Shown here one piece after another: positions 1 to 64,000 of a stretch of 64,000 nucleotides of DNA (positions within the stretch are counted from its first letter, which is position 1; the number at the start of each line of letters is the position of its first letter). This DNA comes from an uncultured Clostridia bacterium (GTDB lineage: Bacteria > Bacillota > Clostridia > UMGS1883). The translations under genes were made by a program, and so were the position numbers. Below the pieces are notes generated by a model, which ran no database searches, had not been told where the DNA came from, and worked only from the letters and a program-made list of their open reading frames with translations. The stretch covers positions 1 through 64,000 of the forward strand of contig CANQRB010000007.1 of NCBI GenBank assembly GCA_947626145.1, written 5' to 3'.

Positions 1-526
1 TAGAGTATCAGGCATTCCAGAATTGTACAAGCCTTACACATATAAATATCCCAAAGGCTTTAAACGATATAGGTTATCATACTAATGGTGTGGTTACGTC
101 TTATGGCAATGTTTTTGAGGGGGCCGGACTTTTAAGTGTTGAATTTGAAGAAGGAATAACGAGGATACCTAACAATTTGTTCTGGAATGCGGCAAAATTA
201 GAAAGAGCAGATATTCCTAATACGGTAACAAGAATAGGAGAAAATGCATTTTATGGATGTACCGGGTTGAAAGAAGTTCATATATCTGAGAATGTCACGT
301 CTATAGGGCGTTCAGCCTTTTATGGATGCACAAGTCTTTCGAGCGCAAATTTACCGCTGTCGCTTGAAAAATTAGAGTATCAGGCATTCCAGAATTGTAC
401 AAGCCTTACACATATAAATATCCCAAAGGCTTTAAACGATATAGGTTATTATACTAATGGTGTGGTTACGTCTTATGGCAATGTTTTTGAGGGGGCCGGA
501 CTTTTAAGTGTTGAAATTGAAGAAGG
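1..526 (+). repeat. 372-bp tandem duplication inside the LRR gene
   Basis: Bases 1-154 and 373-526 are the same sequence offset by 372 bp (124 codons) with only two visible differences (C/T at 78/450 and T/A at 144/516). Neighbouring LRR units have diverged at DNA level, so this is a recent in-frame duplication or gene-conversion tract. It may extend left of the window. Confidence 0.9.
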
Positions 527-2702
527 TAGAACTATTATACCTGACCAATTGTTCTTGAACGTCCCCAAATTAAAAAGCATAGAGATTCCGGGTACAGTTA
601 CAAAAATAGGCAGCCGCGCATTTAAAGGGTGCACTTCACTTGAAACCGCAAAGTTATCATCAAACTTAACATCTATTGCCTCCAATGCTTTTGAGGGATG
701 CTCATCCTTGAAAGAAATTGATATACCCGAGACAGTAATAGATATGGGTACATATATCTTTGATGGATGTACCGGCCTTTATAAAGCTCATATACCGACA
801 ATATGGAGTAACATTCCCGAAGGCACCTTCCGTAATTGCACGAGCCTTACAGAAATAACCCTTCCTGATGGACTGACAGCTATAAGGGCTAATGCCTTTT
901 TTGGCTGTGAAAGTTTGCCCGCTCTTAATTTGCCGGACAGCGTTGAAACAATAGAAAATTCCGCATTTTACGGTTGCGATGCCTTGACGGAGGTTATTAT
1001 TCCCGAAAGTGTCATTTCATTCGGCAGCAGTGTATTTAATGACTGCCAAGGCTTAACCAAAGCCGTTATAAACGCAAGCTGCAATATAGGTAATGAAATT
1101 TTCAGAAACTGCGGAACGCTTGAAACAGTCGAGCTTAACAACAAGGGCAATGTTGCCGGCTATACATTCTACAACTGTGACGCTCTTGAGACCGTAATTA
1201 TCAACAATATCGGCAGCGTCGGCGGTTATATGTTCTATGACTGTGACAGCCTCGTCAGCATTACATTTGGCGACGGTGTCACGTCCTTAGGCTCGAACGC
1301 ATTTTATGACTGTGATGCGCTGACAAGCCTTACGCTGAATGACAGCATTACATCTATCGGGGCAAGTTTTTGCTATGGCTGTGAGCTTTTGAGCGAGATC
1401 AACTTCGGCAAGTACATCGAAACCATACCAGATTCCGCGTTCCGGCTCTGCCCGGCGCTTGAAACCGTGAAGCTGCCTCACTTCCTCAAGACTATCGCCG
1501 CCAACGCCTTTGCCGAGGACACCAAGCTGGTGGACGTATATGTTCCCGCCCGCGTAAGTAAGATTGAGAACAATTCCTTTTCTTATCCCGCAAAGACCAC
1601 CATGCACGGCCGGCCCGGTTCTTACGCCGAAGAATACGCCAACAGCCGGAGCATGACCTTTGACGCCATTGATGAGCCAATAACTGAAATCGCCTTTGAG
1701 GAGAGCGAGGTTGACATTCCCATAGGCAAGACCCTGCGGCCCGTTCTGAACTTTGCGCCAGGCTTTGACACGGACATCATTACCTTTGTTTCCGGCGACG
1801 AGGGCGTCGCCACGGTCAGCGAAACCGGTGTCATTACGGCCAAAAATTACGGCACGACCACGGTTACGGCCCTGACCGAGGACGGACTCAGGACCGACAT
1901 CAAGGTGCTGATAATTAACCCCGCCACCTCCGTCACCCTCAGCAAGACCACCCTTGAGCTGGAGGCCAACACAAGCGAAGTCCTGACCGTGACTTCCAAG
2001 CCCAACGGCAACAACGACAGCCTTGTATGGAGCAGCGGCGACGAAAAAGTGGCGGTCGTTGACCAACAGGGCAATGTTACGGCCATCGCTCCGGGCGAGA
2101 CGGATATCACCGTTAAGGCCGTCCACGGCGGCGTTAGCGCGGTCTGCCATGTGGTAGTGTCGGCGTCCGGCGTTCCGGTGGTGCCTGTGACCGGAGTTAA
2201 GCTGACGCCCGACAAGTGCGAGATTATGGTGGGCGGCAGCAAGACCCTTCAGGCCGAGATAGTTCCCGCGGACGCCACCAACAAGGCTTTGCTGTGGAGT
2301 TCCGACAACACGGACGTTGCTGAGGTTGTTGACGGCGTGGTAACCGCCAAGGCCGAGGGCAAGGCCAACATAACCGTTCGCACCGCGGTGGGCGGTTACG
2401 AGGCCAAGTGCGTTGTGACGGTCGTTCCCAAGGCGGAGATCACCGAGCTTACGGCGACGCCTATGGGCCAGTATGCCCTTGTTACGGTTAAGGCCGTCAA
2501 TGCCCCCAAGGATGCGGTTATTTACCTCGCAGCCTTCGGCGGCGGACAGCTTTGCGGCGCCCAGACGGTGACCATGACCGGCGGCTCCGGACAGGTTATC
2601 GTGCCTCTCGACGGCGTCGAGACGCTAAAGGCTGTTATGTGGGACAGCCTCGACAGCATGAGGCCGCTCTGTGAGGCAAAAGAAGTTGAGGTTGCAAAGT
2701 AA
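1..2702 (+). CDS. BspA-like leucine-rich repeat surface protein with Big_2 domains (5'-partial)
   Basis: The reading frame is open from the first bases of the window, so the N-terminus, including any signal peptide, lies outside; the first in-frame GTG at 90 is not a credible start. The visible part has about 20 LRR_5/BspA-type repeats of about 23 residues with the pattern AFxxCxxLxxVxIPxxVxxIG, ending near base 1600. A linker, an Ig-like segment and two Big_2 modules follow (for example VWSSGDEKVAVVDQQGNV and LLWSSDNTDVAEVV). The last 75 residues form a small beta-rich module ending in KAVMWDSLDSMRPLCEAK, which recurs in other proteins of this window. BspA-like proteins are surface adhesins or substrate binders. 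The LRR half is AT-rich and the Ig half GC-rich, which suggests a mosaic gene. A strong hairpin follows the stop codon. Confidence 0.85.
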   Translation, partial: EYQAFQNCTSLTHINIPKALNDIGYHTNGVVTSYGNVFEGAGLLSVEFEEGITRIPNNLFWNAAKLERADIPNTVTRIGENAFYGCTGLKEVHISENVTSIGRSAFYGCTSLSSANLPLSLEKLEYQAFQNCTSLTHINIPKALNDIGYYTNGVVTSYGNVFEGAGLLSVEIEEGRTIIPDQLFLNVPKLKSIEIPGTVTKIGSRAFKGCTSLETAKLSSNLTSIASNAFEGCSSLKEIDIPETVIDMGTYIFDGCTGLYKAHIPTIWSNIPEGTFRNCTSLTEITLPDGLTAIRANAFFGCESLPALNLPDSVETIENSAFYGCDALTEVIIPESVISFGSSVFNDCQGLTKAVINASCNIGNEIFRNCGTLETVELNNKGNVAGYTFYNCDALETVIINNIGSVGGYMFYDCDSLVSITFGDGVTSLGSNAFYDCDALTSLTLNDSITSIGASFCYGCELLSEINFGKYIETIPDSAFRLCPALETVKLPHFLKTIAANAFAEDTKLVDVYVPARVSKIENNSFSYPAKTTMHGRPGSYAEEYANSRSMTFDAIDEPITEIAFEESEVDIPIGKTLRPVLNFAPGFDTDIITFVSGDEGVATVSETGVITAKNYGTTTVTALTEDGLRTDIKVLIINPATSVTLSKTTLELEANTSEVLTVTSKPNGNNDSLVWSSGDEKVAVVDQQGNVTAIAPGETDITVKAVHGGVSAVCHVVVSASGVPVVPVTGVKLTPDKCEIMVGGSKTLQAEIVPADATNKALLWSSDNTDVAEVVDGVVTAKAEGKANITVRTAVGGYEAKCVVTVVPKAEITELTATPMGQYALVTVKAVNAPKDAVIYLAAFGGGQLCGAQTVTMTGGSGQVIVPLDGVETLKAVMWDSLDSMRPLCEAKEVEVAK

Positions 2703-2742
2703 CCCGCATAAAAATAAGAGGGTGTAAGACCCCTTAAATATA

Positions 2743-2780
2743 ACAACCCCCGGAGAGTTCCCTCACTCTCCGGGGGTTGT
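2743..2780 (+). terminator. Rho-independent-type hairpin after the LRR gene
   Basis: Perfect 15-bp arms (ACAACCCCCGGAGAG at 2743-2757, complement at 2766-2780) enclose an 8-base loop 40 bp after the stop codon. The T-rich tail is short. A similar GC core (CCCCGGAG/CTCCGGGG) ends the Big_2 remnant near 62000. Confidence 0.75.
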
Positions 2781-2863
2781 TATTCAGGAGCAAAAAGTCT
2801 ACAAACCGCTTGTTTGAGGGCCTTACGAACTTTTTAAGGTGGGTCGTTTCCGTTTGTTTTTAA

Positions 2864-3148
2864 TTATATTTTCAGCCGGTAAACCCTGTTTCTATACCCG
2901 CCGCCGATCGATACGGCGCCGTCGACAATGAGCTTTTTCAATATCTCACACTTACCATTCCAAGCTGTTTTTGTTCAAAAGGAAGTCATACACATTCATA
3001 ACCCAAATACCGTTCTCTGTTTACCATGGGGAGCAAGCACACCATCCGCTGCATTACAACAAATATAGACATAGGCCACCCATTTTTGGCGGCCCTTTTT
3101 GTGCATTTCGTCAATAAGAGAGTGTATTTCAGCAAGGATTGTCTGTTG
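2864..3148 (-). pseudogene. Decayed gene remnant, identity unknown
   Basis: Read on the minus strand, one frame gives coding-like text interrupted by two stops. The segments include IHSLIDEMHKKGRQKWVAY, then GKQRTVFGL followed by a stop, then after a second stop CEILKKLIVDGAVSIGGGYR ending in NRVYRLKI and a stop. The rest of 2781-3145 shows no intact gene. The fragment is most simply the tail of a lost gene, and its last part vaguely resembles a winged-helix end. I cannot name the family. Confidence 0.35.
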
Positions 3149-3174
3149 AAATACCTTTTTTTGTATTGTATAAT
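3146..3174 (+). promoter_or_regulatory. Sigma-A-type promoter of the importer operon
   Basis: TTGAAA (3146-3151), a 17-bp spacer and a perfect TATAAT (3169-3174) lie 44 bp before the start codon at 3218. The ribosome site AAGGAGA sits at about 3205. Confidence 0.75.
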
Positions 3175-3217
3175 TTAGACAATAGAAGAATTTTCCGGAA
3201 CAGAAGGAGAAAAGAAA

Positions 3218-5929
3218 ATGAAAAAAGGCGTAATTGCGGCCGCGGCCGCCTTTATTCTGACGGCGGCGGAACTTTCCGCCGAGGCTCAGGACTATGCCGC
3301 CTACCGTTCGGAGCTGGAGAACATACCCGTCGGCACGTCGGCCGCCGAGGTTAGGGGCGAAAACGGGCCCGGCTTTTTGCAGGCCGACTATACGGTCAGC
3401 GTTCCCACCGAGGGAATGTACAATATAAGCCTTGACTATGCCGCGGTGGAGAGTACCAACCGCTCTGTTTTGGTGGGCCTGAAGATAAACGGGGAATACC
3501 CCTTTGACGAGGCCGTCGAGACTGAGCTGGCACGGGTACACCGGGACGGCGGCCCCATAACGGAGGATGAAAACGGCAACGAGAGGGCCCCTCATCAGGA
3601 GCCGGTCTACAGTGAGCAGACCCAGATGCTGAAAAACACCTCCGGATATTACAGCGGGGCCTATGAGTTTTACCTTAAAGAAGGGGAGAACCTCATTACG
3701 GTCACTTCCGACGGGGCGGATTTCCGACTGCTGGGCGTAAGGGTTACTCCGGCGGAACGGACCGTTACCTACGGCGATTATGACGGGGCGGCCAAGGCCC
3801 CCTCCTCGGGGCAGCTTATAAAAATACAGGCCGAAAACGCTTCTCTCAAATCCACCTCCATGCTTTATCCCACCTATGACCGTATCAGCGCCGCCACCGA
3901 GGACTCCGGCGGAAGCGGTAACGACGCCGCAAAGATCAGGATAAACACCGCCGGCGGCGATATGTGGAAAAAGGCCGGCGAGTGGATGACATGGGAATTT
4001 GATGTTCCCGAGAGCGGCTGCTACAATTTGGGTATAAAATTCCGCCAAAACTATAAGGACGGCCTTTTCAACTGCCGTGACTTCTACATAGACGGCAAGC
4101 TGCCCTTCAGTGAGATGGCCGGTGTGACCTTCCCGTACGACAACGAATGGCAGACCGCCGAGATAACCGACAGCGAGGGTGAGCCCTGCCTGATATACCT
4201 GGAAAAGGGAAAGCACGAGCTTAAAGCGGAGGTGTCCATGGGCCCGCTGGCCGACACGCTCCGGCGTATGAACGAGTGTGTTCAGGAGCTGAACGATCTG
4301 TACTTAAAGATAATCATGATAACCGGCACCGACCCGGACAGCCATACGGATTTCTTTCTGACTGACAAGATAGAAGGTCTTGAGGAAACTTTGGCCGCCA
4401 ACCGTGATAAGCTCCGTGCCGAGCTGAAAAACATAGAGGCTGTCACCGGCGGCAGGGGCAGCGCCACCTCCGCGGTGGACACCCTGGCCGTGCAGCTCGA
4501 CCTCCTCTGTGACGAGCCCGAGGAGATACCCGCCCGGCTTTCGGCCTTTAAAAACAATATCAGCGCCCTTGGCACCTGGGTCATAGATATGCAGGAGCAG
4601 AAGCTCCAACTGGATTACATATACTTCCGTTCTCCCGACGTTCTGGCCCCAAAGACCTCGGTTGGCTTTTTCAGCCGTATGTGGTACAGCATAAGACGCT
4701 TTTTCGCCTCCTTTGACGACAGCACCGGCGCCGTCAGCGGCGGCGGCTCCGTCAAGGTGTGGCTCAGCGGCGCCGGCAGGGATCAGGCTCAGGTAATAAA
4801 AGACCTTATTAATGAGAGCTTCACTCCCGAGACCGGTATTCAGGTGGATCTTGAGTTGGTGCAGGGCAGTCTTATCGAGGCGACTCTGGCCGGAACGGGG
4901 CCCGATGTGGCCCTGCTGGTGGCGGAGGATCAGCCCGTGAATTTCGCCCTTCGTGGAGCCTTGCAGGATGTCAGCGTATTCGATACCTATAAGGAAGTGG
5001 AGGAGCGCTTCTACCCCTCGGCGCTGGAGCCCTTCCGTTTTAACGGCGGCGTTTACGCCCTGCCTGACACGCAGGTGTTTGATATGCTGTTTTACCGGAC
5101 TGACGTTTTTGAAAACCTGGGTATAAAGGCCCCTGACACCTGGGACGACTTCTATGACATACTGCCTGTCATTCAGCGCAGCAACCTTCAGATAACCACC
5201 ATGGATCTTTTCCCGACGCTTCTTTTCCAAAACGGCGGCTCCTACTATAACAGTGACCATACCGCCGCCCTGCTGGACAGTGACGAGGCGATAGAGGCCA
5301 TGGATACCTATACGGCCCTCTACCGAAACTATGGCTTCGAGGTAAAGACCGACTTCTACTCCCGGTTCCGCAGCGGCGAGCTCATCATGTCAATTCAGCC
5401 CTACCAGATGTACAACCAGCTTATCGCCGCCGCTCCGGAAATAAGCGGCCGCTGGGCCATGACTCCCATACCGGCCACAAAGACGGATCACGGCCTTGAC
5501 CGCAGCGCCGGCAGTACCGTAACCGGCACCATAATGCTTAAGTCCGCCAAGGATCCCGAGGCGGCCTGGGACTTTATGGAGTGGTGGAGCCGTGACGAGG
5601 TAAAGACCCGCTACGCCGTTGAAACCGAGGGGCTGTTGGGCCCCAGCGCCCGGTTCACTCCGGCAAATAAGAATGTACTGTCCATGCTGCCCTGGCCCGA
5701 GGCCCAGCTAAAGAGCCTTGAAGCCGCTCAAAGCAGCGTCCGGGGCATTCCCCAGATACCCGGCAGCTATTACACTGCCCGGGCCATACAAAACGGCTTC
5801 CGCAGCGTGGTGTACAACGGCGAGTCCGTGCGCAAGGCCCTCCGTGACCAGAACGAAATGATAAACTATGAAATCGCCAAGAAGCGGGCCGAGTTCGGCC
5901 TGTCGGCGGGAGGTGAAAATGATGAGTAA
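3218..5929 (+). CDS. Extracellular solute-binding protein with N-terminal carbohydrate-binding-like modules
   Basis: A 903-residue secreted protein, about twice the length of a normal sugar binder. Residues 1-24 are a signal peptide without a lipobox cysteine. Residues about 25-180 and 200-330 look like galactose-binding-fold modules. Residues 340-500 are mostly helical. From about 515 to the end is a family 1 solute-binding protein (ETGIQVDLELVQGSLIEATL, GTGPDVALL, FNGGVYALPDTQVFDMLFYR, TWDDFYDILP). It presumably captures oligosaccharides for the two permeases immediately downstream. It is the first gene after the promoter, and its last 11 bases overlap the next gene. The missing lipidation site is odd for a Gram-positive binding protein; retention may rest on its extra modules or an uncleaved signal. 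Substrate is not readable from sequence. Confidence 0.85.
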   Translation: MKKGVIAAAAAFILTAAELSAEAQDYAAYRSELENIPVGTSAAEVRGENGPGFLQADYTVSVPTEGMYNISLDYAAVESTNRSVLVGLKINGEYPFDEAVETELARVHRDGGPITEDENGNERAPHQEPVYSEQTQMLKNTSGYYSGAYEFYLKEGENLITVTSDGADFRLLGVRVTPAERTVTYGDYDGAAKAPSSGQLIKIQAENASLKSTSMLYPTYDRISAATEDSGGSGNDAAKIRINTAGGDMWKKAGEWMTWEFDVPESGCYNLGIKFRQNYKDGLFNCRDFYIDGKLPFSEMAGVTFPYDNEWQTAEITDSEGEPCLIYLEKGKHELKAEVSMGPLADTLRRMNECVQELNDLYLKIIMITGTDPDSHTDFFLTDKIEGLEETLAANRDKLRAELKNIEAVTGGRGSATSAVDTLAVQLDLLCDEPEEIPARLSAFKNNISALGTWVIDMQEQKLQLDYIYFRSPDVLAPKTSVGFFSRMWYSIRRFFASFDDSTGAVSGGGSVKVWLSGAGRDQAQVIKDLINESFTPETGIQVDLELVQGSLIEATLAGTGPDVALLVAEDQPVNFALRGALQDVSVFDTYKEVEERFYPSALEPFRFNGGVYALPDTQVFDMLFYRTDVFENLGIKAPDTWDDFYDILPVIQRSNLQITTMDLFPTLLFQNGGSYYNSDHTAALLDSDEAIEAMDTYTALYRNYGFEVKTDFYSRFRSGELIMSIQPYQMYNQLIAAAPEISGRWAMTPIPATKTDHGLDRSAGSTVTGTIMLKSAKDPEAAWDFMEWWSRDEVKTRYAVETEGLLGPSARFTPANKNVLSMLPWPEAQLKSLEAAQSSVRGIPQIPGSYYTARAIQNGFRSVVYNGESVRKALRDQNEMINYEIAKKRAEFGLSAGGENDE

Positions 5930-6887
5930 AATAAAGGAAAAACTGAAATGGGCCTTTCGGGTGTTTTTCCCGAAGCCGGTGAAGCAGACCAAGAACCTGA
6001 AAACCAGAATAGCCCAGAACAAGATAAGCTATGCCATGATAGCGCCGTATTTCATTCTCTTTACCGTTTTCACCGTCATACCCGTTATCGCGTCGATAGT
6101 ATTGGGCTTTACATATTTTAATCTTCTGGAACCGCCCAGCTTTGTGGGTCTGAGCAACTATATCTCCATTTTCCTCAATGACGAGATCTTCCTGCTGGCC
6201 GTCAAGAACACCATTATTTTTGCCTTTATTACCGGCCCCATAAGCTATATACTCTGCTTTTTCCTGGCCTGGCTCATCAACGATCTGCCCCGCTTCTGGC
6301 GGACGTTCATGACGCTGGTGTTTTACGCCCCGTCTTTGTCCGGCAATCTGTACATGATATGGCAGTTCATTTTCTCCGACGACCAGTACGGCCTTGTGAA
6401 TTCGTTCCTGATGACGTTTATGGATCTTGGGATAATCAAGGAGCCGATAAAGTGGTTCACCGATGAAAAATATATCATGATAGCCCTGATAATAGTCCAG
6501 CTCTGGCTGAGCCTGGGGGCGGGCTTCCTTGCCCTCGGAGCGGGCTTCAAGACCGTCGACCCCACCATATATGAGGCCGGGGCCATCGACGGCATCCGCA
6601 ACCGCTTTCAGGAGCTGATATACATAACCGTTCCGTCCATGAAGCGGCAAATGCTTTTCGCGGCGGTGATGCAGATATCCTCGTCCTTTGCGGTGGGCAA
6701 TATTTCCATCGCACTGTGCGGCTTCCCAAGCACCAACTACGCCGGACACACCATAATGACTCATATTTACGACTACGGCACAGTGCGCTACGACATGGGC
6801 TACGCCTGCGCCCTGTCCGCCATACTGCTGGTGGTAATGCTGATAATGAACAAGGTAATAACCTCATTGTTGATGGAAAAGGATTGA
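5919..6887 (+). CDS. Sugar ABC transporter permease (LplB/UgpA type)
   Basis: A 322-residue inner-membrane permease with six predicted transmembrane segments, the first at IAPYFILFTVFTVIPVIASI. The cytoplasmic EAA loop is EAGAIDGIRNRFQELIYITV. I place the start at the ATG at 5919, behind GGGAGGTG, giving an 11-base overlap with the binding-protein gene, so the two are translationally coupled. It is the first half of a heterodimeric carbohydrate permease. No ATP-binding subunit is encoded in this operon. Confidence 0.88.
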   Translation: MMSKIKEKLKWAFRVFFPKPVKQTKNLKTRIAQNKISYAMIAPYFILFTVFTVIPVIASIVLGFTYFNLLEPPSFVGLSNYISIFLNDEIFLLAVKNTIIFAFITGPISYILCFFLAWLINDLPRFWRTFMTLVFYAPSLSGNLYMIWQFIFSDDQYGLVNSFLMTFMDLGIIKEPIKWFTDEKYIMIALIIVQLWLSLGAGFLALGAGFKTVDPTIYEAGAIDGIRNRFQELIYITVPSMKRQMLFAAVMQISSSFAVGNISIALCGFPSTNYAGHTIMTHIYDYGTVRYDMGYACALSAILLVVMLIMNKVITSLLMEKD

Positions 6888-6898
6888 GGTGAGGGATA

Positions 6899-7765
6899 AT
6901 GAAAAAAGTAAGAGCAAAAAAGACAAAGAAGGTCAACCGTTCCCTTGGCGGCAATATAATACTTTTCGCCTTCCTGGCGCTGCTGGGGGCGTTTATGGCC
7001 TTGCCCGTGGTGTATACGGTGGTTCAGGCCTTCAAGCCCATGGAGGAGCTTTTCGTGTTCCCGCCGCGGTTCATGGTGGTAAATCCCACCCTCAAGAATT
7101 TCCGCCTCATAGGCCAGCTCACGAACAACCTTTGGGTGCCCTTTTCCCGCTATGTGTTCAACAGTGTTTTCGTCAGCATCGTCGGCACCGTGGGCAACGT
7201 GTTCATCGCGTCCATGGCCGCCTATCCGCTGGCAAAAATAAACTTCCCCGGCCGCAAGATACTGTTTAAGATGGTCACAGTGGCCCTGCTGTTCACCGGC
7301 GGCGTGCTGGGACTGGCCCAGTACATAATCATGGCCAAGCTGCATATGATAAACACCTATTGGGCCCTGATACTGCCCTCGGTGGCCTCTACCATGGGGC
7401 TGTTCCTGATGAAGCAGTTCATGGAGGGCATCAATGATTCCATAATCGAGGCCGCCCGCATCGACGGCATGAACGAGTTCGGCATCTTCTGGCATATTGT
7501 CATGCCCAACGTCAAGCCCGCCTGGCTCACCATGATAATCTTCGCCTTTCAGGGTATGTGGGGCATGACCGGCGGCAACTTCGTCTATAAGGAGAGCCTC
7601 AAGCTCTTTCCCACGGCTCTGGCCCAGATACAGGCCGGCGGCATAGCGAGGGCCGGAGTGGCCGCGGCGGCCGGGCTGATAATGTTTATCCCTCCGGTGG
7701 TGCTTTTCCTTGTGACCCAGTCCAGTATTATGGAGACCATGGCTCACGCCGGGATAAAGGAGTGA
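6899..7765 (+). CDS. Carbohydrate ABC transporter permease (MalG type)
   Basis: A 288-residue partner permease starting 11 bases after the previous stop, behind GAGGTGAGGG. It opens with a basic KKVRAKKTKKVNRS cytoplasmic tail and a transmembrane segment (ILFAFLALLGAFMALPVVYTV). The EAA motif is EAARIDGMNEFGIFWHIVMP followed by NVKPAW, typical of the second permease of CUT1-family importers. It should pair with the permease at 5919. Confidence 0.9.
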   Translation: MKKVRAKKTKKVNRSLGGNIILFAFLALLGAFMALPVVYTVVQAFKPMEELFVFPPRFMVVNPTLKNFRLIGQLTNNLWVPFSRYVFNSVFVSIVGTVGNVFIASMAAYPLAKINFPGRKILFKMVTVALLFTGGVLGLAQYIIMAKLHMINTYWALILPSVASTMGLFLMKQFMEGINDSIIEAARIDGMNEFGIFWHIVMPNVKPAWLTMIIFAFQGMWGMTGGNFVYKESLKLFPTALAQIQAGGIARAGVAAAAGLIMFIPPVVLFLVTQSSIMETMAHAGIKE

Positions 7766-7770
7766 CGGCC

Positions 7771-9174
7771 ATGAAAAAAACTGTGGTTATATTTGTCCTG
7801 CTTCTGTGCCTGACGGCCACGGCTTCGGCGGAATACCGCTACAACGGATTTGACGAGCCGGTTGCCACCGCCGACAGCTTTACTCCGGTAAAGTCCGTCA
7901 GCGGCATGATCCTTGGCATAGGCGACTTTAAGGATCCGGCTGACCTGTTTGCCGATGAAAACGGCCTTGTCTATGTTCTGGACTGCGGCAATGACCGCAT
8001 AGTCGTCCTCAACAACGACCTGACCTTTAATTCCGAGATAGTTCCGGCGGAATTCGACCTGGCCGGCTCTGGAGGCATTTTTGCCGCCGACGGCCTGATA
8101 TACGTGGCCCACACTGAGGACGAGAAAATTTACGTTATAAATACGGCGGGGGAGACCGTCAGGGAAATATCCCGACCGGATTCGGCCCTACTGGGCAATG
8201 CGGCCTTTACTCCGGTGAAGGTTCTGGCCGACGGCATAGGCACTGTGTATATGCTCTCCGCCAACTCCACTCAGGGCGCCTATATGATAGGCGGCGACAA
8301 CAGCTTTTTGGGCTTTTTCGGCAGGAATGACGTTGTCCTCAACTTCCGCCGTATACTTGAGCTGGCCTCCCGCCGGTTCGCCAGCGACGAGCAGCGGGCC
8401 AAAATGGAGAATTTCGTGCCGGTGGAGTTTGCCAACTTTGACATTGACAGCGAGGGCTTTATCTATACCGTCACCGCATACAGCGAAAATCCCGAGCAGA
8501 GCGAAATGATTAAAAAGCTCAACCCCATGGGCGGCAACGTATTGAGCAAGCTATCGTCCCGCACCTGGGGCGACAATCCGGTGAATGGCGCCTATCCCAC
8601 CTCGTACACGGATATAGCCGTGGACGAAAGGGGCTTCAGCTATGCCCTTGACGGAGTGGGCGGCAAGATATTCTGGTATGACAACAACCTCAGCCAGATA
8701 AGCGTTTTCGGCGGCAGCGGCAGCGTCACCGGCACCTTTACCGGCCCGGCGGCCATTGAAACTCTCGGCGACCGGGTGCTGGTGCTGGACAATGTCAAGA
8801 ACAGCATAACCGTCTTTGAAAAGACCCGCTTCGGCGCTCTCATGACGGACGGGCGGGAGCTGTACAACAGCGGCCGCTTCAAGGAGAGCCGGGACATCTT
8901 TCGGGAGATAATCACCATGGATCCGGACTGTGACTTTGCCTGGGGCGCCCTTGGCGCGGCGGTTTACGAGGACGGCGATGCCGAGACCGCCAAGGAGTAT
9001 TTTGAAAGAAGCATGACGGCGTCGGAGAAGTATTCCGAGGTCAAAAAGGAGCTCCGGGGCCGGTGGATGAAGTCCCACTTTGCCCTGATATTCATGGGTA
9101 CGCTGCTGCTGGCTCTTATCGTGATCGCCGCCTCCAAGCTGGTGACGGCGAAGCTGAAGGAGGGGAGAATATAA
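7771..9174 (+). CDS. Secreted NHL-like beta-propeller with TPR and C-terminal membrane anchor
   Basis: A 467-residue protein. The ATG at 7771 is chosen over an upstream GTG at 7762 because AAAGGAG sits about 8 bases before it. A signal peptide (KKTVVIFVLLLCLTATASA) is followed by NHL/6-bladed propeller repeats (PADLFADENGLVYVLDCGND, IYVAHTEDEKIYVINTAGET, YALDGVGGKIFWYDNN). A TPR-like segment follows at about residues 350-420 (YNSGRFKESRDIFREIITMD, then WGALGAAVYEDGDAETAKEY). The C-terminus is one transmembrane helix (FMGTLLLALIVIAA). The propeller and TPR should therefore face outside. It overlaps the next gene by one base (TAATG). Its role is unknown; the neighbourhood suggests a partner or sensor of the importers. 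Confidence 0.75.
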   Translation: MKKTVVIFVLLLCLTATASAEYRYNGFDEPVATADSFTPVKSVSGMILGIGDFKDPADLFADENGLVYVLDCGNDRIVVLNNDLTFNSEIVPAEFDLAGSGGIFAADGLIYVAHTEDEKIYVINTAGETVREISRPDSALLGNAAFTPVKVLADGIGTVYMLSANSTQGAYMIGGDNSFLGFFGRNDVVLNFRRILELASRRFASDEQRAKMENFVPVEFANFDIDSEGFIYTVTAYSENPEQSEMIKKLNPMGGNVLSKLSSRTWGDNPVNGAYPTSYTDIAVDERGFSYALDGVGGKIFWYDNNLSQISVFGGSGSVTGTFTGPAAIETLGDRVLVLDNVKNSITVFEKTRFGALMTDGRELYNSGRFKESRDIFREIITMDPDCDFAWGALGAAVYEDGDAETAKEYFERSMTASEKYSEVKKELRGRWMKSHFALIFMGTLLLALIVIAASKLVTAKLKEGRI

Positions 9175-9821
9175 TGCAGAAAACCGGATTTTACGCGGGT
9201 ATGAGCAAATACCTCTACCCCCTCTATATCCTCATCCACCCGGTGGACGGCTATCGGGAGCTGAAAAACAACAAAAAATACTCCCTCACGGCGGCCAATG
9301 TCATTCTGGCCCTGTGGGTGCTTCAACGCATACTTGACTGGGGCAGCTCCGATTTCGATTTCAAGAGCCGGGCCGCTCTCGAATCTCCGGTAAATCTGCC
9401 CCGGATATTGCTGACCACGGTGGTGCTGTTCGCCATCGCCTGCGTTTCCAACTGGTGCTTCTGCACCCTTATGGACGGCAAGGGGCGGTTCAAGGAGATA
9501 TGGACGGCCTGCGCCTACGCTCTGCTGCCTTATGTGCTGCTGGCTCTGCTTAAGGTGCCGCTGTCCCATGCCATGGTGCTGGATGAGGCTGTGTTCCTCG
9601 GCTATATGAACGCTATAGGCCTGCTGTGGACCGCCTTTCTCATTTTTGAGGCTGTGTACGTGGTTCACGATTACACCGTGCCCAAAGCGGTCATGGCTCT
9701 GGCGCTGACCGCGCTGGGAGTGCTGATAATCGCCTTTTTGGTGATTTTGGTCACCGGGCTGGCCAGCCAGATATACTCGTTCTTTAAGACCATATATTTT
9801 GAGATAAAGCTCAGGCTTTAG
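9174..9821 (+). CDS. Yip1-family integral membrane protein
   Basis: A 215-residue polytopic membrane protein with about five hydrophobic segments. The N-terminal text (LYILIHPVDGYRELKNNKKY) is typical of bacterial YIP1 proteins, which often begin with a P-x-x-x-F/Y-x-x-ik segment before the first helix. The start is the ATG at 9174, directly overlapping the preceding stop. Bacterial Yip1 proteins have no settled function. Its fixed place between the propeller-TPR gene and the DUF5696-like lipoprotein gene argues that the three work together with the importers. Confidence 0.75.
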   Translation: MQKTGFYAGMSKYLYPLYILIHPVDGYRELKNNKKYSLTAANVILALWVLQRILDWGSSDFDFKSRAALESPVNLPRILLTTVVLFAIACVSNWCFCTLMDGKGRFKEIWTACAYALLPYVLLALLKVPLSHAMVLDEAVFLGYMNAIGLLWTAFLIFEAVYVVHDYTVPKAVMALALTALGVLIIAFLVILVTGLASQIYSFFKTIYFEIKLRL

Positions 9822-9834
9822 GAGGCGGTGGAAG

Positions 9835-12003
9835 ATGAAAAAAGCGATATTGGCCCTCGGGGCGGTGCTTCTCATGACCTCCTGCGGCCAGCGGGCGGAG
9901 CTGCCCGAGACGGCGGAGCCTCTCGCGAAACCCGCTTCCCAAGGGGCGTTGTCCATAGAAAACAGCCGGTTTATCCTTGAGGTGGACGAGGCCGGGGCGC
10001 TTAAGGTCACCGAAAAGGCCAGCGGAACGGTGTTCACCTCAACTCCCGAGGACGCCGGAGAGGATCCCGTTGCCGCGGGAATTAATATGAGCCGCCTGAA
10101 CAGCGAGTTTTATGTTACCCTCATCAAGTCTGACGGGAGCACGGCCGAGCTCAACAGCTTTGACGCCTCCGAGTCAAAGGACGGAGTCAGCGTCGAAAGG
10201 AACGGCGACACCGTCAAGGTCAGCTACCTTTACCCCGACCAGAACGTTATGCATTCGGTGGAGTATGCTCTTGACGGGGAGGGCTTTTCGGCGGCGGTGA
10301 GGTTTTCGGAGCTGAACGAGCAGTTCGGCAGAATATCCGGCGACGACTGGGGCTTTTACACCATAGGCGTATTGCCGTGGTTCGGTGCGGCGGGCCCCGA
10401 AAGCACGGGATACACCGTGGTGCCGGACGGCAGCGGAGCAATTATAAACCACAATAACAATAAGTCCTCCTACGCGGCCTACGCTCAGGAAATTTACGGT
10501 AGAGATCCGTCCCTTAATCTGGAAACCAAAACTCTCGAGACAAAAAACGCCCCCTTCCCGGTTTACGGCAGCGTGGGGGAGGGTCGGGCCTTTGCCGCCA
10601 TAATTGACGGGGACGCCGCCGAGGCCACGGTCTACGCCGAGACCGGCGGAACCAACACAAGCTATAACAATGTTTACGCGGCCTTCAACATCCGCCGCAG
10701 CGACAGCGTCACCCGCACGGTGTCCAATGGCTACGGCGGCGACAGTACCCTTGGCCGCACGGCTGTTTCCGCAAACGTGCCCGAGGACGGGGAAATAAGG
10801 ATAGAGTACAAGCTTTTCTCCGGCGAAAATCTGAGTTATGTTGATTTGGCAAACGCATACAGGGACTATCTCGTGGACAGCGGCCTCGAGGCTTCGGACA
10901 CCGGCGCTCCCCTTTATCTCAGTATGACGGGCGGAGTTTCCGACACGGCTTACACCCTTGGTATACCCCACCGCACTGTTGTGCCAGTCACGGACTTCGA
11001 CGCGGCGGGGGAGATAATAGCCGACCTCAGGGATAACGGAGTGGAGAATATCGCCGTCCGCTTCCGGGGCTGGCAGAAGGGCGGCGAAAACACTAAGGTG
11101 CCCAAAAATACAAAGGCCGAGGGCAAGCTGGGCGGAAACGATGGCCTCCGGCGGCTCCTTGACTCCGGGGCGATGATATTCCCCGAGCTGGAGCTGGTAC
11201 GCTTTTACAAGGGCGGCAACGGACTGAACCTGCAAAGCGACTGCGTAAGGGCACTTTCCGGCAGCGCGGCCTATGTCTATGAGTATGCCGTCAACACCGG
11301 CGCAAAGGACACCGAGGAGGAGCCCTGCCGGCTGCTCAATCCGACGAAGGCCGTCGAGGTCTGGGAGCGCTTCGGCAAAAACGGCTTTGAAAACGTTTCC
11401 CTCGGTTCCGTGGGCGACACGCTGCCATCGGAATTTAACGGGGACGCCCCGCTGACCCGAGCGGAAACGGCGGAGCTCTACGGCGGCATATCCGACGCCT
11501 CCGGTTCTGCCATGGTCTGCGGCGGCAACAGCTATGTGCTGCCCTGGGCGGACTACATCTGCGCTATGGAAAGTGAGGCCACGGGCTACGATTTGGAGGA
11601 CGGCTCCATACCCTTCTATCAGATAGCCCTCCACGGTCTGCGCTCCTACAGCGTGCCGCCCATCAACCTTACGGCCGACACCAACCGGGCCATGCTTAAG
11701 GCCCTTGAGACCGGCAGCTCTCTGTGCTACAGTGTCAGTGCCGGGGAGGTATCCGCCACGGGAGACGCCGCCCCCTATGCTTATCTCAGAGACACGGTGC
11801 TCAGTCAGGCTTCCGCCGCCCAGCCCGTGCTTGAGGCGGTCAGCGGCGATCGGATAGTCAGCCATGAAAAGCTGGGAGAGGAGCTTTACAGAACGGGCTT
11901 TTCCTCCGGTGCGGCCATATATGTCAACTACGGCTCAGCTCCGGCCATTGCCGGCGGCAGGGAAATAGCCGGCGAAAGCTTTTTGTTCGAGGAGGGGAGA
12001 TAA
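9835..12003 (+). CDS. DUF5696-like lipoprotein, possibly a degenerate glycosidase fold
   Basis: A 722-residue lipoprotein: signal peptide ending in the lipobox LLMTSC, so anchored on the outer face of the membrane. Residues about 40-370 look like a beta-sandwich of the galactose-mutarotase kind (SRFILEVDEAGALKVTEKAS, YTVVPDGSGAIINHNN). Residues 375-690 look like an alpha/beta barrel (VENIAVRFRGWQKGG, MIFPELELVRFYKGGNGLN, QIALHGLRSYSVPPINLT). This layout resembles glycosidases such as GH101 or GH36, but I cannot point to catalytic acids. I recognise it as the DUF5696 type that accompanies sugar importers in Paenibacillus and Clostridia. The stop codon abuts the next start. Confidence 0.75.
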   Translation: MKKAILALGAVLLMTSCGQRAELPETAEPLAKPASQGALSIENSRFILEVDEAGALKVTEKASGTVFTSTPEDAGEDPVAAGINMSRLNSEFYVTLIKSDGSTAELNSFDASESKDGVSVERNGDTVKVSYLYPDQNVMHSVEYALDGEGFSAAVRFSELNEQFGRISGDDWGFYTIGVLPWFGAAGPESTGYTVVPDGSGAIINHNNNKSSYAAYAQEIYGRDPSLNLETKTLETKNAPFPVYGSVGEGRAFAAIIDGDAAEATVYAETGGTNTSYNNVYAAFNIRRSDSVTRTVSNGYGGDSTLGRTAVSANVPEDGEIRIEYKLFSGENLSYVDLANAYRDYLVDSGLEASDTGAPLYLSMTGGVSDTAYTLGIPHRTVVPVTDFDAAGEIIADLRDNGVENIAVRFRGWQKGGENTKVPKNTKAEGKLGGNDGLRRLLDSGAMIFPELELVRFYKGGNGLNLQSDCVRALSGSAAYVYEYAVNTGAKDTEEEPCRLLNPTKAVEVWERFGKNGFENVSLGSVGDTLPSEFNGDAPLTRAETAELYGGISDASGSAMVCGGNSYVLPWADYICAMESEATGYDLEDGSIPFYQIALHGLRSYSVPPINLTADTNRAMLKALETGSSLCYSVSAGEVSATGDAAPYAYLRDTVLSQASAAQPVLEAVSGDRIVSHEKLGEELYRTGFSSGAAIYVNYGSAPAIAGGREIAGESFLFEEGR

Positions 12004-12906
12004 ATGGCGAAGAAAAAGAAAAGATCCGCCATAGCCCGGCGCAGAGCCCGGGCGGGCTTCCTGTTCATTCTGCCCTGGCTCATCGGCTTTATATTCCTTT
12101 TCCTGCGGCCTCTTATCATGGCCTTCTTCTACTCCTTCAACAAGGTGCTCATCACTCCCGAGGGACTGAATTTCCAGGCCGTGGGCTGGGAAAACTTTGT
12201 CTATAAGTTCCGTGACGACATTTACTTTTTCCGTGACACCTTCTGGCCGGGACTGTCAAAATTCGTCATTGAGGTGCCGATCTGCGTTATATTCAGCCTG
12301 TTCATCGCCATAATACTGAACCAGAAGTTCCGTGGCCGCACTCTTTCGAGGGCCATCTTCTTCCTTCCGGTGATAATCGCCTCGGGCATAGTGATACAGA
12401 TGCTGCGCAGCTTCGGCATGGATCCCTCCGCCGCGGCGGAGAACGCCTATGTGTTCCAGGGCGGGGGAGTGGCGGAAATTTTGCAGAGCGCCGGTCTGCC
12501 CCAGGGTATCTGCGATTTCCTGACGGAGGTCAGCAACCGCATCTTTGACATAGTCTGGATGAGCGGCGTTCAGATAATACTCTACCTTTCCGGCCTGCAA
12601 AGCATACCCCGCAGCGAGTATGAGGCCGCCGAGATAGAAGGGGCCACCGCCTGGGAAATCTTCTGGAAAATAACCTGGGTGCGCATTTCTCCCATCACAC
12701 TTGTGGTGTTGGTTTACTCCCTCATTGATTCCTTCACGAACGTGAGCAACCCTGTGATAAAGTTCGTGTATGAGGAGTATTCCATTCGGGGCAATCTTGG
12801 TGGCAGCAGCGCCCTTGGTCTGCTGTACTGCCTAATTGCGTTCCTCATCATCATTGTGGTATACGCCATAGCGTCCCGCAAGGTGTTCTATGTCAACGAG
12901 AATTAA
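12004..12906 (+). CDS. Sugar ABC transporter permease, second system (UgpA/LplB type)
   Basis: A 300-residue permease starting at the base after the DUF5696 stop, with its ribosome site GAGGAGGGGAG inside the previous gene. A lysine/arginine-rich start (KKKKRSAIARRRARAG) precedes six predicted membrane spans. The EAA loop is EYEAAEIEGATAWEIFWKIT. It is the first permease of a second complete importer and is not a close copy of the one at 5919. Confidence 0.88.
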   Translation: MAKKKKRSAIARRRARAGFLFILPWLIGFIFLFLRPLIMAFFYSFNKVLITPEGLNFQAVGWENFVYKFRDDIYFFRDTFWPGLSKFVIEVPICVIFSLFIAIILNQKFRGRTLSRAIFFLPVIIASGIVIQMLRSFGMDPSAAAENAYVFQGGGVAEILQSAGLPQGICDFLTEVSNRIFDIVWMSGVQIILYLSGLQSIPRSEYEAAEIEGATAWEIFWKITWVRISPITLVVLVYSLIDSFTNVSNPVIKFVYEEYSIRGNLGGSSALGLLYCLIAFLIIIVVYAIASRKVFYVNEN

Positions 12907-12922
12907 AGGGGGGTAAGGAAAA

Positions 12923-13861
12923 TTGAAAAGACTGAAAAAATACGCCTGGGCCCTGTGCCGCTTTCTGCTCATATTCGGCCTGAGCTTTGTAATTCTTTAT
13001 CCCATGCTCCAAACCCTGTCCAAGACATTCATGCCCATAGAACAGTATTCCGATCTGAGCGTGGTGTGGATACCATTGTCCCTGACGCTGGATAACATCA
13101 AAAACGCCATAAAATATATGGATTTCGGCAACGCCCTTTGGCAGAGCGTCATACTCAGTGTTTCCGCCAGCCTCCTCCAGCTTGTGAGCTGCTCGCTGGC
13201 CGGCTATGGCTTTGCCCGGTTCAAATTTCCCTTCAGGGGCTTTCTGTTCCTGATGGTCATACTTACGATCATTATCCCCACCCAGATAATTTTCCTCCCC
13301 ACCTTCATGGAGTACCGGTTCTTTGACTTTTTCGGCATCGGACGGCTCATCGCCCTTTTCACCGGAGAAAATTATGTGGAATACACCTTCAATCTCATCA
13401 ACACCCGGGCCACCTTCTGGATACCTTCCATTTTGGGTGTGGGCCTGCGCAGCGGCCTGTTCATCTACATATTCCGTCAGGCCTTCCGCAACATTCCCAC
13501 CGCCCTTGAGGAGGCCGCCGAGATAGACGGCTGCGGGCCCCTGCGCACGTTCCTGAGCGTTATGGTGCCCAACGTCCGCACCTCGGCCATAACGGTGTTC
13601 CTGTTCTCCATGGTTTGGCACTGGAATGAGTACACTCTCACCCGCACGTTTTTCCCGACAAAAAACGCCCCTCTGGCGGTCAAGCTCAAGACCGCCATCG
13701 AGGCTCTTCAGGCCGGCAGCGAAACCCGATTTGACGTTTCGCTCCAGATGGGCGTCAGCTACGCTTCGGTGCTGCTCTTCCTGCTGCCCATAGTGCTGCT
13801 GTACATCTTCGCCCAGCGGTACTTTATGGAGGGCATAGAAACCACCGGCCTGACCGGCTGA
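12923..13861 (+). CDS. Carbohydrate ABC transporter permease, second system (MalG type)
   Basis: A 312-residue permease. The start is a TTG at 12923, behind an AAAGGGGGGTAAGG purine tract; no in-frame ATG fits better. The EAA motif is EEAAEIDGCGPLRTFLSVMV followed by PNVRTS. It carries a longer central extracytoplasmic loop than usual (YRFFDFFGIGRLIALFTGEN) between the third and fourth membrane segments. It pairs with 12004, and the binding protein follows 15 bases later. Confidence 0.88.
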   Translation: MKRLKKYAWALCRFLLIFGLSFVILYPMLQTLSKTFMPIEQYSDLSVVWIPLSLTLDNIKNAIKYMDFGNALWQSVILSVSASLLQLVSCSLAGYGFARFKFPFRGFLFLMVILTIIIPTQIIFLPTFMEYRFFDFFGIGRLIALFTGENYVEYTFNLINTRATFWIPSILGVGLRSGLFIYIFRQAFRNIPTALEEAAEIDGCGPLRTFLSVMVPNVRTSAITVFLFSMVWHWNEYTLTRTFFPTKNAPLAVKLKTAIEALQAGSETRFDVSLQMGVSYASVLLFLLPIVLLYIFAQRYFMEGIETTGLTG

Positions 13862-13876
13862 CAGGGAGGACAAAAA

Positions 13877-15190
13877 ATGAAAAAGAAAATATTTTTACTG
13901 CTTACAGCGGCGGCGCTGCTGCTGTCGTCATGCAAATACTCAAACAGCTCCCGCTCCTCGGCGGTCCACAACGACCCCTTTGACACAAGCCTGCTGTCGG
14001 TTGAGGAGCTTGAGGAGCCTAATGTCACCATGGACATTTACTGGCCCTTTGAGCAAAATGTGGCCGCCGGCGACCTCTACACCCAGGAGGCCATTGACGC
14101 CTTTGAAAAGAAATTCGGCGGCAAGGTAACCGTCAACGTCATAGGCTTTAATGCCGGTATTGAGGTTATGCAGCGCAATCTGGCCAGCGGCGACGTCAGC
14201 GACCTGCTGTTCGTGGACGGCAACATCACATTCCCAAAATATGCCCTGTACAGCTACATCACGCCGATTACGGATTTTGTGAAGTACGACATCGGCAGCA
14301 AGTGGCTGGATCAGGCGAGTATGGAAAACTTCAAGTTTGACGGCGAGTATTACGGCTTTACGAATTATATAGTTAATCAACCCTATATTATCGCCTACGA
14401 CAAGGCTCCCTTTGTGGACAACAATCTGCCTGCCCCTGTGGAGCTCTACGAGGCGGGGGAGTGGACCTGGGACAAATTTCTCGAATATGTGGACTTCTTC
14501 ACCTCGGACACCAATCTGGACGGCAAGATAGACCGCTGGGGTCTTGGCCCCAGGTACAAGAACCAGAATTTCGGCTACGCCGGGGGTGCCATGCCCATAA
14601 TCGAGCTTGGCAACGGCCTTCTCCAAAGCAACTTTGACACTCCCGTCATGCGCCAATATTTCGACTTTGTCCGCAAGCTCCAGCGTATCCAGTCGCGCAG
14701 CGCCACCAACGACGGCTGGCTCGGGGCCGGAGGCGTTATGTACTCCGAGGCCGGACTTGCCCAGATAGGGCTGGTGGACACCGAGGACGGCAAAAAGGCC
14801 GACCCCAACCACGATTTTGTGCCGATACCCAGCATTGACGGCTCTCTGCCCACAACTCCCGTGTGGGACACGGCTCTTGTTATCCCCAACGGCAGCCGCA
14901 ATCCCCAGGGGGCGGCGGTGCTGGCCGCCATGATAATGGAGACCAAGGAGCGCCGGGTCAATGAGGAAAACGTCAAGATGTATACTCCCGAACAGCTTGC
15001 GCGGTATGACGAAATGATGACGAGCATCGTCCCCCAGCGAAAGGGGAACGATGTCTATACCGGCGTCACCACTAATTACGGCGACGGAGAGGCCCTGAAC
15101 GGCTCGCCTCCCGCCACCATAATTGAGACATACCGTGATGTGGTGGACAGCGAGGTTGCGTCGTTCAACAAGATTTTTGAGGATGATTAG
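13877..15190 (+). CDS. Extracellular solute-binding lipoprotein, second system
   Basis: A 437-residue family 1 solute-binding lipoprotein: signal peptide with lipobox LLLSSC, then a bilobed binder (YTQEAIDAFEKKFGGKVTVN, GDVSDLLFVDGNITFPKYAL, EAGEWTWDKFLEYVDFF). It ends with a 4-base overlap with the convergent AraC gene and no visible terminator between them. As the last gene of the nine-gene operon it completes the second importer. Unlike the operon's first binder it is a normal-sized lipidated one. Confidence 0.88.
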   Translation: MKKKIFLLLTAAALLLSSCKYSNSSRSSAVHNDPFDTSLLSVEELEEPNVTMDIYWPFEQNVAAGDLYTQEAIDAFEKKFGGKVTVNVIGFNAGIEVMQRNLASGDVSDLLFVDGNITFPKYALYSYITPITDFVKYDIGSKWLDQASMENFKFDGEYYGFTNYIVNQPYIIAYDKAPFVDNNLPAPVELYEAGEWTWDKFLEYVDFFTSDTNLDGKIDRWGLGPRYKNQNFGYAGGAMPIIELGNGLLQSNFDTPVMRQYFDFVRKLQRIQSRSATNDGWLGAGGVMYSEAGLAQIGLVDTEDGKKADPNHDFVPIPSIDGSLPTTPVWDTALVIPNGSRNPQGAAVLAAMIMETKERRVNEENVKMYTPEQLARYDEMMTSIVPQRKGNDVYTGVTTNYGDGEALNGSPPATIIETYRDVVDSEVASFNKIFEDD

Positions 15191-15993
15191 ATTTTTATGA
15201 ATTTCCGGCGGAACTCCAGCGGGGTTTCGCCGGTTTCGGCTTTGAACAGCCTTGAAAAATGGCTGGGCGAGACGACGCCTATGGATTCGCCGATCTCCTC
15301 GATTGACATATTTGAGGTCTGGAGCAGCCGCCGGGCCACGTCTATCTTGTAGTCGATGATGTACTGCTTCGTGCTCTTTCCGCAGATGCTGTTGAAAACC
15401 AGCGTCAGGTACCCGCGGGAGATGCTCAGGTGCCGGGCGATGTCCGACACGTTTATTCCGTCGGAAATGTGTACCTGTATGTAGGCCACGGCTTTCTTGA
15501 AATAGGTCTCCAGCGGTATTTCCGCCCGACGCACACGCCCGCTCATGGTGGAGGCCAGATTCCAGAAGGCTCCGGTCAGGGCGTACTCGTCGGTGTTGCC
15601 CAGTGAAACCAGCTCCGTCAGGGCCGCGCCAAGGGCCCCGCTGTCGTCGTTGTAGATGGGATTTTCCGCCGAAAGACCGCAGTCCTTCAGCAGCGCGTCT
15701 ACTTTTTCGCCGTAAAATTCCACCCACCGGTACTCGAAGGGATCGAATTTGTCCGCCACGTAGATCGCGACCACGTCGGGCGTTATCAGAAAGGCCTGGC
15801 CGGCCTGTACGTTATAGCTCACGTCGTCACCCGTAAATACCCCCTTGCCGGAGTATACATAGTGCATCAGATAGGTCTGTCGGGCGAATTTGGGCTCGTG
15901 AAAGCCCGGCTGACACTTGCGGTAGCCGTACTGTATGACATTGAAATCCATGTTCGTCCGGTTGCTGTTTATGTAATTTACATGGTTGTGCAT
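15187..15993 (-). CDS. AraC-family transcriptional regulator
   Basis: A 268-residue regulator with an N-terminal cupin-type sensor (YGYRKCQPGFHEPK, VYSGKGVFTGDDVSYNVQAG) and a C-terminal double helix-turn-helix (GINVSDIARHLSISRGYLTL, then SIEEIGESIGVVSPSHFSRL). It is paralogous to the regulator at 44661; both carry the NFNVxQYGYRKCxPGF-like opening and a DPFEYRWxEFYG segment. It converges with the importer operon and is transcribed away from the surface-enzyme operon at 16302. It has its own promoter at 16026-16054. Regulation of either neighbour is inference. Confidence 0.88.
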   Translation of the reverse strand: MHNHVNYINSNRTNMDFNVIQYGYRKCQPGFHEPKFARQTYLMHYVYSGKGVFTGDDVSYNVQAGQAFLITPDVVAIYVADKFDPFEYRWVEFYGEKVDALLKDCGLSAENPIYNDDSGALGAALTELVSLGNTDEYALTGAFWNLASTMSGRVRRAEIPLETYFKKAVAYIQVHISDGINVSDIARHLSISRGYLTLVFNSICGKSTKQYIIDYKIDVARRLLQTSNMSIEEIGESIGVVSPSHFSRLFKAETGETPLEFRRKFIKI

Positions 15994-16025
15994 GAAAGTC
16001 TCACCCCTTATAAATCTACTTTACC

Positions 16026-16054
16026 AGTTTACCAGAAAATTATCTTTTTGTCAA
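16026..16054 (-). promoter_or_regulatory. Promoter of the AraC gene
   Basis: On the minus strand: TTGACA (16049-16054), a 17-bp spacer, TAAACT (16026-16031), 33 bases before the ATG. A duplicated TTTACCAG covers the -10 region. Confidence 0.7.
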
Positions 16055-16065
16055 TTACAATTTTT

Positions 16066-16123
16066 AAAAAATTTCAAAAATGTACACTAAATTTATATTT
16101 TTGTAAGAAATTACCAAAAGGAG
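16066..16123 (-). promoter_or_regulatory. Possible AraC-type half-sites (weak family 2 matches)
   Basis: The minus strand reads TACATTTTTGAAATTTTTT (16066-16084), about 12 bp upstream of the -35 box, and CTTTTGGTAATTTCTTAC (16103-16120). Both resemble the stronger repeats at 41137 and 48855-48895 (core TTTYGGTAATTTC). The area is AT-rich, so chance similarity is possible. The rest of 15994-16301 holds only the two promoters. Confidence 0.35.
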
Positions 16124-16220
16124 CAGTATCAATTTGTTATACTGGACTTTCCTTTAAAAATGCCGATAAATAAAGGGTTTACTTGGAATATAGTTATATT
16201 GCATTACGATATAATTATAT

Positions 16221-16249
16221 TTACACCATTTTGCGCAGTATTGTATAAT
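16221..16249 (+). promoter_or_regulatory. Promoter of the surface-enzyme operon
   Basis: TTACAC (16221-16226), 17 bp, TATAAT (16244-16249). An overlapping alternative is TTGCGC (16231) with 18 bp to TATAAT (16255-16260). Both lie 40-60 bp before the ATG at 16302, which has AAGGAGG about 6 bases upstream. Confidence 0.6.
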
Positions 16250-16301
16250 TGTTATATAATACAGTATAGTATATTATTGAAATGAGCAAGGAGGAAGATT
16301 T

Positions 16302-19300
16302 ATGAAAAAACTGCTCAGGCGATTGTCCGCCGCGCTTATGGCCCTGCCCCTGACGCTCGGGGTAATGCCGACGGTAAGCCTTGCCGCGGACAGGACGGTC
16401 GACGACATTCTTGCCGACGCTTTTGTTCTTGATTTTGAAGGAAATCTGCCCACCGGCGTCAGGGCCGAGGGCAATGTGGAATATGTGGACGGAGTGTCCG
16501 GACGGGCCGCCAAGTTCGACGGCAACGGCTCATATCTTATCCTGCCGGACAACTTCAACGCCGGTGTCAACGACTTCACAATGGGTATGTGGGTTCGCTT
16601 CGACGGGCTGACCCCCGACGTGTGGCAGAGGGTGTTTGACGTCCACGGCATAAATCATCGCACAATGTTCTTCGGTATGTGGCAGTACAACGGCAGCAAC
16701 AATGTGCGCTTCTGTATCGAGGACGACGAGGGCGAAGAACACGCCAGCGCCTTTGGAGTTTTTCAACTGGGCGAGTGGGTGAATTACACCGTAACCCAGA
16801 GCGAGGGCGTCCGCACCCTTTACATAAACGGCCGTGAGGCCGCCTCCTCCGGGGCCACCAATATCGCTCAGGATCTGGGAGAAACGGTGAACAACTATAT
16901 CGGCCACAGCATATACAACGGTGTGCCCACGGCCGATTTCAACGGCGCGGTAGATGAGTTCTTCTTTACCAAAGAGGCCATGACCGCCGATCAGGTGCTT
17001 GAGCTGGCCATCCGCAACATGGACGACGAGCAGGCGGTGGAGGCTCACGCCTCGCTGACATATCTGAACTTTAACGGCTCCGACGCCGAAAATATGTTTG
17101 ATTATTACGAATTTGACGACGGCCGCCGCTCCGTCACGTGGAGCTCCAGCCGACCAGACCTGCTGACCGTGAACGGCGTTACTTCGGGCGCTCAGGTTGA
17201 TGAGCTCACCGAGGTCGTTATCACCGCCACCGTCGCCGCAGGAGAGGCGAAAAGGGAGCTCAATTACAGCTTCGTCATAACTCCCGACCTCACCGTTGAG
17301 GAAATGTCCATAGAGGATGTGGAAAAGCGGGAACTCCGCCGGACGAAGGCGGTCAATTATGACACCGAAAAAATATATCTCATAAAAAACACGGCTACCG
17401 GTCAATATCTTTCCCAGGGCGGCGACGCTCTGGCCATGACCGACGACGGCGCGGCCGAGGAGGCAAAGTGGAGACTGGCCGAAAGCTCCCATAAAAACGC
17501 TTACGCGGTTTTCAACGTTTCCGACGGCCTCTGCCTTGACGTTTTGGACTACGGAAATCTGCCCGGCACACAGGTGCTTCTTTACCGGGGCGGCAAGGGT
17601 ATAAACGAGGACTGGTACTTTATAGATATGGGCGACGGCGTCGCCATGCTGAACTATAACGGAAACAATTTCTTTAACGCCGAAAACGGTTCATTTACCA
17701 TCGAGAGCCTGGAGGACGCCCAGAGCTGGGAGCTGGTCGAGACCGAAAGGGGCGTCCGTCCCATAGGACGCTTTGTGGACGATGAGAACGCTTCAAGCAA
17801 TCTTGCGGCCATGAAGGAGGGCGTGTTCTACACACTCAAGCGCAGCGGCAGCTATATGTCCACCGATGTGAACGGCAACCTTTGCGCCTCGGGCTATGAC
17901 GGCGACAAGTCCCAGTGGTTTTTGACAATGGTGGCCGACAAATATTACACCATCACCAACAAGGCCGACGATAAAAACCTGAACATAAACCGGGCCTCCG
18001 TTGACCCCGGCGCGGGAGTTATAACCTATGACCGGGGTACGGCCCAGAACGAGCAGTGGGGCTTTATCGAGACCGATGGGGGCTATGCCATCACCGGTGC
18101 GGCAAATAAGAACTACCTCTGCGGCTATGGCGGATCCTTCCGTATGGAGACTTCTCCTCAGGTATGGACCATTGAGGAGGTGGGCGCCGCCGACGGCGAC
18201 GGAGGCAGGCAGGTGAGCGCCCTCGTCACCGATTATCTGCCCGAGATAACCGAGACCGTCGATGAGGCCACCGGCCTTATCCATCCCGGAATTACGGTCA
18301 ACGCCGAGGATATCCGCCGTATGCAGCGTCATGTTCGGGCAGGGGACGAGCCCTGGGCCAGCGCTTTCAACACTCTGGCGGCGATATCGAGCTCAGGCGT
18401 CAACCCACGTATCCACGCCTGGGACGGCGACGGCGACACCACCAAGCTTGTGGTCGAGACCCGGCTCAAAAACCTCCGCGCCGACGCCGGCACAGCGGCC
18501 AATCAGGCGCTGATGTATGTCATAACGGGCAACGAGGCCTACCGTGCCAACGCCATAAATATAATCCGCAAGTGGTCGGAGCTGAGGGACGTTTACGCCA
18601 CCCTTGGCAGCGACCGTATAGACCACGGCGCCATAGCTTACAAAATGAGTTTTGCCGCCGAGCTTATCAAATACAGCTCCTGCCAGAACAGCGAGCTCGT
18701 ATGGACGTCTCAGGACAACGCCATGTTCGTGGGTATGCTGGAGACCATCAACCCCAAGCACAACAGAGCCTATCACTGGATGAACCAGCACGGCATCTGC
18801 AACGAGGGCACCATGGCCAGCGCTATTTTCCGCAACGACCTTGAGCAGTATAAGACCGCCGTGGTCCGCACCACGGTCAATCCCGAGGGCGGCGGAGAGT
18901 CCGCCGTGGCCGGCGGTGCGATAGTGCAGGTGTTCAAGCTTATAAAGCAGGACGAAATGCTTGGCGAGGATCTGGACGAGCCGGTCATAACCCATCTCGA
19001 GATGGGCCGCGATATGGGCCACGCCTACGGCAACAACGCCGCCCTCAGCGCCTGCGCCATGATGACCTTCAAGCAGAACACCCTCGTTGATCCGGTCACC
19101 GGTGAATATACTGACTCCGCCGACGGCGTAAACGTCTTTGAATACGCCGATCACAGGCTACTGGCGGGCTGCGACATTATTTCCCGTTACAATCTGGGGC
19201 TGGATGTGCCCTTCCCCAGCGTTGACGTGGGCGGCTACTATTACGGCGACATCAACGACACCAACCGCGGCAACCTCTATCAGGCCATAGGGCCGGTGTA

Positions 19301-19868
19301 CTGCTACTACAAATACATCGCCAAGGCCGACATGACGGACGAGAGGCTCAAATACGTGGCCAAGGCCTATGAGGCTCGCTTCCCCGAGGGGCAGAGCGAG
19401 GACAACATCGGTCTGTCAACCCTGCTCTACACTCCCGACGAGGCCGCCGTGGACAAAATGCCCGTTCAGGATACCAGTTCCGCCGACACCTGGCAGAGCG
19501 AATTTTTCACCGCCGTGAATTACGGCAGTGTCACCGCCATGGAGGAGGACGGAGTTTCCTTCGCCAGAGTTAGCCTCGCGGACGGCGGCTCCCGCTTCGC
19601 CCACACCACGGTTTATTACGCCCCGGCCGCTCAAAGTAAGGTGCGGATCAGGGTAAGAACTCACGGCGAAGTCAAGGTGACACTCACAAACGAGCATCTT
19701 ATGTACGCTCCCTTTGTGGAGGCTGTCATCCCCGACACCATGGGCGAGTGGGAGATCGTGGAATTCGACCGCCAGCCCGAGGCTGCCATGAACCAGCGCA
19801 TAATGTTCTTCACCTTCGAGGGTGACGGCGGCGAGCTGGACATTGACTATATGAAGTTTACTGATTGA
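16302..19868 (+). CDS. Secreted alginate-lyase-superfamily enzyme with LamG and ricin-fold modules
   Basis: A 1188-residue secreted protein. Order: signal peptide (to about 28, ending GVMPTVSLAA); LamG/ConA-like module (about 40-245, VLDFEGNLPTG, FNGAVDEFFF); Ig-like segment with WSSSRPDLLTV (250-350); ricin-type trefoil repeats (355-640); alpha/alpha-toroid alginate-lyase-like domain (655-1040); C-terminal beta-sandwich (1060-1188). The enzyme domain has the family opening HPGITVNAEDIRRMQ, an NQHG-type motif (WMNQHGICNEGTMASAIFR) and HLEMGRDMGHAYG. Proteins of this fold cleave uronate polymers such as alginate or glucuronan by beta-elimination; the substrate here is unknown. It is closest to the enzyme at 32394 and heads the operon that includes the SLH giant, 13 bases downstream. 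Confidence 0.8.
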   Translation: MKKLLRRLSAALMALPLTLGVMPTVSLAADRTVDDILADAFVLDFEGNLPTGVRAEGNVEYVDGVSGRAAKFDGNGSYLILPDNFNAGVNDFTMGMWVRFDGLTPDVWQRVFDVHGINHRTMFFGMWQYNGSNNVRFCIEDDEGEEHASAFGVFQLGEWVNYTVTQSEGVRTLYINGREAASSGATNIAQDLGETVNNYIGHSIYNGVPTADFNGAVDEFFFTKEAMTADQVLELAIRNMDDEQAVEAHASLTYLNFNGSDAENMFDYYEFDDGRRSVTWSSSRPDLLTVNGVTSGAQVDELTEVVITATVAAGEAKRELNYSFVITPDLTVEEMSIEDVEKRELRRTKAVNYDTEKIYLIKNTATGQYLSQGGDALAMTDDGAAEEAKWRLAESSHKNAYAVFNVSDGLCLDVLDYGNLPGTQVLLYRGGKGINEDWYFIDMGDGVAMLNYNGNNFFNAENGSFTIESLEDAQSWELVETERGVRPIGRFVDDENASSNLAAMKEGVFYTLKRSGSYMSTDVNGNLCASGYDGDKSQWFLTMVADKYYTITNKADDKNLNINRASVDPGAGVITYDRGTAQNEQWGFIETDGGYAITGAANKNYLCGYGGSFRMETSPQVWTIEEVGAADGDGGRQVSALVTDYLPEITETVDEATGLIHPGITVNAEDIRRMQRHVRAGDEPWASAFNTLAAISSSGVNPRIHAWDGDGDTTKLVVETRLKNLRADAGTAANQALMYVITGNEAYRANAINIIRKWSELRDVYATLGSDRIDHGAIAYKMSFAAELIKYSSCQNSELVWTSQDNAMFVGMLETINPKHNRAYHWMNQHGICNEGTMASAIFRNDLEQYKTAVVRTTVNPEGGGESAVAGGAIVQVFKLIKQDEMLGEDLDEPVITHLEMGRDMGHAYGNNAALSACAMMTFKQNTLVDPVTGEYTDSADGVNVFEYADHRLLAGCDIISRYNLGLDVPFPSVDVGGYYYGDINDTNRGNLYQAIGPVYCYYKYIAKADMTDERLKYVAKAYEARFPEGQSEDNIGLSTLLYTPDEAAVDKMPVQDTSSADTWQSEFFTAVNYGSVTAMEEDGVSFARVSLADGGSRFAHTTVYYAPAAQSKVRIRVRTHGEVKVTLTNEHLMYAPFVEAVIPDTMGEWEIVEFDRQPEAAMNQRIMFFTFEGDGGELDIDYMKFTD

Positions 19869-19881
19869 TGGAGGGAAGGAT

Positions 19882-22800
19882 ATGAAAGCATTAAAGAAAG
19901 GACTGTGTCTGGCCGTGGCCTTGGCCGTCGTTATGCAGGTGTTCTCCTTTGTGCCGGTAATGGCCGAGGAAGCCGTGACTGCGGTGGAGCTTGGCGAGCC
20001 GGCCTATACGTATAACGTCGTGCAGGGCGACCCCAACGCCGTTACCGACGGCGATACCGGCACGGTTTGGGATTTTGACCGCCAGAGGCTTGGCGCTACC
20101 TGGATATCCGCTCTGGTTTATGACGCCGGAGAGGGTATGACCTTTGACTTCAACCGCATAACCCTTAACGGTACAGGCTGCCGGTTTTACGGCGCCGACG
20201 ACGAGGGTAGTCTGTCCGACATAGGCGCGGTTCTTGACGCAGATACGGACTACAGCGGGGACGACGGGTATCAGGCCTTTGCCGACGCGCTTGGTATTGA
20301 GCCGATAGGATGGCTGACGAACGGCAATAATTGGCTGGACGGCGACTATGACTGTGAGGACGTGCTTTCTTACAGATATTTTGTGGTCGTGCCCTACACC
20401 GGCTGGACACACGCCAGAGTGGGCGAGGTCGCTCTCAGCCTTGCGGAGCAGGTTTCGGAGCCCGAGACCCGCACCGTGACCTTTGACGAAAAGGCTCAGG
20501 TCACCGTGGACGGCGAGACAGTTCTGAGCGGCGAGAGTGTCGAGGTCGGCAAGACCCTTGTCATAACTCCGGTAATTCCCGACGGCGAGGAGCTGGTCTC
20601 CGTGTCCGTGAACGGCGTGGAGATAGAGGAACCCTATGAATACGGTGTGGCGGATGAGGATATAGTCATAACCGTTACAACGCAGGCTGTCGGTCCGCAG
20701 GAGCCTCAGTATCTTCAGGAGCTGGGTGAGCCCGCATGCGGCTTCAACCGTCACGGCGGAGATCCCGCTGCCATGACCGACGGCGATCCCGATACCGCCT
20801 ATAACTTTGGCCGCGGTGGCACCGGCCCAAGCTGGATAGTGGCCGAGGTGTACGACGCCGGAAATATCAACAAATTTCAGTTCAATAAAGCTTCCCTCAT
20901 CGGTACCGGAGTGTACATATACGGCACCGACGACGAGGGGCAGCTTGCCGACATAGGCGCGGCTCTTGAGGCGGAAACCGACTACAGCACGGATCCCGCC
21001 CTCTTTGCCGATGCCCTCGGCGTTGACTTGGTATGCGCCCTTCAGCCCGCCGACGCGAACAGGGGCGGAGAGGCCGAATGGACCGGCGATACGGCGGAGT
21101 ACAGATATATAATTGTGGTTTTGAACGCCGGCTGGCCCAACGCCAACGTGAACGAACTGACCATTGAGCTGCTCTCCGAGGAGGAGCTCAATCTTCGCAC
21201 CGTTACATTTGGGGACGATGTGACCGTTACCGCCGACGGAACTGCCATTGAAAGCGGCGATAAGGTGGCCGACGGCACGGTGCTCGAAATAACTCCCGTC
21301 CTGACCGACGATGAGGTTTTTGACGCCGTTCTTGTGAACGGGAACGCCATTGAGGGCACGTCCTTCACCGTGGACGGGGAAAACGTTGATATAACTCTTC
21401 AGAAGCACATGAAAGAGGTGCTCCGCACCGTCACCTTCGGCGATAATGTCCGGGTCTATGTGGACGGCGAGGAAATAATCAGCGGTTCTCAGGTGGCCGT
21501 TGGCAGTACCCTTACCATAACTCCCGTTTTGGCCGACGATCAGGAGCTTGACAGCGTCACCGTCAACGGACAGGAAATCGAGGCGCCCTACAGCTATGTG
21601 GTGGATGACGCCGACATAACCATCGAGGTAAAGTCTCACACTGTCGAGAGGGAACCCCAGATGCTTCAGGAGCTGGGCGAGCCGTCCTTCCTGTTCAACC
21701 ATGTGGGCGGCAATCCCGCCGCCATGACCGACGGCGATCCCGCTTCGGCCTATGTGTTCAGGCGTGAGCTTACCGCTCCCACCTGGATAATGGCGGCGGT
21801 TTATGACGCCGGAGCTTTGAACAAGTTTGAATTCAACCGCATAGAGCTGGCAAGCGCTACCTCCGTGCGCTTTTTCGGCACCGACGAGGCGGCCAACGGA
21901 GGCTATGACATTACCAATATCGCCGGAACAATAGATGAAAATAATTACAGCGAGGATCTGGAGGCCTTCGGCGAGATGTACGGTCTCACCGACCTGGCTG
22001 ACCTGAATAACGGCTATAAGAATTTCACCGAGGTGCAGCGCTTCCGCTACATTGTGGCTGTGCTCTATAACGGCTGGCCCAATGCCAATGTGGGCGAGAT
22101 AACCTTGAAGAATGTTTCCCCCGATCAGTTTGAAACACACACCGTCACCTTTGGCGACAACGTGAAAGTCACCGTGGACGGCGAGGAGATAACAAGCGGT
22201 TCACAGGTGGCCGAGACTAAGACCCTTGACATTACGCCCGTCCTGGCTGAGGGAGAAAAACTTGCCGCCGTTCTTGTAAACGGTCAGCCCATCGAGGAGC
22301 CCTACAACTATGTTGTGGGTGCCGAGGACGTAAATATCGAAATCCGGCTCATAGAGCTTAAAACGGTAACCTTCGGCGAGGATATTTCGGTAACCGCCGA
22401 CGGCAGCGCTTTGAACAGCGGCGACCGTGTGATGGAGGGCACCGTTATAGAGATAACGCCCACCCTGCCCGATAACTCCGTATTGGACAAAATACTCGTT
22501 AACGGCAGCCCTATTGAGGGCAGCTCCTTTACCGTGGGCGCCGAAAATGTAGAGATAACCTTTACCGTGATTTATAAGCGCCTTGTAACCTTTGGAGAGA
22601 ACATCCGTGTGACCGCCGGCGGTGAGCCGGTGGAAAGCGGTGAACGCATACTCGAGGGCACGGAGCTTGCCGTCGAGGCCGTTTTGGCCGAGGGCGAGAT
22701 CCTTGACCGTATACTTGTGAATGGGGCCGCTGTCGAGGGGAACACCTTCACCGTGGGTGACGCCGATGTGGAGATAACTCTTGAGCTTGTGGCTCTCGAC

Positions 22801-25800
22801 CCCGATGCGGTGCCCCTCGGCAAGGCGGCCTGGGTGTACAACATACCCGCCGGAAACGTGGACTATCTCACCGACGGCAAAAAATCCACCGCTCTTGAGT
22901 TCCGCCGCAACGATATTGAGGATACTTGGATATCCGTGGTCGTTTATGATGCGGGCGAGGGCAACACCTTCGATTTCAGCAGCATTGAGCTGACCGGTTA
23001 CGACAGAGCACGGTTCTACGGCACCAACAGTCTTGTCAGCGGCGGCTTTGACCTCAGCGACATAGCCGGAACCATTGAACGTAATCACGATTACTCCAAG
23101 GACGAATATTTTGCCCAGTGCTACGGCCTGACCGCGTTGGCCGATCTGACAAATTCATCAAAGTCCTTTGATGACGTGCAGTCGTACCGTTACTTTGTCG
23201 TGACCTTTACTGACGGCTGGAACAGAAACACGTCGATTTCTGAAATAGCCCTTTCAAATAAGATCGTCGCTGCCTCCCTTGGCGAGGTGGTTCGCGCCGG
23301 CGACCAATACACCTCCAAGACCGGCAAGTGGAGCTCCACCAACTTCAACGCCCAGTGGACCATTACCGACAGTGATCTCGGCATAACCGCCGGAACCGAC
23401 GAAAATCTGACCCTCTGGGGCTGGCTTGGCGGCGACGGCAGCGATACTTCCTCCGACGCCGGCGTAATAAGCTTCCGGCTCAGGAGCGAGGCCGACACCT
23501 ATGCCGACGTGAAGATAGTGGGCAACGAAAAACGGGACGACCGTGACTTCACCGTTTGGGTACAGGGCGAGGACGGCCGTACATCTCAGGGCTATACGCT
23601 CACCGCCGGACAGGGGGAGAGCCTCGGTAACCTGACCTTGTACACCGTAAAGAACATCCAGGTTTTTGAGGGCGTAAACAAGATAACAATAGGCTCGTCA
23701 CAGTTTGACTATGCACCCGATATGGCCATGGCCGTATTTGTGGACAAGGCCGACAGCTTCCTCCGTGTGGGCGAGGTCAAGTGGGCGGAGGGAGAGGCCT
23801 CCGATATGGGCAGCCTTGTTTCCGCCGATAAGTTTACCGAGGAGTTTCTGCCCGGCAAAGCGCAGGGCGACGCCATAGGCGTTCTTGCCTCCGCCAACGG
23901 GATAACCGCCGAGGTGATGAGCGAAGGCGGTACATATAACCTCATCGCTTTGGCCGGTGAAGGCGGCTTTACCCTTAACATTGGCGGAAAAGAGTACCCC
24001 GCGGAGGCCGAAAACACCGAATATTCTTCCGTCGGCGGACTCAGGGCCCTTATATTCAGAGATGTGGCCCTCACTGCGGGAATTGACACATTGACGCTCA
24101 CAGGCGGCGGCATCGTCGGCCTGAAGCTCATAGAACAGAGAAACAATATTCTTACCTTCGGGGACGAAATAACCGTCGTTGCCGACGGCAAAATCGTCAA
24201 TTCCGGCGGGACCGTCCCCGACGGAGCCACCATAAATATAACCGCATTCTCCTCCGATGACAGGATCCTTGACAGGATACTGGTCAACGGCAGGGAAATA
24301 TCCGGCGGCAGATATTTCGTTTTCAATGAGAATTTGGATATAACGGCCGAGTTCATCGACGTTATGTACGTGACCGTCACCTTTGACGACGGTATAGTCG
24401 TATTGGCCGACGGCACAGTCATTGAATCCGGCGCTTACGTTCGGGGCGACGCTTCGCTCCGGTTCTCAGCCGGCAATTCCGCCGAGATCAGGGCGGTGTT
24501 CTCCGTAAACGGCACCCCCATTTCCGGCAGCACCTACACCTTGAATAAGGAGGATGTGCATATCAGCGTGGAGCTCACGCCCTATGACCTCATTTTCCTC
24601 CAGGATTATGTGATTGAGGTGTTTGACGAGACGGAGAGCGCCATGCGCTTCACCCTGCCTGCTAAAGGCGATTACGACGCGGCTATTACCTGGACAATAG
24701 TTTCCGGCGGGGAGAATGACTCCATAGACGCGGAGGGCGGCAGCCTCCTGCTCGTTGCCGACCTCGCCTCCGGACGCAGCAGAGAAATAGTCCTTAACGC
24801 CTCCATAACCGTGGCAGGCCAGACCTATACTGTTGAAAAGACCGTCAGGGTCGAGAGCCATTCTCTGGTCAGCATCGGCGGCCGCAGCTTCTATATCAGC
24901 CCCATTGGCAACAGCGAGGCCGAGCTTGTCATGAATGACGGCCAGTTTGCCGTCAGCGGACGTGGCGAGGATTTGTGGCGGGCTCCCGACGGTTTCGGTT
25001 ACATTTATACACGCCTCAGTGATGAAGATTTTGCTGTCAGCGTAAAGGCCGACAAGATAGACGGCGCCGCCCAGTGGAGGCGGACGGGCCTGATGCTCCG
25101 TGAGAGCACCGACCCGGGTTCGCGCTTTGTAATGCTGTCCTTCGGCGCCCAGAACGGCGCGGGCCTTGAGCTCGCGGTAAGGGACGCCGATGGTGCCGAG
25201 CCTTACAGCGCCTTCCGTGATACCGGTTATGTACGGGGCCGCACCTCCTTCGGCTATATTAAGCTTGAGAAGAAGGGTAATACCGTGACGGCCTACTATT
25301 CCGAGGACGGAACGGACTATGCCGCCATAGGCGAGCCCGTGGAGTTTGCCCTCGAGGGTGAATATCTGGCCGGCATACACGCGGTCAGCGACGAGGGATA
25401 CAGCTATTTCAGCCGCTTTGAGATAAACGGCGAGGATGTGCTGGTCTCCGGCGACCTTACCGGCGGGGCGGCTGAGCCCTCCGACGGCAAGCTTCTTGTC
25501 ACCTGGACCGATCCCACGGAGTACAGCAGCTTTACCTTTGAGACCGTGGAAGTCACCGCCTCCGCCGAAGGTGCGGAGACCGTAACCGCCGAAGCGGCGA
25601 AGGGAGCCGAACGGGCCGTGCTCGAGGGCCTTGTGAACGGAACGGAATACACCGTTTCGCTCCGAGCCAAAACGGATACGCTCTGCTCCGGCGGAGAAAA
25701 CAACGCATCGCCTTACAACGCTCTCAGCAAGGCGGTCACTTTGACGGCCATACCCTTCAGCGCCGCCGATTATGCTGCCAGGACGCCCACCGTCAATATG

Positions 25801-28701
25801 ATGGTTGGCGGACAGGTTATGGCAGGCGAGAGAAACAGAGTGACTCTGGCCTTTGCCGACCCGCAGCCCGCGGCGGCCTATGAGCTGACCGTTAAGTTCC
25901 CGGCCGGCGTCACCGTTCCCGAGGACAGCATCAGTCCCGCGGCCGGATGTACGGTGAATGTTTCGGGCGGCGGACTTGTCATAAATTATACCGGAGATAA
26001 CAGCCCTGTAACCGAAATCGCATCCTTTGTTCTTGTCGCCGACACAGTTGGCGGCTATGAGATCACCGTGGACGGCACCGCTTCGTATTATTCCTTTGAG
26101 AGCGGCACTCTGACCACCGCTCCGGCCGCTTTGGCCTCCGCGAAGGTAGATGTTGTGGACGTTCAGTATGTGACGCTCACCTTTGATGATGGTATCACCG
26201 CCCTTATTGACGGCCTGCCTGTGGCTTCCGGCGCTTCCGTACGGGGCGACAGCGTGATCGAGCTCAGCTGCGGCGTGCCCGAGGGCGCTCAGGTGACGTA
26301 TTCCGTCAACGGCGAACCCATCGGGGGCAGCACGGTAACGCTCAGCCGTGTGGACACACATATCAGTGTTGAGATACTTCCTCTTGACGTAAAGTTCATT
26401 CAGGAGTATGAGCTCGTGCCCCGCACCGAGACCGAGCTGGGAGTCCTCTATGACCTTCCCCTCAGTGGCGAGTACGGGCCTATAACCTGGAGCCTTAAGG
26501 ATCAGTCCTTCGGCGACACCGTAACGGAGCTTGACTACCGAACCGCCTGCCTCACCGTGAACATGGCCGACAACGGCTATGTCGGCAGGAGCGTCACCGT
26601 TGTGGCGTCGGTAACCTTTAACGGCCAAACCTACACCGTTGAAAAGACCGTCTACGCCGAGAGCGGCATCCTCCGGCAGCTGGGCGGCAGAAACTTCTTC
26701 GTCCGTCAGGTGGGGCAGGATGACCAGTCCACCGCCGGCGTTGATATCAGTAACCATCAGATAGCTCTTTCCGGCTACGGCACCGACCTTTGGAATGCGC
26801 CGGACAGCTTTGGCTATTTCTACACCAAGTCCGGAGACGGCGATTTCACCGTTTCCGTAAAGATAGACCGTCAGGAAGGCTCCAGCCAGTGGCGCAGAAG
26901 CGGACTTATGTTCCGTCAGAGCGACGGCGAAAATGAGAAAATGGTAATGCTGGACGTGGGCGCCAACAACGGCGCTGCTCTGGAGTTTGCGTACAGAGTT
27001 GGCACCACCGGCGCCGCGACCCAGCTTGCCCGCAGCTATAACCACGGCGATTCGATCTGGCTCAAGCTCGAGAAAAAGGCCAACAAGTTCTACGCCTACT
27101 ACTCTGTGGACGGGCTGGAGTACACTCCCGTTTCCGAGGCTCCCGCCACCGTAAGCATGAGCGGCGATTATCTGGTGGGCATATTCTCCGAGTCCGAGAC
27201 CGGCCGTACATGGTTCAGCCGTCTGGAGCTGAACGGCAGCGACGTGTTTGTTTCCGATAATATAACAAACGCGGCGGCCATCGCCTCTAACGGCAAAATA
27301 AAAGTGACCTGGACCGATCCCACTGATGAGGACACCCGAACCTATGAGGATATTCTGGTCACCGTCACCGACTCCCTTGGCCGTCAGCGGTCTAATTCCG
27401 TGGCCCGGGGCGTTCAGGAGTTAACCTTTGACGAGCTGCCCAACGGCATTATGTACACCGTTACCGTTCAGGCCAGAACGGCGGAGCTCTGCGGCGAAAA
27501 CACCGACAACGGAGCGGCGGCATACAGGGCGCTTTCCGCCCCTGTGACCCTGCGGGCCTTCCCCGTGGACTTTGAATACCTTGCCGCGGTAAAGCCCACC
27601 GTGGATATCAGCGGCAAAAAATCCGTGGTGGTGGGCCAGACCGACAGGCTCTCCCTTGCCTTTGCGGATGTGCAGCCGGTTTACAGGCTTGAGCTTACCG
27701 TTGACATACCCGGCGGCCTCTCCCTCGGCAAAAACGACGTGACCGTCAGTGAGGAGCTTGCCGGCGCCGGAGCGGAATACAGTATAGAGGACGGCCGTTT
27801 CACCCTGAAATATGAGGCCGAAAACGCCGACGGAGTTATATACGTCACCGACATCGGACATCTGGGCCTTGGCGCGGTGCGCCGGGGAAATTATACCGTT
27901 GAGGCGGAGGGAACGGTTACCTATTATTCCTTCGAGTCCGGCGAGATAGAGACGTCCATAAATGAAAAGTCCGCCTTCAGCTTTGAGGTAGAGAGCAGCG
28001 GCAGCGGTGGCGGCGGCAGCTCCGGCTCCGGCGGCAGCCACGGCAGCAGCGGCAGCGGCGGCGGTTCCGGCATTGTCAGCGGCGGCAGCGGTGTTTCGTA
28101 CAATCCCTTTACCGGCGTGGCGCAGGAAGTACCCAAAATACCCGACGGAACGGATATTTTCGCCGATAAGGCCGACATACCCGATTGGGCGGCCACGGCG
28201 GTTGGCAGGCTTGCCGAGCAGAACATAATCTCCGGCAGCGAAACCGAGGCCGGGCTTGTGTTCCGTCCAAATGCGCCCATAACCCGTGAGGAGTTTGTGA
28301 AGATATGTGTTTCCGCCTTTATGAAGGTAGATCCGAACGCCAAGTGCGACTTTACGGACGTGGATGCAAACGCCTGGTACGCCCCCTATGTGGCCACAAT
28401 GGTTCAGGCGGGAGTTATCCAGGGCTACAGCGACGGGCGCTTCGGTGTGGGCGATTTAATTACCCGTCAGGACATGGCGGTTATAATCTACAGACTGTTT
28501 ATGGCGGGCTATATCGACCTTACAAGCGGGCCCGTAACGCCCTTTGAGGACAACGGCGCCATCAGTGATTACGCCATCGAGGCCGTGACGGCACTGCGGG
28601 CGGCCGGCGTCGTTGACGGATACAGCGGCAACGTCTTTGCCCCCTCCGACAACCTTACCAGAGCAATGGCCGCCAGGATAATCTACGGCTGCCTGAACTG
28701 A
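19882..28701 (+). CDS. Giant SLH-anchored modular surface protein
   Basis: A 2939-residue secreted protein attached to the cell wall by SLH domains. After a signal peptide come four discoidin-like modules (openings LGEPAYTYN, LGEPACGFN, LGEPSFLFN, LGKAAWVYN). They are interleaved with nine copies of a beta-repeat of about 70 residues with the core VTFGDxVxVxADGxxIxSGx and a later ITP...LVNG...I. Two ConA-like modules (WRRTGLMLRESTDPGSRFVM and WRRSGLMFRQSD) follow, each with Fn3-like and cohesin-like segments. A Gly/Ser-rich linker sits at about 2705-2740. Three SLH repeats (ITREEFVKICVSAF, TDVDANAWYAPYVATMVQAG, LTRAMAARIIYG) finish the protein. No catalytic domain is evident, so a binding or scaffold role is likely. 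It sits 13 bases after one lyase-like gene and 14 before the next surface gene. Confidence 0.85.
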   Translation: MKALKKGLCLAVALAVVMQVFSFVPVMAEEAVTAVELGEPAYTYNVVQGDPNAVTDGDTGTVWDFDRQRLGATWISALVYDAGEGMTFDFNRITLNGTGCRFYGADDEGSLSDIGAVLDADTDYSGDDGYQAFADALGIEPIGWLTNGNNWLDGDYDCEDVLSYRYFVVVPYTGWTHARVGEVALSLAEQVSEPETRTVTFDEKAQVTVDGETVLSGESVEVGKTLVITPVIPDGEELVSVSVNGVEIEEPYEYGVADEDIVITVTTQAVGPQEPQYLQELGEPACGFNRHGGDPAAMTDGDPDTAYNFGRGGTGPSWIVAEVYDAGNINKFQFNKASLIGTGVYIYGTDDEGQLADIGAALEAETDYSTDPALFADALGVDLVCALQPADANRGGEAEWTGDTAEYRYIIVVLNAGWPNANVNELTIELLSEEELNLRTVTFGDDVTVTADGTAIESGDKVADGTVLEITPVLTDDEVFDAVLVNGNAIEGTSFTVDGENVDITLQKHMKEVLRTVTFGDNVRVYVDGEEIISGSQVAVGSTLTITPVLADDQELDSVTVNGQEIEAPYSYVVDDADITIEVKSHTVEREPQMLQELGEPSFLFNHVGGNPAAMTDGDPASAYVFRRELTAPTWIMAAVYDAGALNKFEFNRIELASATSVRFFGTDEAANGGYDITNIAGTIDENNYSEDLEAFGEMYGLTDLADLNNGYKNFTEVQRFRYIVAVLYNGWPNANVGEITLKNVSPDQFETHTVTFGDNVKVTVDGEEITSGSQVAETKTLDITPVLAEGEKLAAVLVNGQPIEEPYNYVVGAEDVNIEIRLIELKTVTFGEDISVTADGSALNSGDRVMEGTVIEITPTLPDNSVLDKILVNGSPIEGSSFTVGAENVEITFTVIYKRLVTFGENIRVTAGGEPVESGERILEGTELAVEAVLAEGEILDRILVNGAAVEGNTFTVGDADVEITLELVALDPDAVPLGKAAWVYNIPAGNVDYLTDGKKSTALEFRRNDIEDTWISVVVYDAGEGNTFDFSSIELTGYDRARFYGTNSLVSGGFDLSDIAGTIERNHDYSKDEYFAQCYGLTALADLTNSSKSFDDVQSYRYFVVTFTDGWNRNTSISEIALSNKIVAASLGEVVRAGDQYTSKTGKWSSTNFNAQWTITDSDLGITAGTDENLTLWGWLGGDGSDTSSDAGVISFRLRSEADTYADVKIVGNEKRDDRDFTVWVQGEDGRTSQGYTLTAGQGESLGNLTLYTVKNIQVFEGVNKITIGSSQFDYAPDMAMAVFVDKADSFLRVGEVKWAEGEASDMGSLVSADKFTEEFLPGKAQGDAIGVLASANGITAEVMSEGGTYNLIALAGEGGFTLNIGGKEYPAEAENTEYSSVGGLRALIFRDVALTAGIDTLTLTGGGIVGLKLIEQRNNILTFGDEITVVADGKIVNSGGTVPDGATINITAFSSDDRILDRILVNGREISGGRYFVFNENLDITAEFIDVMYVTVTFDDGIVVLADGTVIESGAYVRGDASLRFSAGNSAEIRAVFSVNGTPISGSTYTLNKEDVHISVELTPYDLIFLQDYVIEVFDETESAMRFTLPAKGDYDAAITWTIVSGGENDSIDAEGGSLLLVADLASGRSREIVLNASITVAGQTYTVEKTVRVESHSLVSIGGRSFYISPIGNSEAELVMNDGQFAVSGRGEDLWRAPDGFGYIYTRLSDEDFAVSVKADKIDGAAQWRRTGLMLRESTDPGSRFVMLSFGAQNGAGLELAVRDADGAEPYSAFRDTGYVRGRTSFGYIKLEKKGNTVTAYYSEDGTDYAAIGEPVEFALEGEYLAGIHAVSDEGYSYFSRFEINGEDVLVSGDLTGGAAEPSDGKLLVTWTDPTEYSSFTFETVEVTASAEGAETVTAEAAKGAERAVLEGLVNGTEYTVSLRAKTDTLCSGGENNASPYNALSKAVTLTAIPFSAADYAARTPTVNMMVGGQVMAGERNRVTLAFADPQPAAAYELTVKFPAGVTVPEDSISPAAGCTVNVSGGGLVINYTGDNSPVTEIASFVLVADTVGGYEITVDGTASYYSFESGTLTTAPAALASAKVDVVDVQYVTLTFDDGITALIDGLPVASGASVRGDSVIELSCGVPEGAQVTYSVNGEPIGGSTVTLSRVDTHISVEILPLDVKFIQEYELVPRTETELGVLYDLPLSGEYGPITWSLKDQSFGDTVTELDYRTACLTVNMADNGYVGRSVTVVASVTFNGQTYTVEKTVYAESGILRQLGGRNFFVRQVGQDDQSTAGVDISNHQIALSGYGTDLWNAPDSFGYFYTKSGDGDFTVSVKIDRQEGSSQWRRSGLMFRQSDGENEKMVMLDVGANNGAALEFAYRVGTTGAATQLARSYNHGDSIWLKLEKKANKFYAYYSVDGLEYTPVSEAPATVSMSGDYLVGIFSESETGRTWFSRLELNGSDVFVSDNITNAAAIASNGKIKVTWTDPTDEDTRTYEDILVTVTDSLGRQRSNSVARGVQELTFDELPNGIMYTVTVQARTAELCGENTDNGAAAYRALSAPVTLRAFPVDFEYLAAVKPTVDISGKKSVVVGQTDRLSLAFADVQPVYRLELTVDIPGGLSLGKNDVTVSEELAGAGAEYSIEDGRFTLKYEAENADGVIYVTDIGHLGLGAVRRGNYTVEAEGTVTYYSFESGEIETSINEKSAFSFEVESSGSGGGGSSGSGGSHGSSGSGGGSGIVSGGSGVSYNPFTGVAQEVPKIPDGTDIFADKADIPDWAATAVGRLAEQNIISGSETEAGLVFRPNAPITREEFVKICVSAFMKVDPNAKCDFTDVDANAWYAPYVATMVQAGVIQGYSDGRFGVGDLITRQDMAVIIYRLFMAGYIDLTSGPVTPFEDNGAISDYAIEAVTALRAAGVVDGYSGNVFAPSDNLTRAMAARIIYGCLN

Positions 28702-28715
28702 GGGAGGAACAGACT

Positions 28716-31700
28716 ATGAAAAAAATACTTTCAATTATACTTTGTGTGCTGCTTGCCTTTGGCCCGGCCTGCGCCGTATTTGCCGAGGGTGAGGAGGCTT
28801 CGGCCGAAACCGCCGAGACCGCTTCGGCCCCGGCGGAGGATCTTGTACTTCGCGCCGGCAGCGGAAAGGTGCTTACCGTTGCCGCCGACGGAGCGAGCCT
28901 GACCATGGCAGATTACGCCGCCGGCGACAGGGCCCAGCTCTGGCGTATAAGCGGCCGGACGGTGTACAACCGTCTTAACAACCGGGCCATAACCGTTGAT
29001 GGCGGGGTCGTTCTTGCGGCCAACAAGGGCCTTGACACTCAGCGGTTCACCCTCAACGGCGACGGTCTGCTGGCCTATGCCGGCGGCGGCTTCCTTGCGG
29101 TGGGTGACGACGAAAATCTCTTCATATCTCAGGACGGCACCGTTTGGGAGGCGCTTACCCCCGACGAGATGGAGGGCGAGAGCCAGGTCGCCGGTCCCCA
29201 GGCCCCGCCCGTCAAGGTGGGCGGTACAATGGTGCTGCTGCTGGACGGAACGGCGGACGTGCTTACCGTCGGGGACGACAAGGTCAGCCTTACCACGGCG
29301 GCATATGACATAAGCGCGGAAGGTCAGTTCTGGAGCTTTTCTCCCAGCGGCACAGCCTTCAATATAAAGAGTACCGAAACCGACACGTATGTTGATGTGT
29401 CCGGCAGCTCCCTTAACCCCGGCGGTCAGCTCATTCTTTGGAGGGGTACCGGCGGCGACAACCAGAAATGGGAGATAGAGCAGGAAAACGGACGCTGCTA
29501 TGTTAGGAGTATGCTTTCCGGCCTGTATATGACCGCCCAGAACGGGGCTGTCACTCAGCAGTCCAAGGAGAACGCCTCGGCATGGCGGCTCATGAGCGCC
29601 GACGATGTCAACGCGGCATTTTTGTCCGGCACAGGCAATTCCGCAGCTTTTGAAAACAGGGTTCGGCTACTGAAAAATCTTGGTATCATAGACGGCGGCC
29701 GCATCTTTGCCGAGGGCGGCACCGTCACCAACCGCGACGCCGTGACGGCGGTGGTACGTCTGGTCACCGGCGGCGATGAGTTTGCCCCCGGAGCCACGGG
29801 CTTTGAGGATGTTGACCCCGCCGACGCGGTCTCCGGTTATGTGCTCCGGGCCGTAGACATGAAGATATGGCCGAACGGTATTCGGTTCTATCCGGATTAC
29901 GCCGCCCGGGCCGATGATTTGATTGCGGCTCTTGTCAAGGGCCTGGGTATGGATTTTATGGCCAACGGCGGATACATGGGCACGGCCAACCGTATTGGCC
30001 TTCTCAAGGGTGTCAGCGCATTTGAGGACAACACCCTGACCTACAGCCAGTTCTTCAAGCTGCTGACTAACGCCCTTTCCGTTCAGATGCCGGACGAGAC
30101 CTACACCTATAACGGCGTGAATTACCGCTTGGACGGCGAACGGACGTTCATAAGCAATTTCTGGGACGTGACAGTCCTTTCCAAGGCCGAAATATTGGAT
30201 GTGGATTACGGAAAAGGCAGGCTCACTGCCGTCTGCGGGGACGAGAACTACGAGCTCATACTGCCCGACAGCTACAATAACGTGGAGCTCCGGGGCCTAA
30301 CTGCGGAGATATGGTTCAACAGCGAGGACGTGGCCCTGAACATAGACGTATATTCCGGCAACAGCGTGGCCTACGGCTATATCACTGCGGTAAACGGCGT
30401 TGAGGACACCGACGCGGTATTTGATCCCGATCTTGTCAGCAATTTCAGCCTGAACTACGACACCGGAAAGTGGCGCACCGCCTCTGGCGTCCGTATCACC
30501 GTTGACGGCAGCGACTACTATGACAGCGTCGCCATGGTGAATGCCTTTGTTCGCCTTGTGTCCAGAAACGGCAGAGTCGAACGCATGGATATATACCACA
30601 TGAAGGAGGGCGGTCTCCTGCGCGAGTACGACGGAGATACATTGACATACCTTCAGGGTGAGCGCACCAAGGTGCTGCTGCGGAATATTTCCCTCAAGGA
30701 CAGAGTCGAGGCCGTGCTCAACGGCCGCCCCGCCGCTCTTGATGAAATACCGTACAATGCTGTGGTTGACTTCTGCGACAGCGGAGACTTCCTCCTTGTG
30801 GCCGCCTCGGTCAACATCGTGACCGGCGACATAAGCATTTCTGACGGAACGTACTGCAACATCGGCGGCGCAATGTACGAAATGATCAATCCCTTCGGCC
30901 GCGTATACTGTTCCTCGGACATGGGTGAGACCTACAGCGAGGACGAAACCGTGCGCCGAAATGTACTGCGGGGCGAGGTCACCGCTTATGTTGATCTCAG
31001 CGGCAGTGTCAGATATATCCGCGGCTCGGAGAATAAGACCACCTTCGTCGGCGTCATAGCCGACATAGACGCCAAAAAGTTCGGCGACAAGGTCAAGGAG
31101 ATCAACAGCGTCACCCTTTTCTCCGACCGTACAGGCACAATGATTAACGAGACCTTTACCCTCGATCTGACAAAGAGCTCCGAGATAACGGAGGATGACG
31201 TGATAGCGCTGTTCAAGGACATGAACCGGTGCGAAAACACCGTTTATGAGTTCCGTGTTTCCGGCGGTGCAATAAAGACCATAACCGAGCTGGATTGGCT
31301 GGAGTGCAGCGACAACGCCAAGAACAACGTTTCCGCCCAGGTTCGCGGCGCCCTTGTGGAGACCTACGGACAGGAGCGGATCGACGAGCTCTTTGACGAT
31401 CCCCACGTGTTCATAACCGGCTGGACAATGGGCCGCGACTACGGACTTGGCAGGATCAACTTCCAGGCCCGCACCGACGCGGGCGACGACTACTCGCTGG
31501 TCTGCGACGGCGGCGCGCCCACGTATGTGGTAGCCTACGACGTGGAGAACGAGTACCGCCCCAGCCAGATGAGCTGGAACGATTACCGCAATATCAACTT
31601 TGACCGCAGCTTCCTTAAGGTCGGCTTCCTTAAAGACAACAAGGAGCGGCTTAAGCCCGACATAGTCTACATTTTCTCCAAGGACAGAAACGCCCTTGTC

Positions 31701-32390
31701 TCCAGCTGGGACGTACACGGAGTTGTAAAGGCCATACGTGAAAATTATGACAATTACGACAACGTGACCTATACCATTGAGCTTTTGGAGCCCGGCGGAG
31801 CCGTCAACAGCTACACCGTGGAGCACGAGGAGGATCTTGTCGGTTCGCTGGACGGTTCCCGTCCCAGGCGGGGCAGCGCCGTCACCCTCAGCGTCCACGG
31901 CAGCTATGAAAAGGTCTACTACAATACCTACGGCGAGATTATCACTGACGAGGAGGCCTGGGCCCTTGAGGACTCCGGCGACTATGTGGAGCTTAGGGAG
32001 ATATACAATGCCAACGGCTACGCCAACGTGGCCAAGGTCTGGGATATGCCCAACGAGATAGGCCGCTTCAACAACGAGTACAGCGTCACCTATGTGGACA
32101 ATATCTATAAGATCGACGGCAACCTCATGTACTACCGTGACAGCTCCTCCGGAGCTATCCAGCCCTACTATTCCACCGGCGGCTCAATGTTCATAATTGA
32201 GGACGCCAGCCACTACCTGATGTTTGATTATGAGGACTTCCGGCGGGGCTATACCGACGCGCCCATCACCCTTGACGACATTTCCACCGAGGCTTACGGC
32301 GGAGAGTCCGACAAGCTGCTGATATTCTCCGTCAGCCGCGGCCGCTATCCGAAGATCATCATCAGAATGCCCTCCGATTGGGAGCCTTAA
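28716..32390 (+). CDS. Secreted ricin-fold / SLH-like protein of unknown function
   Basis: A 1224-residue protein with a signal peptide (ILSIILCVLLAFGPACAVFA). Residues about 45-300 carry ricin-type repeats (LILWRGTGGDNQKWEIEQEN). About 310-460 look like diverged SLH repeats (RVRLLKNLGIIDGGRIFAEG, GFEDVDPADAVSGYVLRAVD, LKGVSAFEDNTLTYSQF). Residues 480-1224 are long beta-rich repeats that I do not recognise (DISISDGTYCNIGGAMYEMI, EILDVDYGKGRLTAVCGDEN). The position inside the lyase/SLH operon suggests a surface structural or glycan-binding role. The SLH-like part lacks some consensus residues, so wall binding is uncertain. Confidence 0.7.
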   Translation: MKKILSIILCVLLAFGPACAVFAEGEEASAETAETASAPAEDLVLRAGSGKVLTVAADGASLTMADYAAGDRAQLWRISGRTVYNRLNNRAITVDGGVVLAANKGLDTQRFTLNGDGLLAYAGGGFLAVGDDENLFISQDGTVWEALTPDEMEGESQVAGPQAPPVKVGGTMVLLLDGTADVLTVGDDKVSLTTAAYDISAEGQFWSFSPSGTAFNIKSTETDTYVDVSGSSLNPGGQLILWRGTGGDNQKWEIEQENGRCYVRSMLSGLYMTAQNGAVTQQSKENASAWRLMSADDVNAAFLSGTGNSAAFENRVRLLKNLGIIDGGRIFAEGGTVTNRDAVTAVVRLVTGGDEFAPGATGFEDVDPADAVSGYVLRAVDMKIWPNGIRFYPDYAARADDLIAALVKGLGMDFMANGGYMGTANRIGLLKGVSAFEDNTLTYSQFFKLLTNALSVQMPDETYTYNGVNYRLDGERTFISNFWDVTVLSKAEILDVDYGKGRLTAVCGDENYELILPDSYNNVELRGLTAEIWFNSEDVALNIDVYSGNSVAYGYITAVNGVEDTDAVFDPDLVSNFSLNYDTGKWRTASGVRITVDGSDYYDSVAMVNAFVRLVSRNGRVERMDIYHMKEGGLLREYDGDTLTYLQGERTKVLLRNISLKDRVEAVLNGRPAALDEIPYNAVVDFCDSGDFLLVAASVNIVTGDISISDGTYCNIGGAMYEMINPFGRVYCSSDMGETYSEDETVRRNVLRGEVTAYVDLSGSVRYIRGSENKTTFVGVIADIDAKKFGDKVKEINSVTLFSDRTGTMINETFTLDLTKSSEITEDDVIALFKDMNRCENTVYEFRVSGGAIKTITELDWLECSDNAKNNVSAQVRGALVETYGQERIDELFDDPHVFITGWTMGRDYGLGRINFQARTDAGDDYSLVCDGGAPTYVVAYDVENEYRPSQMSWNDYRNINFDRSFLKVGFLKDNKERLKPDIVYIFSKDRNALVSSWDVHGVVKAIRENYDNYDNVTYTIELLEPGGAVNSYTVEHEEDLVGSLDGSRPRRGSAVTLSVHGSYEKVYYNTYGEIITDEEAWALEDSGDYVELREIYNANGYANVAKVWDMPNEIGRFNNEYSVTYVDNIYKIDGNLMYYRDSSSGAIQPYYSTGGSMFIIEDASHYLMFDYEDFRRGYTDAPITLDDISTEAYGGESDKLLIFSVSRGRYPKIIIRMPSDWEP

Positions 32391-32393
32391 GCC

Positions 32394-35300
32394 ATGAAAA
32401 AATTTCTTATCTCATTACTCCTGTTGCTGCTGGCGGCGCTGCCCGCCGGCGCGGCGGAGCTGATCACGGGCTACGCCCCCTCGGTGAGGGAGGTCACCGA
32501 CGGGGCCGGCTTCGTTCATCCCGGAATTACCATGAACAAAGCCGACCTTGACCGGATGCAGTACCACGTGCGGGCTGGCGACGAGCCATGGGCCTCGGCC
32601 TTCGAGGAGTTCGCCGCCCTGCCCCAAAGCTCCCGAAACCCCCGTGTACACTACGGCGACGCCTGGGATCAGCACGATTATGAGAATATTTCCGACGAAT
32701 TTGTGGCACAGCGGCTCCGCTTCGACAGCGACACCTGCTTTGCCCAGACCGTAATGTGGTACGTCACCGGTGACGACGTGTACCGGGGCAACGCCCTTGA
32801 CATAATCCGCAAGTGGTCCACGGTTAAGTCCATAGTCCACGACCCCAACCGCTACCTCATTAATAACGAACAGCTCCACTTCGGCGTGGGAATGTACAAG
32901 TTCACCTTCGCCGCCGAGATACTCCGTTACAGCGATTACGACAGAGTTCCCGACTTTGTCTGGACTGAGGCGGACAACGCCGCTTTCCTTAATTTGCTGG
33001 AGCTGAGCTATCCAAAGTACAACCGGTGGTGGCACTTCATGAACCAGCACGCCATCAATAACATGGCCTTTATGGCAAGCGCCATATTCCGTGGCGACAG
33101 AGAGGACTTTGCCGCCGCCGTGGAGCGCACCACCGTCAACTCAGACTACACCAACCCCCGCAGCGGCTCCATTGTCAACGTGATAAGGGAGGTCACCTAT
33201 CAGGGCAAAACCAACCTTCAGCACTGCGAGATGGGTCGGGATCAGGGCCACGCCTACGGCGACATAGGCGCTCTGTCCGTCTGCGCAATGACCGCCCAGC
33301 GTCAGAACGCTCTTGTGGACCCCGTGACGGGGCGGCTGACCGACGGTGAAAACGGCGTAACGGTCTTCGCCTTTGCCGACAACCGCCTGCTCTTCGGCGG
33401 TAACTATATTTCAAATTACAACCTTGGCTTCGATGTGCCTTATCTGCCCGTCGAGGTGGACGAAAAGGCCGACGCCATGTGGTATTACAGCATCAACAAC
33501 AGCAACCGCGGCCTCCTCTATCCCAACATCGGCATACTTTACAACTATTACAAGTACGAGCTGGGCTGGGATATGGAGGACGAGCGCATAAAGTATCTGG
33601 CCCGTGCCTACGAGCTGATGCTGCCCGAGGGGGCCAGCGAGGACTTCCTGGGCTGCTCGACCCTGCTCTTCAGCGGCGACGCCGCTCTTGGGACGGAGCC
33701 GCCCGTTGACCTTACCCCCGACACAACCTACCGCAAGCAGATCGAAAACCGCACCCGTGCGGTAATTTCCGGCAGTGCGGAGACCGTTTACGGCAGGTAT
33801 GACGGTGCCGATATGGGCTTTGTCCGCTTTGACGGGGACGGAGAGATATCCTTCGTGACCGACGATTTCTACCCCGCCTACGGAAGCCTGAGCCTGCGGC
33901 TCCGCACCGACGCCCCCGCCCGCATAGAGGTATACAACAGTGACACCCAAAGTCCGCCCTTTGCCGTCTTTGACCTTCCCTCCACCGACAGCCGGTGGGT
34001 CACCGCGGCTGAGCTGATGGACAGCCGGAGCTACTGGCAGCGCATGACCTACTTCCGGGTGGAGACCGAGGGCAGGGTAGAGCTGGACTGGGTGGAATTT
34101 TCCGACCGGAACGGGCTGCCCTCCGCCGAGATATCGTACACCCGCACTTACCGTGATGAGAGCCGGGCCTATATGTACGCCGGCGGTCAGTATGTGGTGG
34201 CCATATCCTCGCCGGAGGCCTACACCATTCAAAGCACGGTGCCCATGACTGAAAGCGACGGCTTTGTTATCCTCCGTCCCGATGAGGTCGGGGATCAAAG
34301 GCTGTACATCACCATCATGCAAGACGGGATTGTCCACTGTGTCTGCGAGCATATATGGGTCTTTGACAGCGTGGACAGCCTGATCGACAAAACCACCGTC
34401 AATCACCGCCCCGGCGGGGATTACACCTCCGGCTCCATGTCCCGCTATCTTGCGGCGGCGGAGACCCTGCGCACGGCCGGAGCGCCTACGGGCACGGCCT
34501 TTGTGGAGGCCGCCGAGGCCCTTCACCAAGCCGACCTGATGAACCGTGAGGCCAACCTCCCCGACGGCCCGGCCGACGGGCCCATACTCCACTACGATTT
34601 CCGCCGTATGTCCGGGGATAAGATCGCCGATCTGTCCCCCTACGGCAACGACGGAACTCCCCTCGGAGCCGTGGTGGGCGGCGGCGAGGCCGTCCTTTCG
34701 GACGGGGCGGGCATACTCATGCCCCAAGGGCTCCTGTCCGCCTGCGACGCCGTGACGGTATCGGTCACCTTCGAAAGCTTTAACGAGTATACCCTCGCCT
34801 GGCTCTGGTGCTTTGCCAACACGTCGGATACCGGCTACATATTCTTTGCCCCCAACCGCCCCGACGGCAAGTCCTACGCCGCCATAACTCCCGCCTCCTA
34901 CCAGAGCGAGGGCTCCGTCGCGGCGCAGGGAGTGCCCGCCGGCCGCCGCACGACCGCCACGCTGGTACATGACGGCCATCGGCTGACCCTGTATTTGGAC
35001 GGGCGCAAAGCGGCTGAGGGCACGGCGGCCCTCACCCCGGCGGAGCTGGGTTATACGGCTGCCAACTATATCGGCAGGTCGGTCTTTGACTCCGACCCCG
35101 CCTTTGAGGGTACGGTTTACGACTTTCAGGTTTATGACCGGGCCCTGACGGCGGAGGAGGTGCCTGCCGCCCTTCCGGAGGAGAGCGCTCCCGTCCTGAC
35201 CCTTGAAAGCCTCACCCGTGAAAATTCGCTCTATACCTACGGTGCGGCCTGTTCACGGGAGGCGGATATCTACGCCGCCGTGTACGGAGCGGACGGCTCC

Positions 35301-35429
35301 ATGCTGGACGCTGCCCTTGGCCCCGACGGTGTGCTCGAGGCTGACGGAGCCGTCTGCCTCAAGGTCTTTGCCTGGCAGCCCGGCGAAATGCGGCCCCTCG
35401 GCATGGTTTATGTTGATTTGCAGCCGTGA
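32394..35429 (+). CDS. Secreted alginate-lyase-superfamily enzyme with LamG module
   Basis: A 1011-residue secreted enzyme starting 3 bases after the previous stop. After the signal peptide (to about 22) the toroid domain starts at once: HPGITMNKADLDRMQYHVRA, FMNQHAINNMAFMASAIFRG, CEMGRDQGHAYGDIGALS. A beta-sandwich like the end of the 16302 protein follows (about 470-580), then unassigned beta segments. A LamG module (about 720-900, ILHYDFRRMSGDKIADLSPY) precedes the shared C-terminal module (last 70 residues, AAVYGADGSMLDAAL and MRPLGMVYVDLQP). It and the 16302 product are the most similar pair of the three toroid enzymes. It lacks SLH repeats; the shared C-terminal module may serve another localisation. 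It is the last gene of its operon. Confidence 0.8.
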   Translation: MKKFLISLLLLLLAALPAGAAELITGYAPSVREVTDGAGFVHPGITMNKADLDRMQYHVRAGDEPWASAFEEFAALPQSSRNPRVHYGDAWDQHDYENISDEFVAQRLRFDSDTCFAQTVMWYVTGDDVYRGNALDIIRKWSTVKSIVHDPNRYLINNEQLHFGVGMYKFTFAAEILRYSDYDRVPDFVWTEADNAAFLNLLELSYPKYNRWWHFMNQHAINNMAFMASAIFRGDREDFAAAVERTTVNSDYTNPRSGSIVNVIREVTYQGKTNLQHCEMGRDQGHAYGDIGALSVCAMTAQRQNALVDPVTGRLTDGENGVTVFAFADNRLLFGGNYISNYNLGFDVPYLPVEVDEKADAMWYYSINNSNRGLLYPNIGILYNYYKYELGWDMEDERIKYLARAYELMLPEGASEDFLGCSTLLFSGDAALGTEPPVDLTPDTTYRKQIENRTRAVISGSAETVYGRYDGADMGFVRFDGDGEISFVTDDFYPAYGSLSLRLRTDAPARIEVYNSDTQSPPFAVFDLPSTDSRWVTAAELMDSRSYWQRMTYFRVETEGRVELDWVEFSDRNGLPSAEISYTRTYRDESRAYMYAGGQYVVAISSPEAYTIQSTVPMTESDGFVILRPDEVGDQRLYITIMQDGIVHCVCEHIWVFDSVDSLIDKTTVNHRPGGDYTSGSMSRYLAAAETLRTAGAPTGTAFVEAAEALHQADLMNREANLPDGPADGPILHYDFRRMSGDKIADLSPYGNDGTPLGAVVGGGEAVLSDGAGILMPQGLLSACDAVTVSVTFESFNEYTLAWLWCFANTSDTGYIFFAPNRPDGKSYAAITPASYQSEGSVAAQGVPAGRRTTATLVHDGHRLTLYLDGRKAAEGTAALTPAELGYTAANYIGRSVFDSDPAFEGTVYDFQVYDRALTAEEVPAALPEESAPVLTLESLTRENSLYTYGAACSREADIYAAVYGADGSMLDAALGPDGVLEADGAVCLKVFAWQPGEMRPLGMVYVDLQP

Positions 35430-35474
35430 CGCCGCGGCCACGTTTTACGGATTTGTTATGACGAAATAGTACCA

Positions 35475-35517
35475 CCCGCACGGCAGGCGTTTTTCGGCTT
35501 GCTGTGCGGGAATTTTT
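35475..35517 (+). terminator. Terminator of the 16302-35429 operon
   Basis: Imperfect 14-bp arms (CCCGCACGGCAGGC and GCTTGCTGTGCGGG) around a short loop, followed by AATTTTT, 46 bases after the last stop codon. Confidence 0.8.
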
Positions 35518-35529
35518 CGATTTGGCATG

Positions 35530-35561
35530 ATACAAAATGACAAAATAATTATACAAAATGG
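35530..35561 (+). promoter_or_regulatory. AraC-type operator, family 1
   Basis: ATACAAAATG occurs at 35530 and again at 35551, exactly 21 bp apart, with an extra ACAAAAT in between. The 26 bases 35535-35560 match the reverse complement of 39398-39423 at 24 positions. It ends 3 bp before the -35 box of the next gene, where AraC-family activators commonly bind. Confidence 0.7.
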
Positions 35562-35563
35562 AC

Positions 35564-35592
35564 TTTACAATGCTGTGGCTGGGTGCTACAAT
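35564..35592 (+). promoter_or_regulatory. Promoter of the 35627 gene
   Basis: TTTACA (35564-35569), 17-bp spacer, TACAAT (35587-35592). The ATG at 35627 has AGGAGG about 8 bases upstream. Confidence 0.7.
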
Positions 35593-35626
35593 ATATGTAT
35601 AAAATAGAAAATAGGAGGAATGTATT

Positions 35627-38600
35627 ATGAAAAGGTTAAAAAGGAACTGCGGCGGCGGAGCCGGCCTTGGCCTGACCAGGCTTTTGGCCCTGTTTGTCGT
35701 TATCGCAATGGCTGTGGGCATAATGCCCACTGTGGCTTTGGCGGAGGAGCCGGACTACGTACATTATTATATAAAAAATGTGTCCACCAAACAAGTGCTC
35801 CAAAGCAACGGTCATGGAAATATCATTAATTTTGTCGAACCTAGCAGCGCGGAAAATCAAAGTTGGATAATCACGCCAATAGCGGATGTCCGCGCGGCAA
35901 AAAATCTTGATGCTGCAAACGGCCTTGACAACTGTTACTATATTTCGATAGGTGAGGTAACAGACGGAACCGCGTCTATGGAAGTCGTCGTCATTAACGG
36001 CGGCGGCAATTCTGATAGGACGGGAGCCACACTGGTTGAGTGGGATTTAATGGCGAAAGACGATCAAAATTCCACCACGGATATATGGAAGATCGTTCCC
36101 GTGGAGGGTGACTCTAATAGTGGATTTAAGTACAAAATCCTCTCCGCTCACTCCGGACTTTGCATCGACGTTATCAACGGGACTCCGGCTCTGAATGTCT
36201 ACACCGGCCTTGATACTCAAAAATGGGCCTTTGAACAAGTGTCTGGCACAACGCCAACCACATTCAGCACAGTTGTTGACGAAAGCAAGACTGAATTGAA
36301 AAATACAGTGTATATTCCAACTGTGTCATCTGAGCTTGACGAACTTGTTAAAAATGCAAATGGGCCCGTATCCGACCTGGCGATAACAGGTTCAATTAAT
36401 AAACCCAATGATTATATGTATGGTCCGACTGCTGAATTGACGGGCAAGGAGAATGCGACAAACGGTAAGGAGCTAGGAGGTACGTACTATGCGCTTAATG
36501 TGGCTGATGCGGATAATACGATGAACGCCACATATCTCAAGGGAAGGGTTCCCGATCAACAAACGGTTTGGCATGATGTTACGATGAAAACTGATAGCAG
36601 TGACTATTTTATCTACGAGTTTGTACCGACATATGTTAATTCTGCTTCCAGCGGTGAAATGGGAAGTGAAATAGGATTTAGAGACAGTGCCGGCAAGCTT
36701 ATAGGGGCTTTCCGTATGGGAGTTCCGGGAAATTCGGAATTTTCTCCGTATTATGTACACCATGGCGGTAATGGAAACAATTATCTCGAACCTGAAGATT
36801 TCCCTATTGTCGAGACCGAGAATAATCACGAAATTAAATCAGTTGCAGGGGCGTCAAACAAAAATACTTTGATAAGGATGGTTGTCCTTAATCTCAAGTC
36901 TGACGACGACAACAACGGTTCCCATGCCGTAAGATTTTACTGGCGCAAGCCTTACGATGCGGATTCAAAATGGACGCTTTTCTATGAGGCCAAGTATAAC
37001 GGCGTGGTTGGCCCTCTTGCCAAAATAGAGGATCGCAACATCTATTTCAACGGAGGTACGTTGAACGATAAAAACGCGGAAGGGATGGGCTTCGGTAACT
37101 TTAAGGCCTATGCCGGAAATTATATCAATGGTTCAACGAAGATTGATTCCGTGACCACTGAGCAAAACGTAGTGCCCACGCTTCAGCCTAAGACTGATGA
37201 GGGCAACGATATTATATGGGGCTATGCGGACTATTCCACAGACGGTAAGCGCGTAACAGTACACGGCGTTGTTCTTCAGACCGGCGAGGCCGTGACTGCA
37301 GAGGTTATGGTAGGAAAAAGAAATTTGAGCAAGCACCTTACTCATTACTACGATTTTGACAGTGCGGCTGAAGGTACGACGGTGAAAAATGCGGGCACTA
37401 CAAGTGCTGCAGGCGATGGCGTGCTTAATGAAGATGCTAAGATTTATGAGGGTAAGCTCCTGATTAACCGTAACGATAGGGGAAAAACCGATTATATGAA
37501 GATAAATAACGCCGTTGTTACGGATGATCAGACCGAGGTGACAATAGCCGCGTTTTTCCGGCCAAGCATAAATCAACAATCAAATCCTTTGTTTGGATTT
37601 GGAGCAGACGATCATAGGCGGGCATTCTATAATCCAAATACTAATAATGGTCAATTTTTTGAAGTCAGAGCAAATGATGGTTGGAATGGAACAGACTATT
37701 CGGGATTTAACTTTAGTTCTTCTGCTTTAGCCAATAAATGGCATCACATAGCAATAGTTGTAAAGGACAATCAAGTTATAACATATAGTGACGGTGTAAG
37801 TGTTGGAGAAAATACATTTAGCTTGAATCAAACCGTTATAAACTGCATGAAGGGAACAGAAAATTATATCGGTGTGTCGGGATATTCCTCAGGTATTCCA
37901 AACAGCTTCACCGGCTTTATTGACGATTTCCGCGTTTATAACATTGCCCTTAGTGACGACGAAATTGCCACTCTTGCTGGCGATCGTCCGGAAGAGGACA
38001 ACGACCTTATAACTGTCAGCGCTCCCGAGCTGAATGTTGTTAAAGATGCCGGCGAAAGTGATGCAAATGTGGACGATTTATATATGGAGTACAAGGTTGA
38101 CTTCAGTGACGTCAAGGAGTCTGTTGCGGATATTTGTAACAGAACCTTATACTACTCTGTTACTGTAAATCAGTTCGATGCTGACAGTAAGGAGCCCACT
38201 GTTGTAGGAGATGCGCAGACTGTTACCGTTGATGATAATGGAATTGCCACTGTTGGAATAGTACCAAAAAATCCCAATGTAATATATGGTATTTCAGCAA
38301 GCGTAACGGTTGACAATGAGCAAAAGAATGGTCAAGATGCCTACGCTTCTATCGACGCCAATATCGCCAACGCCACCACTCTCTACGAGGAAGTGCTTAA
38401 GGATTTGGCCAACAGCAACTATCAGCAAGGCGACAGCCTTGACCCTGCCCGTCTCGCCAGCGCCAACACCGTTATCGGCCTTGGCGGCTTGGCTGGAATA
38501 GCCGACCTTCAAGGTTTGCAGAATCAAATCATGACGGCCGAAGGCAATACCGTTACGATTAATACACCCTTCAAGGAGCTTGGTATAGGCTTCAAATACA

Positions 38601-38839
38601 GTGCAGATAAGCTTTATGTAGGTGACATTGCAGTTACCGGCTATGCTGATGGTACAGTATATCGGCAACTTACCCTTGCGGACGGCAAAGTTACTCTCAG
38701 CGATCCGTTTGATGCTACCGGTCAGGAAGCCATCACCCTTTCCCTCGACGCGGTACAGATAGAGTTTGTCGAGACGCTCATCGAGTCCCTTGAGGCCGAA
38801 AACGCCGGCTCCGAGGCGGACTTCATTCCCGAATTATAA
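35627..38839 (+). CDS. Secreted ricin-fold / LamG carbohydrate-binding protein
   Basis: A 1070-residue secreted protein with a long signal peptide (LLALFVVIAMAVGIMPTVAL). Its GIMPTVALA ending matches the signal region of the 16302 product. Residues about 45-215 are a ricin-type region (QKWAFEQVSG). About 270-560 look like a ConA-like beta-sandwich. Residues 565-780 are a LamG module (LTHYYDFDSAAEGTTVKNAG, FTGFIDDFRVYNIALSDDEI). The tail is beta-rich and unassigned. No catalytic motif was found, so binding or surface display is the best guess. Bases about 36000-38300 are clearly more AT-rich than both ends of the gene, which suggests the middle was acquired by recombination. The adjacent operator and promoter suggest AraC activation. 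Confidence 0.75.
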   Translation: MKRLKRNCGGGAGLGLTRLLALFVVIAMAVGIMPTVALAEEPDYVHYYIKNVSTKQVLQSNGHGNIINFVEPSSAENQSWIITPIADVRAAKNLDAANGLDNCYYISIGEVTDGTASMEVVVINGGGNSDRTGATLVEWDLMAKDDQNSTTDIWKIVPVEGDSNSGFKYKILSAHSGLCIDVINGTPALNVYTGLDTQKWAFEQVSGTTPTTFSTVVDESKTELKNTVYIPTVSSELDELVKNANGPVSDLAITGSINKPNDYMYGPTAELTGKENATNGKELGGTYYALNVADADNTMNATYLKGRVPDQQTVWHDVTMKTDSSDYFIYEFVPTYVNSASSGEMGSEIGFRDSAGKLIGAFRMGVPGNSEFSPYYVHHGGNGNNYLEPEDFPIVETENNHEIKSVAGASNKNTLIRMVVLNLKSDDDNNGSHAVRFYWRKPYDADSKWTLFYEAKYNGVVGPLAKIEDRNIYFNGGTLNDKNAEGMGFGNFKAYAGNYINGSTKIDSVTTEQNVVPTLQPKTDEGNDIIWGYADYSTDGKRVTVHGVVLQTGEAVTAEVMVGKRNLSKHLTHYYDFDSAAEGTTVKNAGTTSAAGDGVLNEDAKIYEGKLLINRNDRGKTDYMKINNAVVTDDQTEVTIAAFFRPSINQQSNPLFGFGADDHRRAFYNPNTNNGQFFEVRANDGWNGTDYSGFNFSSSALANKWHHIAIVVKDNQVITYSDGVSVGENTFSLNQTVINCMKGTENYIGVSGYSSGIPNSFTGFIDDFRVYNIALSDDEIATLAGDRPEEDNDLITVSAPELNVVKDAGESDANVDDLYMEYKVDFSDVKESVADICNRTLYYSVTVNQFDADSKEPTVVGDAQTVTVDDNGIATVGIVPKNPNVIYGISASVTVDNEQKNGQDAYASIDANIANATTLYEEVLKDLANSNYQQGDSLDPARLASANTVIGLGGLAGIADLQGLQNQIMTAEGNTVTINTPFKELGIGFKYSADKLYVGDIAVTGYADGTVYRQLTLADGKVTLSDPFDATGQEAITLSLDAVQIEFVETLIESLEAENAGSEADFIPEL

Positions 38840-38854
38840 GGAGGACGATTGAAA

Positions 38855-39031
38855 ATGAAAAAGTTTACTTATCCCGAAATTAAAACAGCCGACCTCCGCG
38901 GTGAGGAGGTTATGGCCGGCATCCTTAAGACCAGCTATGAAAGCCGGGCGACAGGCGTAAAGCTCATTACCGTGGAAGAGCCTGCTGAGACTGCCGAGGG
39001 CTACAAGTACTGGAAGTCCTGGCAGCAATAA
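38855..39031 (+). CDS. 58-residue conserved-looking small protein
   Basis: ATG at 38855 lies 10 bases after AAGGAGG, 15 bases after the preceding stop, so it should be co-transcribed. The peptide starts KKFTYPEIKTADLRGEEVMA and ends in an aromatic, charged tail (GYKYWKSWQQ). No signal peptide, no membrane segment, no cysteine. The opening MKKxxxPEI..., then an acidic EEVMAG block, resembles small uncharacterised Clostridia peptides that sometimes read like leader sequences, but no modifying enzyme or exporter lies nearby. A TTG at 38849 is a less likely start because of its short spacing. A terminator follows. Confidence 0.6.
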   Translation: MKKFTYPEIKTADLRGEEVMAGILKTSYESRATGVKLITVEEPAETAEGYKYWKSWQQ

Positions 39032-39109
39032 TAAATCGAAGTTTCCCATATTCGCGGTCCCTCCTCCTTGGGCAATAGGTACCAGCCTTTTCCGCGAGTA
39101 ATTGAACGG

Positions 39110-39147
39110 CGCTCCGCGTTTTGACCGACGCGGGGCGTTTGTCTTTT
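39110..39147 (+). terminator. Terminator after the small protein gene
   Basis: Arms CGCTCCGCG (39110-39118) and CGCGGGGCG (39129-39137) pair over 9 bp with one G-U, followed by TTTGTCTTTTT. The 79 bases between the stop and this hairpin also contain CGCGG/CCGCG arms, possibly a folded 3' end. Confidence 0.7.
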
Positions 39148-39207
39148 TATACTAATTCCAAATTAAGATCATAAATATGTAAGTTTATTACGGTAACAAT
39201 GGCAGAT

Positions 39208-39372
39208 TAAAAAGGCTTCCCCTCGAGGGGAAGCTGTCAGCGATAGCTGACTGATGAGGTGTAGCCGCTGTGCGGCGTTATTGTAACCGTATATGTATAA
39301 CGGATGCTTCGCATCCTACACCTCATCCGGCACTTCGTGCCACCTTCCCCTCAAAGGGGAAGGCTTTATTAG
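39208..39372 (+). mobile_element. MITE-like inverted-repeat element
   Basis: About 160 bp with long imperfect terminal inverted repeats. The left end reads AAGGCTTCCCCTCGAGGGGA... to GATGAGGTGTAG, the right end CTACACCTCATC... to CCCCTCAAAGGGGAAGGCTT. Each arm contains its own palindrome. ATTA flanks both sides and may be a target duplication. No ORF. Elements of this type are scattered in gut Clostridia and are probably moved in trans. This is the only copy I found here. Its strand is arbitrary. Confidence 0.75.
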
Positions 39373-39397
39373 ACGCTTTCAATTGGGAGTAGTATAA

Positions 39398-39423
39398 CAT
39401 TTTGTATAATTATTTCGACATTT
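39398..39423 (-). promoter_or_regulatory. AraC-type operator, family 1 (second copy)
   Basis: Read on the minus strand this matches 35535-35560 at 24 of 26 positions (shared core AAATAATTATACAAAATG). It ends 5 bp upstream of the -35 box of the AraC gene at 39506, in opposite orientation to the first copy. Confidence 0.7.
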
Positions 39424-39428
39424 ACATC

Positions 39429-39458
39429 TTGACACGAGCCGCGCCGTCGGAGTATAAT
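39429..39458 (+). promoter_or_regulatory. Consensus promoter of the AraC gene pair
   Basis: Perfect TTGACA (39429-39434) and TATAAT (39453-39458) with 18 bp between. The ATG at 39506 follows CGGAGGA. A consensus promoter next to an operator fits autoregulation, by repression or activation. Confidence 0.8.
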
Positions 39459-39505
39459 TGAATTGTGAGCCGAGGCCCGCAAATTAGAAAAACGGAGGAA
39501 TAACA

Positions 39506-40375
39506 ATGTTCACCCCTCTTACCGACGATGAGGATCGCTGCCTTTCGATATATGTTCTGGGCTCCAAGGCCGTCGCGCACCAAAAGGCCGAAAATTACCC
39601 CGGCGGCTTTGCCAAGTGCTGCCAGTTTTCGCTCTTTACCGGCGGGAGGGGCAGCTTTACGGATCACAACAAGAAAAAGTGGAGAATTCACCCCGGTGAC
39701 GTGTTCTATTTTACCGAGGGCACTCCCGTGGAATATTACCCATTCACTGACCGGTGGGAGACTATGTACGTTATGTGCGCCGGCTCCGGCCTCGGCACCC
39801 TCATGGACTATCTGGGCTTTTCTCAGAGCGGCGTTATCACCACCACAAACACCGGCGTTTTTGACGAGGTGCGCATCCTGTTTGAAGAGATAGTCGAGCT
39901 AAACAAGCTCCGGGGCCGGCTGGTCAATTCCGAGCTGTCATACCTGCTTTACGAGCTGCTGATGGTTCTGGGCGAGTGCAACGGCGCCATGCCTAACGAG
40001 GATCCCGCCATAAAACGCCTCGAGCCCCTCGTCAAAATGATAAACGAGCGTTACCATGAGGATATCCCTCTGGAGGAAATGGCCGACCTCGTGGGCTGCA
40101 CTCCCTCTTATCTTGGCAAGCTTTTCCGTGAGGTGTACCACACCTCTCCCGTGACTTATCTGATCAGGGTCAGGGTAGAACAGGCCCGCAGGCTCCTTTG
40201 CTCTGACCTTTCCCTCACCACTCAGCAGGTGGGGGAGCGCTGCGGCTTCAACGACAAGTCCTATTTCGGCAAGATATTCAAAAGATACACCGGCATAACG
40301 CCCGCCGAATATCGGGCGGCCAACACATATATCGAAAATAACCGGGGGAATAAAGATGCTGTTACTGACCAGTGA
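39506..40375 (+). CDS. AraC-family transcriptional regulator
   Basis: A 289-residue regulator. The N-terminal cupin sensor includes FSLFTGGRGSFTDHNKKKW and HPGDVFYFTEGTPVEYYP. The C-terminal HTH pair at about 185-280 includes DIPLEEMADLVGCTPSYLGK and LTTQQVGERCGFNDKSYFGK followed by IFKRYTGITPAEYR. It lies directly after its own promoter and a family 1 operator. It is the best candidate reader of the near-identical sites at 35535 and 39398, which would make it autoregulated and the regulator of the 35627 gene. The next regulator overlaps its end by 20 bases. Confidence 0.88.
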   Translation: MFTPLTDDEDRCLSIYVLGSKAVAHQKAENYPGGFAKCCQFSLFTGGRGSFTDHNKKKWRIHPGDVFYFTEGTPVEYYPFTDRWETMYVMCAGSGLGTLMDYLGFSQSGVITTTNTGVFDEVRILFEEIVELNKLRGRLVNSELSYLLYELLMVLGECNGAMPNEDPAIKRLEPLVKMINERYHEDIPLEEMADLVGCTPSYLGKLFREVYHTSPVTYLIRVRVEQARRLLCSDLSLTTQQVGERCGFNDKSYFGKIFKRYTGITPAEYRAANTYIENNRGNKDAVTDQ

Positions 40376-41135
40376 GAACCTTTTGGTGCGGGTGGTGGAC
40401 GCCGCCCGCTGGACGGTGGAACGCTTTGAGGAGATATACAACTTCCCCTTTGCACAGCTCATTTTCTGCGACAGGGGGCGGGGCCGGCTACTGCCGGAGA
40501 ACGGCGTCGAGACCCCTTTCTCCGCCGGGGCCGCCGTCTTTCTTGCCAAGGGAGCCCGCTGCGGTGTGATCGCCGACGGAGGGCCCCTCAAATTCCGGAA
40601 AATTGCCTGCGACACGGTCATGACCCCGTACCTGATGAACTACTTCGACAGCGGAACCGTGAATTTACTGGAAAAGTGCAGCCCGGAGCTGAGGCGGCTG
40701 TACCGCGAGCTTTACGGCCTGTGCGGCAGCGCCGCCGTGTCCAAAGACAAAAACGTCTCACTCAAGCTGTACCGGGCGCTGATTTTGATGGGGCAGGAAA
40801 TAGCCGGGAAAAACGACAACGAGGCCGGTGTCCTGCGGAAGATGGCCGACCGGTACGGAGATTACATTTTTAAAAGCTTTAAGGCCGGCGAGGAGGCGGC
40901 TCCCGCGCCCGAGGCCGAGGCGCTGATGCGCCGGGTCTACGGTATGAGCGTCGGTGAGTACAGCCTGTATATCCGCCTCGAGAGGAGCAAGCCCTTTATC
41001 TGCTTTATGCGGAAGGACATCGACGTTGACTGGCTGGCCGAATATCTGGGCTTCGGCAGCGCCGGGGAATTCCGCGAGAGCTTTGCCAGCCGCTACGGCC
41101 TCACGGTCGAGGAGTACGCGACCGGAATGAAGTGA
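40356..41135 (+). CDS. Divergent AraC-like regulator with shortened first HTH
   Basis: A 259-residue protein starting at an ATG behind CGGGGGAA inside the end of the previous gene, so translationally coupled. A cupin-like N-terminus (GRGRLLPENGVETPFSAGAA, VFLAKGARCGVI) and an intact second HTH (IDVDWLAEYLGFGSAGEFRE, RYGLTVEEYA) are visible. The first HTH region (PEAEALMRRVYGMSVGEYS) appears degenerate. It may bind DNA weakly, heterodimerise with, or modulate its neighbour. The family 2 repeats at 41137 start right after its stop codon. Confidence 0.75.
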   Translation: MLLLTSENLLVRVVDAARWTVERFEEIYNFPFAQLIFCDRGRGRLLPENGVETPFSAGAAVFLAKGARCGVIADGGPLKFRKIACDTVMTPYLMNYFDSGTVNLLEKCSPELRRLYRELYGLCGSAAVSKDKNVSLKLYRALILMGQEIAGKNDNEAGVLRKMADRYGDYIFKSFKAGEEAAPAPEAEALMRRVYGMSVGEYSLYIRLERSKPFICFMRKDIDVDWLAEYLGFGSAGEFRESFASRYGLTVEEYATGMK

Positions 41136-41136
41136 T

Positions 41137-41176
41137 TACATTTTGGCAATTTTGCCCTACAATTTGGTATTGTAGG
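41137..41176 (+). promoter_or_regulatory. AraC-type operator, family 2 (direct repeat, 21-bp spacing)
   Basis: TACATTTTGGCAATTTTGC (41137-41155) is followed exactly 21 bp later by TACAATTTGGTATTGTAGG (41158-41176). The 19-base first half recurs perfectly, inverted, at 48855-48873. The second half overlaps the -35 region of the following promoter. Confidence 0.7.
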
Positions 41177-41199
41177 GCTTTCTTACATTATGGTAAAAT
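41170..41199 (+). promoter_or_regulatory. Promoter of the 41235 operon
   Basis: TTGTAG (41170-41175), 18 bp, TAAAAT (41194-41199). The weak -35 overlapped by an operator half fits activator dependence. GGAGG precedes the ATG at 41235. Confidence 0.55.
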
Positions 41200-41234
41200 A
41201 TAAGTGAAAAACGTCAAATTTGGAGGTAGGAAAA

Positions 41235-43250
41235 ATGAAAAAGCTTATAACTTTGGTTGCGGCCCTTATAGGGCTTTTCGTCATGTGTCAGGCCGCCTCG
41301 GCGGCGGAATTCAAACACCCCGGTATACTCCACACTCAGGAGGACATCGACAGGGTTAAGGCGGCCGTCGCCGCCGGTCAGGAGCCTATCGCCTCCGGCT
41401 GGGAGGCGCTGGTGAACAGCGAGTTTTCCAAGGCCGGATGGTCGCCCAGAGCCGTCGATACCGTTGTCCGCGGCGGCAACGGCGACAATGTTTCTCTCCT
41501 TTACAACGATGTGGCCCGGGCCTATCAGTGCGCCCTGCGCTGGAAGATAAGCGGCGACACCGTCTGCGGCGATACGGCGAAGAATATCCTCAACGCCTGG
41601 AGCTCCACTCTTAAGACCCTGACCGGCAACGCCGACCGCTATTTGGCCTCCGGCATTTTCGGTTATCAGCTGGCCAATGCCGCCGAGCTCATGCGGGACT
41701 ATCCCGGCTTTGACGTGGACGGGATGAAAACCATGCTGACGGACGTGTTCTATAAGCCCCTGTGCGAGCGCTTCCTTCTGGGTAACGAGTTTGGGCGGGA
41801 TCACAACGACGCTCATATACAGAATTACTGGGCCAACTGGGATCTGTGCAATATGGCTGCCACCGTGGCCATAGGCATATTCTGTGACGACAGGGAGATA
41901 TATGACAAGGGCATTAATTACTTCATGTACGGGGCTGGGAACGGCTCCATATACAATGCCGTGCCCGCCGTGTTCCCCGGCTCTCTGGCTCAGTGGCAGG
42001 AGGCCGGCCGCGATCAGGGCCACGCCAATCTCGGCGTCGGCCTCATGGCCTGTACCTGCGAAATGGCATGGAATCAAGGCGTCGACCTCTATGGCTGGGC
42101 CAATAACCGCTTCATGTACGCCGCCGAGTATGTGGCAAGATACAACAACGGCGATGATGTGCCCTTTGCGGCCTATGAGTGGCACACGGGGCAGGGCGGC
42201 AATCTGATGAGCCATACCGTTGTGGCCGAAGGCGGCAGGGGAGAGGTACGTCCCATTTGGGAGATGATATATAATCACTACCATAACCGCATGGGACTCA
42301 GCGTGCCAAATATTGAAAAGCGGGCCGCACTCGGCCGTCCCGAGGGCGGCGCGGGCGGACACGCCACCACCTTTGACCAGCCCGGCTTCGGCACCCTTAT
42401 GTTCACCCGTCCGTCCGGCAGCGGAGGCGCGGCCGTTATGCCGGAGGGCAACGTGGCCGAGGGTGTGTACAGGATCGTTTCCCGCTCGACGGGCAAGGCC
42501 GTGGGCGTCAGGGACGGACGGGCGGTTCAGCTCGGTATTTCCGACGCCGACGACAGCCAAAAGTGGAGGATCGCCCACCTCGGCGGCGGACAGTACACCG
42601 TCACAAACGTGGACAGCGGCCTTTCCCTCTCGGTGGAAAATGAGTCCATGGAGAACGGCGCGGCCTATGTCGCCGCCCCGTATCAGGCCCGCAACAGTCA
42701 GAAATTCGCCTTCCTGCCCGCCGACGGCGAGTGGATGCGGATAACGGCAGTGCACCTCAGCAAGGCTCTGGACATATCCAACAACAGCTCTGATGACGGG
42801 GCCCAGCTGATACAGTGGACTTACGACCTCAAGGCTAATCAGCAGTGGAAGCTGGAGCTCATTGAGGCGGGCGACATTACTCCGCCGCAGCTGGCCGACA
42901 GCACTCGGGCCTATGTGACAATTAACGGCGCCTATCTTGAAAGCGACGTCAGTCCCGTTGTCGAAAACGGCCGTGTTCTTGTGCCAATGAGAGCCATTTT
43001 TGAGGCATTGGGAGCCGAGGTGGTCTGGAACGCCGGCACAAGTACCGTCATAGGCAGAAAGGACGGTGTGGAGATCGTCCTCAAGCTTGGAGACTCCACC
43101 GCGAGGATAGACGGAATGCCCTACGAGCTGGACGTTCCGGCCCGGGCCGTTGACGGACATACCCTTGTGCCCCTGCGGTTTGTGGCCGAGGCCCTCAGTG
43201 CGGACATCAGGTGGAACGGCGACACGTCAACGGCGGAAATACAGCTTTGA
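41235..43250 (+). CDS. Secreted alginate-lyase-superfamily enzyme with ricin-fold and CuAO-N-like repeats
   Basis: A 671-residue secreted enzyme. The ATG at 41235 is preferred over the upstream TTG because TGGAGG is 8 bases before it. The signal peptide ends near residue 24 (QAASAA). The toroid domain (25-385) opens HPGILHTQEDIDRVKAAVAA and carries QNYWANWDLCNMAATVAIGI and the family motif QEAGRDQGHANLG. A ricin-type module (405-545) includes SQKWRIAHLGGGQYTVTNVD. Two copper-amine-oxidase-N-like repeats (560-671, RVLVPMRAIFEALGAEVVWN, LVPLRFVAEALSADIRWN) end the protein; such repeats in Clostridia are structural, not oxidases. It is more distant from the other two toroid enzymes, so it may cut a different linkage. 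GH28 follows 26 bases on. Confidence 0.8.
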   Translation: MKKLITLVAALIGLFVMCQAASAAEFKHPGILHTQEDIDRVKAAVAAGQEPIASGWEALVNSEFSKAGWSPRAVDTVVRGGNGDNVSLLYNDVARAYQCALRWKISGDTVCGDTAKNILNAWSSTLKTLTGNADRYLASGIFGYQLANAAELMRDYPGFDVDGMKTMLTDVFYKPLCERFLLGNEFGRDHNDAHIQNYWANWDLCNMAATVAIGIFCDDREIYDKGINYFMYGAGNGSIYNAVPAVFPGSLAQWQEAGRDQGHANLGVGLMACTCEMAWNQGVDLYGWANNRFMYAAEYVARYNNGDDVPFAAYEWHTGQGGNLMSHTVVAEGGRGEVRPIWEMIYNHYHNRMGLSVPNIEKRAALGRPEGGAGGHATTFDQPGFGTLMFTRPSGSGGAAVMPEGNVAEGVYRIVSRSTGKAVGVRDGRAVQLGISDADDSQKWRIAHLGGGQYTVTNVDSGLSLSVENESMENGAAYVAAPYQARNSQKFAFLPADGEWMRITAVHLSKALDISNNSSDDGAQLIQWTYDLKANQQWKLELIEAGDITPPQLADSTRAYVTINGAYLESDVSPVVENGRVLVPMRAIFEALGAEVVWNAGTSTVIGRKDGVEIVLKLGDSTARIDGMPYELDVPARAVDGHTLVPLRFVAEALSADIRWNGDTSTAEIQL

Positions 43251-43276
43251 AAGCCTCAGGAGTAAAGGAGAATTTT

Positions 43277-44647
43277 ATGAAAATACCGCGTCTTGAGCCT
43301 TTGCGCCCCTGGGATCGGCTTGACTTTGAAAACCAGAGCTATACCGTGAAGGTCAATGGGGAAAGACAGTTCGTCCGCGATGTGCGGGTGGATATGCACG
43401 ACAGGCATATCGCCGCCCTTTGCCTTTTCGACTTTGACGGGCCCTGTGAGGTAAGGATAAGCCGCAGGGGTATACCCATAAATTTTGTGGACATAAGGCC
43501 GACGGCCGAAAAGATCGAATACAGCATAGAGGGCAGCGAGCTTGTGCTGTACCTCGACAGGCCGGTTCGGCTGAGCGTCGAAATCGACGGCAACAGGTTT
43601 ACAAATCTACATCTCTTTGCGGAAAAGCCCGCCGGAATACCGGAGGGCCGCCGTATCGGGGCCGGTGTGCATCGGGTGGAGGACGCCGCACCCGCCGCAG
43701 GTGAGACCGTGATTTTTATGCCCGGCCTCCACTATATCGAGGAGGTCGTACTTCCGGCGGCGGAGGGCTCTACCGTTTGCCTTGCGCCGGGAGCGGTGCT
43801 GGTGGGCAGCATAGTCTGTGACCGGGTTTCCGGTGTGAGAATTTGCGGCGGCGGCGTCATAGACCTGCACAGCTTCGAACGTTACAGTACCTTCCGCGGA
43901 GTGAGGATAACGGACAGCCAAAATATCAGCGTGGAGGAAATAACCATAGTCAATCCCCCGCATTACAGCGTTTATCTGGGCTCCAGTGAAAACATACATA
44001 TCGACGGGATAAAATGCTTTTCATCCGAGGGCTGGTCCGACGGCATTGATATGATGGCCTGCAAAAATGTGCTGTGCGAAAACTTGTTTATGCGCAACAG
44101 TGACGACTGTATAGCCGTGTATGCTTCCCGCTGGAAGCACAGGGGCGGGACGAAAAATGTCACCGTCCGGAACAGCGTGCTTTGGGCGGATGTGGCCCAT
44201 CCCATGAATACGGGCGGTCACGGTCTGGAGGGGGATGTCATTGAGGATGTGGTCTTTGAGAATATAACCGTCCTTAACCACCACGAGCCCCAGAAAGCCT
44301 TTATGGGCGTTATGGCCATAAACGTGGGGGACGGCGTCATTGTCAGGAACGTTAAATACAAAAACATAACCGTCGAATGTATCGAGAAGGGCCGGCTTTT
44401 TGATATCCGTACCGTGAAAAACGACTGTTACAATAAGATACCGGGCAAAAGTGTCGAGAACATATCGTTTGAAAACATCAGCTCCTGCCGTGCCGGCGAG
44501 CCGTCAGTCATAAGCGGTTTCAGCCGTGAGTGTCCCGTGGAGGGCGTGACCTTCAGCAACATAAGGATAGACGGCAAAAGGGCCGCCGCTCTTGGCGAGG
44601 CGGATATAACCGTCGGAGACTTTGCCCATAATATAAGCTTGAGTTAG
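43277..44647 (+). CDS. GH28 polygalacturonase-like glycosidase (cytoplasmic)
   Basis: A 456-residue right-handed beta-helix protein of the GH28 family, which hydrolyses alpha-galacturonide and related bonds. The start is the ATG at 43277 behind AAAGGAG. Family residues are present: D255 in GWSDGIDMMA, D276 and D277 in MRNSDDCIAVYA, and H315 in NTGGHGLEGD, with RNVKYKN downstream. No signal peptide is present, so it should act in the cytoplasm on imported oligosaccharides, probably exo-acting. It lies between a secreted toroid enzyme and an AraC regulator in one operon. Confidence 0.88.
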   Translation: MKIPRLEPLRPWDRLDFENQSYTVKVNGERQFVRDVRVDMHDRHIAALCLFDFDGPCEVRISRRGIPINFVDIRPTAEKIEYSIEGSELVLYLDRPVRLSVEIDGNRFTNLHLFAEKPAGIPEGRRIGAGVHRVEDAAPAAGETVIFMPGLHYIEEVVLPAAEGSTVCLAPGAVLVGSIVCDRVSGVRICGGGVIDLHSFERYSTFRGVRITDSQNISVEEITIVNPPHYSVYLGSSENIHIDGIKCFSSEGWSDGIDMMACKNVLCENLFMRNSDDCIAVYASRWKHRGGTKNVTVRNSVLWADVAHPMNTGGHGLEGDVIEDVVFENITVLNHHEPQKAFMGVMAINVGDGVIVRNVKYKNITVECIEKGRLFDIRTVKNDCYNKIPGKSVENISFENISSCRAGEPSVISGFSRECPVEGVTFSNIRIDGKRAAALGEADITVGDFAHNISLS

Positions 44648-44660
44648 CGGGGGTGCAAAG

Positions 44661-45458
44661 GTGGAGCGCTGCAATTATATAAACTACGACCGGCGCAATA
44701 TTGACTTCAACGTGGTTCAGTACGGTTACCGCAAATGTGATCCCGGCTTCGGCGAAAAGCCGAATATATGGAGAAATTTTCTGCTGCATTATGTGTATGA
44801 CGGCAAGGGCGCTCTTTATGCCGACGGCAAGCGCATAGCCGTGGGAAAAAACCAGGCTTTTATGATTTTCCCCGGCCAGATAGCCAGCTACATCGCCGAT
44901 GAGGATGACCCCTTCGAGTATCGTTGGATCGAGTTTTACGGCGACGGGATGAAGCGGCTCCTGCCCGATGTGGGGGTTTCGGTGACAAATCCCATAATCG
45001 ACGACGGCGACGGCCGTGTCGGCGCCGCCCTGAAGAATATAGTCGACCGTGGCCCGATGGACAACGCGGTTCTAATGTCACACTTTTGGATGCTGGCCGA
45101 GGCGCTGGGCTCGGGACGCACGGACGACGTGAGCCAGAGGGAACGCTACGTCCAAAAGGCGGTGGACTTTATTCAGGCCGGCATCGGCCGGAAAATAACT
45201 GTGGAGGACGTTTGCCGTGAGCTGAATATCTCCCGCAACTATTTTACGGACATTTTCACGAAGTCTATGGGCATATCGCCGAAAAGGTACATCGTCAGCC
45301 GGCACATGGAAATGGCCATGGAGCTTCTGCGCCGCACGAAGTACAGCGTCAGCGAGATAGCCTATATCGTGGGCTACAACAATCCCATGGAGTTTACCAA
45401 GGCCTTTGCGAGGTTCGCCGGAATGTCGCCCAGCGAATACAGAAAAAGCTCGTTTTAA
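44661..45458 (+). CDS. AraC-family transcriptional regulator
   Basis: A 265-residue regulator with a GTG start behind GCGGGGGTG. The cupin-type sensor (VYDGKGALYADGKRIAVGKN, MIFPGQIASYIAD) and double HTH (KITVEDVCRELNISRNYFTD, SVSEIAYIVGYNNPMEFTKA) are intact. It is a paralogue of the regulator at 15187 (shared YGYRKCxPGF and DPFEYRWxEFYG). As last gene of the 41235 operon it is a candidate for reading the family 2 repeats upstream of that operon and in the 48.8 kb divergent region, but the assignment between AraC genes is open. Confidence 0.88.
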   Translation: MERCNYINYDRRNIDFNVVQYGYRKCDPGFGEKPNIWRNFLLHYVYDGKGALYADGKRIAVGKNQAFMIFPGQIASYIADEDDPFEYRWIEFYGDGMKRLLPDVGVSVTNPIIDDGDGRVGAALKNIVDRGPMDNAVLMSHFWMLAEALGSGRTDDVSQRERYVQKAVDFIQAGIGRKITVEDVCRELNISRNYFTDIFTKSMGISPKRYIVSRHMEMAMELLRRTKYSVSEIAYIVGYNNPMEFTKAFARFAGMSPSEYRKSSF

Positions 45459-45490
45459 AAAATGGTGCAGACCGTTCAAGGGCATAAAAG

Positions 45491-45524
45491 AAAAACCGTC
45501 TTTTTCTCGTAAAAAGGCGGTTTT
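45491..45524. terminator. Bidirectional terminator between convergent genes
   Basis: AAAAACCGTCTTTTT and AAAAAGGCGGTTTT pair with G-U wobble around a short loop. A-runs and T-runs on both sides let it serve both the AraC gene (plus) and the 1075-residue gene (minus). Confidence 0.75.
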
Positions 45525-45557
45525 CCATATTAATGCAGTTTCGATTTTACAGTCCCG

Positions 45558-48500
45558 CTAAAACTTTACAGTGCCGGCGTACAGGATCTCCGGCGCTGGA
45601 AAGGTCTCCTTCCTGAGAAGCTGCCAGTTTTCGCCGTCCCGTGAGGTAAAGGCGCTTACGGTTTGGCTGCCGAAGTCCCTTTCCAGCCGGAGGAAGGGCC
45701 CGAGCTCGTCAAGGTCGAACCGCAGGGGGCTCAGCTTGCCGAAGGGGCAGTACATAGTGTTCCTGGTTCTGACCCTGAACACCGGCCGACCCTTTTCATA
45801 TCCCAAGAAGGCATAGCGCGCATTTGCTTCGGCGCTTTCCCGCAGCATTATGCCGCCCTCTCTCAATTCTTCGGTGAGGACGATGTCTTTTGCCGCGGCT
45901 CGGGCGGTGAAGGTCATGGAGTCCCTGATGTCGCGTTCAAGAGCGCGGTAGTCGTCCCCCTCGCCGAAGCCTGTCGGCCCGCTCCCGATAGTGAAGCCTG
46001 CCGTTCCGCCGGTGAGGACGGCGGTTTTTGGGCAAGAGGGAGTCCCTTCGCCGTTATCGCCGAAGGCCGTCACCGTGTAGGTGTGGGCATCTCCTTTTTT
46101 AACGTCCATATCCCGGTATATATTGCCCTCGGCCTCGGCAATCGCCGTACCGTCCCGGTATATCCTGTAGCCTACCGCTCCGGCGGCGTGCTTCCATTGG
46201 AGAAGGTTCCCGTCCACGTCGTGCAATACGTTCAGTATGTTCACCCGGCTTGGCGGCAGCTCCCCGTCAGCCGTTTTCAGTCTTAGCACAAGGGCGGTAA
46301 TGGGCGGCACGGTCAGCTTTCCGTCAGGGGCGCTGACGTAAGCTCGGCTCCGCATATCGTATATTCGTCCTCTTTCGGGCACGGGCACGGTGAAGCTTCG
46401 GGCGTTTTCGTAGGCGGTGCGGGTGGTGTTCACTATTATAAAATACCTGCCGAGCTTCGCCCATATAACGTCGGGATAACCGGAAAACGGCGTGTCCGCT
46501 TCTAAATTTTCCCGCAGGACATGGCCGATGCCCTTTTGATATGTTATGGGCAGCTCCTCGCCGCAGAGGGCCTGTGGAGCGGCGGCAAAATCCTTAAGGA
46601 CAGACGGGTCGTCAGCGATAAAGTCCATGTTCACGTTGTCCGGGCGTATGTACTTGCCGTCCTCCTCAAAAATACCGTCGGTGGCGAACTGCATCAGCTG
46701 TACCGCGCCGCCTTGACGGACGTGGGCCCGGCCGACGGCGCTGTAGCCACGGTTCCGCAGGTTTAAGGCCGCAAACACTGAGGTGTCTCCGTCCCGCAGT
46801 GAGAGGGTCAGATTGTCAATATCGACCCAGGCAAACTCCGTTTCGCCCCGGACGTTTTCGTCCTTATACAGCCGATAGTCGGTGTGGGGCAGAAAGTGAG
46901 TCGGTTCGCCGGATAGAATTTCTCTCACCGTCCGATCTATGCGGAAATCGTTGTAGTTCGCCGCCAGGTCGTCTATGATAAAGTCCAGCCGCCCGTCCAG
47001 CCGCTGTTGTCGGGCGAAGTCCACTGCCTCCTTCGCATATAGCCGGTACTCCTCCCATTCGGGGCCGTAATAGCGGAGAGGCTCCTCCTCCATGTGTCCC
47101 AAGAGAGAGGCGAAGAGGAAGCGGCGGCCGTCATGAATATCGGTGGCGTAGGCGATTTTTCCGGGGAGGGTCGGGTTGCGTTCGTCTATGCCCTGCTCCA
47201 TGTGCATGATCCGGTTCCCGTCGGCGTCCACGGTCTGATAGCGCATAAAGCCCCGGGAGTGAATGTTCTTCAGAGCGGCGCGCATTATCTCATCGGATAA
47301 GTCCCTGTCGCCGTGGTTCCATGTGCGGTACACCCACTCCGGCAGGTAGTTGGCGGTTTCGCCGTAGTTGCCCACATAACCGTTTTCTCTGGTCATACAT
47401 TCCACCGTGAGGGGCCTGTAATTGGCGCCGTAGGGTCTGCGGCGGACAAAGTCCCCGTTTTCGTCGGTGAGCTGGCGGGCCCTTCCCTTGCAAACCACTT
47501 GAATAAAGTCCTCGGTAAAGACGGCCTCCCTGTCGTGGTGGAAAAGACAGTGGTAGAGGTCCAGCTCCCGGCCGTTTTCGTCGGTGAGCCGGTGTTCACC
47601 AAGCCAGTTGGCCAGCCCCAGTGCCTCCCGAAGAATACGGCGGCATTTTTCGTCGCCGATGTAAAGCTCGCTGCCTATGACGCCAAGCCCGGCCATGGAT
47701 TTCCACGCGCCCTCGTAAGTGTAATAGGTCTGGTTATAAATGTAACTCTGCCGGGCAGAGGCAAAGTCGAAGTTGGCTTTAAGGCACTTTTCCCAAGCTT
47801 CTTTTCTGGTGAGGCCGCTTGCGTCAAGAGAAAATTCTCCCTCTTTTGTAGGACAGTCGAAGGGCTCGTTGAGGTAACTGTCAAAGGCCGCGGAGCCAAG
47901 AATACTGTCGTCCCTGATCAACGGCTCGAGAATGTAAAGGCTCTGGCCCAGCTCGCCGTAATATCCGCCCCAGTCGCTTTGGTGGGAGGTGCGGGCCAGC
48001 GAACGCACGTCCGCAAAATAGTCACGGACGTAAAGGTCGATGCAGTCAAGGACAAGGCGTACCGCCTCGCCCTTTTTTTCAGCGGTGCCCGCGGGGCAGT
48101 AGGGCTCGTGGAGGATCATGCAGAATTGGCGCATACTCTCCACGTATTTCGTTATGGAAATTTTTTCTCCCGCGCGGAGGGCGGCCAGAGAGGAGTTGAA
48201 GGCCGTCCGCTGGTTCTTTATGTATTTTTTTACCGCCCTGTCCGTGTCCTTCATGGAATACTTTTTATAGGGCAGGGCCTTGGCGCTCGGTTCGAGGCTG
48301 TCCGCCGGGGGCAGCATGGGATCAAAGTGGGTGAGGGCCGCGAATATCCGTCCGCTGACCTCGGTCACGTCGCCGTAGGGCTGCCCCTGCCTTAAAACGA
48401 ATTTAAGCGAGCGCTTGCCTCTGGTGAAGCGAAGGGGTATGGCGGTGGTGCAGTAGAAAAAGGCAGGCGGGTCAAAGCCGCCGTAGCAGAGGTTCAGCGC

Positions 48501-48785
48501 CTCGTAGTCGCCGCACTTGGCATAGCCAAGCTGCCGGTCGTCTATCACAAGAAAAATGGGGGTATAGGAATCTCCGCTGAAGAGTCTTACCGACAGATAG
48601 TTTTGCTTTATTGGGTCTACCGTCAGAACAAAGGCGTATTCCCCGCCGAAGCGGCAGGGCGGGTCGGATGGCAGGGCTATACGGCAGCTCTCGCCTTTCT
48701 GCGGAGGTGCCGGAACCGTCCTCTCGCCCCGAAAGCCGTGAGCGGCCTCGCTGTCGGCGCTGCCGAAAATTATCGTGTCAAGCAT
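45558..48785 (-). CDS. Large cytoplasmic protein of unknown activity, toroid-like with Fn3 and ConA-like modules
   Basis: A 1075-residue protein with no signal peptide; the ATG follows AAGGAG. I do not recognise its family. Residues about 20-170 look like a beta-sandwich. About 180-800 are alpha-rich with repeated aromatic-rich helices (DWGGYYGELGQSLYILEPLI, YTYEGAWKSMAGLGVIGSEL, YVGNYGETANYLPEWVYRTW), typical of alpha/alpha-toroid lyases and hydrolases. An Fn3-like domain (about 860-940, WKHAAGAVGYRIYRDGTAIA) and a ConA-like module (about 960-1075, GGIMLRESAEANARYAFLGY) follow. Fn3 and ConA-like modules are unusual in a protein with no export signal. It shares a divergent promoter region with the GH88 operon, which suggests intracellular processing of the same oligosaccharides. 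It could be a new lyase or glycosidase family. Confidence 0.6.
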   Translation of the reverse strand: MLDTIIFGSADSEAAHGFRGERTVPAPPQKGESCRIALPSDPPCRFGGEYAFVLTVDPIKQNYLSVRLFSGDSYTPIFLVIDDRQLGYAKCGDYEALNLCYGGFDPPAFFYCTTAIPLRFTRGKRSLKFVLRQGQPYGDVTEVSGRIFAALTHFDPMLPPADSLEPSAKALPYKKYSMKDTDRAVKKYIKNQRTAFNSSLAALRAGEKISITKYVESMRQFCMILHEPYCPAGTAEKKGEAVRLVLDCIDLYVRDYFADVRSLARTSHQSDWGGYYGELGQSLYILEPLIRDDSILGSAAFDSYLNEPFDCPTKEGEFSLDASGLTRKEAWEKCLKANFDFASARQSYIYNQTYYTYEGAWKSMAGLGVIGSELYIGDEKCRRILREALGLANWLGEHRLTDENGRELDLYHCLFHHDREAVFTEDFIQVVCKGRARQLTDENGDFVRRRPYGANYRPLTVECMTRENGYVGNYGETANYLPEWVYRTWNHGDRDLSDEIMRAALKNIHSRGFMRYQTVDADGNRIMHMEQGIDERNPTLPGKIAYATDIHDGRRFLFASLLGHMEEEPLRYYGPEWEEYRLYAKEAVDFARQQRLDGRLDFIIDDLAANYNDFRIDRTVREILSGEPTHFLPHTDYRLYKDENVRGETEFAWVDIDNLTLSLRDGDTSVFAALNLRNRGYSAVGRAHVRQGGAVQLMQFATDGIFEEDGKYIRPDNVNMDFIADDPSVLKDFAAAPQALCGEELPITYQKGIGHVLRENLEADTPFSGYPDVIWAKLGRYFIIVNTTRTAYENARSFTVPVPERGRIYDMRSRAYVSAPDGKLTVPPITALVLRLKTADGELPPSRVNILNVLHDVDGNLLQWKHAAGAVGYRIYRDGTAIAEAEGNIYRDMDVKKGDAHTYTVTAFGDNGEGTPSCPKTAVLTGGTAGFTIGSGPTGFGEGDDYRALERDIRDSMTFTARAAAKDIVLTEELREGGIMLRESAEANARYAFLGYEKGRPVFRVRTRNTMYCPFGKLSPLRFDLDELGPFLRLERDFGSQTVSAFTSRDGENWQLLRKETFPAPEILYAGTVKF

Positions 48786-48811
48786 ATCCTATCAGCTCCT
48801 TATTATAAATT

Positions 48812-48840
48812 ATGATAATCCATTTCTCCGCAAAAATCAA
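48812..48840 (-). promoter_or_regulatory. Promoter of the 1075-residue gene
   Basis: Minus strand: TTGATT (48835-48840), 17 bp, TATCAT (48812-48817), 26 bases before the start codon. It is a weak match, and a family 2 half-site lies 14 bp further upstream. Confidence 0.45.
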
Positions 48841-48854
48841 TAGCCATTTTAACC

Positions 48855-48895
48855 GCAAAATTGCCAAAATGTATGATACCATTTCGGTAATTTCA
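48855..48895. promoter_or_regulatory. Divergent AraC-type operator, family 2
   Basis: The minus strand of 48855-48873 is identical over 19 bases to 41137-41155 (TACATTTTGGCAATTTTGC). On the plus strand, 48877-48895 (TACCATTTCGGTAATTTCA) is a variant pointing the other way. The pair sits between two divergent promoters and could control both. Confidence 0.7.
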
Positions 48896-48921
48896 CAGTG
48901 CAAAACGGCAGCATTATTTCT

Positions 48922-48950
48922 TTGCCTTATGCCTTAAATTCTGGTACAAT
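48922..48950 (+). promoter_or_regulatory. Promoter of the GH88-GH43-kinase-GH51 operon
   Basis: TTGCCT (48922-48927), 17 bp, TACAAT (48945-48950), about 20 bases upstream of the proposed start. Confidence 0.65.
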
Positions 48951-48970
48951 GAATTTGGGAAGTGATTGTT

Positions 48971-50044
48971 TTGAATATAAGTGAGATTTGGCAAAAAATT
49001 GACGAAAAGCTCAGTCGCGTGGCCCTGCGGTCAGCGGACAAGATTCCTTATACGGCCATTGACGGCGTCCACGACGACAAGGCAGTTTCCGATATTACCT
49101 GGTGGACAAACGGCTTTTGGCCGGGCCTCATGTGGCTGATGTATGTGGGTACGGACCGGGACTGCTACAGGACAGCCGCCGAAAAGGCGGAAGAAAAGCT
49201 GGACGCGGCCTTTGAAAGCTACGACGGTCTGCACCATGACGTGGGCTTTATGTGGCATATTTCATCCGGTGTTGATTATCGGCTGTTCAAGGGCCGAAGC
49301 TCACGGCTCCGCACCCTTTACGCCGCCGATCTTCTTGCGGCCAGATTTAATCCCATGGGGCGGTTCATCCGTTCCTGGAATGACGACCACAACGGCTGGG
49401 TCATCATCGACAGCATGATGAATATTCCTTTACTTTACTGGGCGGCAAAGGAGCACGGCGACAAAAGGTATGAGTACATTGCCCGGCTCCACGCCGACAC
49501 GGTGATGAGAACTCATCTCAGGCCCGACGGGTCTGTCAATCACATCGTCAGCCTCGATCCCGCCGACGGCCATGTCATCGAAACCTTCGGCGGCCAGGGC
49601 TACGGCGTGGGCTCATCCTGGTCAAGAGGTCAGGCCTGGGCGATTTACGGCTTTGCTCTCAGTTACATACACACGGGTGAAGAGAAATATCTGGAAGCGG
49701 CAAAAAGGGCGGCGGACTATTTTATCGCCTGCACCGAAAAGACCGGATGGATTGCGAGGATAGACTTCCGTGCTCCTGAGGAGCCGAAGCTCATCGACAC
49801 CTCCGCCTCGGCCATAGCCGCCTGCGGACTCTTGGAGCTGGGTGAAGAAAAATACCGCACCGCAGCCCTCAGCATACTTTCGGCTCTTGAAAAATACTGT
49901 GATTTTGATCCGGAAACGGATCCCCTCCTCCTTATGGGCAGCGAGGCCTACCACGGCCGCCGCCATATGCCTTTGATCTACGGCGATTATTTCTTTGTCG
50001 AGGCGGTCTACAAGCTGATGGGCAACAAGTTTTTGTTCTGGTGA
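48971..50044 (+). CDS. GH88 unsaturated glucuronyl hydrolase
   Basis: A 357-residue cytoplasmic enzyme. A TTG at 48971 is the likely start: GGGAAG lies about 9 bases before it, whereas the upstream GTG at 48962 touches that site. Family features of GH88: D90 in HHDVGFMWHISSGVDYRL, the candidate catalytic acid, D147 in WVIIDSMMNIPLLYWAAKEH, GSSWSRGQAWAIYGFALSY, and DTSASAIAACGLLEL near the end. Such enzymes remove the 4,5-unsaturated uronate that a polysaccharide lyase leaves on the non-reducing end. This ties the cytoplasmic pathway to the secreted lyase-like proteins of this locus. GH105 is the nearest alternative, but the HDVGF and IIDSMMN spacing favours GH88. Confidence 0.88.
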   Translation: MNISEIWQKIDEKLSRVALRSADKIPYTAIDGVHDDKAVSDITWWTNGFWPGLMWLMYVGTDRDCYRTAAEKAEEKLDAAFESYDGLHHDVGFMWHISSGVDYRLFKGRSSRLRTLYAADLLAARFNPMGRFIRSWNDDHNGWVIIDSMMNIPLLYWAAKEHGDKRYEYIARLHADTVMRTHLRPDGSVNHIVSLDPADGHVIETFGGQGYGVGSSWSRGQAWAIYGFALSYIHTGEEKYLEAAKRAADYFIACTEKTGWIARIDFRAPEEPKLIDTSASAIAACGLLELGEEKYRTAALSILSALEKYCDFDPETDPLLLMGSEAYHGRRHMPLIYGDYFFVEAVYKLMGNKFLFW

Positions 50045-50052
50045 GGTGGCTT

Positions 50053-51582
50053 ATGATACACAATCCCATAATCCGCGGCTTTAACCCCGACCCGTCAGTG
50101 ATACGCATCGGGGAGGACTATTATATAGCCGCGTCCACCTTTGAGTGGTGGCCGGGGGTGAGCATATACCGCTCCGGTGACCTGAAGCATTGGCGGCTGG
50201 CCTGCCGTCCCTTGAAAAATCTGGACTTTATCGGCGTTCCCGACGGCGGCGGCATCTGGGCGCCGGATCTGTCCTATGACGGAGAGAAAATTTATCTTGT
50301 TTACACCGTGGTGCGGGAGCGCGGCCCCATGATGGATACCGACAACTATCTCGTCACCGCCGACAGCATTGACGGCTCCTGGTCCGAGCCGGTATATCTC
50401 AACTCCATGGGCTTCGATCCCTCTCTTTTCCACGATCGGGACGGACGCAAGTGGCTGGTAAATCTTGACAATCATTACGGCGAGAAGCAACGCTTCAACG
50501 GCCTCTACATACAGGAGTACGATCCCAAAGCGAAGGCCCTCACCGGAGAATCGCGGCTCCTTTACCGGGAACCCAGGGGCGAGCTGGTGGAGGGCTCGCA
50601 CCTCTACAATTTCGACGGTAAATACTATCTTCTCAAGGCTCAGGGCGGCACCGGCGAGCGCCATTCGGCACAGCTTTCCCGTTCCGACAGCCTTTTCGGC
50701 CCCTGGGAGGACTGCTCCTTTATCCTGCTCCACTCCAGAGACAATCCCGCCCTGCCGCTCCAAAAGGCGGGCCATGCCGACTTGGTGGATACCCCCTCGG
50801 GAGAGCTGTACATGGTTCATCTGGCGGCCAGATACTCCTCGCCGGGGCACTGCTTTTTCGGCCGGGAAACCTGCATCCAGCGAGTGGAGTGGACGGAGGA
50901 CGGTTGGCTGAGGCTCAAAGACGGAGGGCAAAATCCCCATGTTGAGGTGCCCGAGCCGGAGAACGTGGAGGAGCGGCCTTTTCCGCCTGAGAACGGGATT
51001 TATGATTTCACAAAGGAAAAGGAGCTGTCCGGCTGCTTCCAGTCTCTTCGCCGTCCTTTGTGTGAAGATATGAGGCTCACAGGCGAGGGGCTCCTTTTGC
51101 GGGGAAGGGACGGGCTGAACAGCTGTTTTACCCAGACCCTTTTGGCCCGGCGCATTGACCGGGCAAAGGTGAGCATAAGCACGAGACTGGCCTTTGAGCC
51201 CGAATGTGAAAAGCATCTTGCTGGGCTGGTGCTGATCTACGACACCTGCCATTGGCACTATGTATATGTCACCCGCAGCGGCGTCAGGCAAGTGCGGGTC
51301 CTGACCTGTGACGAAAAGCGGCTGTACTATCCGGAGGGGGTCGTGGCCGTCCCCGATGGGAACGACATTATCCTGCGGGCGGAAATAAACGGAGCAGAGC
51401 TGAGGTTTTACTGCGACGGCGGCCAAGGCGAAAGGCCCGTCGGCGACCCGCTGAATATGAATATCCTCACCGACGAGCACGTCTACATGGGCTTTACCGG
51501 AGCCATGGCCGGGCTTTGCTGCCAGGATATGCTGCACAAGAAAAAATGGGCGGCGTTCCGGTACATGAGGTATGAATCATGA
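50053..51582 (+). CDS. GH43 beta-xylosidase / arabinofuranosidase with C-terminal ConA-like domain
   Basis: A 509-residue cytoplasmic GH43. The ATG at 50053 follows GTGAGGTGG. The five-bladed propeller (about 1-300) opens NPIIRGFNPDPSVIRIGEDY with catalytic base D13. D122 in GFDPSLFHDRDG is the likely pKa modulator and E180 in ELVEGSHLYNF the likely acid. The C-terminal half is the beta-sandwich usual in GH43 xylosidases (GLVLIYDTCHWHYVYVTRSG). Length and layout fit exo-acting beta-xylosidase or alpha-L-arabinofuranosidase; sequence alone does not separate them. The stop overlaps the next start (ATGA). Confidence 0.88.
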   Translation: MIHNPIIRGFNPDPSVIRIGEDYYIAASTFEWWPGVSIYRSGDLKHWRLACRPLKNLDFIGVPDGGGIWAPDLSYDGEKIYLVYTVVRERGPMMDTDNYLVTADSIDGSWSEPVYLNSMGFDPSLFHDRDGRKWLVNLDNHYGEKQRFNGLYIQEYDPKAKALTGESRLLYREPRGELVEGSHLYNFDGKYYLLKAQGGTGERHSAQLSRSDSLFGPWEDCSFILLHSRDNPALPLQKAGHADLVDTPSGELYMVHLAARYSSPGHCFFGRETCIQRVEWTEDGWLRLKDGGQNPHVEVPEPENVEERPFPPENGIYDFTKEKELSGCFQSLRRPLCEDMRLTGEGLLLRGRDGLNSCFTQTLLARRIDRAKVSISTRLAFEPECEKHLAGLVLIYDTCHWHYVYVTRSGVRQVRVLTCDEKRLYYPEGVVAVPDGNDIILRAEINGAELRFYCDGGQGERPVGDPLNMNILTDEHVYMGFTGAMAGLCCQDMLHKKKWAAFRYMRYES

Positions 51583-53456
51583 GTGAGCTTATATTCCTGG
51601 AACCGGTCTTTAAAAAGGCAATATGGGGCGGCGATAAGCTGAAGCGGGTCTACGGCTTTGATACCTGTGACGGTACCGGAGAGTGCTGGCTGGTCAGCGC
51701 CCACCCCGCCGGCGACTGCTCAGTCGCCTTTGGAAAATACGCCGGAATGAAGCTGTCAAGGCTCTGGAGGGAGCATGGCAGGCTCTTCGGCGGCGGCGAG
51801 GGGGATTTTCCCCTGCTCATCAAGCTCATAGACGCCAAAAGCGACCTCAGCGTTCAGGTGCATCCAGACGACGGATACGCCTTGGCCCATGAGAACAGCC
51901 GGGGCAAAACCGAGTGCTGGTACGTGCTGGACGCGGAGGAAGGGGCGGAGCTGGTGCTGGGGCACAACGCCGCTGACCGGGAGGAGCTTATGAAAATGGC
52001 CGGTGAAGGCCGCTGGAACGAGCTTCTCCGCCGCACATCGGTAAAGGAAGGCGACTTCTTCCAGCTTGAGCCGGGAACCGTCCACGCTCTCTGCGGAGGA
52101 GTGACCGTTCTCGAAACACAACAGAGCAGCGACATTACCTATCGGCTCTACGATTACGGTCGCCTTGAAAACGGCAGGCCCCGTCAGCTCCATCTGGAAA
52201 AAGGGCTGGAGGTCGTGACCTGCCCCTATGTTCCGCCCGAGGACGAACGGGAAGTCACCGCCGACGGGAGCTGCCGCTGGGAAAGGCTGGTGACCTGTGA
52301 GTTTTATACCGTGGAAAAAATCACCGTTGACGGTAATGCGGCCCTTGAATGGCCATCCTATGCAGCCCTGGCCGTTATAGGCGGCAGCGGAACGGCGGAC
52401 GGAACTCCCCTTCGGGCCGGCAGCGCCTTTATCGTACCGGCCGGCCACGGCAGAGTGGGGCTGGAGGGGCAACTAATCCTAATAGCAGCCCGCCCCGCCG
52501 AGCTGTATTTGGGAGTGGATCTTGGCGGCACGAATATCGCCGCCGGTCTTGTGGACGAGAAAGGCCGCATCCTTCGGAAGGCATCGGTTCCCACTATGGC
52601 TATGCGGCCCATAGGCGAGATAATTGACGATATGGCGTCTCTCTGCCGCTCCGTTGCCGGAATGAGCTATACTTCCGTTAAGGCCGTGGGCGTGGGCTGT
52701 CCCGGGACCGTTGACCACCGAAGCGGCACGGTGCGCTATTCCAATAACATACCCATGAAGGACGTGCCTTTGGCGGCCATGCTGAAAGAGCGTCTGGGCA
52801 GACCCGTCGTTTTGGAGAACGACGCGAACGCCGCCGCCTTGGGCGAGTGGACCGTCAGCGGCGGAAACAGCCTTGTGCTTATAACTCTCGGCACCGGAGT
52901 GGGAGGCGGAGCCATCCTTGACGGCGGCCTTTACAGGGGCTTCAACGGGGCGGGCTTCGAGCCCGGACATATGCTCATCGACCCTGATGGCCCGGCCTGC
53001 ACCTGCGGCAATCGGGGCTGCTGGGAGAGCTTGGCCTCGGCCACGGCCCTTGTCCGCCAGACCGGTGAGGCCATGGAGGCCGACAGCGGCAGCCTCATGC
53101 ACGAGTGGGTTAAAAACAATGGCCTTGACGGACGGACGGCCTTTGCCTGTGCCGCCTTGGGAGACGCCTGTGCCATAAAGGTGAGGGACGGGTATATCCG
53201 CCATGTGGGCCGGGGACTGGCCTCGCTGCTGAACCTCCTTCAGCCGGAGGTCATAGCCATAGGCGGCGGGATATCCAACGAGGGCGAGAGCTTTATTGCC
53301 CCTCTGCGGGATTTCGTTTACGCCCTTGATTTTAATAAATACTGCAAAAAAACGCTGATAAGGGCCGCGCGGCTCCGTGACGGGGCCGGTATTGTCGGCG
53401 CGGCGGTCAGCGCTAAAAATAAATATGGAGAAAAAAGGAGAGAAAATTATGATTAA
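51579..53456 (+). CDS. Phosphomannose isomerase-ROK sugar kinase fusion
   Basis: A 625-residue two-enzyme protein. Residues 1-305 are a type I mannose-6-phosphate isomerase: VFKKAIWGGDKLKRVYGFDT, metal-binding LSVQVHPDDGYAL, KTECWYVL and PGTVHALCGG. Residues 309-625 are a ROK kinase: ATP site YLGVDLGGTNIAAGLVDEKG, DNDANAAALGEW-like VVLENDANAAALGEW, EPGHMLID and the zinc motif CTCGNRGCWES. The two parts are joined in frame with no sign of a frameshift. The obvious reading is a hexose kinase (mannose, fructose or glucose) channelled to fructose-6-phosphate via the isomerase. It overlaps the GH43 before it by 4 bases and the giant hydrolase after it by 8. Confidence 0.88.
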   Translation: MSELIFLEPVFKKAIWGGDKLKRVYGFDTCDGTGECWLVSAHPAGDCSVAFGKYAGMKLSRLWREHGRLFGGGEGDFPLLIKLIDAKSDLSVQVHPDDGYALAHENSRGKTECWYVLDAEEGAELVLGHNAADREELMKMAGEGRWNELLRRTSVKEGDFFQLEPGTVHALCGGVTVLETQQSSDITYRLYDYGRLENGRPRQLHLEKGLEVVTCPYVPPEDEREVTADGSCRWERLVTCEFYTVEKITVDGNAALEWPSYAALAVIGGSGTADGTPLRAGSAFIVPAGHGRVGLEGQLILIAARPAELYLGVDLGGTNIAAGLVDEKGRILRKASVPTMAMRPIGEIIDDMASLCRSVAGMSYTSVKAVGVGCPGTVDHRSGTVRYSNNIPMKDVPLAAMLKERLGRPVVLENDANAAALGEWTVSGGNSLVLITLGTGVGGGAILDGGLYRGFNGAGFEPGHMLIDPDGPACTCGNRGCWESLASATALVRQTGEAMEADSGSLMHEWVKNNGLDGRTAFACAALGDACAIKVRDGYIRHVGRGLASLLNLLQPEVIAIGGGISNEGESFIAPLRDFVYALDFNKYCKKTLIRAARLRDGAGIVGAAVSAKNKYGEKRRENYD

Positions 53457-56400
53457 GAAGGTTATGGGGCTCTTGACGGCGGCGGTGATGGCCTTGGGCG
53501 TTATGCCAGGGATAGCCGTCGCCGCGGCGCCGGAGTATTCCGCGTCCCGGCTCAGGGCGGCCGGTGAGGAGCTGTTTATCGCTCCCGATCCGCAGGACAC
53601 CTCGATTTTTGACAGGCCCGTGGCCGACTACTGGCCCGGCTGGACCGTGGACGGGACTCACGCCACCGTAAATTACAGGTATTACGGAGACTTTGGCGAC
53701 TGTGTGGTTCAGTTTTACAGGGACGGAAAGGGTACCGACTTCACAAAAGATGAGTCCTTTTTTGAGAACGCTCAGAGCAATACCGGCAAGGGACGGCTCA
53801 TCGCCCCCGGCGACGGTCTGGGCAGGGGAGAGGACTTCATTGTGCTGGACTATAACCTGAAAATCGGCGATGCCGGCGTGTGCTATCACGATTACTATTT
53901 CCGCGACGCCGAGGGTCGGCTAATTCTGGCCGTCCGTTACGATATCAACGGGGTTTTCGCGGCGGTCTCGGCAAATGATATGACCGATTTGGGCGCGATT
54001 CTGGAGCGGGACGTCAGCGCCGTCCAGCCTTTTTCTCTGGCGTTCTGGAACAGTGACGGCAGGCACACCGTTTTGCTTGAGCAGGACGGAAACTGCATTT
54101 ACACAAACACCCTTGACGGCGAACTTAACGGCTTCGGCGGTATCGATGTCTACATTGGGTACTACAACGGCGACGTCACGCATACCGGCATCGGCGGTCT
54201 TAAGATAACCGGCGGCAGCTTTGACGGAATGACTCCGGAGAAGGCCCTGGCCGCCATAGACATACCCTACAATATTGATGGCAGCATTGATCTGCCAAAA
54301 GAAATTTTCGGCAGGAAGATAGGTTGGAGCGCCCTTGCCGCTGCGGGCGACAGCACCGTATATACTACCGTTACGGCGGAAATTGACGGAAAAAAGAGAG
54401 ATTTTGACATAATGTTTATGGGAAAAAATGACAATATAGCCGCCGCCTACACAAAGGATGGCGATCCTCTGGCTGACAGCAGTATGCATCTTGCGCTGAG
54501 AACCGCCGACGGCTGGCGGGAGCTTAACTTTGGCCTCGGCGTCCTCTTTGCCGGAGCCGACCTTGAGGACGGCACTCCGGCGGGTACGACAAGGATACTT
54601 AAAAAGCCCTGGCTTTACAGGACGGCGGAGGGGAAGATCGCCGTTGCCGCCACTACCTGCTATATCGGCGGCGGCAATGAGAGGCTTGAGCTTTGGGAAA
54701 CCGATGACCTTGTACACTTCACTCCCGTGACCGGCGAGGCCGAGGGCTATGCCAACGCCGACAGAGTGCGCCTCACCGGCATAAACGGCAAGGTCACCGG
54801 TCTGCTGGATTTGACGGAGGACGAGGCCGCTTATCTTGAGAAAAAGCTGGGCGAGGTAACAAATACCTCCGTCGATCCCGTCCGCGTCGTTACGAAGCCG
54901 GGCACGGCGGTCACCGAACTGCCCGGACTTACGGCCCATTACAGCGATGGCTCCACTGAGGTTATACCTGTGGAATGGAACGGGAGCGAGCTTGCCTCCA
55001 TCGACTTCAACAAGGCCGGAGTCTACACCGTGAGGGGTCGGGCCGCCGTGGCTGATTACCCCAGCCCGATGATAACCGGCCGGGCCGACCCTGTAATCTA
55101 TAACTATAACGGAAAATATTATTTTATTGCCACCGATGAGACCGGCGGCCAGAAGAACCTTTATCTTCGGGAATCCGACACGGTAGACGGGCTGGCGTCG
55201 GCACAGGATAACCTGATATTCCAAGGCCGTCCCTCCGGCGACATGAGCGGCTGCAACTGGGCCCCCGAGCTCCATGTGATAGGCGGCAAACTCCGCTGCC
55301 TCTTTGCGTCGGGCACCCGCGGTACCTGGGACAGCGTACAGAGCCGCATAATGACCTGTGACGGCGACCCCAAAGACATCAAATCGTGGAGCGAGCCGGT
55401 TCGCGTAACAAAAGCCGACGGCTCGGAGCTCATAACCAACGGCATCACTCTCGACATGACATATTTCGAGGCCGACGGCAAGCATTATTACTGCTGGGCC
55501 GAGCGACCCATCGACGCCCTGGGGATAGGAAATTCTCAGCTTGTCATAGCCGAAACGGATCCGGCCGATCCCACCAAAATAACCACTGCTCCCTCGGTCA
55601 TAAGGGTGCCGTCCTTCGCCTGGGACCGTCAGACCGCCACGGTTGACGAGGGCCCGAACGTGCTTGTGCATGACAACAAGCTCTATATGACCTTCTCCGG
55701 CAGCGGCGTGGATCCCACCTATCGGCTCGGCCTCCTCACCGCCGAAGTGGGAGCCAACCTCCTTGACCCCGACAGCTGGACCGTCTCGGGCTATCCCGTC
55801 CTCGACACCGTGCACGTCGACGGCGAGCCCGGCCCCGGCCACAACTCCTTTGCAAAGGACGAGTACGGCAGGGACATCATTGTTGTACACTATATGCCCG
55901 CCGGTACAAATCACAGAAATATGACCGTACGCACAGTACATTACGGCTTTGACGGCGAGCCAATCCTGTACATGACGGCCGACCGCTATCTCAGGCCTGA
56001 ATACAGGGACGTTACGGCGACGGTATATGTGGACGACGGCGCCGCGGGAGAGGATGAACTTGAGCTGGAGGGCATTCTTGCCCGTATAAACATACCCAAT
56101 CCAGAAAACGTCCGTGGAAATATCACCCTCCCCACCGAAAGTGAAGGGGCGGAGATAAGCTGGAGCTCAAGCGATCCGGCCATTTCTCCTGACGGCGTTG
56201 TCACCCGCGGCGATACAGACAAAAAAGTTATACTTACCGCCACGGCGGTTAAGAACGGCAAAACCGCGACCCGCACCTATGAGCTTGTCGTAAAGGCCAA
56301 GCCCGCGGAGAAGGAAAAGGCGGGCTACCTCTATGCCTATTTCCGCGGAAGTGTCAACGGGGAGCAGGAAGTGCAGCAAATTCATCTGGCGGTCAGCGAC

Positions 56401-59400
56401 GACGGTCTTAACTGGCGGGACCTGAACGGCAACTTCCCAGTCATTGAATCCACTATGGGTACCATGGGGCTTCGAGATCCTTACATCATCAGGAGTCATG
56501 AGGGCGACCGCTTCTACCTGATGGCCACTGATCTGGATTCCAATGGCGGCGATTGGGCCTCCTACGGCAGCGACGGCAGCAAGTACCTGATGTTCTGGGA
56601 AAGCGACGACCTTGTCAACTGGAGCGAGCAGCGCATGATAAAGGTCAGCGACGACCGCATGGGCTGCACCTGGGCCCCCGAGGCCATTTATGACGAGGAA
56701 AACGGCGAATACCTGATCTATTGGGCATCGTACAGAACCGATCTGGGCCAGAAGGTCATTCAGTGCGCCCGGACAAGGGATTTCCGCACCTTTACCGAGC
56801 CCGAGATATTTATGGGTACGGAGTATTCTTCGGTAATCGATACCACCATGATACGGGGCGGCGACGGAAAATACTACCGTTTTACAAAGGAAGAGGAGCC
56901 CGCAAGGGTGTTTATGGAAGCGGCCGACAGCCTTGACGGCCCGTACATTAGAGTTAATTCAAATATAGAGAGCATTACGGGAGTGGAGGGTCCAGGCATA
57001 TTCCGTATGACGGACGGCCGTTACTGCCTGATGCTGGACGGCTACATGGGTGCCAACGCCGGCGTGGGCTTCTTCCCGCTGGTGACCGACGACCTCGCTT
57101 CCGGCAATTTCCAACGCCTCACTTCCGGCTACAGGATGCCCACCGGTGCCAAGCACGGCGCCGTCATACCCATAACCGGGGACGAGTACGACGCCGTTAT
57201 GGAAAAGTGGGGCCCGCTGCCCCCGTCTCCCGTCGGTTCAGCCCCCGAGTACAGCTATACCTTTGAGGAGGACGGCGCCGACAGCCCGGGACAGCTCCAC
57301 GGCAGCGCAAGCATATCCGGCGGTGTCCTGACATTGGACGGCAGCGAAGGCGGATACTTCAGTCTGCCCGACGGCATTTTTGACCGACGCGACACGTTCA
57401 CCGTATCTATGGACGTCAAGGTCGACACGCCCGAGAACTTCTTCTTTACCTTCGGTGTGGGCAATAATAACAGCGACTATCTGTTCCTCCGCACCAAAAA
57501 GGACAGCCTGAGGGCGGCCCTGACCATTACCGGCAACGTCTATGAGGAAGGGGTCGAAAGCGCCGCCGCCATCGGCGAAAGCTGGCACAACTACACCGTT
57601 GTCGGCACGCCGGATAAGCTTTCTCTCTATCTGGACGGCAAGCTTATCGGCGAGAGCGCCGTCACCAAGACCCTCTATCACCTGGGAGAGGGCCTTGCGG
57701 TGAACTTGGGCAAGTCCACCTGGAACGACCCGTACTTCGTAGGCAGCTATGACAATGTCAAGGTGTTCTTCCGGGCTCTTTCCGCCGACGAGGTGGCCGA
57801 TCTCAACGACATTGAGCCCGAGGGCCGCGGCCTCACTGTGGACGTCTCCCAAAAGGGGCCGGAGATACAGGAGGATATGTATGGGATATTCTTTGAGGAC
57901 ATTAACTACGCCGCCGACGGCGGAATGTACAGCGAAGCCGTGAAGAACCGCTCCTTTGAGGCGGCTCACTGTAATCCCGACAGGCGGGAAGAGTACACAA
58001 AGATACCCGGTCAGGGCTGGACGCCCGACAGGGCTCAGGCTCAATACCTTACCGAGGCGCCCCTTAACGAAAACAACACCACATATTTACGCCTGACCGC
58101 TCAGGATGGCGGGGGCATATCCAATGACTGCTACGGCGGCTTTGCCGTCCACGAGGGCGAGAGCTTTGACGCAAGCTTTTTTGCCAGAGGCGATTATGAC
58201 GGAAAGGTGACGGTCTCCATAACGGATGGCGGCGTTGTCCTTGGCAGCTATGAATTCTCCGGCTTCGGCGGGGATTTTGAAAAGCACAGCTCCGTGATAA
58301 AGACCCATGGAAGCACCGATTCCGCCACAGTTAAGCTTACCTTTGACAAGGCCGGAACTCTCGACCTCGACATGATATCCGTAATGAGCCGCGACACCTT
58401 TAACGGCCGCGACAACGGTCTACGCAAGGATCTCGTTCAGCTTCTGGCTGACCTGCATCCGGGCTTTGTGCGCTTCCCCGGCGGCTGCGTTGTGGAGGGC
58501 TATTACCTGAACAACCGCTACAGCTGGAAGGACAGCGTGGGCCCCGTGGAGAACCGAAAGGAGAACTGGAACCGCTGGCAGACCGGCGCCAACGCCTACG
58601 ACTACTGTCAGACGCTGGGTATTGGCTTTTACGAATACTTCCTCCTCTGCGAGGACATAGGTGCCAAGCCTCTGCCTGTTCTCAGCGTGGGTATCGGCTG
58701 TCAGTTTCAGAGCGGCGAGGTTTCCGATTGGGACGACCTGTATAACATTTACATTCAGGACGCCCTCGACCTCATTGATTTTGCCAACGGCGACCCGGCG
58801 ACCGGCAAGTGGGCCAAGGTGCGCGCAGATATGGGCCATCCCGAGCCCTTCGGTCTGGAATATCTGGGCATAGGCAACGAGCAGTGGAACACCGAGCAGA
58901 ACCGGTTCTTTGAACGCTACGAGGCCTTTGAGGAGGAGATTCACAAGCTCTATCCCGACATAAAGCTCATTTCCACCTCAGGCCCCAACCCCGACGGCGC
59001 CGACTTCGAAAACGCCTGGAGCTGGCTTAGAGAGCACAGGGACGACAAAGATTTCACCTATGCCGTTGACGAACACTACTACCGGGAGCCCGAGTGGTTC
59101 CTGAACAATGTCAACCGTTATGACGGCTATGACCGGAACGGCTTCGGCGTCTTCGCCGGCGAGTACGCGGCCAACGGAGTTTACGGGAACACCGTTTATT
59201 CGGCGCTTTCCGAGGCGGCCTATATGACCGGACTGGAAAAGAACGCCGACATAGTCAAAATGGCCTCATACGCGCCCCTCTTTGCCAAGCTGGGCAGCAA
59301 CCAGTGGGCTCCGGATATGATATGGTTCAACAGCGCTCTGGCCTACGGCTCCCCCGACTACCATGTTCAGTCCATGTTCTCCAACAACAACGGCAGCCGT

Positions 59401-60669
59401 TTGCTTAAAACGGATCTGGACGACGGCCGTGGCGGCTCGGCGGTCAGCGCCGGAGTCGGCACATGGAGAACCGCGGCCAAATTCAGGAACGTGAGTGTCA
59501 CCGTTGACGGTCAAAAGACGGCTCTGTCTCTCACTCCCGGCGGCATAGGCTCCTGGAACACCTCCGGAGACCTTCTCTCCCAGACCGACGTAAGTTTGGA
59601 GGGTGCCATGGCCACCGCCTCCGTACCGTCAAAGAATTACACCCTTGAGCTCGAGGCCATGAAAATCGGCGGAGACGAGGGCTTCCTGATACCCTTCGAC
59701 TACGAGAACGACGACAACTATGTGTTCTGGAACATCGGCGGCTGGGGCAACACTGCCAGCGCCCTCCAGCGGGTGGTTGACGGCGTAAAGACTACCGTAT
59801 CCGCCACCGAGGCCGTCACGGTTGATACCGACAGGTGGTACAGCATAAAGATAGAGGTGGAGGACGGCTTTGCTCGCTGCTATCTTGACGGGACGCTCGT
59901 TCACAGCCAGAACACGGCCTGCACTCGCGGCCCGGTCTACGCTTCGGCCTCCGAGGATGACCGCACCGGCGACATTATCGTCAAGCTGGTCAACGTGGGA
60001 ACCGTCCCCGTGGACATGAATATAAATATAGCCGGTACCGATTATATCAACCCCAAGGCCACAGTTTACACCCTGACAGGTGACGGAATGGCGGCGGCCA
60101 ACACTCCGGACGACCCCGACAACGTGACCGTTGAGAAGAAAATTTTCGATGGGGCCGGCAAGTCCTTCACCTATGAGCTCGAAGGGCTGACATTCTCTGT
60201 GCTGAGGCTTCACACTAAAGAGGCGTTTGCCGTTTCGTCGGATACCGTGGCGGCAGACTTGGATGCCCTGCCGGCTTCGGTGCCCGTGAACATGAGTGAC
60301 GGCACTGTTGAGAACCTGCCTGTGGAGTGGCGTGTCCCCAAGGGCGGCGCCTTTGCCAAGCCCGGAGTTTACTTCATTGAGGGAAGGATAGAAGGTTCTG
60401 ACGTTTACGCAAGGGCGAGCATTACCGTTGCCGATATTGTGGGCTATTCCGTAAGCATCGAGGGCGATAAGGTGATCTTTACCGCCGAGGGCCCGGCTAA
60501 GGCGATCGTGGCCGCTTATGGGGCCAACGGCAGACTTGTCAACGCCGTGACCCGCGATTTCGCCGGAACGTTGGAGCTTGACCTTCCCGACGCCGCCGCG
60601 GAGGTTAAAGCCTTCATCTGGGACGGGGAGCTTCAGCCCCTCGCTCCTCCGGCTGTAAAAAAATATTAA
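53449..60669 (+). CDS. Secreted multimodular arabinan-active protein: GH43-GH43-LamG-GH51
   Basis: A 2406-residue secreted protein; the ATG at 53449 follows AAAGGAG and begins the signal peptide KKVMGLLTAAVMALGVMPGI. Approximate order: ConA-like and partial propeller (30-480), Ig-like (485-540), GH43 (545-850, ITGRADPVIYNYNGKYYFIA), Ig-like with WSSSDPAISPDGVV (870-955), second GH43 (957-1257, LRDPYIIRSHEGDRFYLMAT), LamG (1265-1454), GH51 (from 1460). The GH51 acid/base is E1811 in GIGNEQWNT and the nucleophile E1905 in VFAGEYAANG; both are present. A ConA-like insert sits in the C-terminal sandwich of GH51. The last 75 residues are the shared C-terminal module (VAAYGANGRLVNAVT, VKAFIWDGELQPL). 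It should debranch arabinose-rich side chains outside the cell. No SLH or LPXTG anchor is seen. Confidence 0.85.
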   Translation: MIKKVMGLLTAAVMALGVMPGIAVAAAPEYSASRLRAAGEELFIAPDPQDTSIFDRPVADYWPGWTVDGTHATVNYRYYGDFGDCVVQFYRDGKGTDFTKDESFFENAQSNTGKGRLIAPGDGLGRGEDFIVLDYNLKIGDAGVCYHDYYFRDAEGRLILAVRYDINGVFAAVSANDMTDLGAILERDVSAVQPFSLAFWNSDGRHTVLLEQDGNCIYTNTLDGELNGFGGIDVYIGYYNGDVTHTGIGGLKITGGSFDGMTPEKALAAIDIPYNIDGSIDLPKEIFGRKIGWSALAAAGDSTVYTTVTAEIDGKKRDFDIMFMGKNDNIAAAYTKDGDPLADSSMHLALRTADGWRELNFGLGVLFAGADLEDGTPAGTTRILKKPWLYRTAEGKIAVAATTCYIGGGNERLELWETDDLVHFTPVTGEAEGYANADRVRLTGINGKVTGLLDLTEDEAAYLEKKLGEVTNTSVDPVRVVTKPGTAVTELPGLTAHYSDGSTEVIPVEWNGSELASIDFNKAGVYTVRGRAAVADYPSPMITGRADPVIYNYNGKYYFIATDETGGQKNLYLRESDTVDGLASAQDNLIFQGRPSGDMSGCNWAPELHVIGGKLRCLFASGTRGTWDSVQSRIMTCDGDPKDIKSWSEPVRVTKADGSELITNGITLDMTYFEADGKHYYCWAERPIDALGIGNSQLVIAETDPADPTKITTAPSVIRVPSFAWDRQTATVDEGPNVLVHDNKLYMTFSGSGVDPTYRLGLLTAEVGANLLDPDSWTVSGYPVLDTVHVDGEPGPGHNSFAKDEYGRDIIVVHYMPAGTNHRNMTVRTVHYGFDGEPILYMTADRYLRPEYRDVTATVYVDDGAAGEDELELEGILARINIPNPENVRGNITLPTESEGAEISWSSSDPAISPDGVVTRGDTDKKVILTATAVKNGKTATRTYELVVKAKPAEKEKAGYLYAYFRGSVNGEQEVQQIHLAVSDDGLNWRDLNGNFPVIESTMGTMGLRDPYIIRSHEGDRFYLMATDLDSNGGDWASYGSDGSKYLMFWESDDLVNWSEQRMIKVSDDRMGCTWAPEAIYDEENGEYLIYWASYRTDLGQKVIQCARTRDFRTFTEPEIFMGTEYSSVIDTTMIRGGDGKYYRFTKEEEPARVFMEAADSLDGPYIRVNSNIESITGVEGPGIFRMTDGRYCLMLDGYMGANAGVGFFPLVTDDLASGNFQRLTSGYRMPTGAKHGAVIPITGDEYDAVMEKWGPLPPSPVGSAPEYSYTFEEDGADSPGQLHGSASISGGVLTLDGSEGGYFSLPDGIFDRRDTFTVSMDVKVDTPENFFFTFGVGNNNSDYLFLRTKKDSLRAALTITGNVYEEGVESAAAIGESWHNYTVVGTPDKLSLYLDGKLIGESAVTKTLYHLGEGLAVNLGKSTWNDPYFVGSYDNVKVFFRALSADEVADLNDIEPEGRGLTVDVSQKGPEIQEDMYGIFFEDINYAADGGMYSEAVKNRSFEAAHCNPDRREEYTKIPGQGWTPDRAQAQYLTEAPLNENNTTYLRLTAQDGGGISNDCYGGFAVHEGESFDASFFARGDYDGKVTVSITDGGVVLGSYEFSGFGGDFEKHSSVIKTHGSTDSATVKLTFDKAGTLDLDMISVMSRDTFNGRDNGLRKDLVQLLADLHPGFVRFPGGCVVEGYYLNNRYSWKDSVGPVENRKENWNRWQTGANAYDYCQTLGIGFYEYFLLCEDIGAKPLPVLSVGIGCQFQSGEVSDWDDLYNIYIQDALDLIDFANGDPATGKWAKVRADMGHPEPFGLEYLGIGNEQWNTEQNRFFERYEAFEEEIHKLYPDIKLISTSGPNPDGADFENAWSWLREHRDDKDFTYAVDEHYYREPEWFLNNVNRYDGYDRNGFGVFAGEYAANGVYGNTVYSALSEAAYMTGLEKNADIVKMASYAPLFAKLGSNQWAPDMIWFNSALAYGSPDYHVQSMFSNNNGSRLLKTDLDDGRGGSAVSAGVGTWRTAAKFRNVSVTVDGQKTALSLTPGGIGSWNTSGDLLSQTDVSLEGAMATASVPSKNYTLELEAMKIGGDEGFLIPFDYENDDNYVFWNIGGWGNTASALQRVVDGVKTTVSATEAVTVDTDRWYSIKIEVEDGFARCYLDGTLVHSQNTACTRGPVYASASEDDRTGDIIVKLVNVGTVPVDMNINIAGTDYINPKATVYTLTGDGMAAANTPDDPDNVTVEKKIFDGAGKSFTYELEGLTFSVLRLHTKEAFAVSSDTVAADLDALPASVPVNMSDGTVENLPVEWRVPKGGAFAKPGVYFIEGRIEGSDVYARASITVADIVGYSVSIEGDKVIFTAEGPAKAIVAAYGANGRLVNAVTRDFAGTLELDLPDAAAEVKAFIWDGELQPLAPPAVKKY

Positions 60670-60770
60670 ATTGGCGGTGTTTAAAAGAAAAGCAAAGTTG
60701 TAATTAACATGGTAAACGCCCTTATGAAGCCCATATTTAAGAAAGCTTTGTGATGGGTTTTGATAGTTTG

Positions 60771-60809
60771 AAAAAGCGGAGTAGCCTAATGTGGGCCGCT
60801 CCGCTTTTT
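60771..60809. terminator. Bidirectional terminator between convergent genes
   Basis: AAAAAGCGGAG (60771-60781) pairs perfectly with CTCCGCTTTTT (60799-60809). It lies between the GH43-GH51 gene (plus) and the Rpn gene (minus). Confidence 0.8.
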
Positions 60810-60824
60810 GCAAAGTAAATATGA

Positions 60825-61817
60825 TCAAGCCTGTAGCTGCTGTAAATATGATGCCCTTTCGTTTTCGGGTATCCTAAGTGCATCCATAGCCTGTTCAGCT
60901 GTGGCATGGAAGTTTTCCATCATAGCTTTAATTGCGATAAAAAGGCTCTCAGCTCTGCCCTTTGCCTCACCTTCAGCTCGGCCTTCGGCTCGGCCTTTTG
61001 CCTCGCCTTCTTCCATGCTTTCTTTCCTCATATCCTTTATAGCCTGACACATATCTATGACCTCCTTCGATTCATCAATAATTAAATCTGATTTTGTACA
61101 TTCATTCAGCAAAACTGCCGCATCCCGGCTTATGTGTGTGAAGCTCTCGTCATTCTCAATAAGCGCTGAAATCTTATCCTTGCTGGTGGAGTATTGTATA
61201 TACTTCATAACCTCACTCAGCTCGCTTTTGAGCTTCTCAAAATCTTCCTCACTCAATTCCGCCGGTACTATGAGATGCAGCCGGTAATCCTCCACAAACT
61301 TCCCGAGTCTTTCATCCGGTATCTCTATCATATCTCTGAGGCTTCTCGGTCCGTCCCATTGATCGGAGCCAAAATATACAACCAAAGTTACGACCGGAAT
61401 AAGCTTATCATCCCTGTGAATACCGGACAAAAACTCTGCCTGCGTGCCCCTGTCGCCTCCACGGCGATGTTTTGCGGCAAGTTCCTTGACCTGCCTGCTG
61501 TACTCCAAGGCGTCATACAGCATATTCCTTACCGGCATGGCATAGTGGATATCGGTTTGGGCCTCAATCCCCAAAACAAGATATGCGGCTCTGTCATCGG
61601 TCATTGCCGTAACACTTTTTATCACGTCCCGGAAACGCTGCACAGTCTGACCCGAACCGTCTGAGCCGTAGGGAATCTCTATCTCCGTGGTATCCAGCGG
61701 ACTGAGCTGTTCGGGCTTTATGACCTGCTCGCCGCCGTAAATCAGGAAGTTAAAGGCATCGACAAATATTTCGTTGTGGGACATATATCTCTTGGAAAGC
61801 GCGTCAACATTGCTCAA
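60825..61817 (-). CDS. Rpn-family PD-(D/E)XK nuclease (transposase_31-like)
   Basis: A 330-residue protein of the recombination-promoting nuclease type. The start is a TTG at 61817 behind GGGTGGTGA. Family features: the N-terminal HNEIFVDAFNFLIYGG, the nuclease-core strand YLVLGIEAQTDIHYAMPVRN (E-x-Q), then YDALEYSRQ. The second half is helical and ends in a charged repeat (EEGEAKGRAEGRAEGEAKGR), also usual for these proteins. Rpn proteins cut DNA with low specificity and promote recombination; many copies per genome are common in gut bacteria. It has a clear promoter of its own and is unrelated to the sugar locus. Confidence 0.8.
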   Translation of the reverse strand: MSNVDALSKRYMSHNEIFVDAFNFLIYGGEQVIKPEQLSPLDTTEIEIPYGSDGSGQTVQRFRDVIKSVTAMTDDRAAYLVLGIEAQTDIHYAMPVRNMLYDALEYSRQVKELAAKHRRGGDRGTQAEFLSGIHRDDKLIPVVTLVVYFGSDQWDGPRSLRDMIEIPDERLGKFVEDYRLHLIVPAELSEEDFEKLKSELSEVMKYIQYSTSKDKISALIENDESFTHISRDAAVLLNECTKSDLIIDESKEVIDMCQAIKDMRKESMEEGEAKGRAEGRAEGEAKGRAESLFIAIKAMMENFHATAEQAMDALRIPENERASYLQQLQA

Positions 61818-61855
61818 CGCAGATCACCACCCTTTCATCTTGACCTTTCATTTTG

Positions 61856-61884
61856 ATTATATCATAAAGTTTTCGAATGTTCAA
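61856..61884 (-). promoter_or_regulatory. Promoter of the Rpn gene
   Basis: Minus strand: TTGAAC (61879-61884), 17 bp, perfect TATAAT (61856-61861), 38 bases before the proposed TTG start. Confidence 0.7.
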
Positions 61885-61991
61885 GTATTTTCATAATTTT
61901 TTTACACAGCTCCGCAATAATATCTATTCCACTATTAATTAATATAGTTTCGGACTTGGGAAAGAACCATACACTGCGACACCACGGAAAA

Positions 61992-62019
61992 GGCCCCGGA
62001 GCGAGGGAACTCCGGGGCC
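61992..62019 (-). terminator. Terminator of the Big_2 gene remnant
   Basis: Perfect 10-bp arms GGCCCCGGAG / CTCCGGGGCC with an 8-base loop. On the minus strand it is followed by TTTTCC. The core matches the hairpin after the LRR gene at 2743. Confidence 0.7.
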
Positions 62020-62056
62020 GTATATTCAAAGGCGAAAGCCTTTTATTTTTGTGCTG

Positions 62057-62625
62057 TTACAGCTCAATTACCTCGCACGGGGCGTCGGGAAGAGCCGTGA
62101 CAACGTCGTTCCACAGCAAAATCTTTGCGGTTTTTGCGGCGGGATTTGCCTTCATGACAACATATGCGTCGGTCAGCTCTCTGGTCTGGGGCACGTTAAC
62201 CAAATCCAGAAGAGCGCCGTTCTCACCGTACAGGGCTATGACCAGCACCTTTCCGGTAATAACCTTATCCGCCGCCACGTCAAATACAAAGTAGTTGTTA
62301 ATGTTGGAAAATTTTGTCTTGGTAGACGGCTGAGTTGGGCCATCCGGATCGTCCGGCCCCGGCTGGTCGGGCTTGTCTGGTTCATCCGGCTCGTTACTTG
62401 CCACAGTGACAAGACAATCGGCGGTGAAGTCGCCGTCCTCGGTGGTGACGGTAATTGTAGCCGTACCCTCAGCCTTGGCCGTAACCTTACCGGTCTGGGC
62501 AACCGCCGCAACCGTGGAATCCGACGAGCTCCAGCTCAAGTTTTTGTTAGTGGCGTCGGTCGGTTCCACTGTGGCGCGGAGCCGAGGCCGCCGACGAGCG
62601 CCGTTGACAGAGAGAATAATTTTAT
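62057..62625 (-). pseudogene. Truncated 3' end of a Big_2-containing surface protein gene
   Basis: On the minus strand the frame gives most of one Big_2 domain (LRATVEPTDATNKNLSWSSS, AAVAQTGKVTAKAEGTATIT), a DEPDKPDQPGPDDPDGP linker and the shared C-terminal module (VIALYGENGALLDLV, TAKILLWNDVVTALP). Upstream of about 62600 the homology stops inside the Big_2 domain, and the formally open frame beyond that runs into the promoter and leader of the divergent LRR gene. There is no signal peptide or start with a ribosome site. It is the tail of a gene like the one at 1-2702, cut off by a rearrangement. Confidence 0.75.
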
Positions 62626-62647
62626 TGTAAATTCGTATAAAAAACAC

Positions 62648-62676
62648 TTGCATTGTTTGGCGATATGTGGTAAAAT
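62648..62676 (+). promoter_or_regulatory. Promoter of the second BspA-like gene
   Basis: TTGCAT (62648-62653), 17 bp, TAAAAT (62671-62676). Transcription should start near 62683, at the base of the leader hairpin. Confidence 0.7.
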
Positions 62677-62682
62677 GAATGT

Positions 62683-62851
62683 GCGGCACAAATGAATATT
62701 GCTTCTGCCTCGTATAAAAGCGTGTGTTTTTGTCTACTTTGATAAAAATACATGCTCCTTCTGGTACGCTTTTATACGGCAGAGCAGATTTGTGTCGCAA
62801 CAAAAACGGAGCGATGTGTTTTTTGTGTGCCGCTCCGGCGGCACACTTTTT
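62683..62851 (+). promoter_or_regulatory. Structured leader with terminator before the LRR gene (attenuator-like)
   Basis: A long hairpin pairs GCGGCACAAAT (62683-62693) with ATTTGTGTCGC (62788-62798), and inside it 62701-62723 with 62766-62785 (core CGTATAAAAGCGT). A second hairpin, GTGTGCCGC-TCCG-GCGGCACAC (62825-62846) plus TTTTT, is a classic terminator placed 29 bases before the start codon. GCGGCACA at 62683-62690 is also perfectly complementary to TGTGCCGC at 62826-62833 in the terminator stem, so two exclusive folds are possible. No known riboswitch class was recognised. Confidence 0.6.
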
Positions 62852-62879
62852 ATGTTTGACAAATGAGGAGGACAAACAC

Positions 62880-64000
62880 ATGAACAAATTCAGGAAATGC
62901 CTGGCAATGCTGGTGTGCATGGCGCTGGCGCTGACCGCCGTGCCGTGCGTGACCGTGTGGGCGGAGGAAACTTCGGACGGATTTATTTATGAAGTTTATA
63001 ACGACCATGTGGAGATAACTGGCTACACCGGCGACGCGTCCGAACTTGAAATTCCCGCTGAAATTGAGGGATTGCCTGTGACCGTCATTGACGATGATGC
63101 TTTCGATAACTGTGACAGTCTGACGAGCGTAACAATCCCCAACGGCGTTACCACTATTGGCGAAGATGCCTTTAATGGCTGTAAAAGTCTGACGAGGGTG
63201 ATAATTCCCGATAGCGTTACCACTATTAACATGGCGGCCTTTTATAACTGCCTCAGCCTTACGAGCGTGACAATTCCAGACAGCGTAACCAGCATTGGAG
63301 GTTCTGCTTTTTATAACACAGGAATATATAATGACGATAGCAACTGGGTTGATGAAGTCTTGTATATTAACAATCACTTAATTGTAGCTCGAGAATCAAT
63401 AACCGGCGACTATGCAATAAGACAGGGTACTCTTACTATTGCTGGTGCAGCCTTTTATAACTGCCTCAGCCTTACGAGCGTGACAATCCCCAGCAGTGTT
63501 GCCACTATTGGTGCCTGGGCCTTTTATCACTGCCTCAGCCTTATGAGCTTGACAATTCCAGACAGCGTAACCACCATTGAAGGAGATGCGTTTGATTTCA
63601 CAGGGATATATAATGACGATAGTAACTGGGTTGATGATGTCCTGTACATTGGCAATCGCTTAATTACAGCTCGAGACTCAATAACCGGCGACTATGCAAT
63701 AAAACGGGGTACTATTACTATTGCTGATGGTGCCTTTTGTCGCTGCGAAAGCCTGACGAGCGTGACTATCCCCAACAGCATCACCACCATTGGCGAATGT
63801 GCCTTTGAGCACTGCCGCAGTTTGACGAGCGTGACAATTCCCGACAGCGTCACCACAATCAGCGAATGTGCCTTTGCGGGTTGCCGCAGTTTAACGAGCG
63901 TGGCAATCCCTGCCAGTGTTAAAACCATTAACGGCTCTGCCTTTTGGGACTGTCGCAGTTTGACGAGCGTGACAATTCCAAACAGCGTTACCACCATTGG
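62880..64000 (+). CDS. BspA-like leucine-rich repeat surface protein (3'-partial)
   Basis: The frame runs from an ATG at 62880, behind TGAGGAGGA, to the right edge without a stop (373 codons visible). A signal peptide (CLAMLVCMALALTAVPCVTV, then WAEE) is followed by LRR_5/BspA repeats (AFDNCDSLTSVTIPNGVTTI and variants). Twice the series is interrupted by an island with GIYNDDSNWVD, VLYI and SITGDYAI, about 330 bp apart, which is common in this family. It is the same type of protein as the one at 1-2702, but with different repeat wording and a richer GC content. It should be a surface adhesin or binder. Its leader holds a terminator, so expression may be controlled by readthrough. Confidence 0.88.
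   Translation, partial: MNKFRKCLAMLVCMALALTAVPCVTVWAEETSDGFIYEVYNDHVEITGYTGDASELEIPAEIEGLPVTVIDDDAFDNCDSLTSVTIPNGVTTIGEDAFNGCKSLTRVIIPDSVTTINMAAFYNCLSLTSVTIPDSVTSIGGSAFYNTGIYNDDSNWVDEVLYINNHLIVARESITGDYAIRQGTLTIAGAAFYNCLSLTSVTIPSSVATIGAWAFYHCLSLMSLTIPDSVTTIEGDAFDFTGIYNDDSNWVDDVLYIGNRLITARDSITGDYAIKRGTITIADGAFCRCESLTSVTIPNSITTIGECAFEHCRSLTSVTIPDSVTTISECAFAGCRSLTSVAIPASVKTINGSAFWDCRSLTSVTIPNSVTTI

Follow-up and report, generated by a model that had tools for sequence, protein, structure and literature searches.

A putative glycan importer of Bacillota and Chloroflexi with two permease pairs, a propeller-TPR/Yip1 pair and a probable pseudo-glycosidase

We believe the operon at positions 3218-15190 of the window, the 64,000-nucleotide stretch of DNA from an uncultured Clostridia bacterium analysed here, encodes one glycan importer, which would comprise two permease pairs, a membrane scaffold made of a propeller-TPR protein (N) and a Yip1 protein (Y), a pseudo-glycosidase (D) and a shared ATPase; we give this reading a probability of about 0.6. 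Sequence comparison establishes the parts from which it is built, namely the membership and order of the module, its co-inheritance, the N-Y fusion, the fold of D with the loss of its catalytic pair, and the stand-alone ATPase.

Results

Gene content of the operon

Nine abutting or overlapping genes lie on the forward strand between 3218 and 15190, in the order S*-F1-G1-N-Y-D-F2-G2-S2, with a regulator gene converging on them:

3218-5929, + strand: S*, large binding protein (Pfam SBP_bac_1, E 2.5e-27)
5919-6887, + strand: F1, MalF/UgpA-type permease of pair 1, EAA loop EAGAIDG (NCBIfam)
6899-7765, + strand: G1, MalG/UgpE-type permease of pair 1, EAA loop EAARIDG (BPD_transp_1 above cut-off; NCBIfam)
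7771-9174, + strand: N, exported NHL beta-propeller with TPR and one C-terminal membrane helix (Pfam)
9174-9821, + strand: Y, Yip1-domain membrane protein (Pfam Yip1, PF04893)
9835-12003, + strand: D, DUF5696 lipoprotein with a GH129-superfamily fold (Pfam DUF5696, E 1.9e-137)
12004-12906, + strand: F2, permease of pair 2, EAA loop EAAEIEG (BPD_transp_1 above cut-off)
12923-13861, + strand: G2, permease of pair 2, EAA loop EAAEIDG, TTG start (BPD_transp_1 above cut-off)
13877-15190, + strand: S2, second binding protein, a lipoprotein of ordinary size (SBP_bac_8, E 2.7e-13)
15187-15993, - strand: AraC-family regulator (AraC_binding and HTH; Pfam), convergent with the operon

The earlier note had described two binding-protein/permease/permease sets around three companions, with no ATP-binding subunit among them, and both statements hold: all nine genes are present at these positions, on one strand and with the domains described, and no ATPase gene is encoded between 3218 and 15190. 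F1 is without a Pfam match and is recognized by the NCBIfam permease GlcT (E 7.9e-14), and in N the Pfam NHL match is joined by a weak TPR match. The starts of F1 and Y were placed at ATG 5919 and ATG 9174, each with a ribosome-binding site, and the longest-ORF starts at 5868 and 9063 were set aside; ATG 7771 is the most likely start of N, whose stop overlaps the start of Y by one base (TAATG). The AraC-family gene at 15187-15993 is a plausible local regulator of the operon, and an Rfam scan of the window found no RNA family.

Conservation of the module

The module S*-F1-G1-N-Y-D-F2-G2 is complete, contiguous and in this order at 104 loci, each with both permease pairs, and complete copies are present in Clostridia, in other Bacillota including Paenibacillus, and in Chloroflexi. 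Because 104 complete loci share one gene order, a local assembly artefact or a chance arrangement is ruled out, and the survey of DUF5696, Yip1 and NHL-TPR gene order that the earlier note had proposed, with Clostridia and Paenibacillus among the groups covered, found the order kept. When the best few candidates per genome were scored in 391 Clostridia-class genomes, 96 held a DUF5696 match above the cut-off. About 80 loci were annotated with profiles made from the window's own proteins, and full-length DUF5696 loci read S*(~1000 aa)-F-G-N-Y-D-F-G, apart from loci cut off by the end of a stretch or contig and a few in which a gene is displaced or broken. A sample across the phylum placed the module in other Bacillota as well. 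A single S* protein, used as an independent bait, returned 41 named loci, those with the module belonging to Paenibacillus, Cohnella, Clostridium, Hungatella, Blautia, other Lachnospiraceae and three Chloroflexi (L160-L162); one weak Actinomycetales match was without it. Existing records carry the same arrangement: on the Butyrivibrio fibrisolvens plasmid pNP243 the annotated order is binder, permease, permease, NHL, YIP1, DUF5696, permease, permease and two binders, while in Paenibacillus cellulosilyticus an ATPase gene comes first, followed by the module genes, and the gene labelled 'YIP1', at 2,160 bases, has the size of an N-Y fusion.

Nor do the companions occur mostly without importers, the outcome that the earlier note had held would count against a part in import. 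A profile of the module-type Yip1, run on the 391 Clostridia-class genomes with the best few candidates per genome scored, matched 103 genes in 79 genomes, a clean break in the scores lying between E 1e-39 and 1e-6, and 99 of these genes lie at most 2.5 kb from a full-length DUF5696 gene on the same strand. The four exceptions are an insertion within the DUF5696 gene (G037, locus L037), two Yip1 genes at contig ends (G162 and G102) and one place that went unscored in a genome where the DUF5696 search scored three candidates (G251). We regard the linkage of companions and importer, as judged from these gene positions, as strongly supported. Short DUF5696-like proteins of 560-600 aa were also considered as members of the system and were ruled out, none of 19 being near a module Yip1.

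Two permease pairs and their ATPase

In trees built from 208 permeases of each type, F and G, F1 and F2, like G1 and G2, form separate clades with support 1.0 and 0 of 208 misplaced, and each half remains a clade when other sugar permeases, including those from elsewhere in the source genome, are added; two seemingly extra members of the G1 clade are the displaced G1 genes of loci L063 and L064. The protein trees of S*, F1, G1, N, D, F2 and G2 have correlated distances (r 0.81-0.93), as would be expected for a jointly inherited set, with host-genome ancestry accounting for part of the correlation. An EAA-type loop is kept in all four permeases, so coupling to an ATPase is possible for either pair, and the features of a CUT1 importer, a binding protein with MalF- and MalG-type permeases bearing EAA loops, are present for both pairs. 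The second binding protein of ordinary size, S2, is optional and mobile in position: of the 104 loci, 38 have it upstream, 36 downstream and one on both sides, and in 29 it was not detected nearby.

The source genome (2.44 Mb, 95% complete) holds one MalK/MsmX-type ATPase, recognized by its OB domain, which stands alone with no permease gene beside it and carries D77, R104, E110 and K154, the residues reported to be conserved in multitask ATPases able to replace MsmX (PMC7658222). An ATPase of this type was present in 40 of 40 module genomes tested, mostly as a single copy, and S* is immediately preceded by a gene for an MsmX-like ATPase in seven loci. The single stand-alone gene with its four charged residues and the seven loci with an ATPase before S* thus lend support, at the level of sequence, to the earlier proposal that the permeases are driven by a shared MsmX-type ATPase encoded elsewhere.

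The N and Y proteins

The Yip1 domain of Y scores 56.5 bits against a cut-off of 28.6, and PF04893 matched all 37 module members tested. Of the 104 loci, 42 encode N and Y as a single fused polypeptide, and parsimony places 12-13 changes of fusion state, at least 7-10 of them on well-supported branches; such repeated change argues for a physical partnership of the two proteins. A model of the L035 fusion (pLDDT 93.6, pTM 0.86) sets out a propeller (residues 32-383), TPR (385-445), a long helix from 449 and then the Yip1 helices. Among the matches listed by Foldseek for this model there were only propeller proteins, a search that barely tests the Yip1 part, and the module Yip1 profile found no relative by sequence in the PDB.

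The binding protein S*

S* is a protein of ~900-1000 aa with a signal peptide, CBM35/CBM6-like beta domains, a helical region and a C-terminal SBP_bac_1 domain (residues 527-796). Some members match CBM35 or CBM6 families in the front part, the second front domain has a PDB profile match to the cycloisomaltooligosaccharide glucanotransferase 5x7g, and the closest PDB relative of the binding domain by profile is Lin1841. Ahead of the binding domain lies a conserved amphipathic helix (~481-500) with a mean moment of 0.45, against a background of 0.23 with a 95th percentile of 0.46. Since only 4 of 104 S* proteins carry a lipobox-like motif, this helix may be what tethers S* to the membrane.

D has the GH129 fold and has lost the catalytic pair

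The D model (pLDDT 90.2, pTM 0.90) matches GH129 over its whole length, with Z 29.4 to both DagB (5opq, 566 residues) and NagBb (5wzn), the aligned span for the two being 544-566 residues; GH101 comes next, at Z about 18-19. Profile searches agree (DagB, E 4e-18; NagBb, E 6e-10), and Pfam at E<=0.1 gave DUF5696 and one unrelated family below its cut-off, with no PF11308, a family that was likewise without a match in the source genome at E 1e-20. The catalytic Asp486 of DagB corresponds to Asp435 of NagBb (PMC5698469). We aligned 78 importer-linked D proteins with 16 short DUF5696 proteins, six intermediates and two GH129-family proteins (L178 and L179), through which the catalytic columns were placed, NagBb's own letters there not having been read. 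In each of the 24 relatives outside the module, one column is Asp and a second is Glu, and the distance between them is roughly what a GH129 pair should show. The pair is kept in three of the 78 importer-linked proteins (four if a shift of two residues is allowed), the nucleophile position is Asp in 24, and neither carboxylate is present in 43; the window's D carries Ser525 and Cys562 there. Within the importer-linked family, no column of carboxylates exceeds 91% conservation. The earlier view of D as a glycosidase-like lipoprotein is therefore borne out for the fold and fails for the chemistry, as 75 of 78 copies, the window's included, are missing the pair. On these alignments, the DUF5696 protein of the module is most likely a pseudo-glycosidase, and with the catalytic pair gone in nearly all copies D is probably a protein that binds or assembles instead of one that cuts.

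Genomic neighbours and cargo

Neighbouring genes across the loci encode GH10, GH16, GH26, GH94 and GH38 enzymes, and those in the window GH28, GH43, an alginate-lyase-like protein, and ricin and LamG domains. An attempt to predict the cargo from these neighbours was given up because they are too varied for one cargo to be named; the most likely cargo is oligosaccharides from complex polysaccharides, differing by locus.

Discussion

Overall, we envisage a pathway in which F1/G1 and F2/G2, two CUT1-type pairs that always travel together, would be powered by the shared MsmX-type ATPase, while N and Y would form a scaffold whose propeller and TPR face outwards and whose Yip1 helices lie in the membrane beside the permeases. 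S*, with its CBM-like domains and binding domain, and D would retain a glycan or an oligosaccharide at the surface of the cell before handing it to the permease pairs, the second of which may often be served by a further binding protein. A role for the companions in glycan capture fits the binders, the neighbouring CAZymes and the CBM-like domains. In the interpretation first offered, the linkage and the shared ATPase are supported, and the enzyme-like companion is now recast as a probable pseudo-enzyme.

The most serious competitor, which we nevertheless consider unlikely, is that the operon holds two distinct importers, each for one of two related glycans, that share no more than their regulation, with N, Y and D belonging to the second alone. 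Each pair has its own binding protein and its own EAA loops, and in L121, L122, L125 and L126 S*-F1-G1 lies away from N/Y-D-F2-G2-S, so that each half may be an importer in its own right. Yet S* is still encoded in all 11 tested genomes with split or rearranged sets, N-Y-D lies between the halves in the 104 complete loci, and each half-1 permease is partnered by a half-2 permease of one ancient lineage, all of which speaks against this reading.

Less probable again is a sensor, in which N-Y, with D, would report the presence of glycan by gating the permeases or signalling inside, and would be no capture scaffold. A propeller and TPR outside the cell joined to a polytopic Yip1 domain would be compatible with signalling, and regulators or histidine kinases are close by in some loci; however, Pfam found no cytoplasmic signalling domain in N, Y or D, and the regulator genes vary from locus to locus while N-Y-D is constant. 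That D is an active glycosidase trimming the glycan at the importer entry is very improbable, and an active GH129 enzyme was rejected as its default description. The whole-length fold, the three copies with both residues and the 24 with the nucleophile Asp speak for activity, but against these stand the missing pair in the other 75, with Ser525 and Cys562 in the window, its retention in 24 of 24 outside relatives, and the want of any carboxylate column conserved beyond 91%. We thus continue to favour one importer with a scaffold and a pseudo-glycosidase.

Among known systems, the closest are the MsmX-powered CUT1 importers, such as B. subtilis AraNPQ, GanSPQ, YtcPQ-YteP and YesOPQ, which likewise have no ATPase gene of their own and consist of a binding protein and two permeases with EAA loops, served by a common stand-alone MsmX-like ATPase (PMC7658222, PMC5730181). 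The module differs from them in having two permease pairs in one obligate set, a binding protein of 900-1000 aa with CBM-like domains, and three obligate companions undescribed for those systems. Judged by the CUT1 sequence features tested in its permeases, it would work like a CUT1 importer and is, as a whole, an undescribed variant. D shares its whole-length fold with the GH129 alpha-N-acetylgalactosaminidase NagBb and the GH129-like DagB, whereas importer-linked DUF5696 proteins mostly lack the Asp/Glu pair, are membrane-anchored and always occur with an importer.

In the Sus-type uptake systems of Bacteroidota (SusCDEF), surface glycan-binding lipoproteins work with an importer; the likeness to the module is one of analogy only, and the module is without an outer membrane or TonB. 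We advance more tentatively, as a possibility that falls somewhat short of even odds, that the module is a distinct class of importer, in which two permease pairs would be held in one assembly by a propeller-TPR/Yip1 scaffold and a dead, glycan-binding glycosidase, a Gram-positive counterpart of a surface glycan-capture complex. In the open-access literature, a scope outside which most subscription journals fall, we found no paper describing the module, no mention of DUF5696, and nothing relevant linking Yip1, NHL/beta-propeller proteins and ABC importers.

The module is strictly conserved in rumen, gut and soil bacteria of the Bacillota and Chloroflexi, where annotation goes no further than individual 'permease', 'YIP1 family', 'NHL repeat' and 'DUF5696' proteins. 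Our reading would supply a function for DUF5696 and for a bacterial Yip1 subfamily, and D would be a clear example of a glycosidase that has become a component of a transporter. It would also open to experiment the questions of how large glycans are captured and taken in by Gram-positive bacteria and why a single permease pair is not enough, and correct annotation of the module would allow glycan use to be better predicted from genomes.

Genomic surroundings of the importer operon

The operon is preceded immediately by a gene for a repeat protein, and downstream of it the window encodes a pair of very large exported proteins and, further along, additional glycan genes:

Window 90-2702: leucine-rich repeat protein of the BspA type that also carries Big_2 domains
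Window 16302-28701: exported protein of 1188 aa (LamG, ricin and ulvan-lyase-type trefoil domains); exported protein of 2939 aa (domains repeated in tandem, plus fn3 and S-layer homology domains)
Window 41220-53456: protein resembling alginate lyases and bearing ricin domains; GH28; GH43; phosphomannose isomerase-ROK kinase fusion

Variant loci and DUF5696 relatives

In the Paenibacillus cellulosilyticus locus (L201, 15201-24076), several genes for LLM-class flavin oxidoreductases and two for further binding proteins come after the module, a gene content that hints at an unusual and possibly non-polysaccharide cargo there. The DUF5696 gene of another compared locus, L037 (G037:C1:501900-521800), contains two genes on the reverse strand, probably a mobile element that disrupted that copy.

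Outside the importers, the short and intermediate DUF5696-like proteins (L113, L114 and L180-L197; 560-620 aa) retain the conserved Asp and the conserved Glu at the GH129 catalytic positions. These relatives may be active glycosidases, as yet uncharacterised.

Follow-up and report, generated by a model that had tools for sequence, protein, structure and literature searches.

Introduction

Two promoters in the genome of an uncultured Clostridia bacterium, one for a large, putatively secreted protein and the other for an AraC-family regulator, are preceded by nearly the same 26-bp sequence in opposite orientations. This raises the question of whether the two sequences are operators, which protein would bind them and how far the set extends. 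Direct-repeat sites are familiar from Escherichia coli AraC, the half-sites of which at araBAD (I1 and I2) lie about 21 bp apart, with the proximal one at the -35 box. In the scheme outlined for MarA (PMC12052159), the site is non-palindromic and works according to its orientation towards the promoter, with activation from forward sites on or close to the -35 box; class I reverse sites lie at -56 to -85. In Caldicellulosiruptor bescii, the outline in PMC8579813 presents PecR, PecR2, HemR, AxuRS and XylQ as AraC-family proteins in local control of gene clusters for pectin and xylosides, with tandem-repeat sites upstream of promoter elements that were read as activation.

In this study, the two promoters and their surroundings were analyzed in the window, the whole stretch of 64,000 nucleotides (part of genome G000), and compared with those of three further species of the genus (genomes G002, G006 and G007).

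Results

Identity and rarity of the inverted pair

Direct comparison of positions 35535-35560 of the forward strand with the reverse complement of 39398-39423 gave 24 identical bases out of 26, as the first-pass annotation had claimed. An all-against-all search of the window found 13 merged pairs of 26-mers with at most two mismatches, among which this pair is the sole inverted one; the other 12 are direct repeats, ten of them in a repetitive stretch after 63233. Any pair of this quality appeared in only 2 of 200 dinucleotide shuffles. The genome-wide search that the annotation had proposed did not find the motif to be abundant: with up to three mismatches the merged 26-bp pattern occurs at two places in the 2,438,804 bases of G000, both already known, and the reversed control gave none.

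A looser 24-bp core with three mismatches returned 14 matches in G000 against 6 in the control and was treated as background; beyond the two known sites, just one match is at two mismatches, and it lies within coding sequence. The same judgement was made of a single three-mismatch match to the 26-mer in G051 (same class, another family) and of the matches in G014 when a shortened, looser pattern was run over 21 family genomes (G000 2, G007 1, G014 2, control 1). The direct repeat described below was unspecific as a search key by itself (79 matches in G000 at up to three mismatches, against 42 for the reversed control). A search of the window against Rfam gave nothing at the gathering score.

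The S2 promoter

At the first site, ATACAAAATG is repeated exactly at 35530 and 35551, a spacing of 21 bp. Operator 1 (35531-35565, forward strand, forward orientation) is a direct repeat of the form TACAAAATG..TACAAAATG with ACAAAAT in between, the end of which lies 3 bp before the -35 box; its 27/27 match to the 35-bp form given below takes in the first two bases of that box. The promoter scan places the core promoter at 35564-35592 on the forward strand, with the non-consensus arrangement TTTACA-17-TACAAT, and TTTACA is also found in G006 and G007. In ungapped comparison with G006, 28 of 31 operator positions are the same, against 14 of 40 in the 40 bp upstream, whereas G007 (29/31 against 35/40) is too close to be informative here. 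Weaker promoter-like scan matches, starting at 35522 and 39383 and scoring 10/12 each, overlap the motifs.

The downstream gene, S2 (35627-38839, forward strand), encodes a 1070-amino-acid protein with RicinB_lectin_2 and Laminin_G_3 domains, in agreement with the ricin-fold/LamG protein first described; its N-terminal sequence suggests that it is secreted, and its C-terminal domain is common to other proteins of the genus. An open reading frame of 58 amino acids (38855-39031, forward strand) follows 15 bp 3' of S2; searches of Pfam and NCBIfam gave no match to it, and its family is present in the four genomes searched.

The AraC1 promoter and two overlapping regulator genes

Operator 2 (39398-39423, reverse strand) is reversed and ends 5 bp before the -35 box of a fully consensus promoter found by the scan at 39429-39458 on the forward strand (TTGACA-18-TATAAT), both hexamers of which are present in all four species. 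The operator is conserved at 26/26 positions in G007, at 23/26 in G002 (against 8/40 upstream, ungapped) and weakly, at 16/26 against 17/40 upstream, in G006. In all four species this promoter has a degenerate distal TACA repeat. Like the genome-wide search, the comparison of orthologous promoters named in the annotation speaks for its reading: the motif is kept in three of three genomes at S2 and in four of four at AraC1, with G006 weak; both counts include the window itself, and the first covers the genomes with the S2 promoter inside the stretches read.

The gene downstream, AraC1 (39506-40375, forward strand), encodes a 289-amino-acid regulator that is indeed AraC-type, as first proposed, and is the presumed binder. 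The tandem helix-turn-helix is present in the C-terminal half (HTH_18, 77.3 bits, cut-off 33.6; HTH_AraC, 51.7 bits, cut-off 26.6), which matches the AraC DNA-binding domain 2k9s with an E value of 2.3e-10, and an AraC-like ligand and dimerisation domain is present in the N-terminal half (AraC_binding, 30.7 bits, cut-off 21.1). Its orthologs are 66% identical in G002 and 63% in G006.

The overlapping gene, AraC2 (40356-41135, forward strand), encodes a 259-amino-acid AraC-like protein with a degenerate DNA-binding half. The window protein lacks a complete tandem helix-turn-helix (HTH_18, 30.2 bits, below 33.6, over profile positions 14-78 only) and has no AraC-type PDB match at E values up to 1. 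Its C-terminal half is 44-47% identical to the orthologs and its N-terminal half 58-61%. An alignment of the three species with a complete AraC2 indicates that the AraC-like C-terminal end is kept and that most of the first helix-turn-helix is lost.

Further operators and a 35-bp form

The set was first described as confined to two promoters, which appears too small an extent, because a lyase gene and, more weakly, the gene of a 1075-amino-acid protein also fit the operator form. Operator 3 (41137-41171, forward strand, forward orientation, 27/27 to the 35-bp form) was aligned in four species. It was detected only through reading the AraC2-lyase intergenic regions of the window, G002 and G006; a position weight matrix built from the S2 and AraC1 sites missed it, with a score of -7.5 that ranked 240th in its register. 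It stands 3 bp before a weak -35 box that was chosen by eye (TTGTAG-18-TAAAAT) and is absent from the promoter scan, which offers a different candidate, from 41135. Identity to the window is 20/26 in G006, against 7/40 upstream, and 16/26 in G002, against 11/40 (ungapped); in G006, the spacer of the core promoter shows fair similarity too (10/17). The site overlaps a terminator-like hairpin in the window and G007, where the upstream DNA compared is partly AraC2 coding sequence. The 21-bp repeat is present here again in the window and G007, and in weaker form in G002 and G006, and this recurrence supports the AraC-like geometry originally suggested for it. The AATTA centre to which the S2 and AraC1 sites owe their near-identity is missing from operator 3, which leaves the 26-bp identity explained only in part.

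Operator 3 precedes a gene for an alginate-lyase-like protein (41235-43250, forward strand) with Alginate_lyase, ricin lectin and Cu_amine_oxidN1 domains. This gene is followed by one for a protein with a Glyco_hydro_28 domain match (GH28; 43280-44647, forward strand) and, 13 bp later, by AraC3 (44661-45458, forward strand), a second complete AraC-family regulator. The three genes probably form one transcript.

Comparison across species gave the 35-bp form TACAWWWTG-RCAAWWT-N5-TACAAWWTG-N3-TT, which holds the 21-bp direct repeat. No site scored above 22/27 when the window was shuffled 500 times, and the reversed pattern reaches 20, against 27, 27 and 24 for the sites of the unshuffled sequence. 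With up to three mismatches, the form has ten matches in eight genomes of the genus, G000 included, and the reversed control has none. The matches (G006 4, G000 3, G007 2, G002 1) are confined to the four genomes that bear AraC1, among which G007 is counted although its assembly holds only the start of the gene. None occurs in G001, G003, G004 and G005, where AraC matches to AraC1 are at most paralog-level (best E 1e-14); for G001 and G004, this absence of AraC1 rests on assemblies that are 86% and 76% complete. Eight of the ten matches precede S2, the lyase gene or the 1075-amino-acid gene. Eight of the ten, in a count that takes in a site on contig C4 of G006, are not independent tests, because the form was drawn up with knowledge of that site, of S2 sites from three genomes and of lyase sites from four. 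The G007 lyase site, left out of an earlier, shorter pattern, was then matched by it at one mismatch.

The other two matches are both in G006. The C4 site (24/27) accompanies a further pair of an AraC gene, which is a different one, and an S2-like gene; in the stretches fetched around the orthologs of this pair, the best sites are 18/27 in G007 and 19/27 in G002. The match at position 76774 of contig C7 (three mismatches) precedes a small open reading frame by about 300 bp, with no long one just before it, and is possibly due to chance.

Operator 4 (48839-48873, reverse strand, 24/27) came to light after the form was drawn up. It is forward relative to the 1075-amino-acid gene (45558-48785, reverse strand), which is presumed to be transcribed from a promoter at this operator. 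A candidate -35 box, TTGATT, was chosen by eye in this region, over which the promoter scan did not extend, and lies 33 nt past the operator start, as in operators 1 and 3. The G007 ortholog of the protein is 92% identical, and its upstream region matches the form at 22/27.

Anchored on the -35 box, the gap to the operator is 3 bp at S2 (three species), 3 bp at the lyase gene (four) and 5 bp at AraC1 (four), which upholds the 3-5 bp first reported for the pair.

Discussion

A proposed local regulon and its probable regulator

The four operators are best read as a local autoregulated AraC-family regulon in a polysaccharide-degradation cluster, with AraC1 as the most likely regulator; we assign this reading a probability of about 0.65. 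The sequences show directly where the sites are, how they are oriented and spaced, how rare the pattern is, that it is conserved across species and that it co-occurs with AraC1. That AraC1 is the binder, that it acts positively at the three structural promoters and that it senses a sugar-type ligand is what we infer from them. AraC1 would bind the 21-bp direct repeat TACAWWWTG(RCAAWWT)N5TACAAWWTG. At the S2, lyase-GH28-AraC3 and 1075-amino-acid gene promoters, the forward operator abutting a non-consensus -35 box would recruit RNA polymerase by class II activation. S2 fits this layout, with its forward operator 3 bp before TTTACA; the lyase and 1075-amino-acid gene operators are likewise forward, but TTGTAG and TTGATT, their candidate -35 boxes, were selected visually. 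Since the operator at the AraC1 promoter is reversed and lies 5 bp from a consensus promoter, we propose that AraC1 would tune its own synthesis there.

A more elaborate and rather doubtful version is a two-protein switch, in which AraC1 binds DNA, the product of the overlapping AraC2 gene is its partner or antagonist, and operator orientation sets the output: forward operators by weak -35 boxes would turn the polymer-degradation genes on, and the reversed operator by the consensus promoter would limit AraC1 itself.

Alternative explanations

It is unlikely, on balance, that the operators are real but bound by AraC3, AraC1 being merely one of its targets. AraC3 is a complete regulator in the same cluster, co-occurring with the sites, nearly as well as AraC1 does, in G000, G006 and G007 (orthologs 94% identical in G007 and 72% in G006). 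A paralog with 44% identity (15187-15993, reverse strand) has upstream blocks conserved in four species (TATATAACAATTATACAATA and others), one of which has a TTGTATAATTRTT-like core in common with the 26-mer; however, operator 3 lacks this AT core. Furthermore, G002 keeps two operators, at the AraC1 and lyase promoters, but its best AraC3 match is only 43% identical, although the contig stops inside GH28 and AraC3 may sit in the gap.

Binding of all four sites by a regulator encoded elsewhere is less plausible still. AraC-family genes are numerous, with ten matches to AraC1 in G000; however, the G000 sites are restricted to the cluster and, across the eight genus genomes, to bearers of AraC1. 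The 26-mers are A+T-rich and immediately upstream of -35 boxes, as UP-like elements contacted by RNA polymerase without a specific operator would be, but two copies genome-wide, conserved G and C positions, fixed spacing and inversion at one promoter make this very improbable. That the two inverted copies, 3.9 kb apart, bound a mobile or invertible segment can practically be dismissed, because gene order is the same in G007, G006 and G002 (from within S2 on) with promoter-specific spacing, sites related to them occur beyond its limits (41137 and 48839), and neither S2 nor the 58-amino-acid frame between the copies has a recombinase domain in Pfam.

Relation to known systems and significance

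The regulon under AraC1 proposed here would add one more local case to a well-known type of control circuit. It resembles araBAD in its direct-repeat half-sites about 21 bp apart with the proximal one at -35, but AraC1 is not AraC proper, scoring 81.5 bits against the 208-bit cut-off of the E. coli-type equivalog NF007860. As in the class II scheme outlined for MarA (PMC12052159), forward sites are at -35 and orientation would count; the locus departs from that scheme in having a 21-bp direct repeat as its site and a full-length AraC-type protein with a ligand domain, and in the closeness of the reversed self-site to -35, unlike the class I reverse sites given there. In layout, though motifs were not part of this comparison, the locus is like those outlined for C. 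bescii (PMC8579813), with an AraC-type gene beside polysaccharide genes predicted to be under its control and with tandem-repeat sites; it differs from that outline, in another organism, in carrying a reversed copy of the operator as well, at the promoter of the regulator gene, which the degenerate AraC2 follows.

The operator set, first noticed in the raw sequence and later backed by comparison across four species, provides a concrete candidate set of operators and a candidate regulator for a polysaccharide-degradation cluster of an uncultured lineage. AraC2, with its degenerate helix-turn-helix, is a candidate AraC partner that would not bind DNA by itself. One operator in opposite orientations, at weak target promoters and at a consensus self-promoter, would constitute a natural test of orientation-dependent AraC-type control.

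Inverted operator pair and its promoters

Two near-identical 26-bp operators, placed in inverted orientation at two promoters, had been described in the first-pass annotation as a small autoregulated AraC regulon. The copies are located at 35535–35560 (+), upstream of the secreted lectin-like gene S2 (35627..38839), and at 39398–39423 (−), upstream of the AraC-type gene AraC1 (39506..40375), and are identical at 24 of 26 positions. They form the sole inverted 26-mer pair in the window at ≤2 mismatches; the other 12 merged pairs are all direct repeats, ten of them inside the repetitive last kilobase, and any 26-mer pair was obtained in only 2 of 200 dinucleotide shuffles. The DNA at 63233–64000 is repetitive and contains numerous GCGTGACAATTCCAGACAGCGT-type direct repeats. 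A search of all 23 contigs of the genome (2,438,804 bases) with the merged pattern at ≤3 mismatches found only the two known places, with no match for the reversed control. The 21-bp spacing proposed for the ATACAAAATG repeat, at 35530 and 35551, is exact. AraC at araBAD has 21-bp direct half-sites at the −35 box.

A promoter scan placed the −35 boxes 3 bp (S2) and 5 bp (AraC1) downstream of the 26-mers, as the annotation had them, in core promoters of TTTACA-17-TACAAT from 35564 and TTGACA-18-TATAAT from 39429, respectively; two weaker promoter-like matches overlap the 26-mers.

Between these promoters, 15 bp after S2, lies a 58-aa ORF (38855–39031) that has no name in Pfam or NCBIfam; four genomes contain 22 matches to it at E ≤ 1. 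Judged from their coordinates, 17 of these matches start about 10–30 bp after a match to the S2 C-terminal domain, only six of these 17 reaching an E value of 0.001 as single matches; the C-terminal domain and the microprotein are possibly a secretion or anchoring module. A MITE-like element whose ends are inverted (AAGGCTTCCCCT...AGGGGAAGGCTTT) is located between this small ORF and the AraC1 promoter (about 39209–39370); only its two ends are present in the same-genus genome G007, and it is absent from G002, also of this genus.

Operators at the lyase and 1075-aa genes

The intergenic DNA between AraC2 (40356..41135) and the Alginate_lyase-domain gene (41235..43250) of the window species, G002 and G006 (same genus) contains a related element (operator 3), TTTTGRCAAWWTN5TACAAWWTG, followed by 3 bp and then by TTG, which was picked by eye as the −35; its orientation and 3-bp gap match those at S2. 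The promoter scan gave a candidate promoter from 41135, other than this by-eye −35. A search pattern derived from the element, with a trailing TT added, matched the window species' genome at 0 mismatches only at the S2 and lyase sites, with the next matches at two; over all mismatch levels there were five matches versus ten for the reversed control, and therefore only near-perfect matches carry weight. The lyase site of G007, which was left out when the pattern was written, was recovered at one mismatch. A terminator-like hairpin overlaps operator 3 in the window species and G007; at the lyase site of G002 and G006 the hairpin sequence is absent and most operator boxes are kept.

A 35-bp form that includes the distal half, TACAWWWTGRCAAWWTNNNNNTACAAWWTGNNNTT, has outer boxes repeating at 21 bp. 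In the window it scored 27/27 at 35531 and 41137 and 24/27 at 48839–48873 (−), the next score being 21; none of 500 shuffles exceeded 22/27, and the reversed pattern reached at most 20 in the real window. The third site (operator 4) lies upstream of a 1075-aa gene (45558–48785, −), for which TTGATT was chosen by eye as a candidate −35; counted from the start of the operator, its distance is 33 nt, the same as at operators 1 (S2) and 3. The ortholog of this gene in G007, a genome close to the window species, has 92% identity over 1075 residues and a 22/27 site at the equivalent place; the fetched stretch of G006 gave no match to the gene.

Across eight genomes of the genus, the window species' own included, the 35-bp form at ≤3 mismatches gave ten matches (three in its own genome, one in G002, four in G006, two in G007 and none in the other four) versus none for the reversed control. 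Eight of the ten precede S2, the lyase or the 1075-aa gene. The other two lie elsewhere in G006: a 24/27 operator copy before a second S2-like gene, behind a different AraC (C4:28341–28375; L136), and a site on C7 roughly 300 bp upstream of a small ORF. Because eight sites (S2 in three genomes, the lyase in four and the C4 copy) were known before the form was written, the count is evidence that the sites are rare and confined, more than a set of independent discoveries; those not seen beforehand were operator 4 and the one on C7.

Conservation among relatives

The 26-mer pattern was matched in five of 60 genomes, namely that of the window species, G002, G006, G007 and G051, the last belonging to another family and having a single three-mismatch match that was taken as background. 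No match was found in the same-genus genomes G001, G003, G004 and G005 (assembly completeness 86, 93, 76 and 91%), where searches with AraC1 gave paralog-level matches only. AraC1 orthologs have 66% identity in G002 and 63% in G006, after which the best matches by E-value have 28–33%; among the matches listed, 44% was reached only by short HTH-only stretches. In G007 the first codons alone of AraC1 are present, at a contig end, and a different contig carries the lyase together with the terminal part of AraC2. The order S2, small ORF, AraC1, AraC2, lyase and GH28 (a Glyco_hydro_28 gene, 43280..44647) is retained to the limits of the contigs.

Footprints were compared without gaps, anchored at the −35 box. 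Between the window species and G006, the S2 operator is identical at 28/31 positions, versus 14/40 in the 40 bp upstream and 6/17 in the −35/−10 spacer; the values for G007 (29/31; upstream 35/40) are uninformative because the two are nearly identical there. The AraC1 operator is kept at 23/26 in G002 (upstream 8/40; spacer 6/17); in G006 the values are 16/26, 17/40 and 6/17, so that the evidence there is weak. For operator 3, the agreement is 20/26 with G006 (upstream 7/40; spacer 10/17), 16/26 with G002 (11/40; 4/17) and 24/26 with G007 (upstream 29/40).

Candidate regulator

AraC1 has a complete AraC-type architecture. AraC3 (44661..45458), also a complete regulator and located 13 bp after GH28, is a real alternative as the protein that binds the operators. 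The region upstream of its paralog (15187–15993, −) is conserved, and one block has a TTGTATAATTRTT-like core that also occurs in the 26-mer; this core might account for the A+T-rich centre that is common to the S2 and AraC1 sites and absent at the lyase site. G002 keeps two operators with no AraC3 ortholog detected (best match 43%), which leans towards AraC1 as the binder, although the G002 contig ends inside GH28. AraC2, the gene for which overlaps AraC1, seems unlikely to bind DNA alone, since the window protein falls below the HTH_18 cut-off, its C-terminal half is less conserved between species than its N-terminal half (44–47% versus 58–61% identity) and the first HTH region is altered in the alignment of the window species, G002 and G006.

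The divergent intergenic region at 15994–16301, between the AraC3 paralog (44% identity to AraC3) and the gene at 16302, shows conservation across four species in several blocks (TATATAACAATTATACAATA, TGTAAATATAATTAT and TACATTTTTGAAA) and is a candidate second AraC control region.

Proposed regulation

In the scheme described for MarA (PMC12052159), sites in forward orientation that overlap the −35 box or lie close to it are of the class II activating type, and those in reverse orientation are positioned further upstream. For AraC-type regulators of carbohydrate genes in Caldicellulosiruptor bescii (PMC8579813), the sites are tandem repeats that precede promoter elements, and the regulators were interpreted as activators. 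By analogy with both, operators 1, 3 and 4, which are forward and have non-consensus −35 boxes, would be activating sites, and operator 2 (AraC1), which is reversed at a consensus promoter, would be autoregulatory, with either sign. We infer both the identity of the regulator, AraC1, and the sign of control. The inverted pair of 26-mers is confirmed, and the small autoregulated regulon stands in outline; with operators 3 and 4 added, it probably comprises four promoters rather than two.
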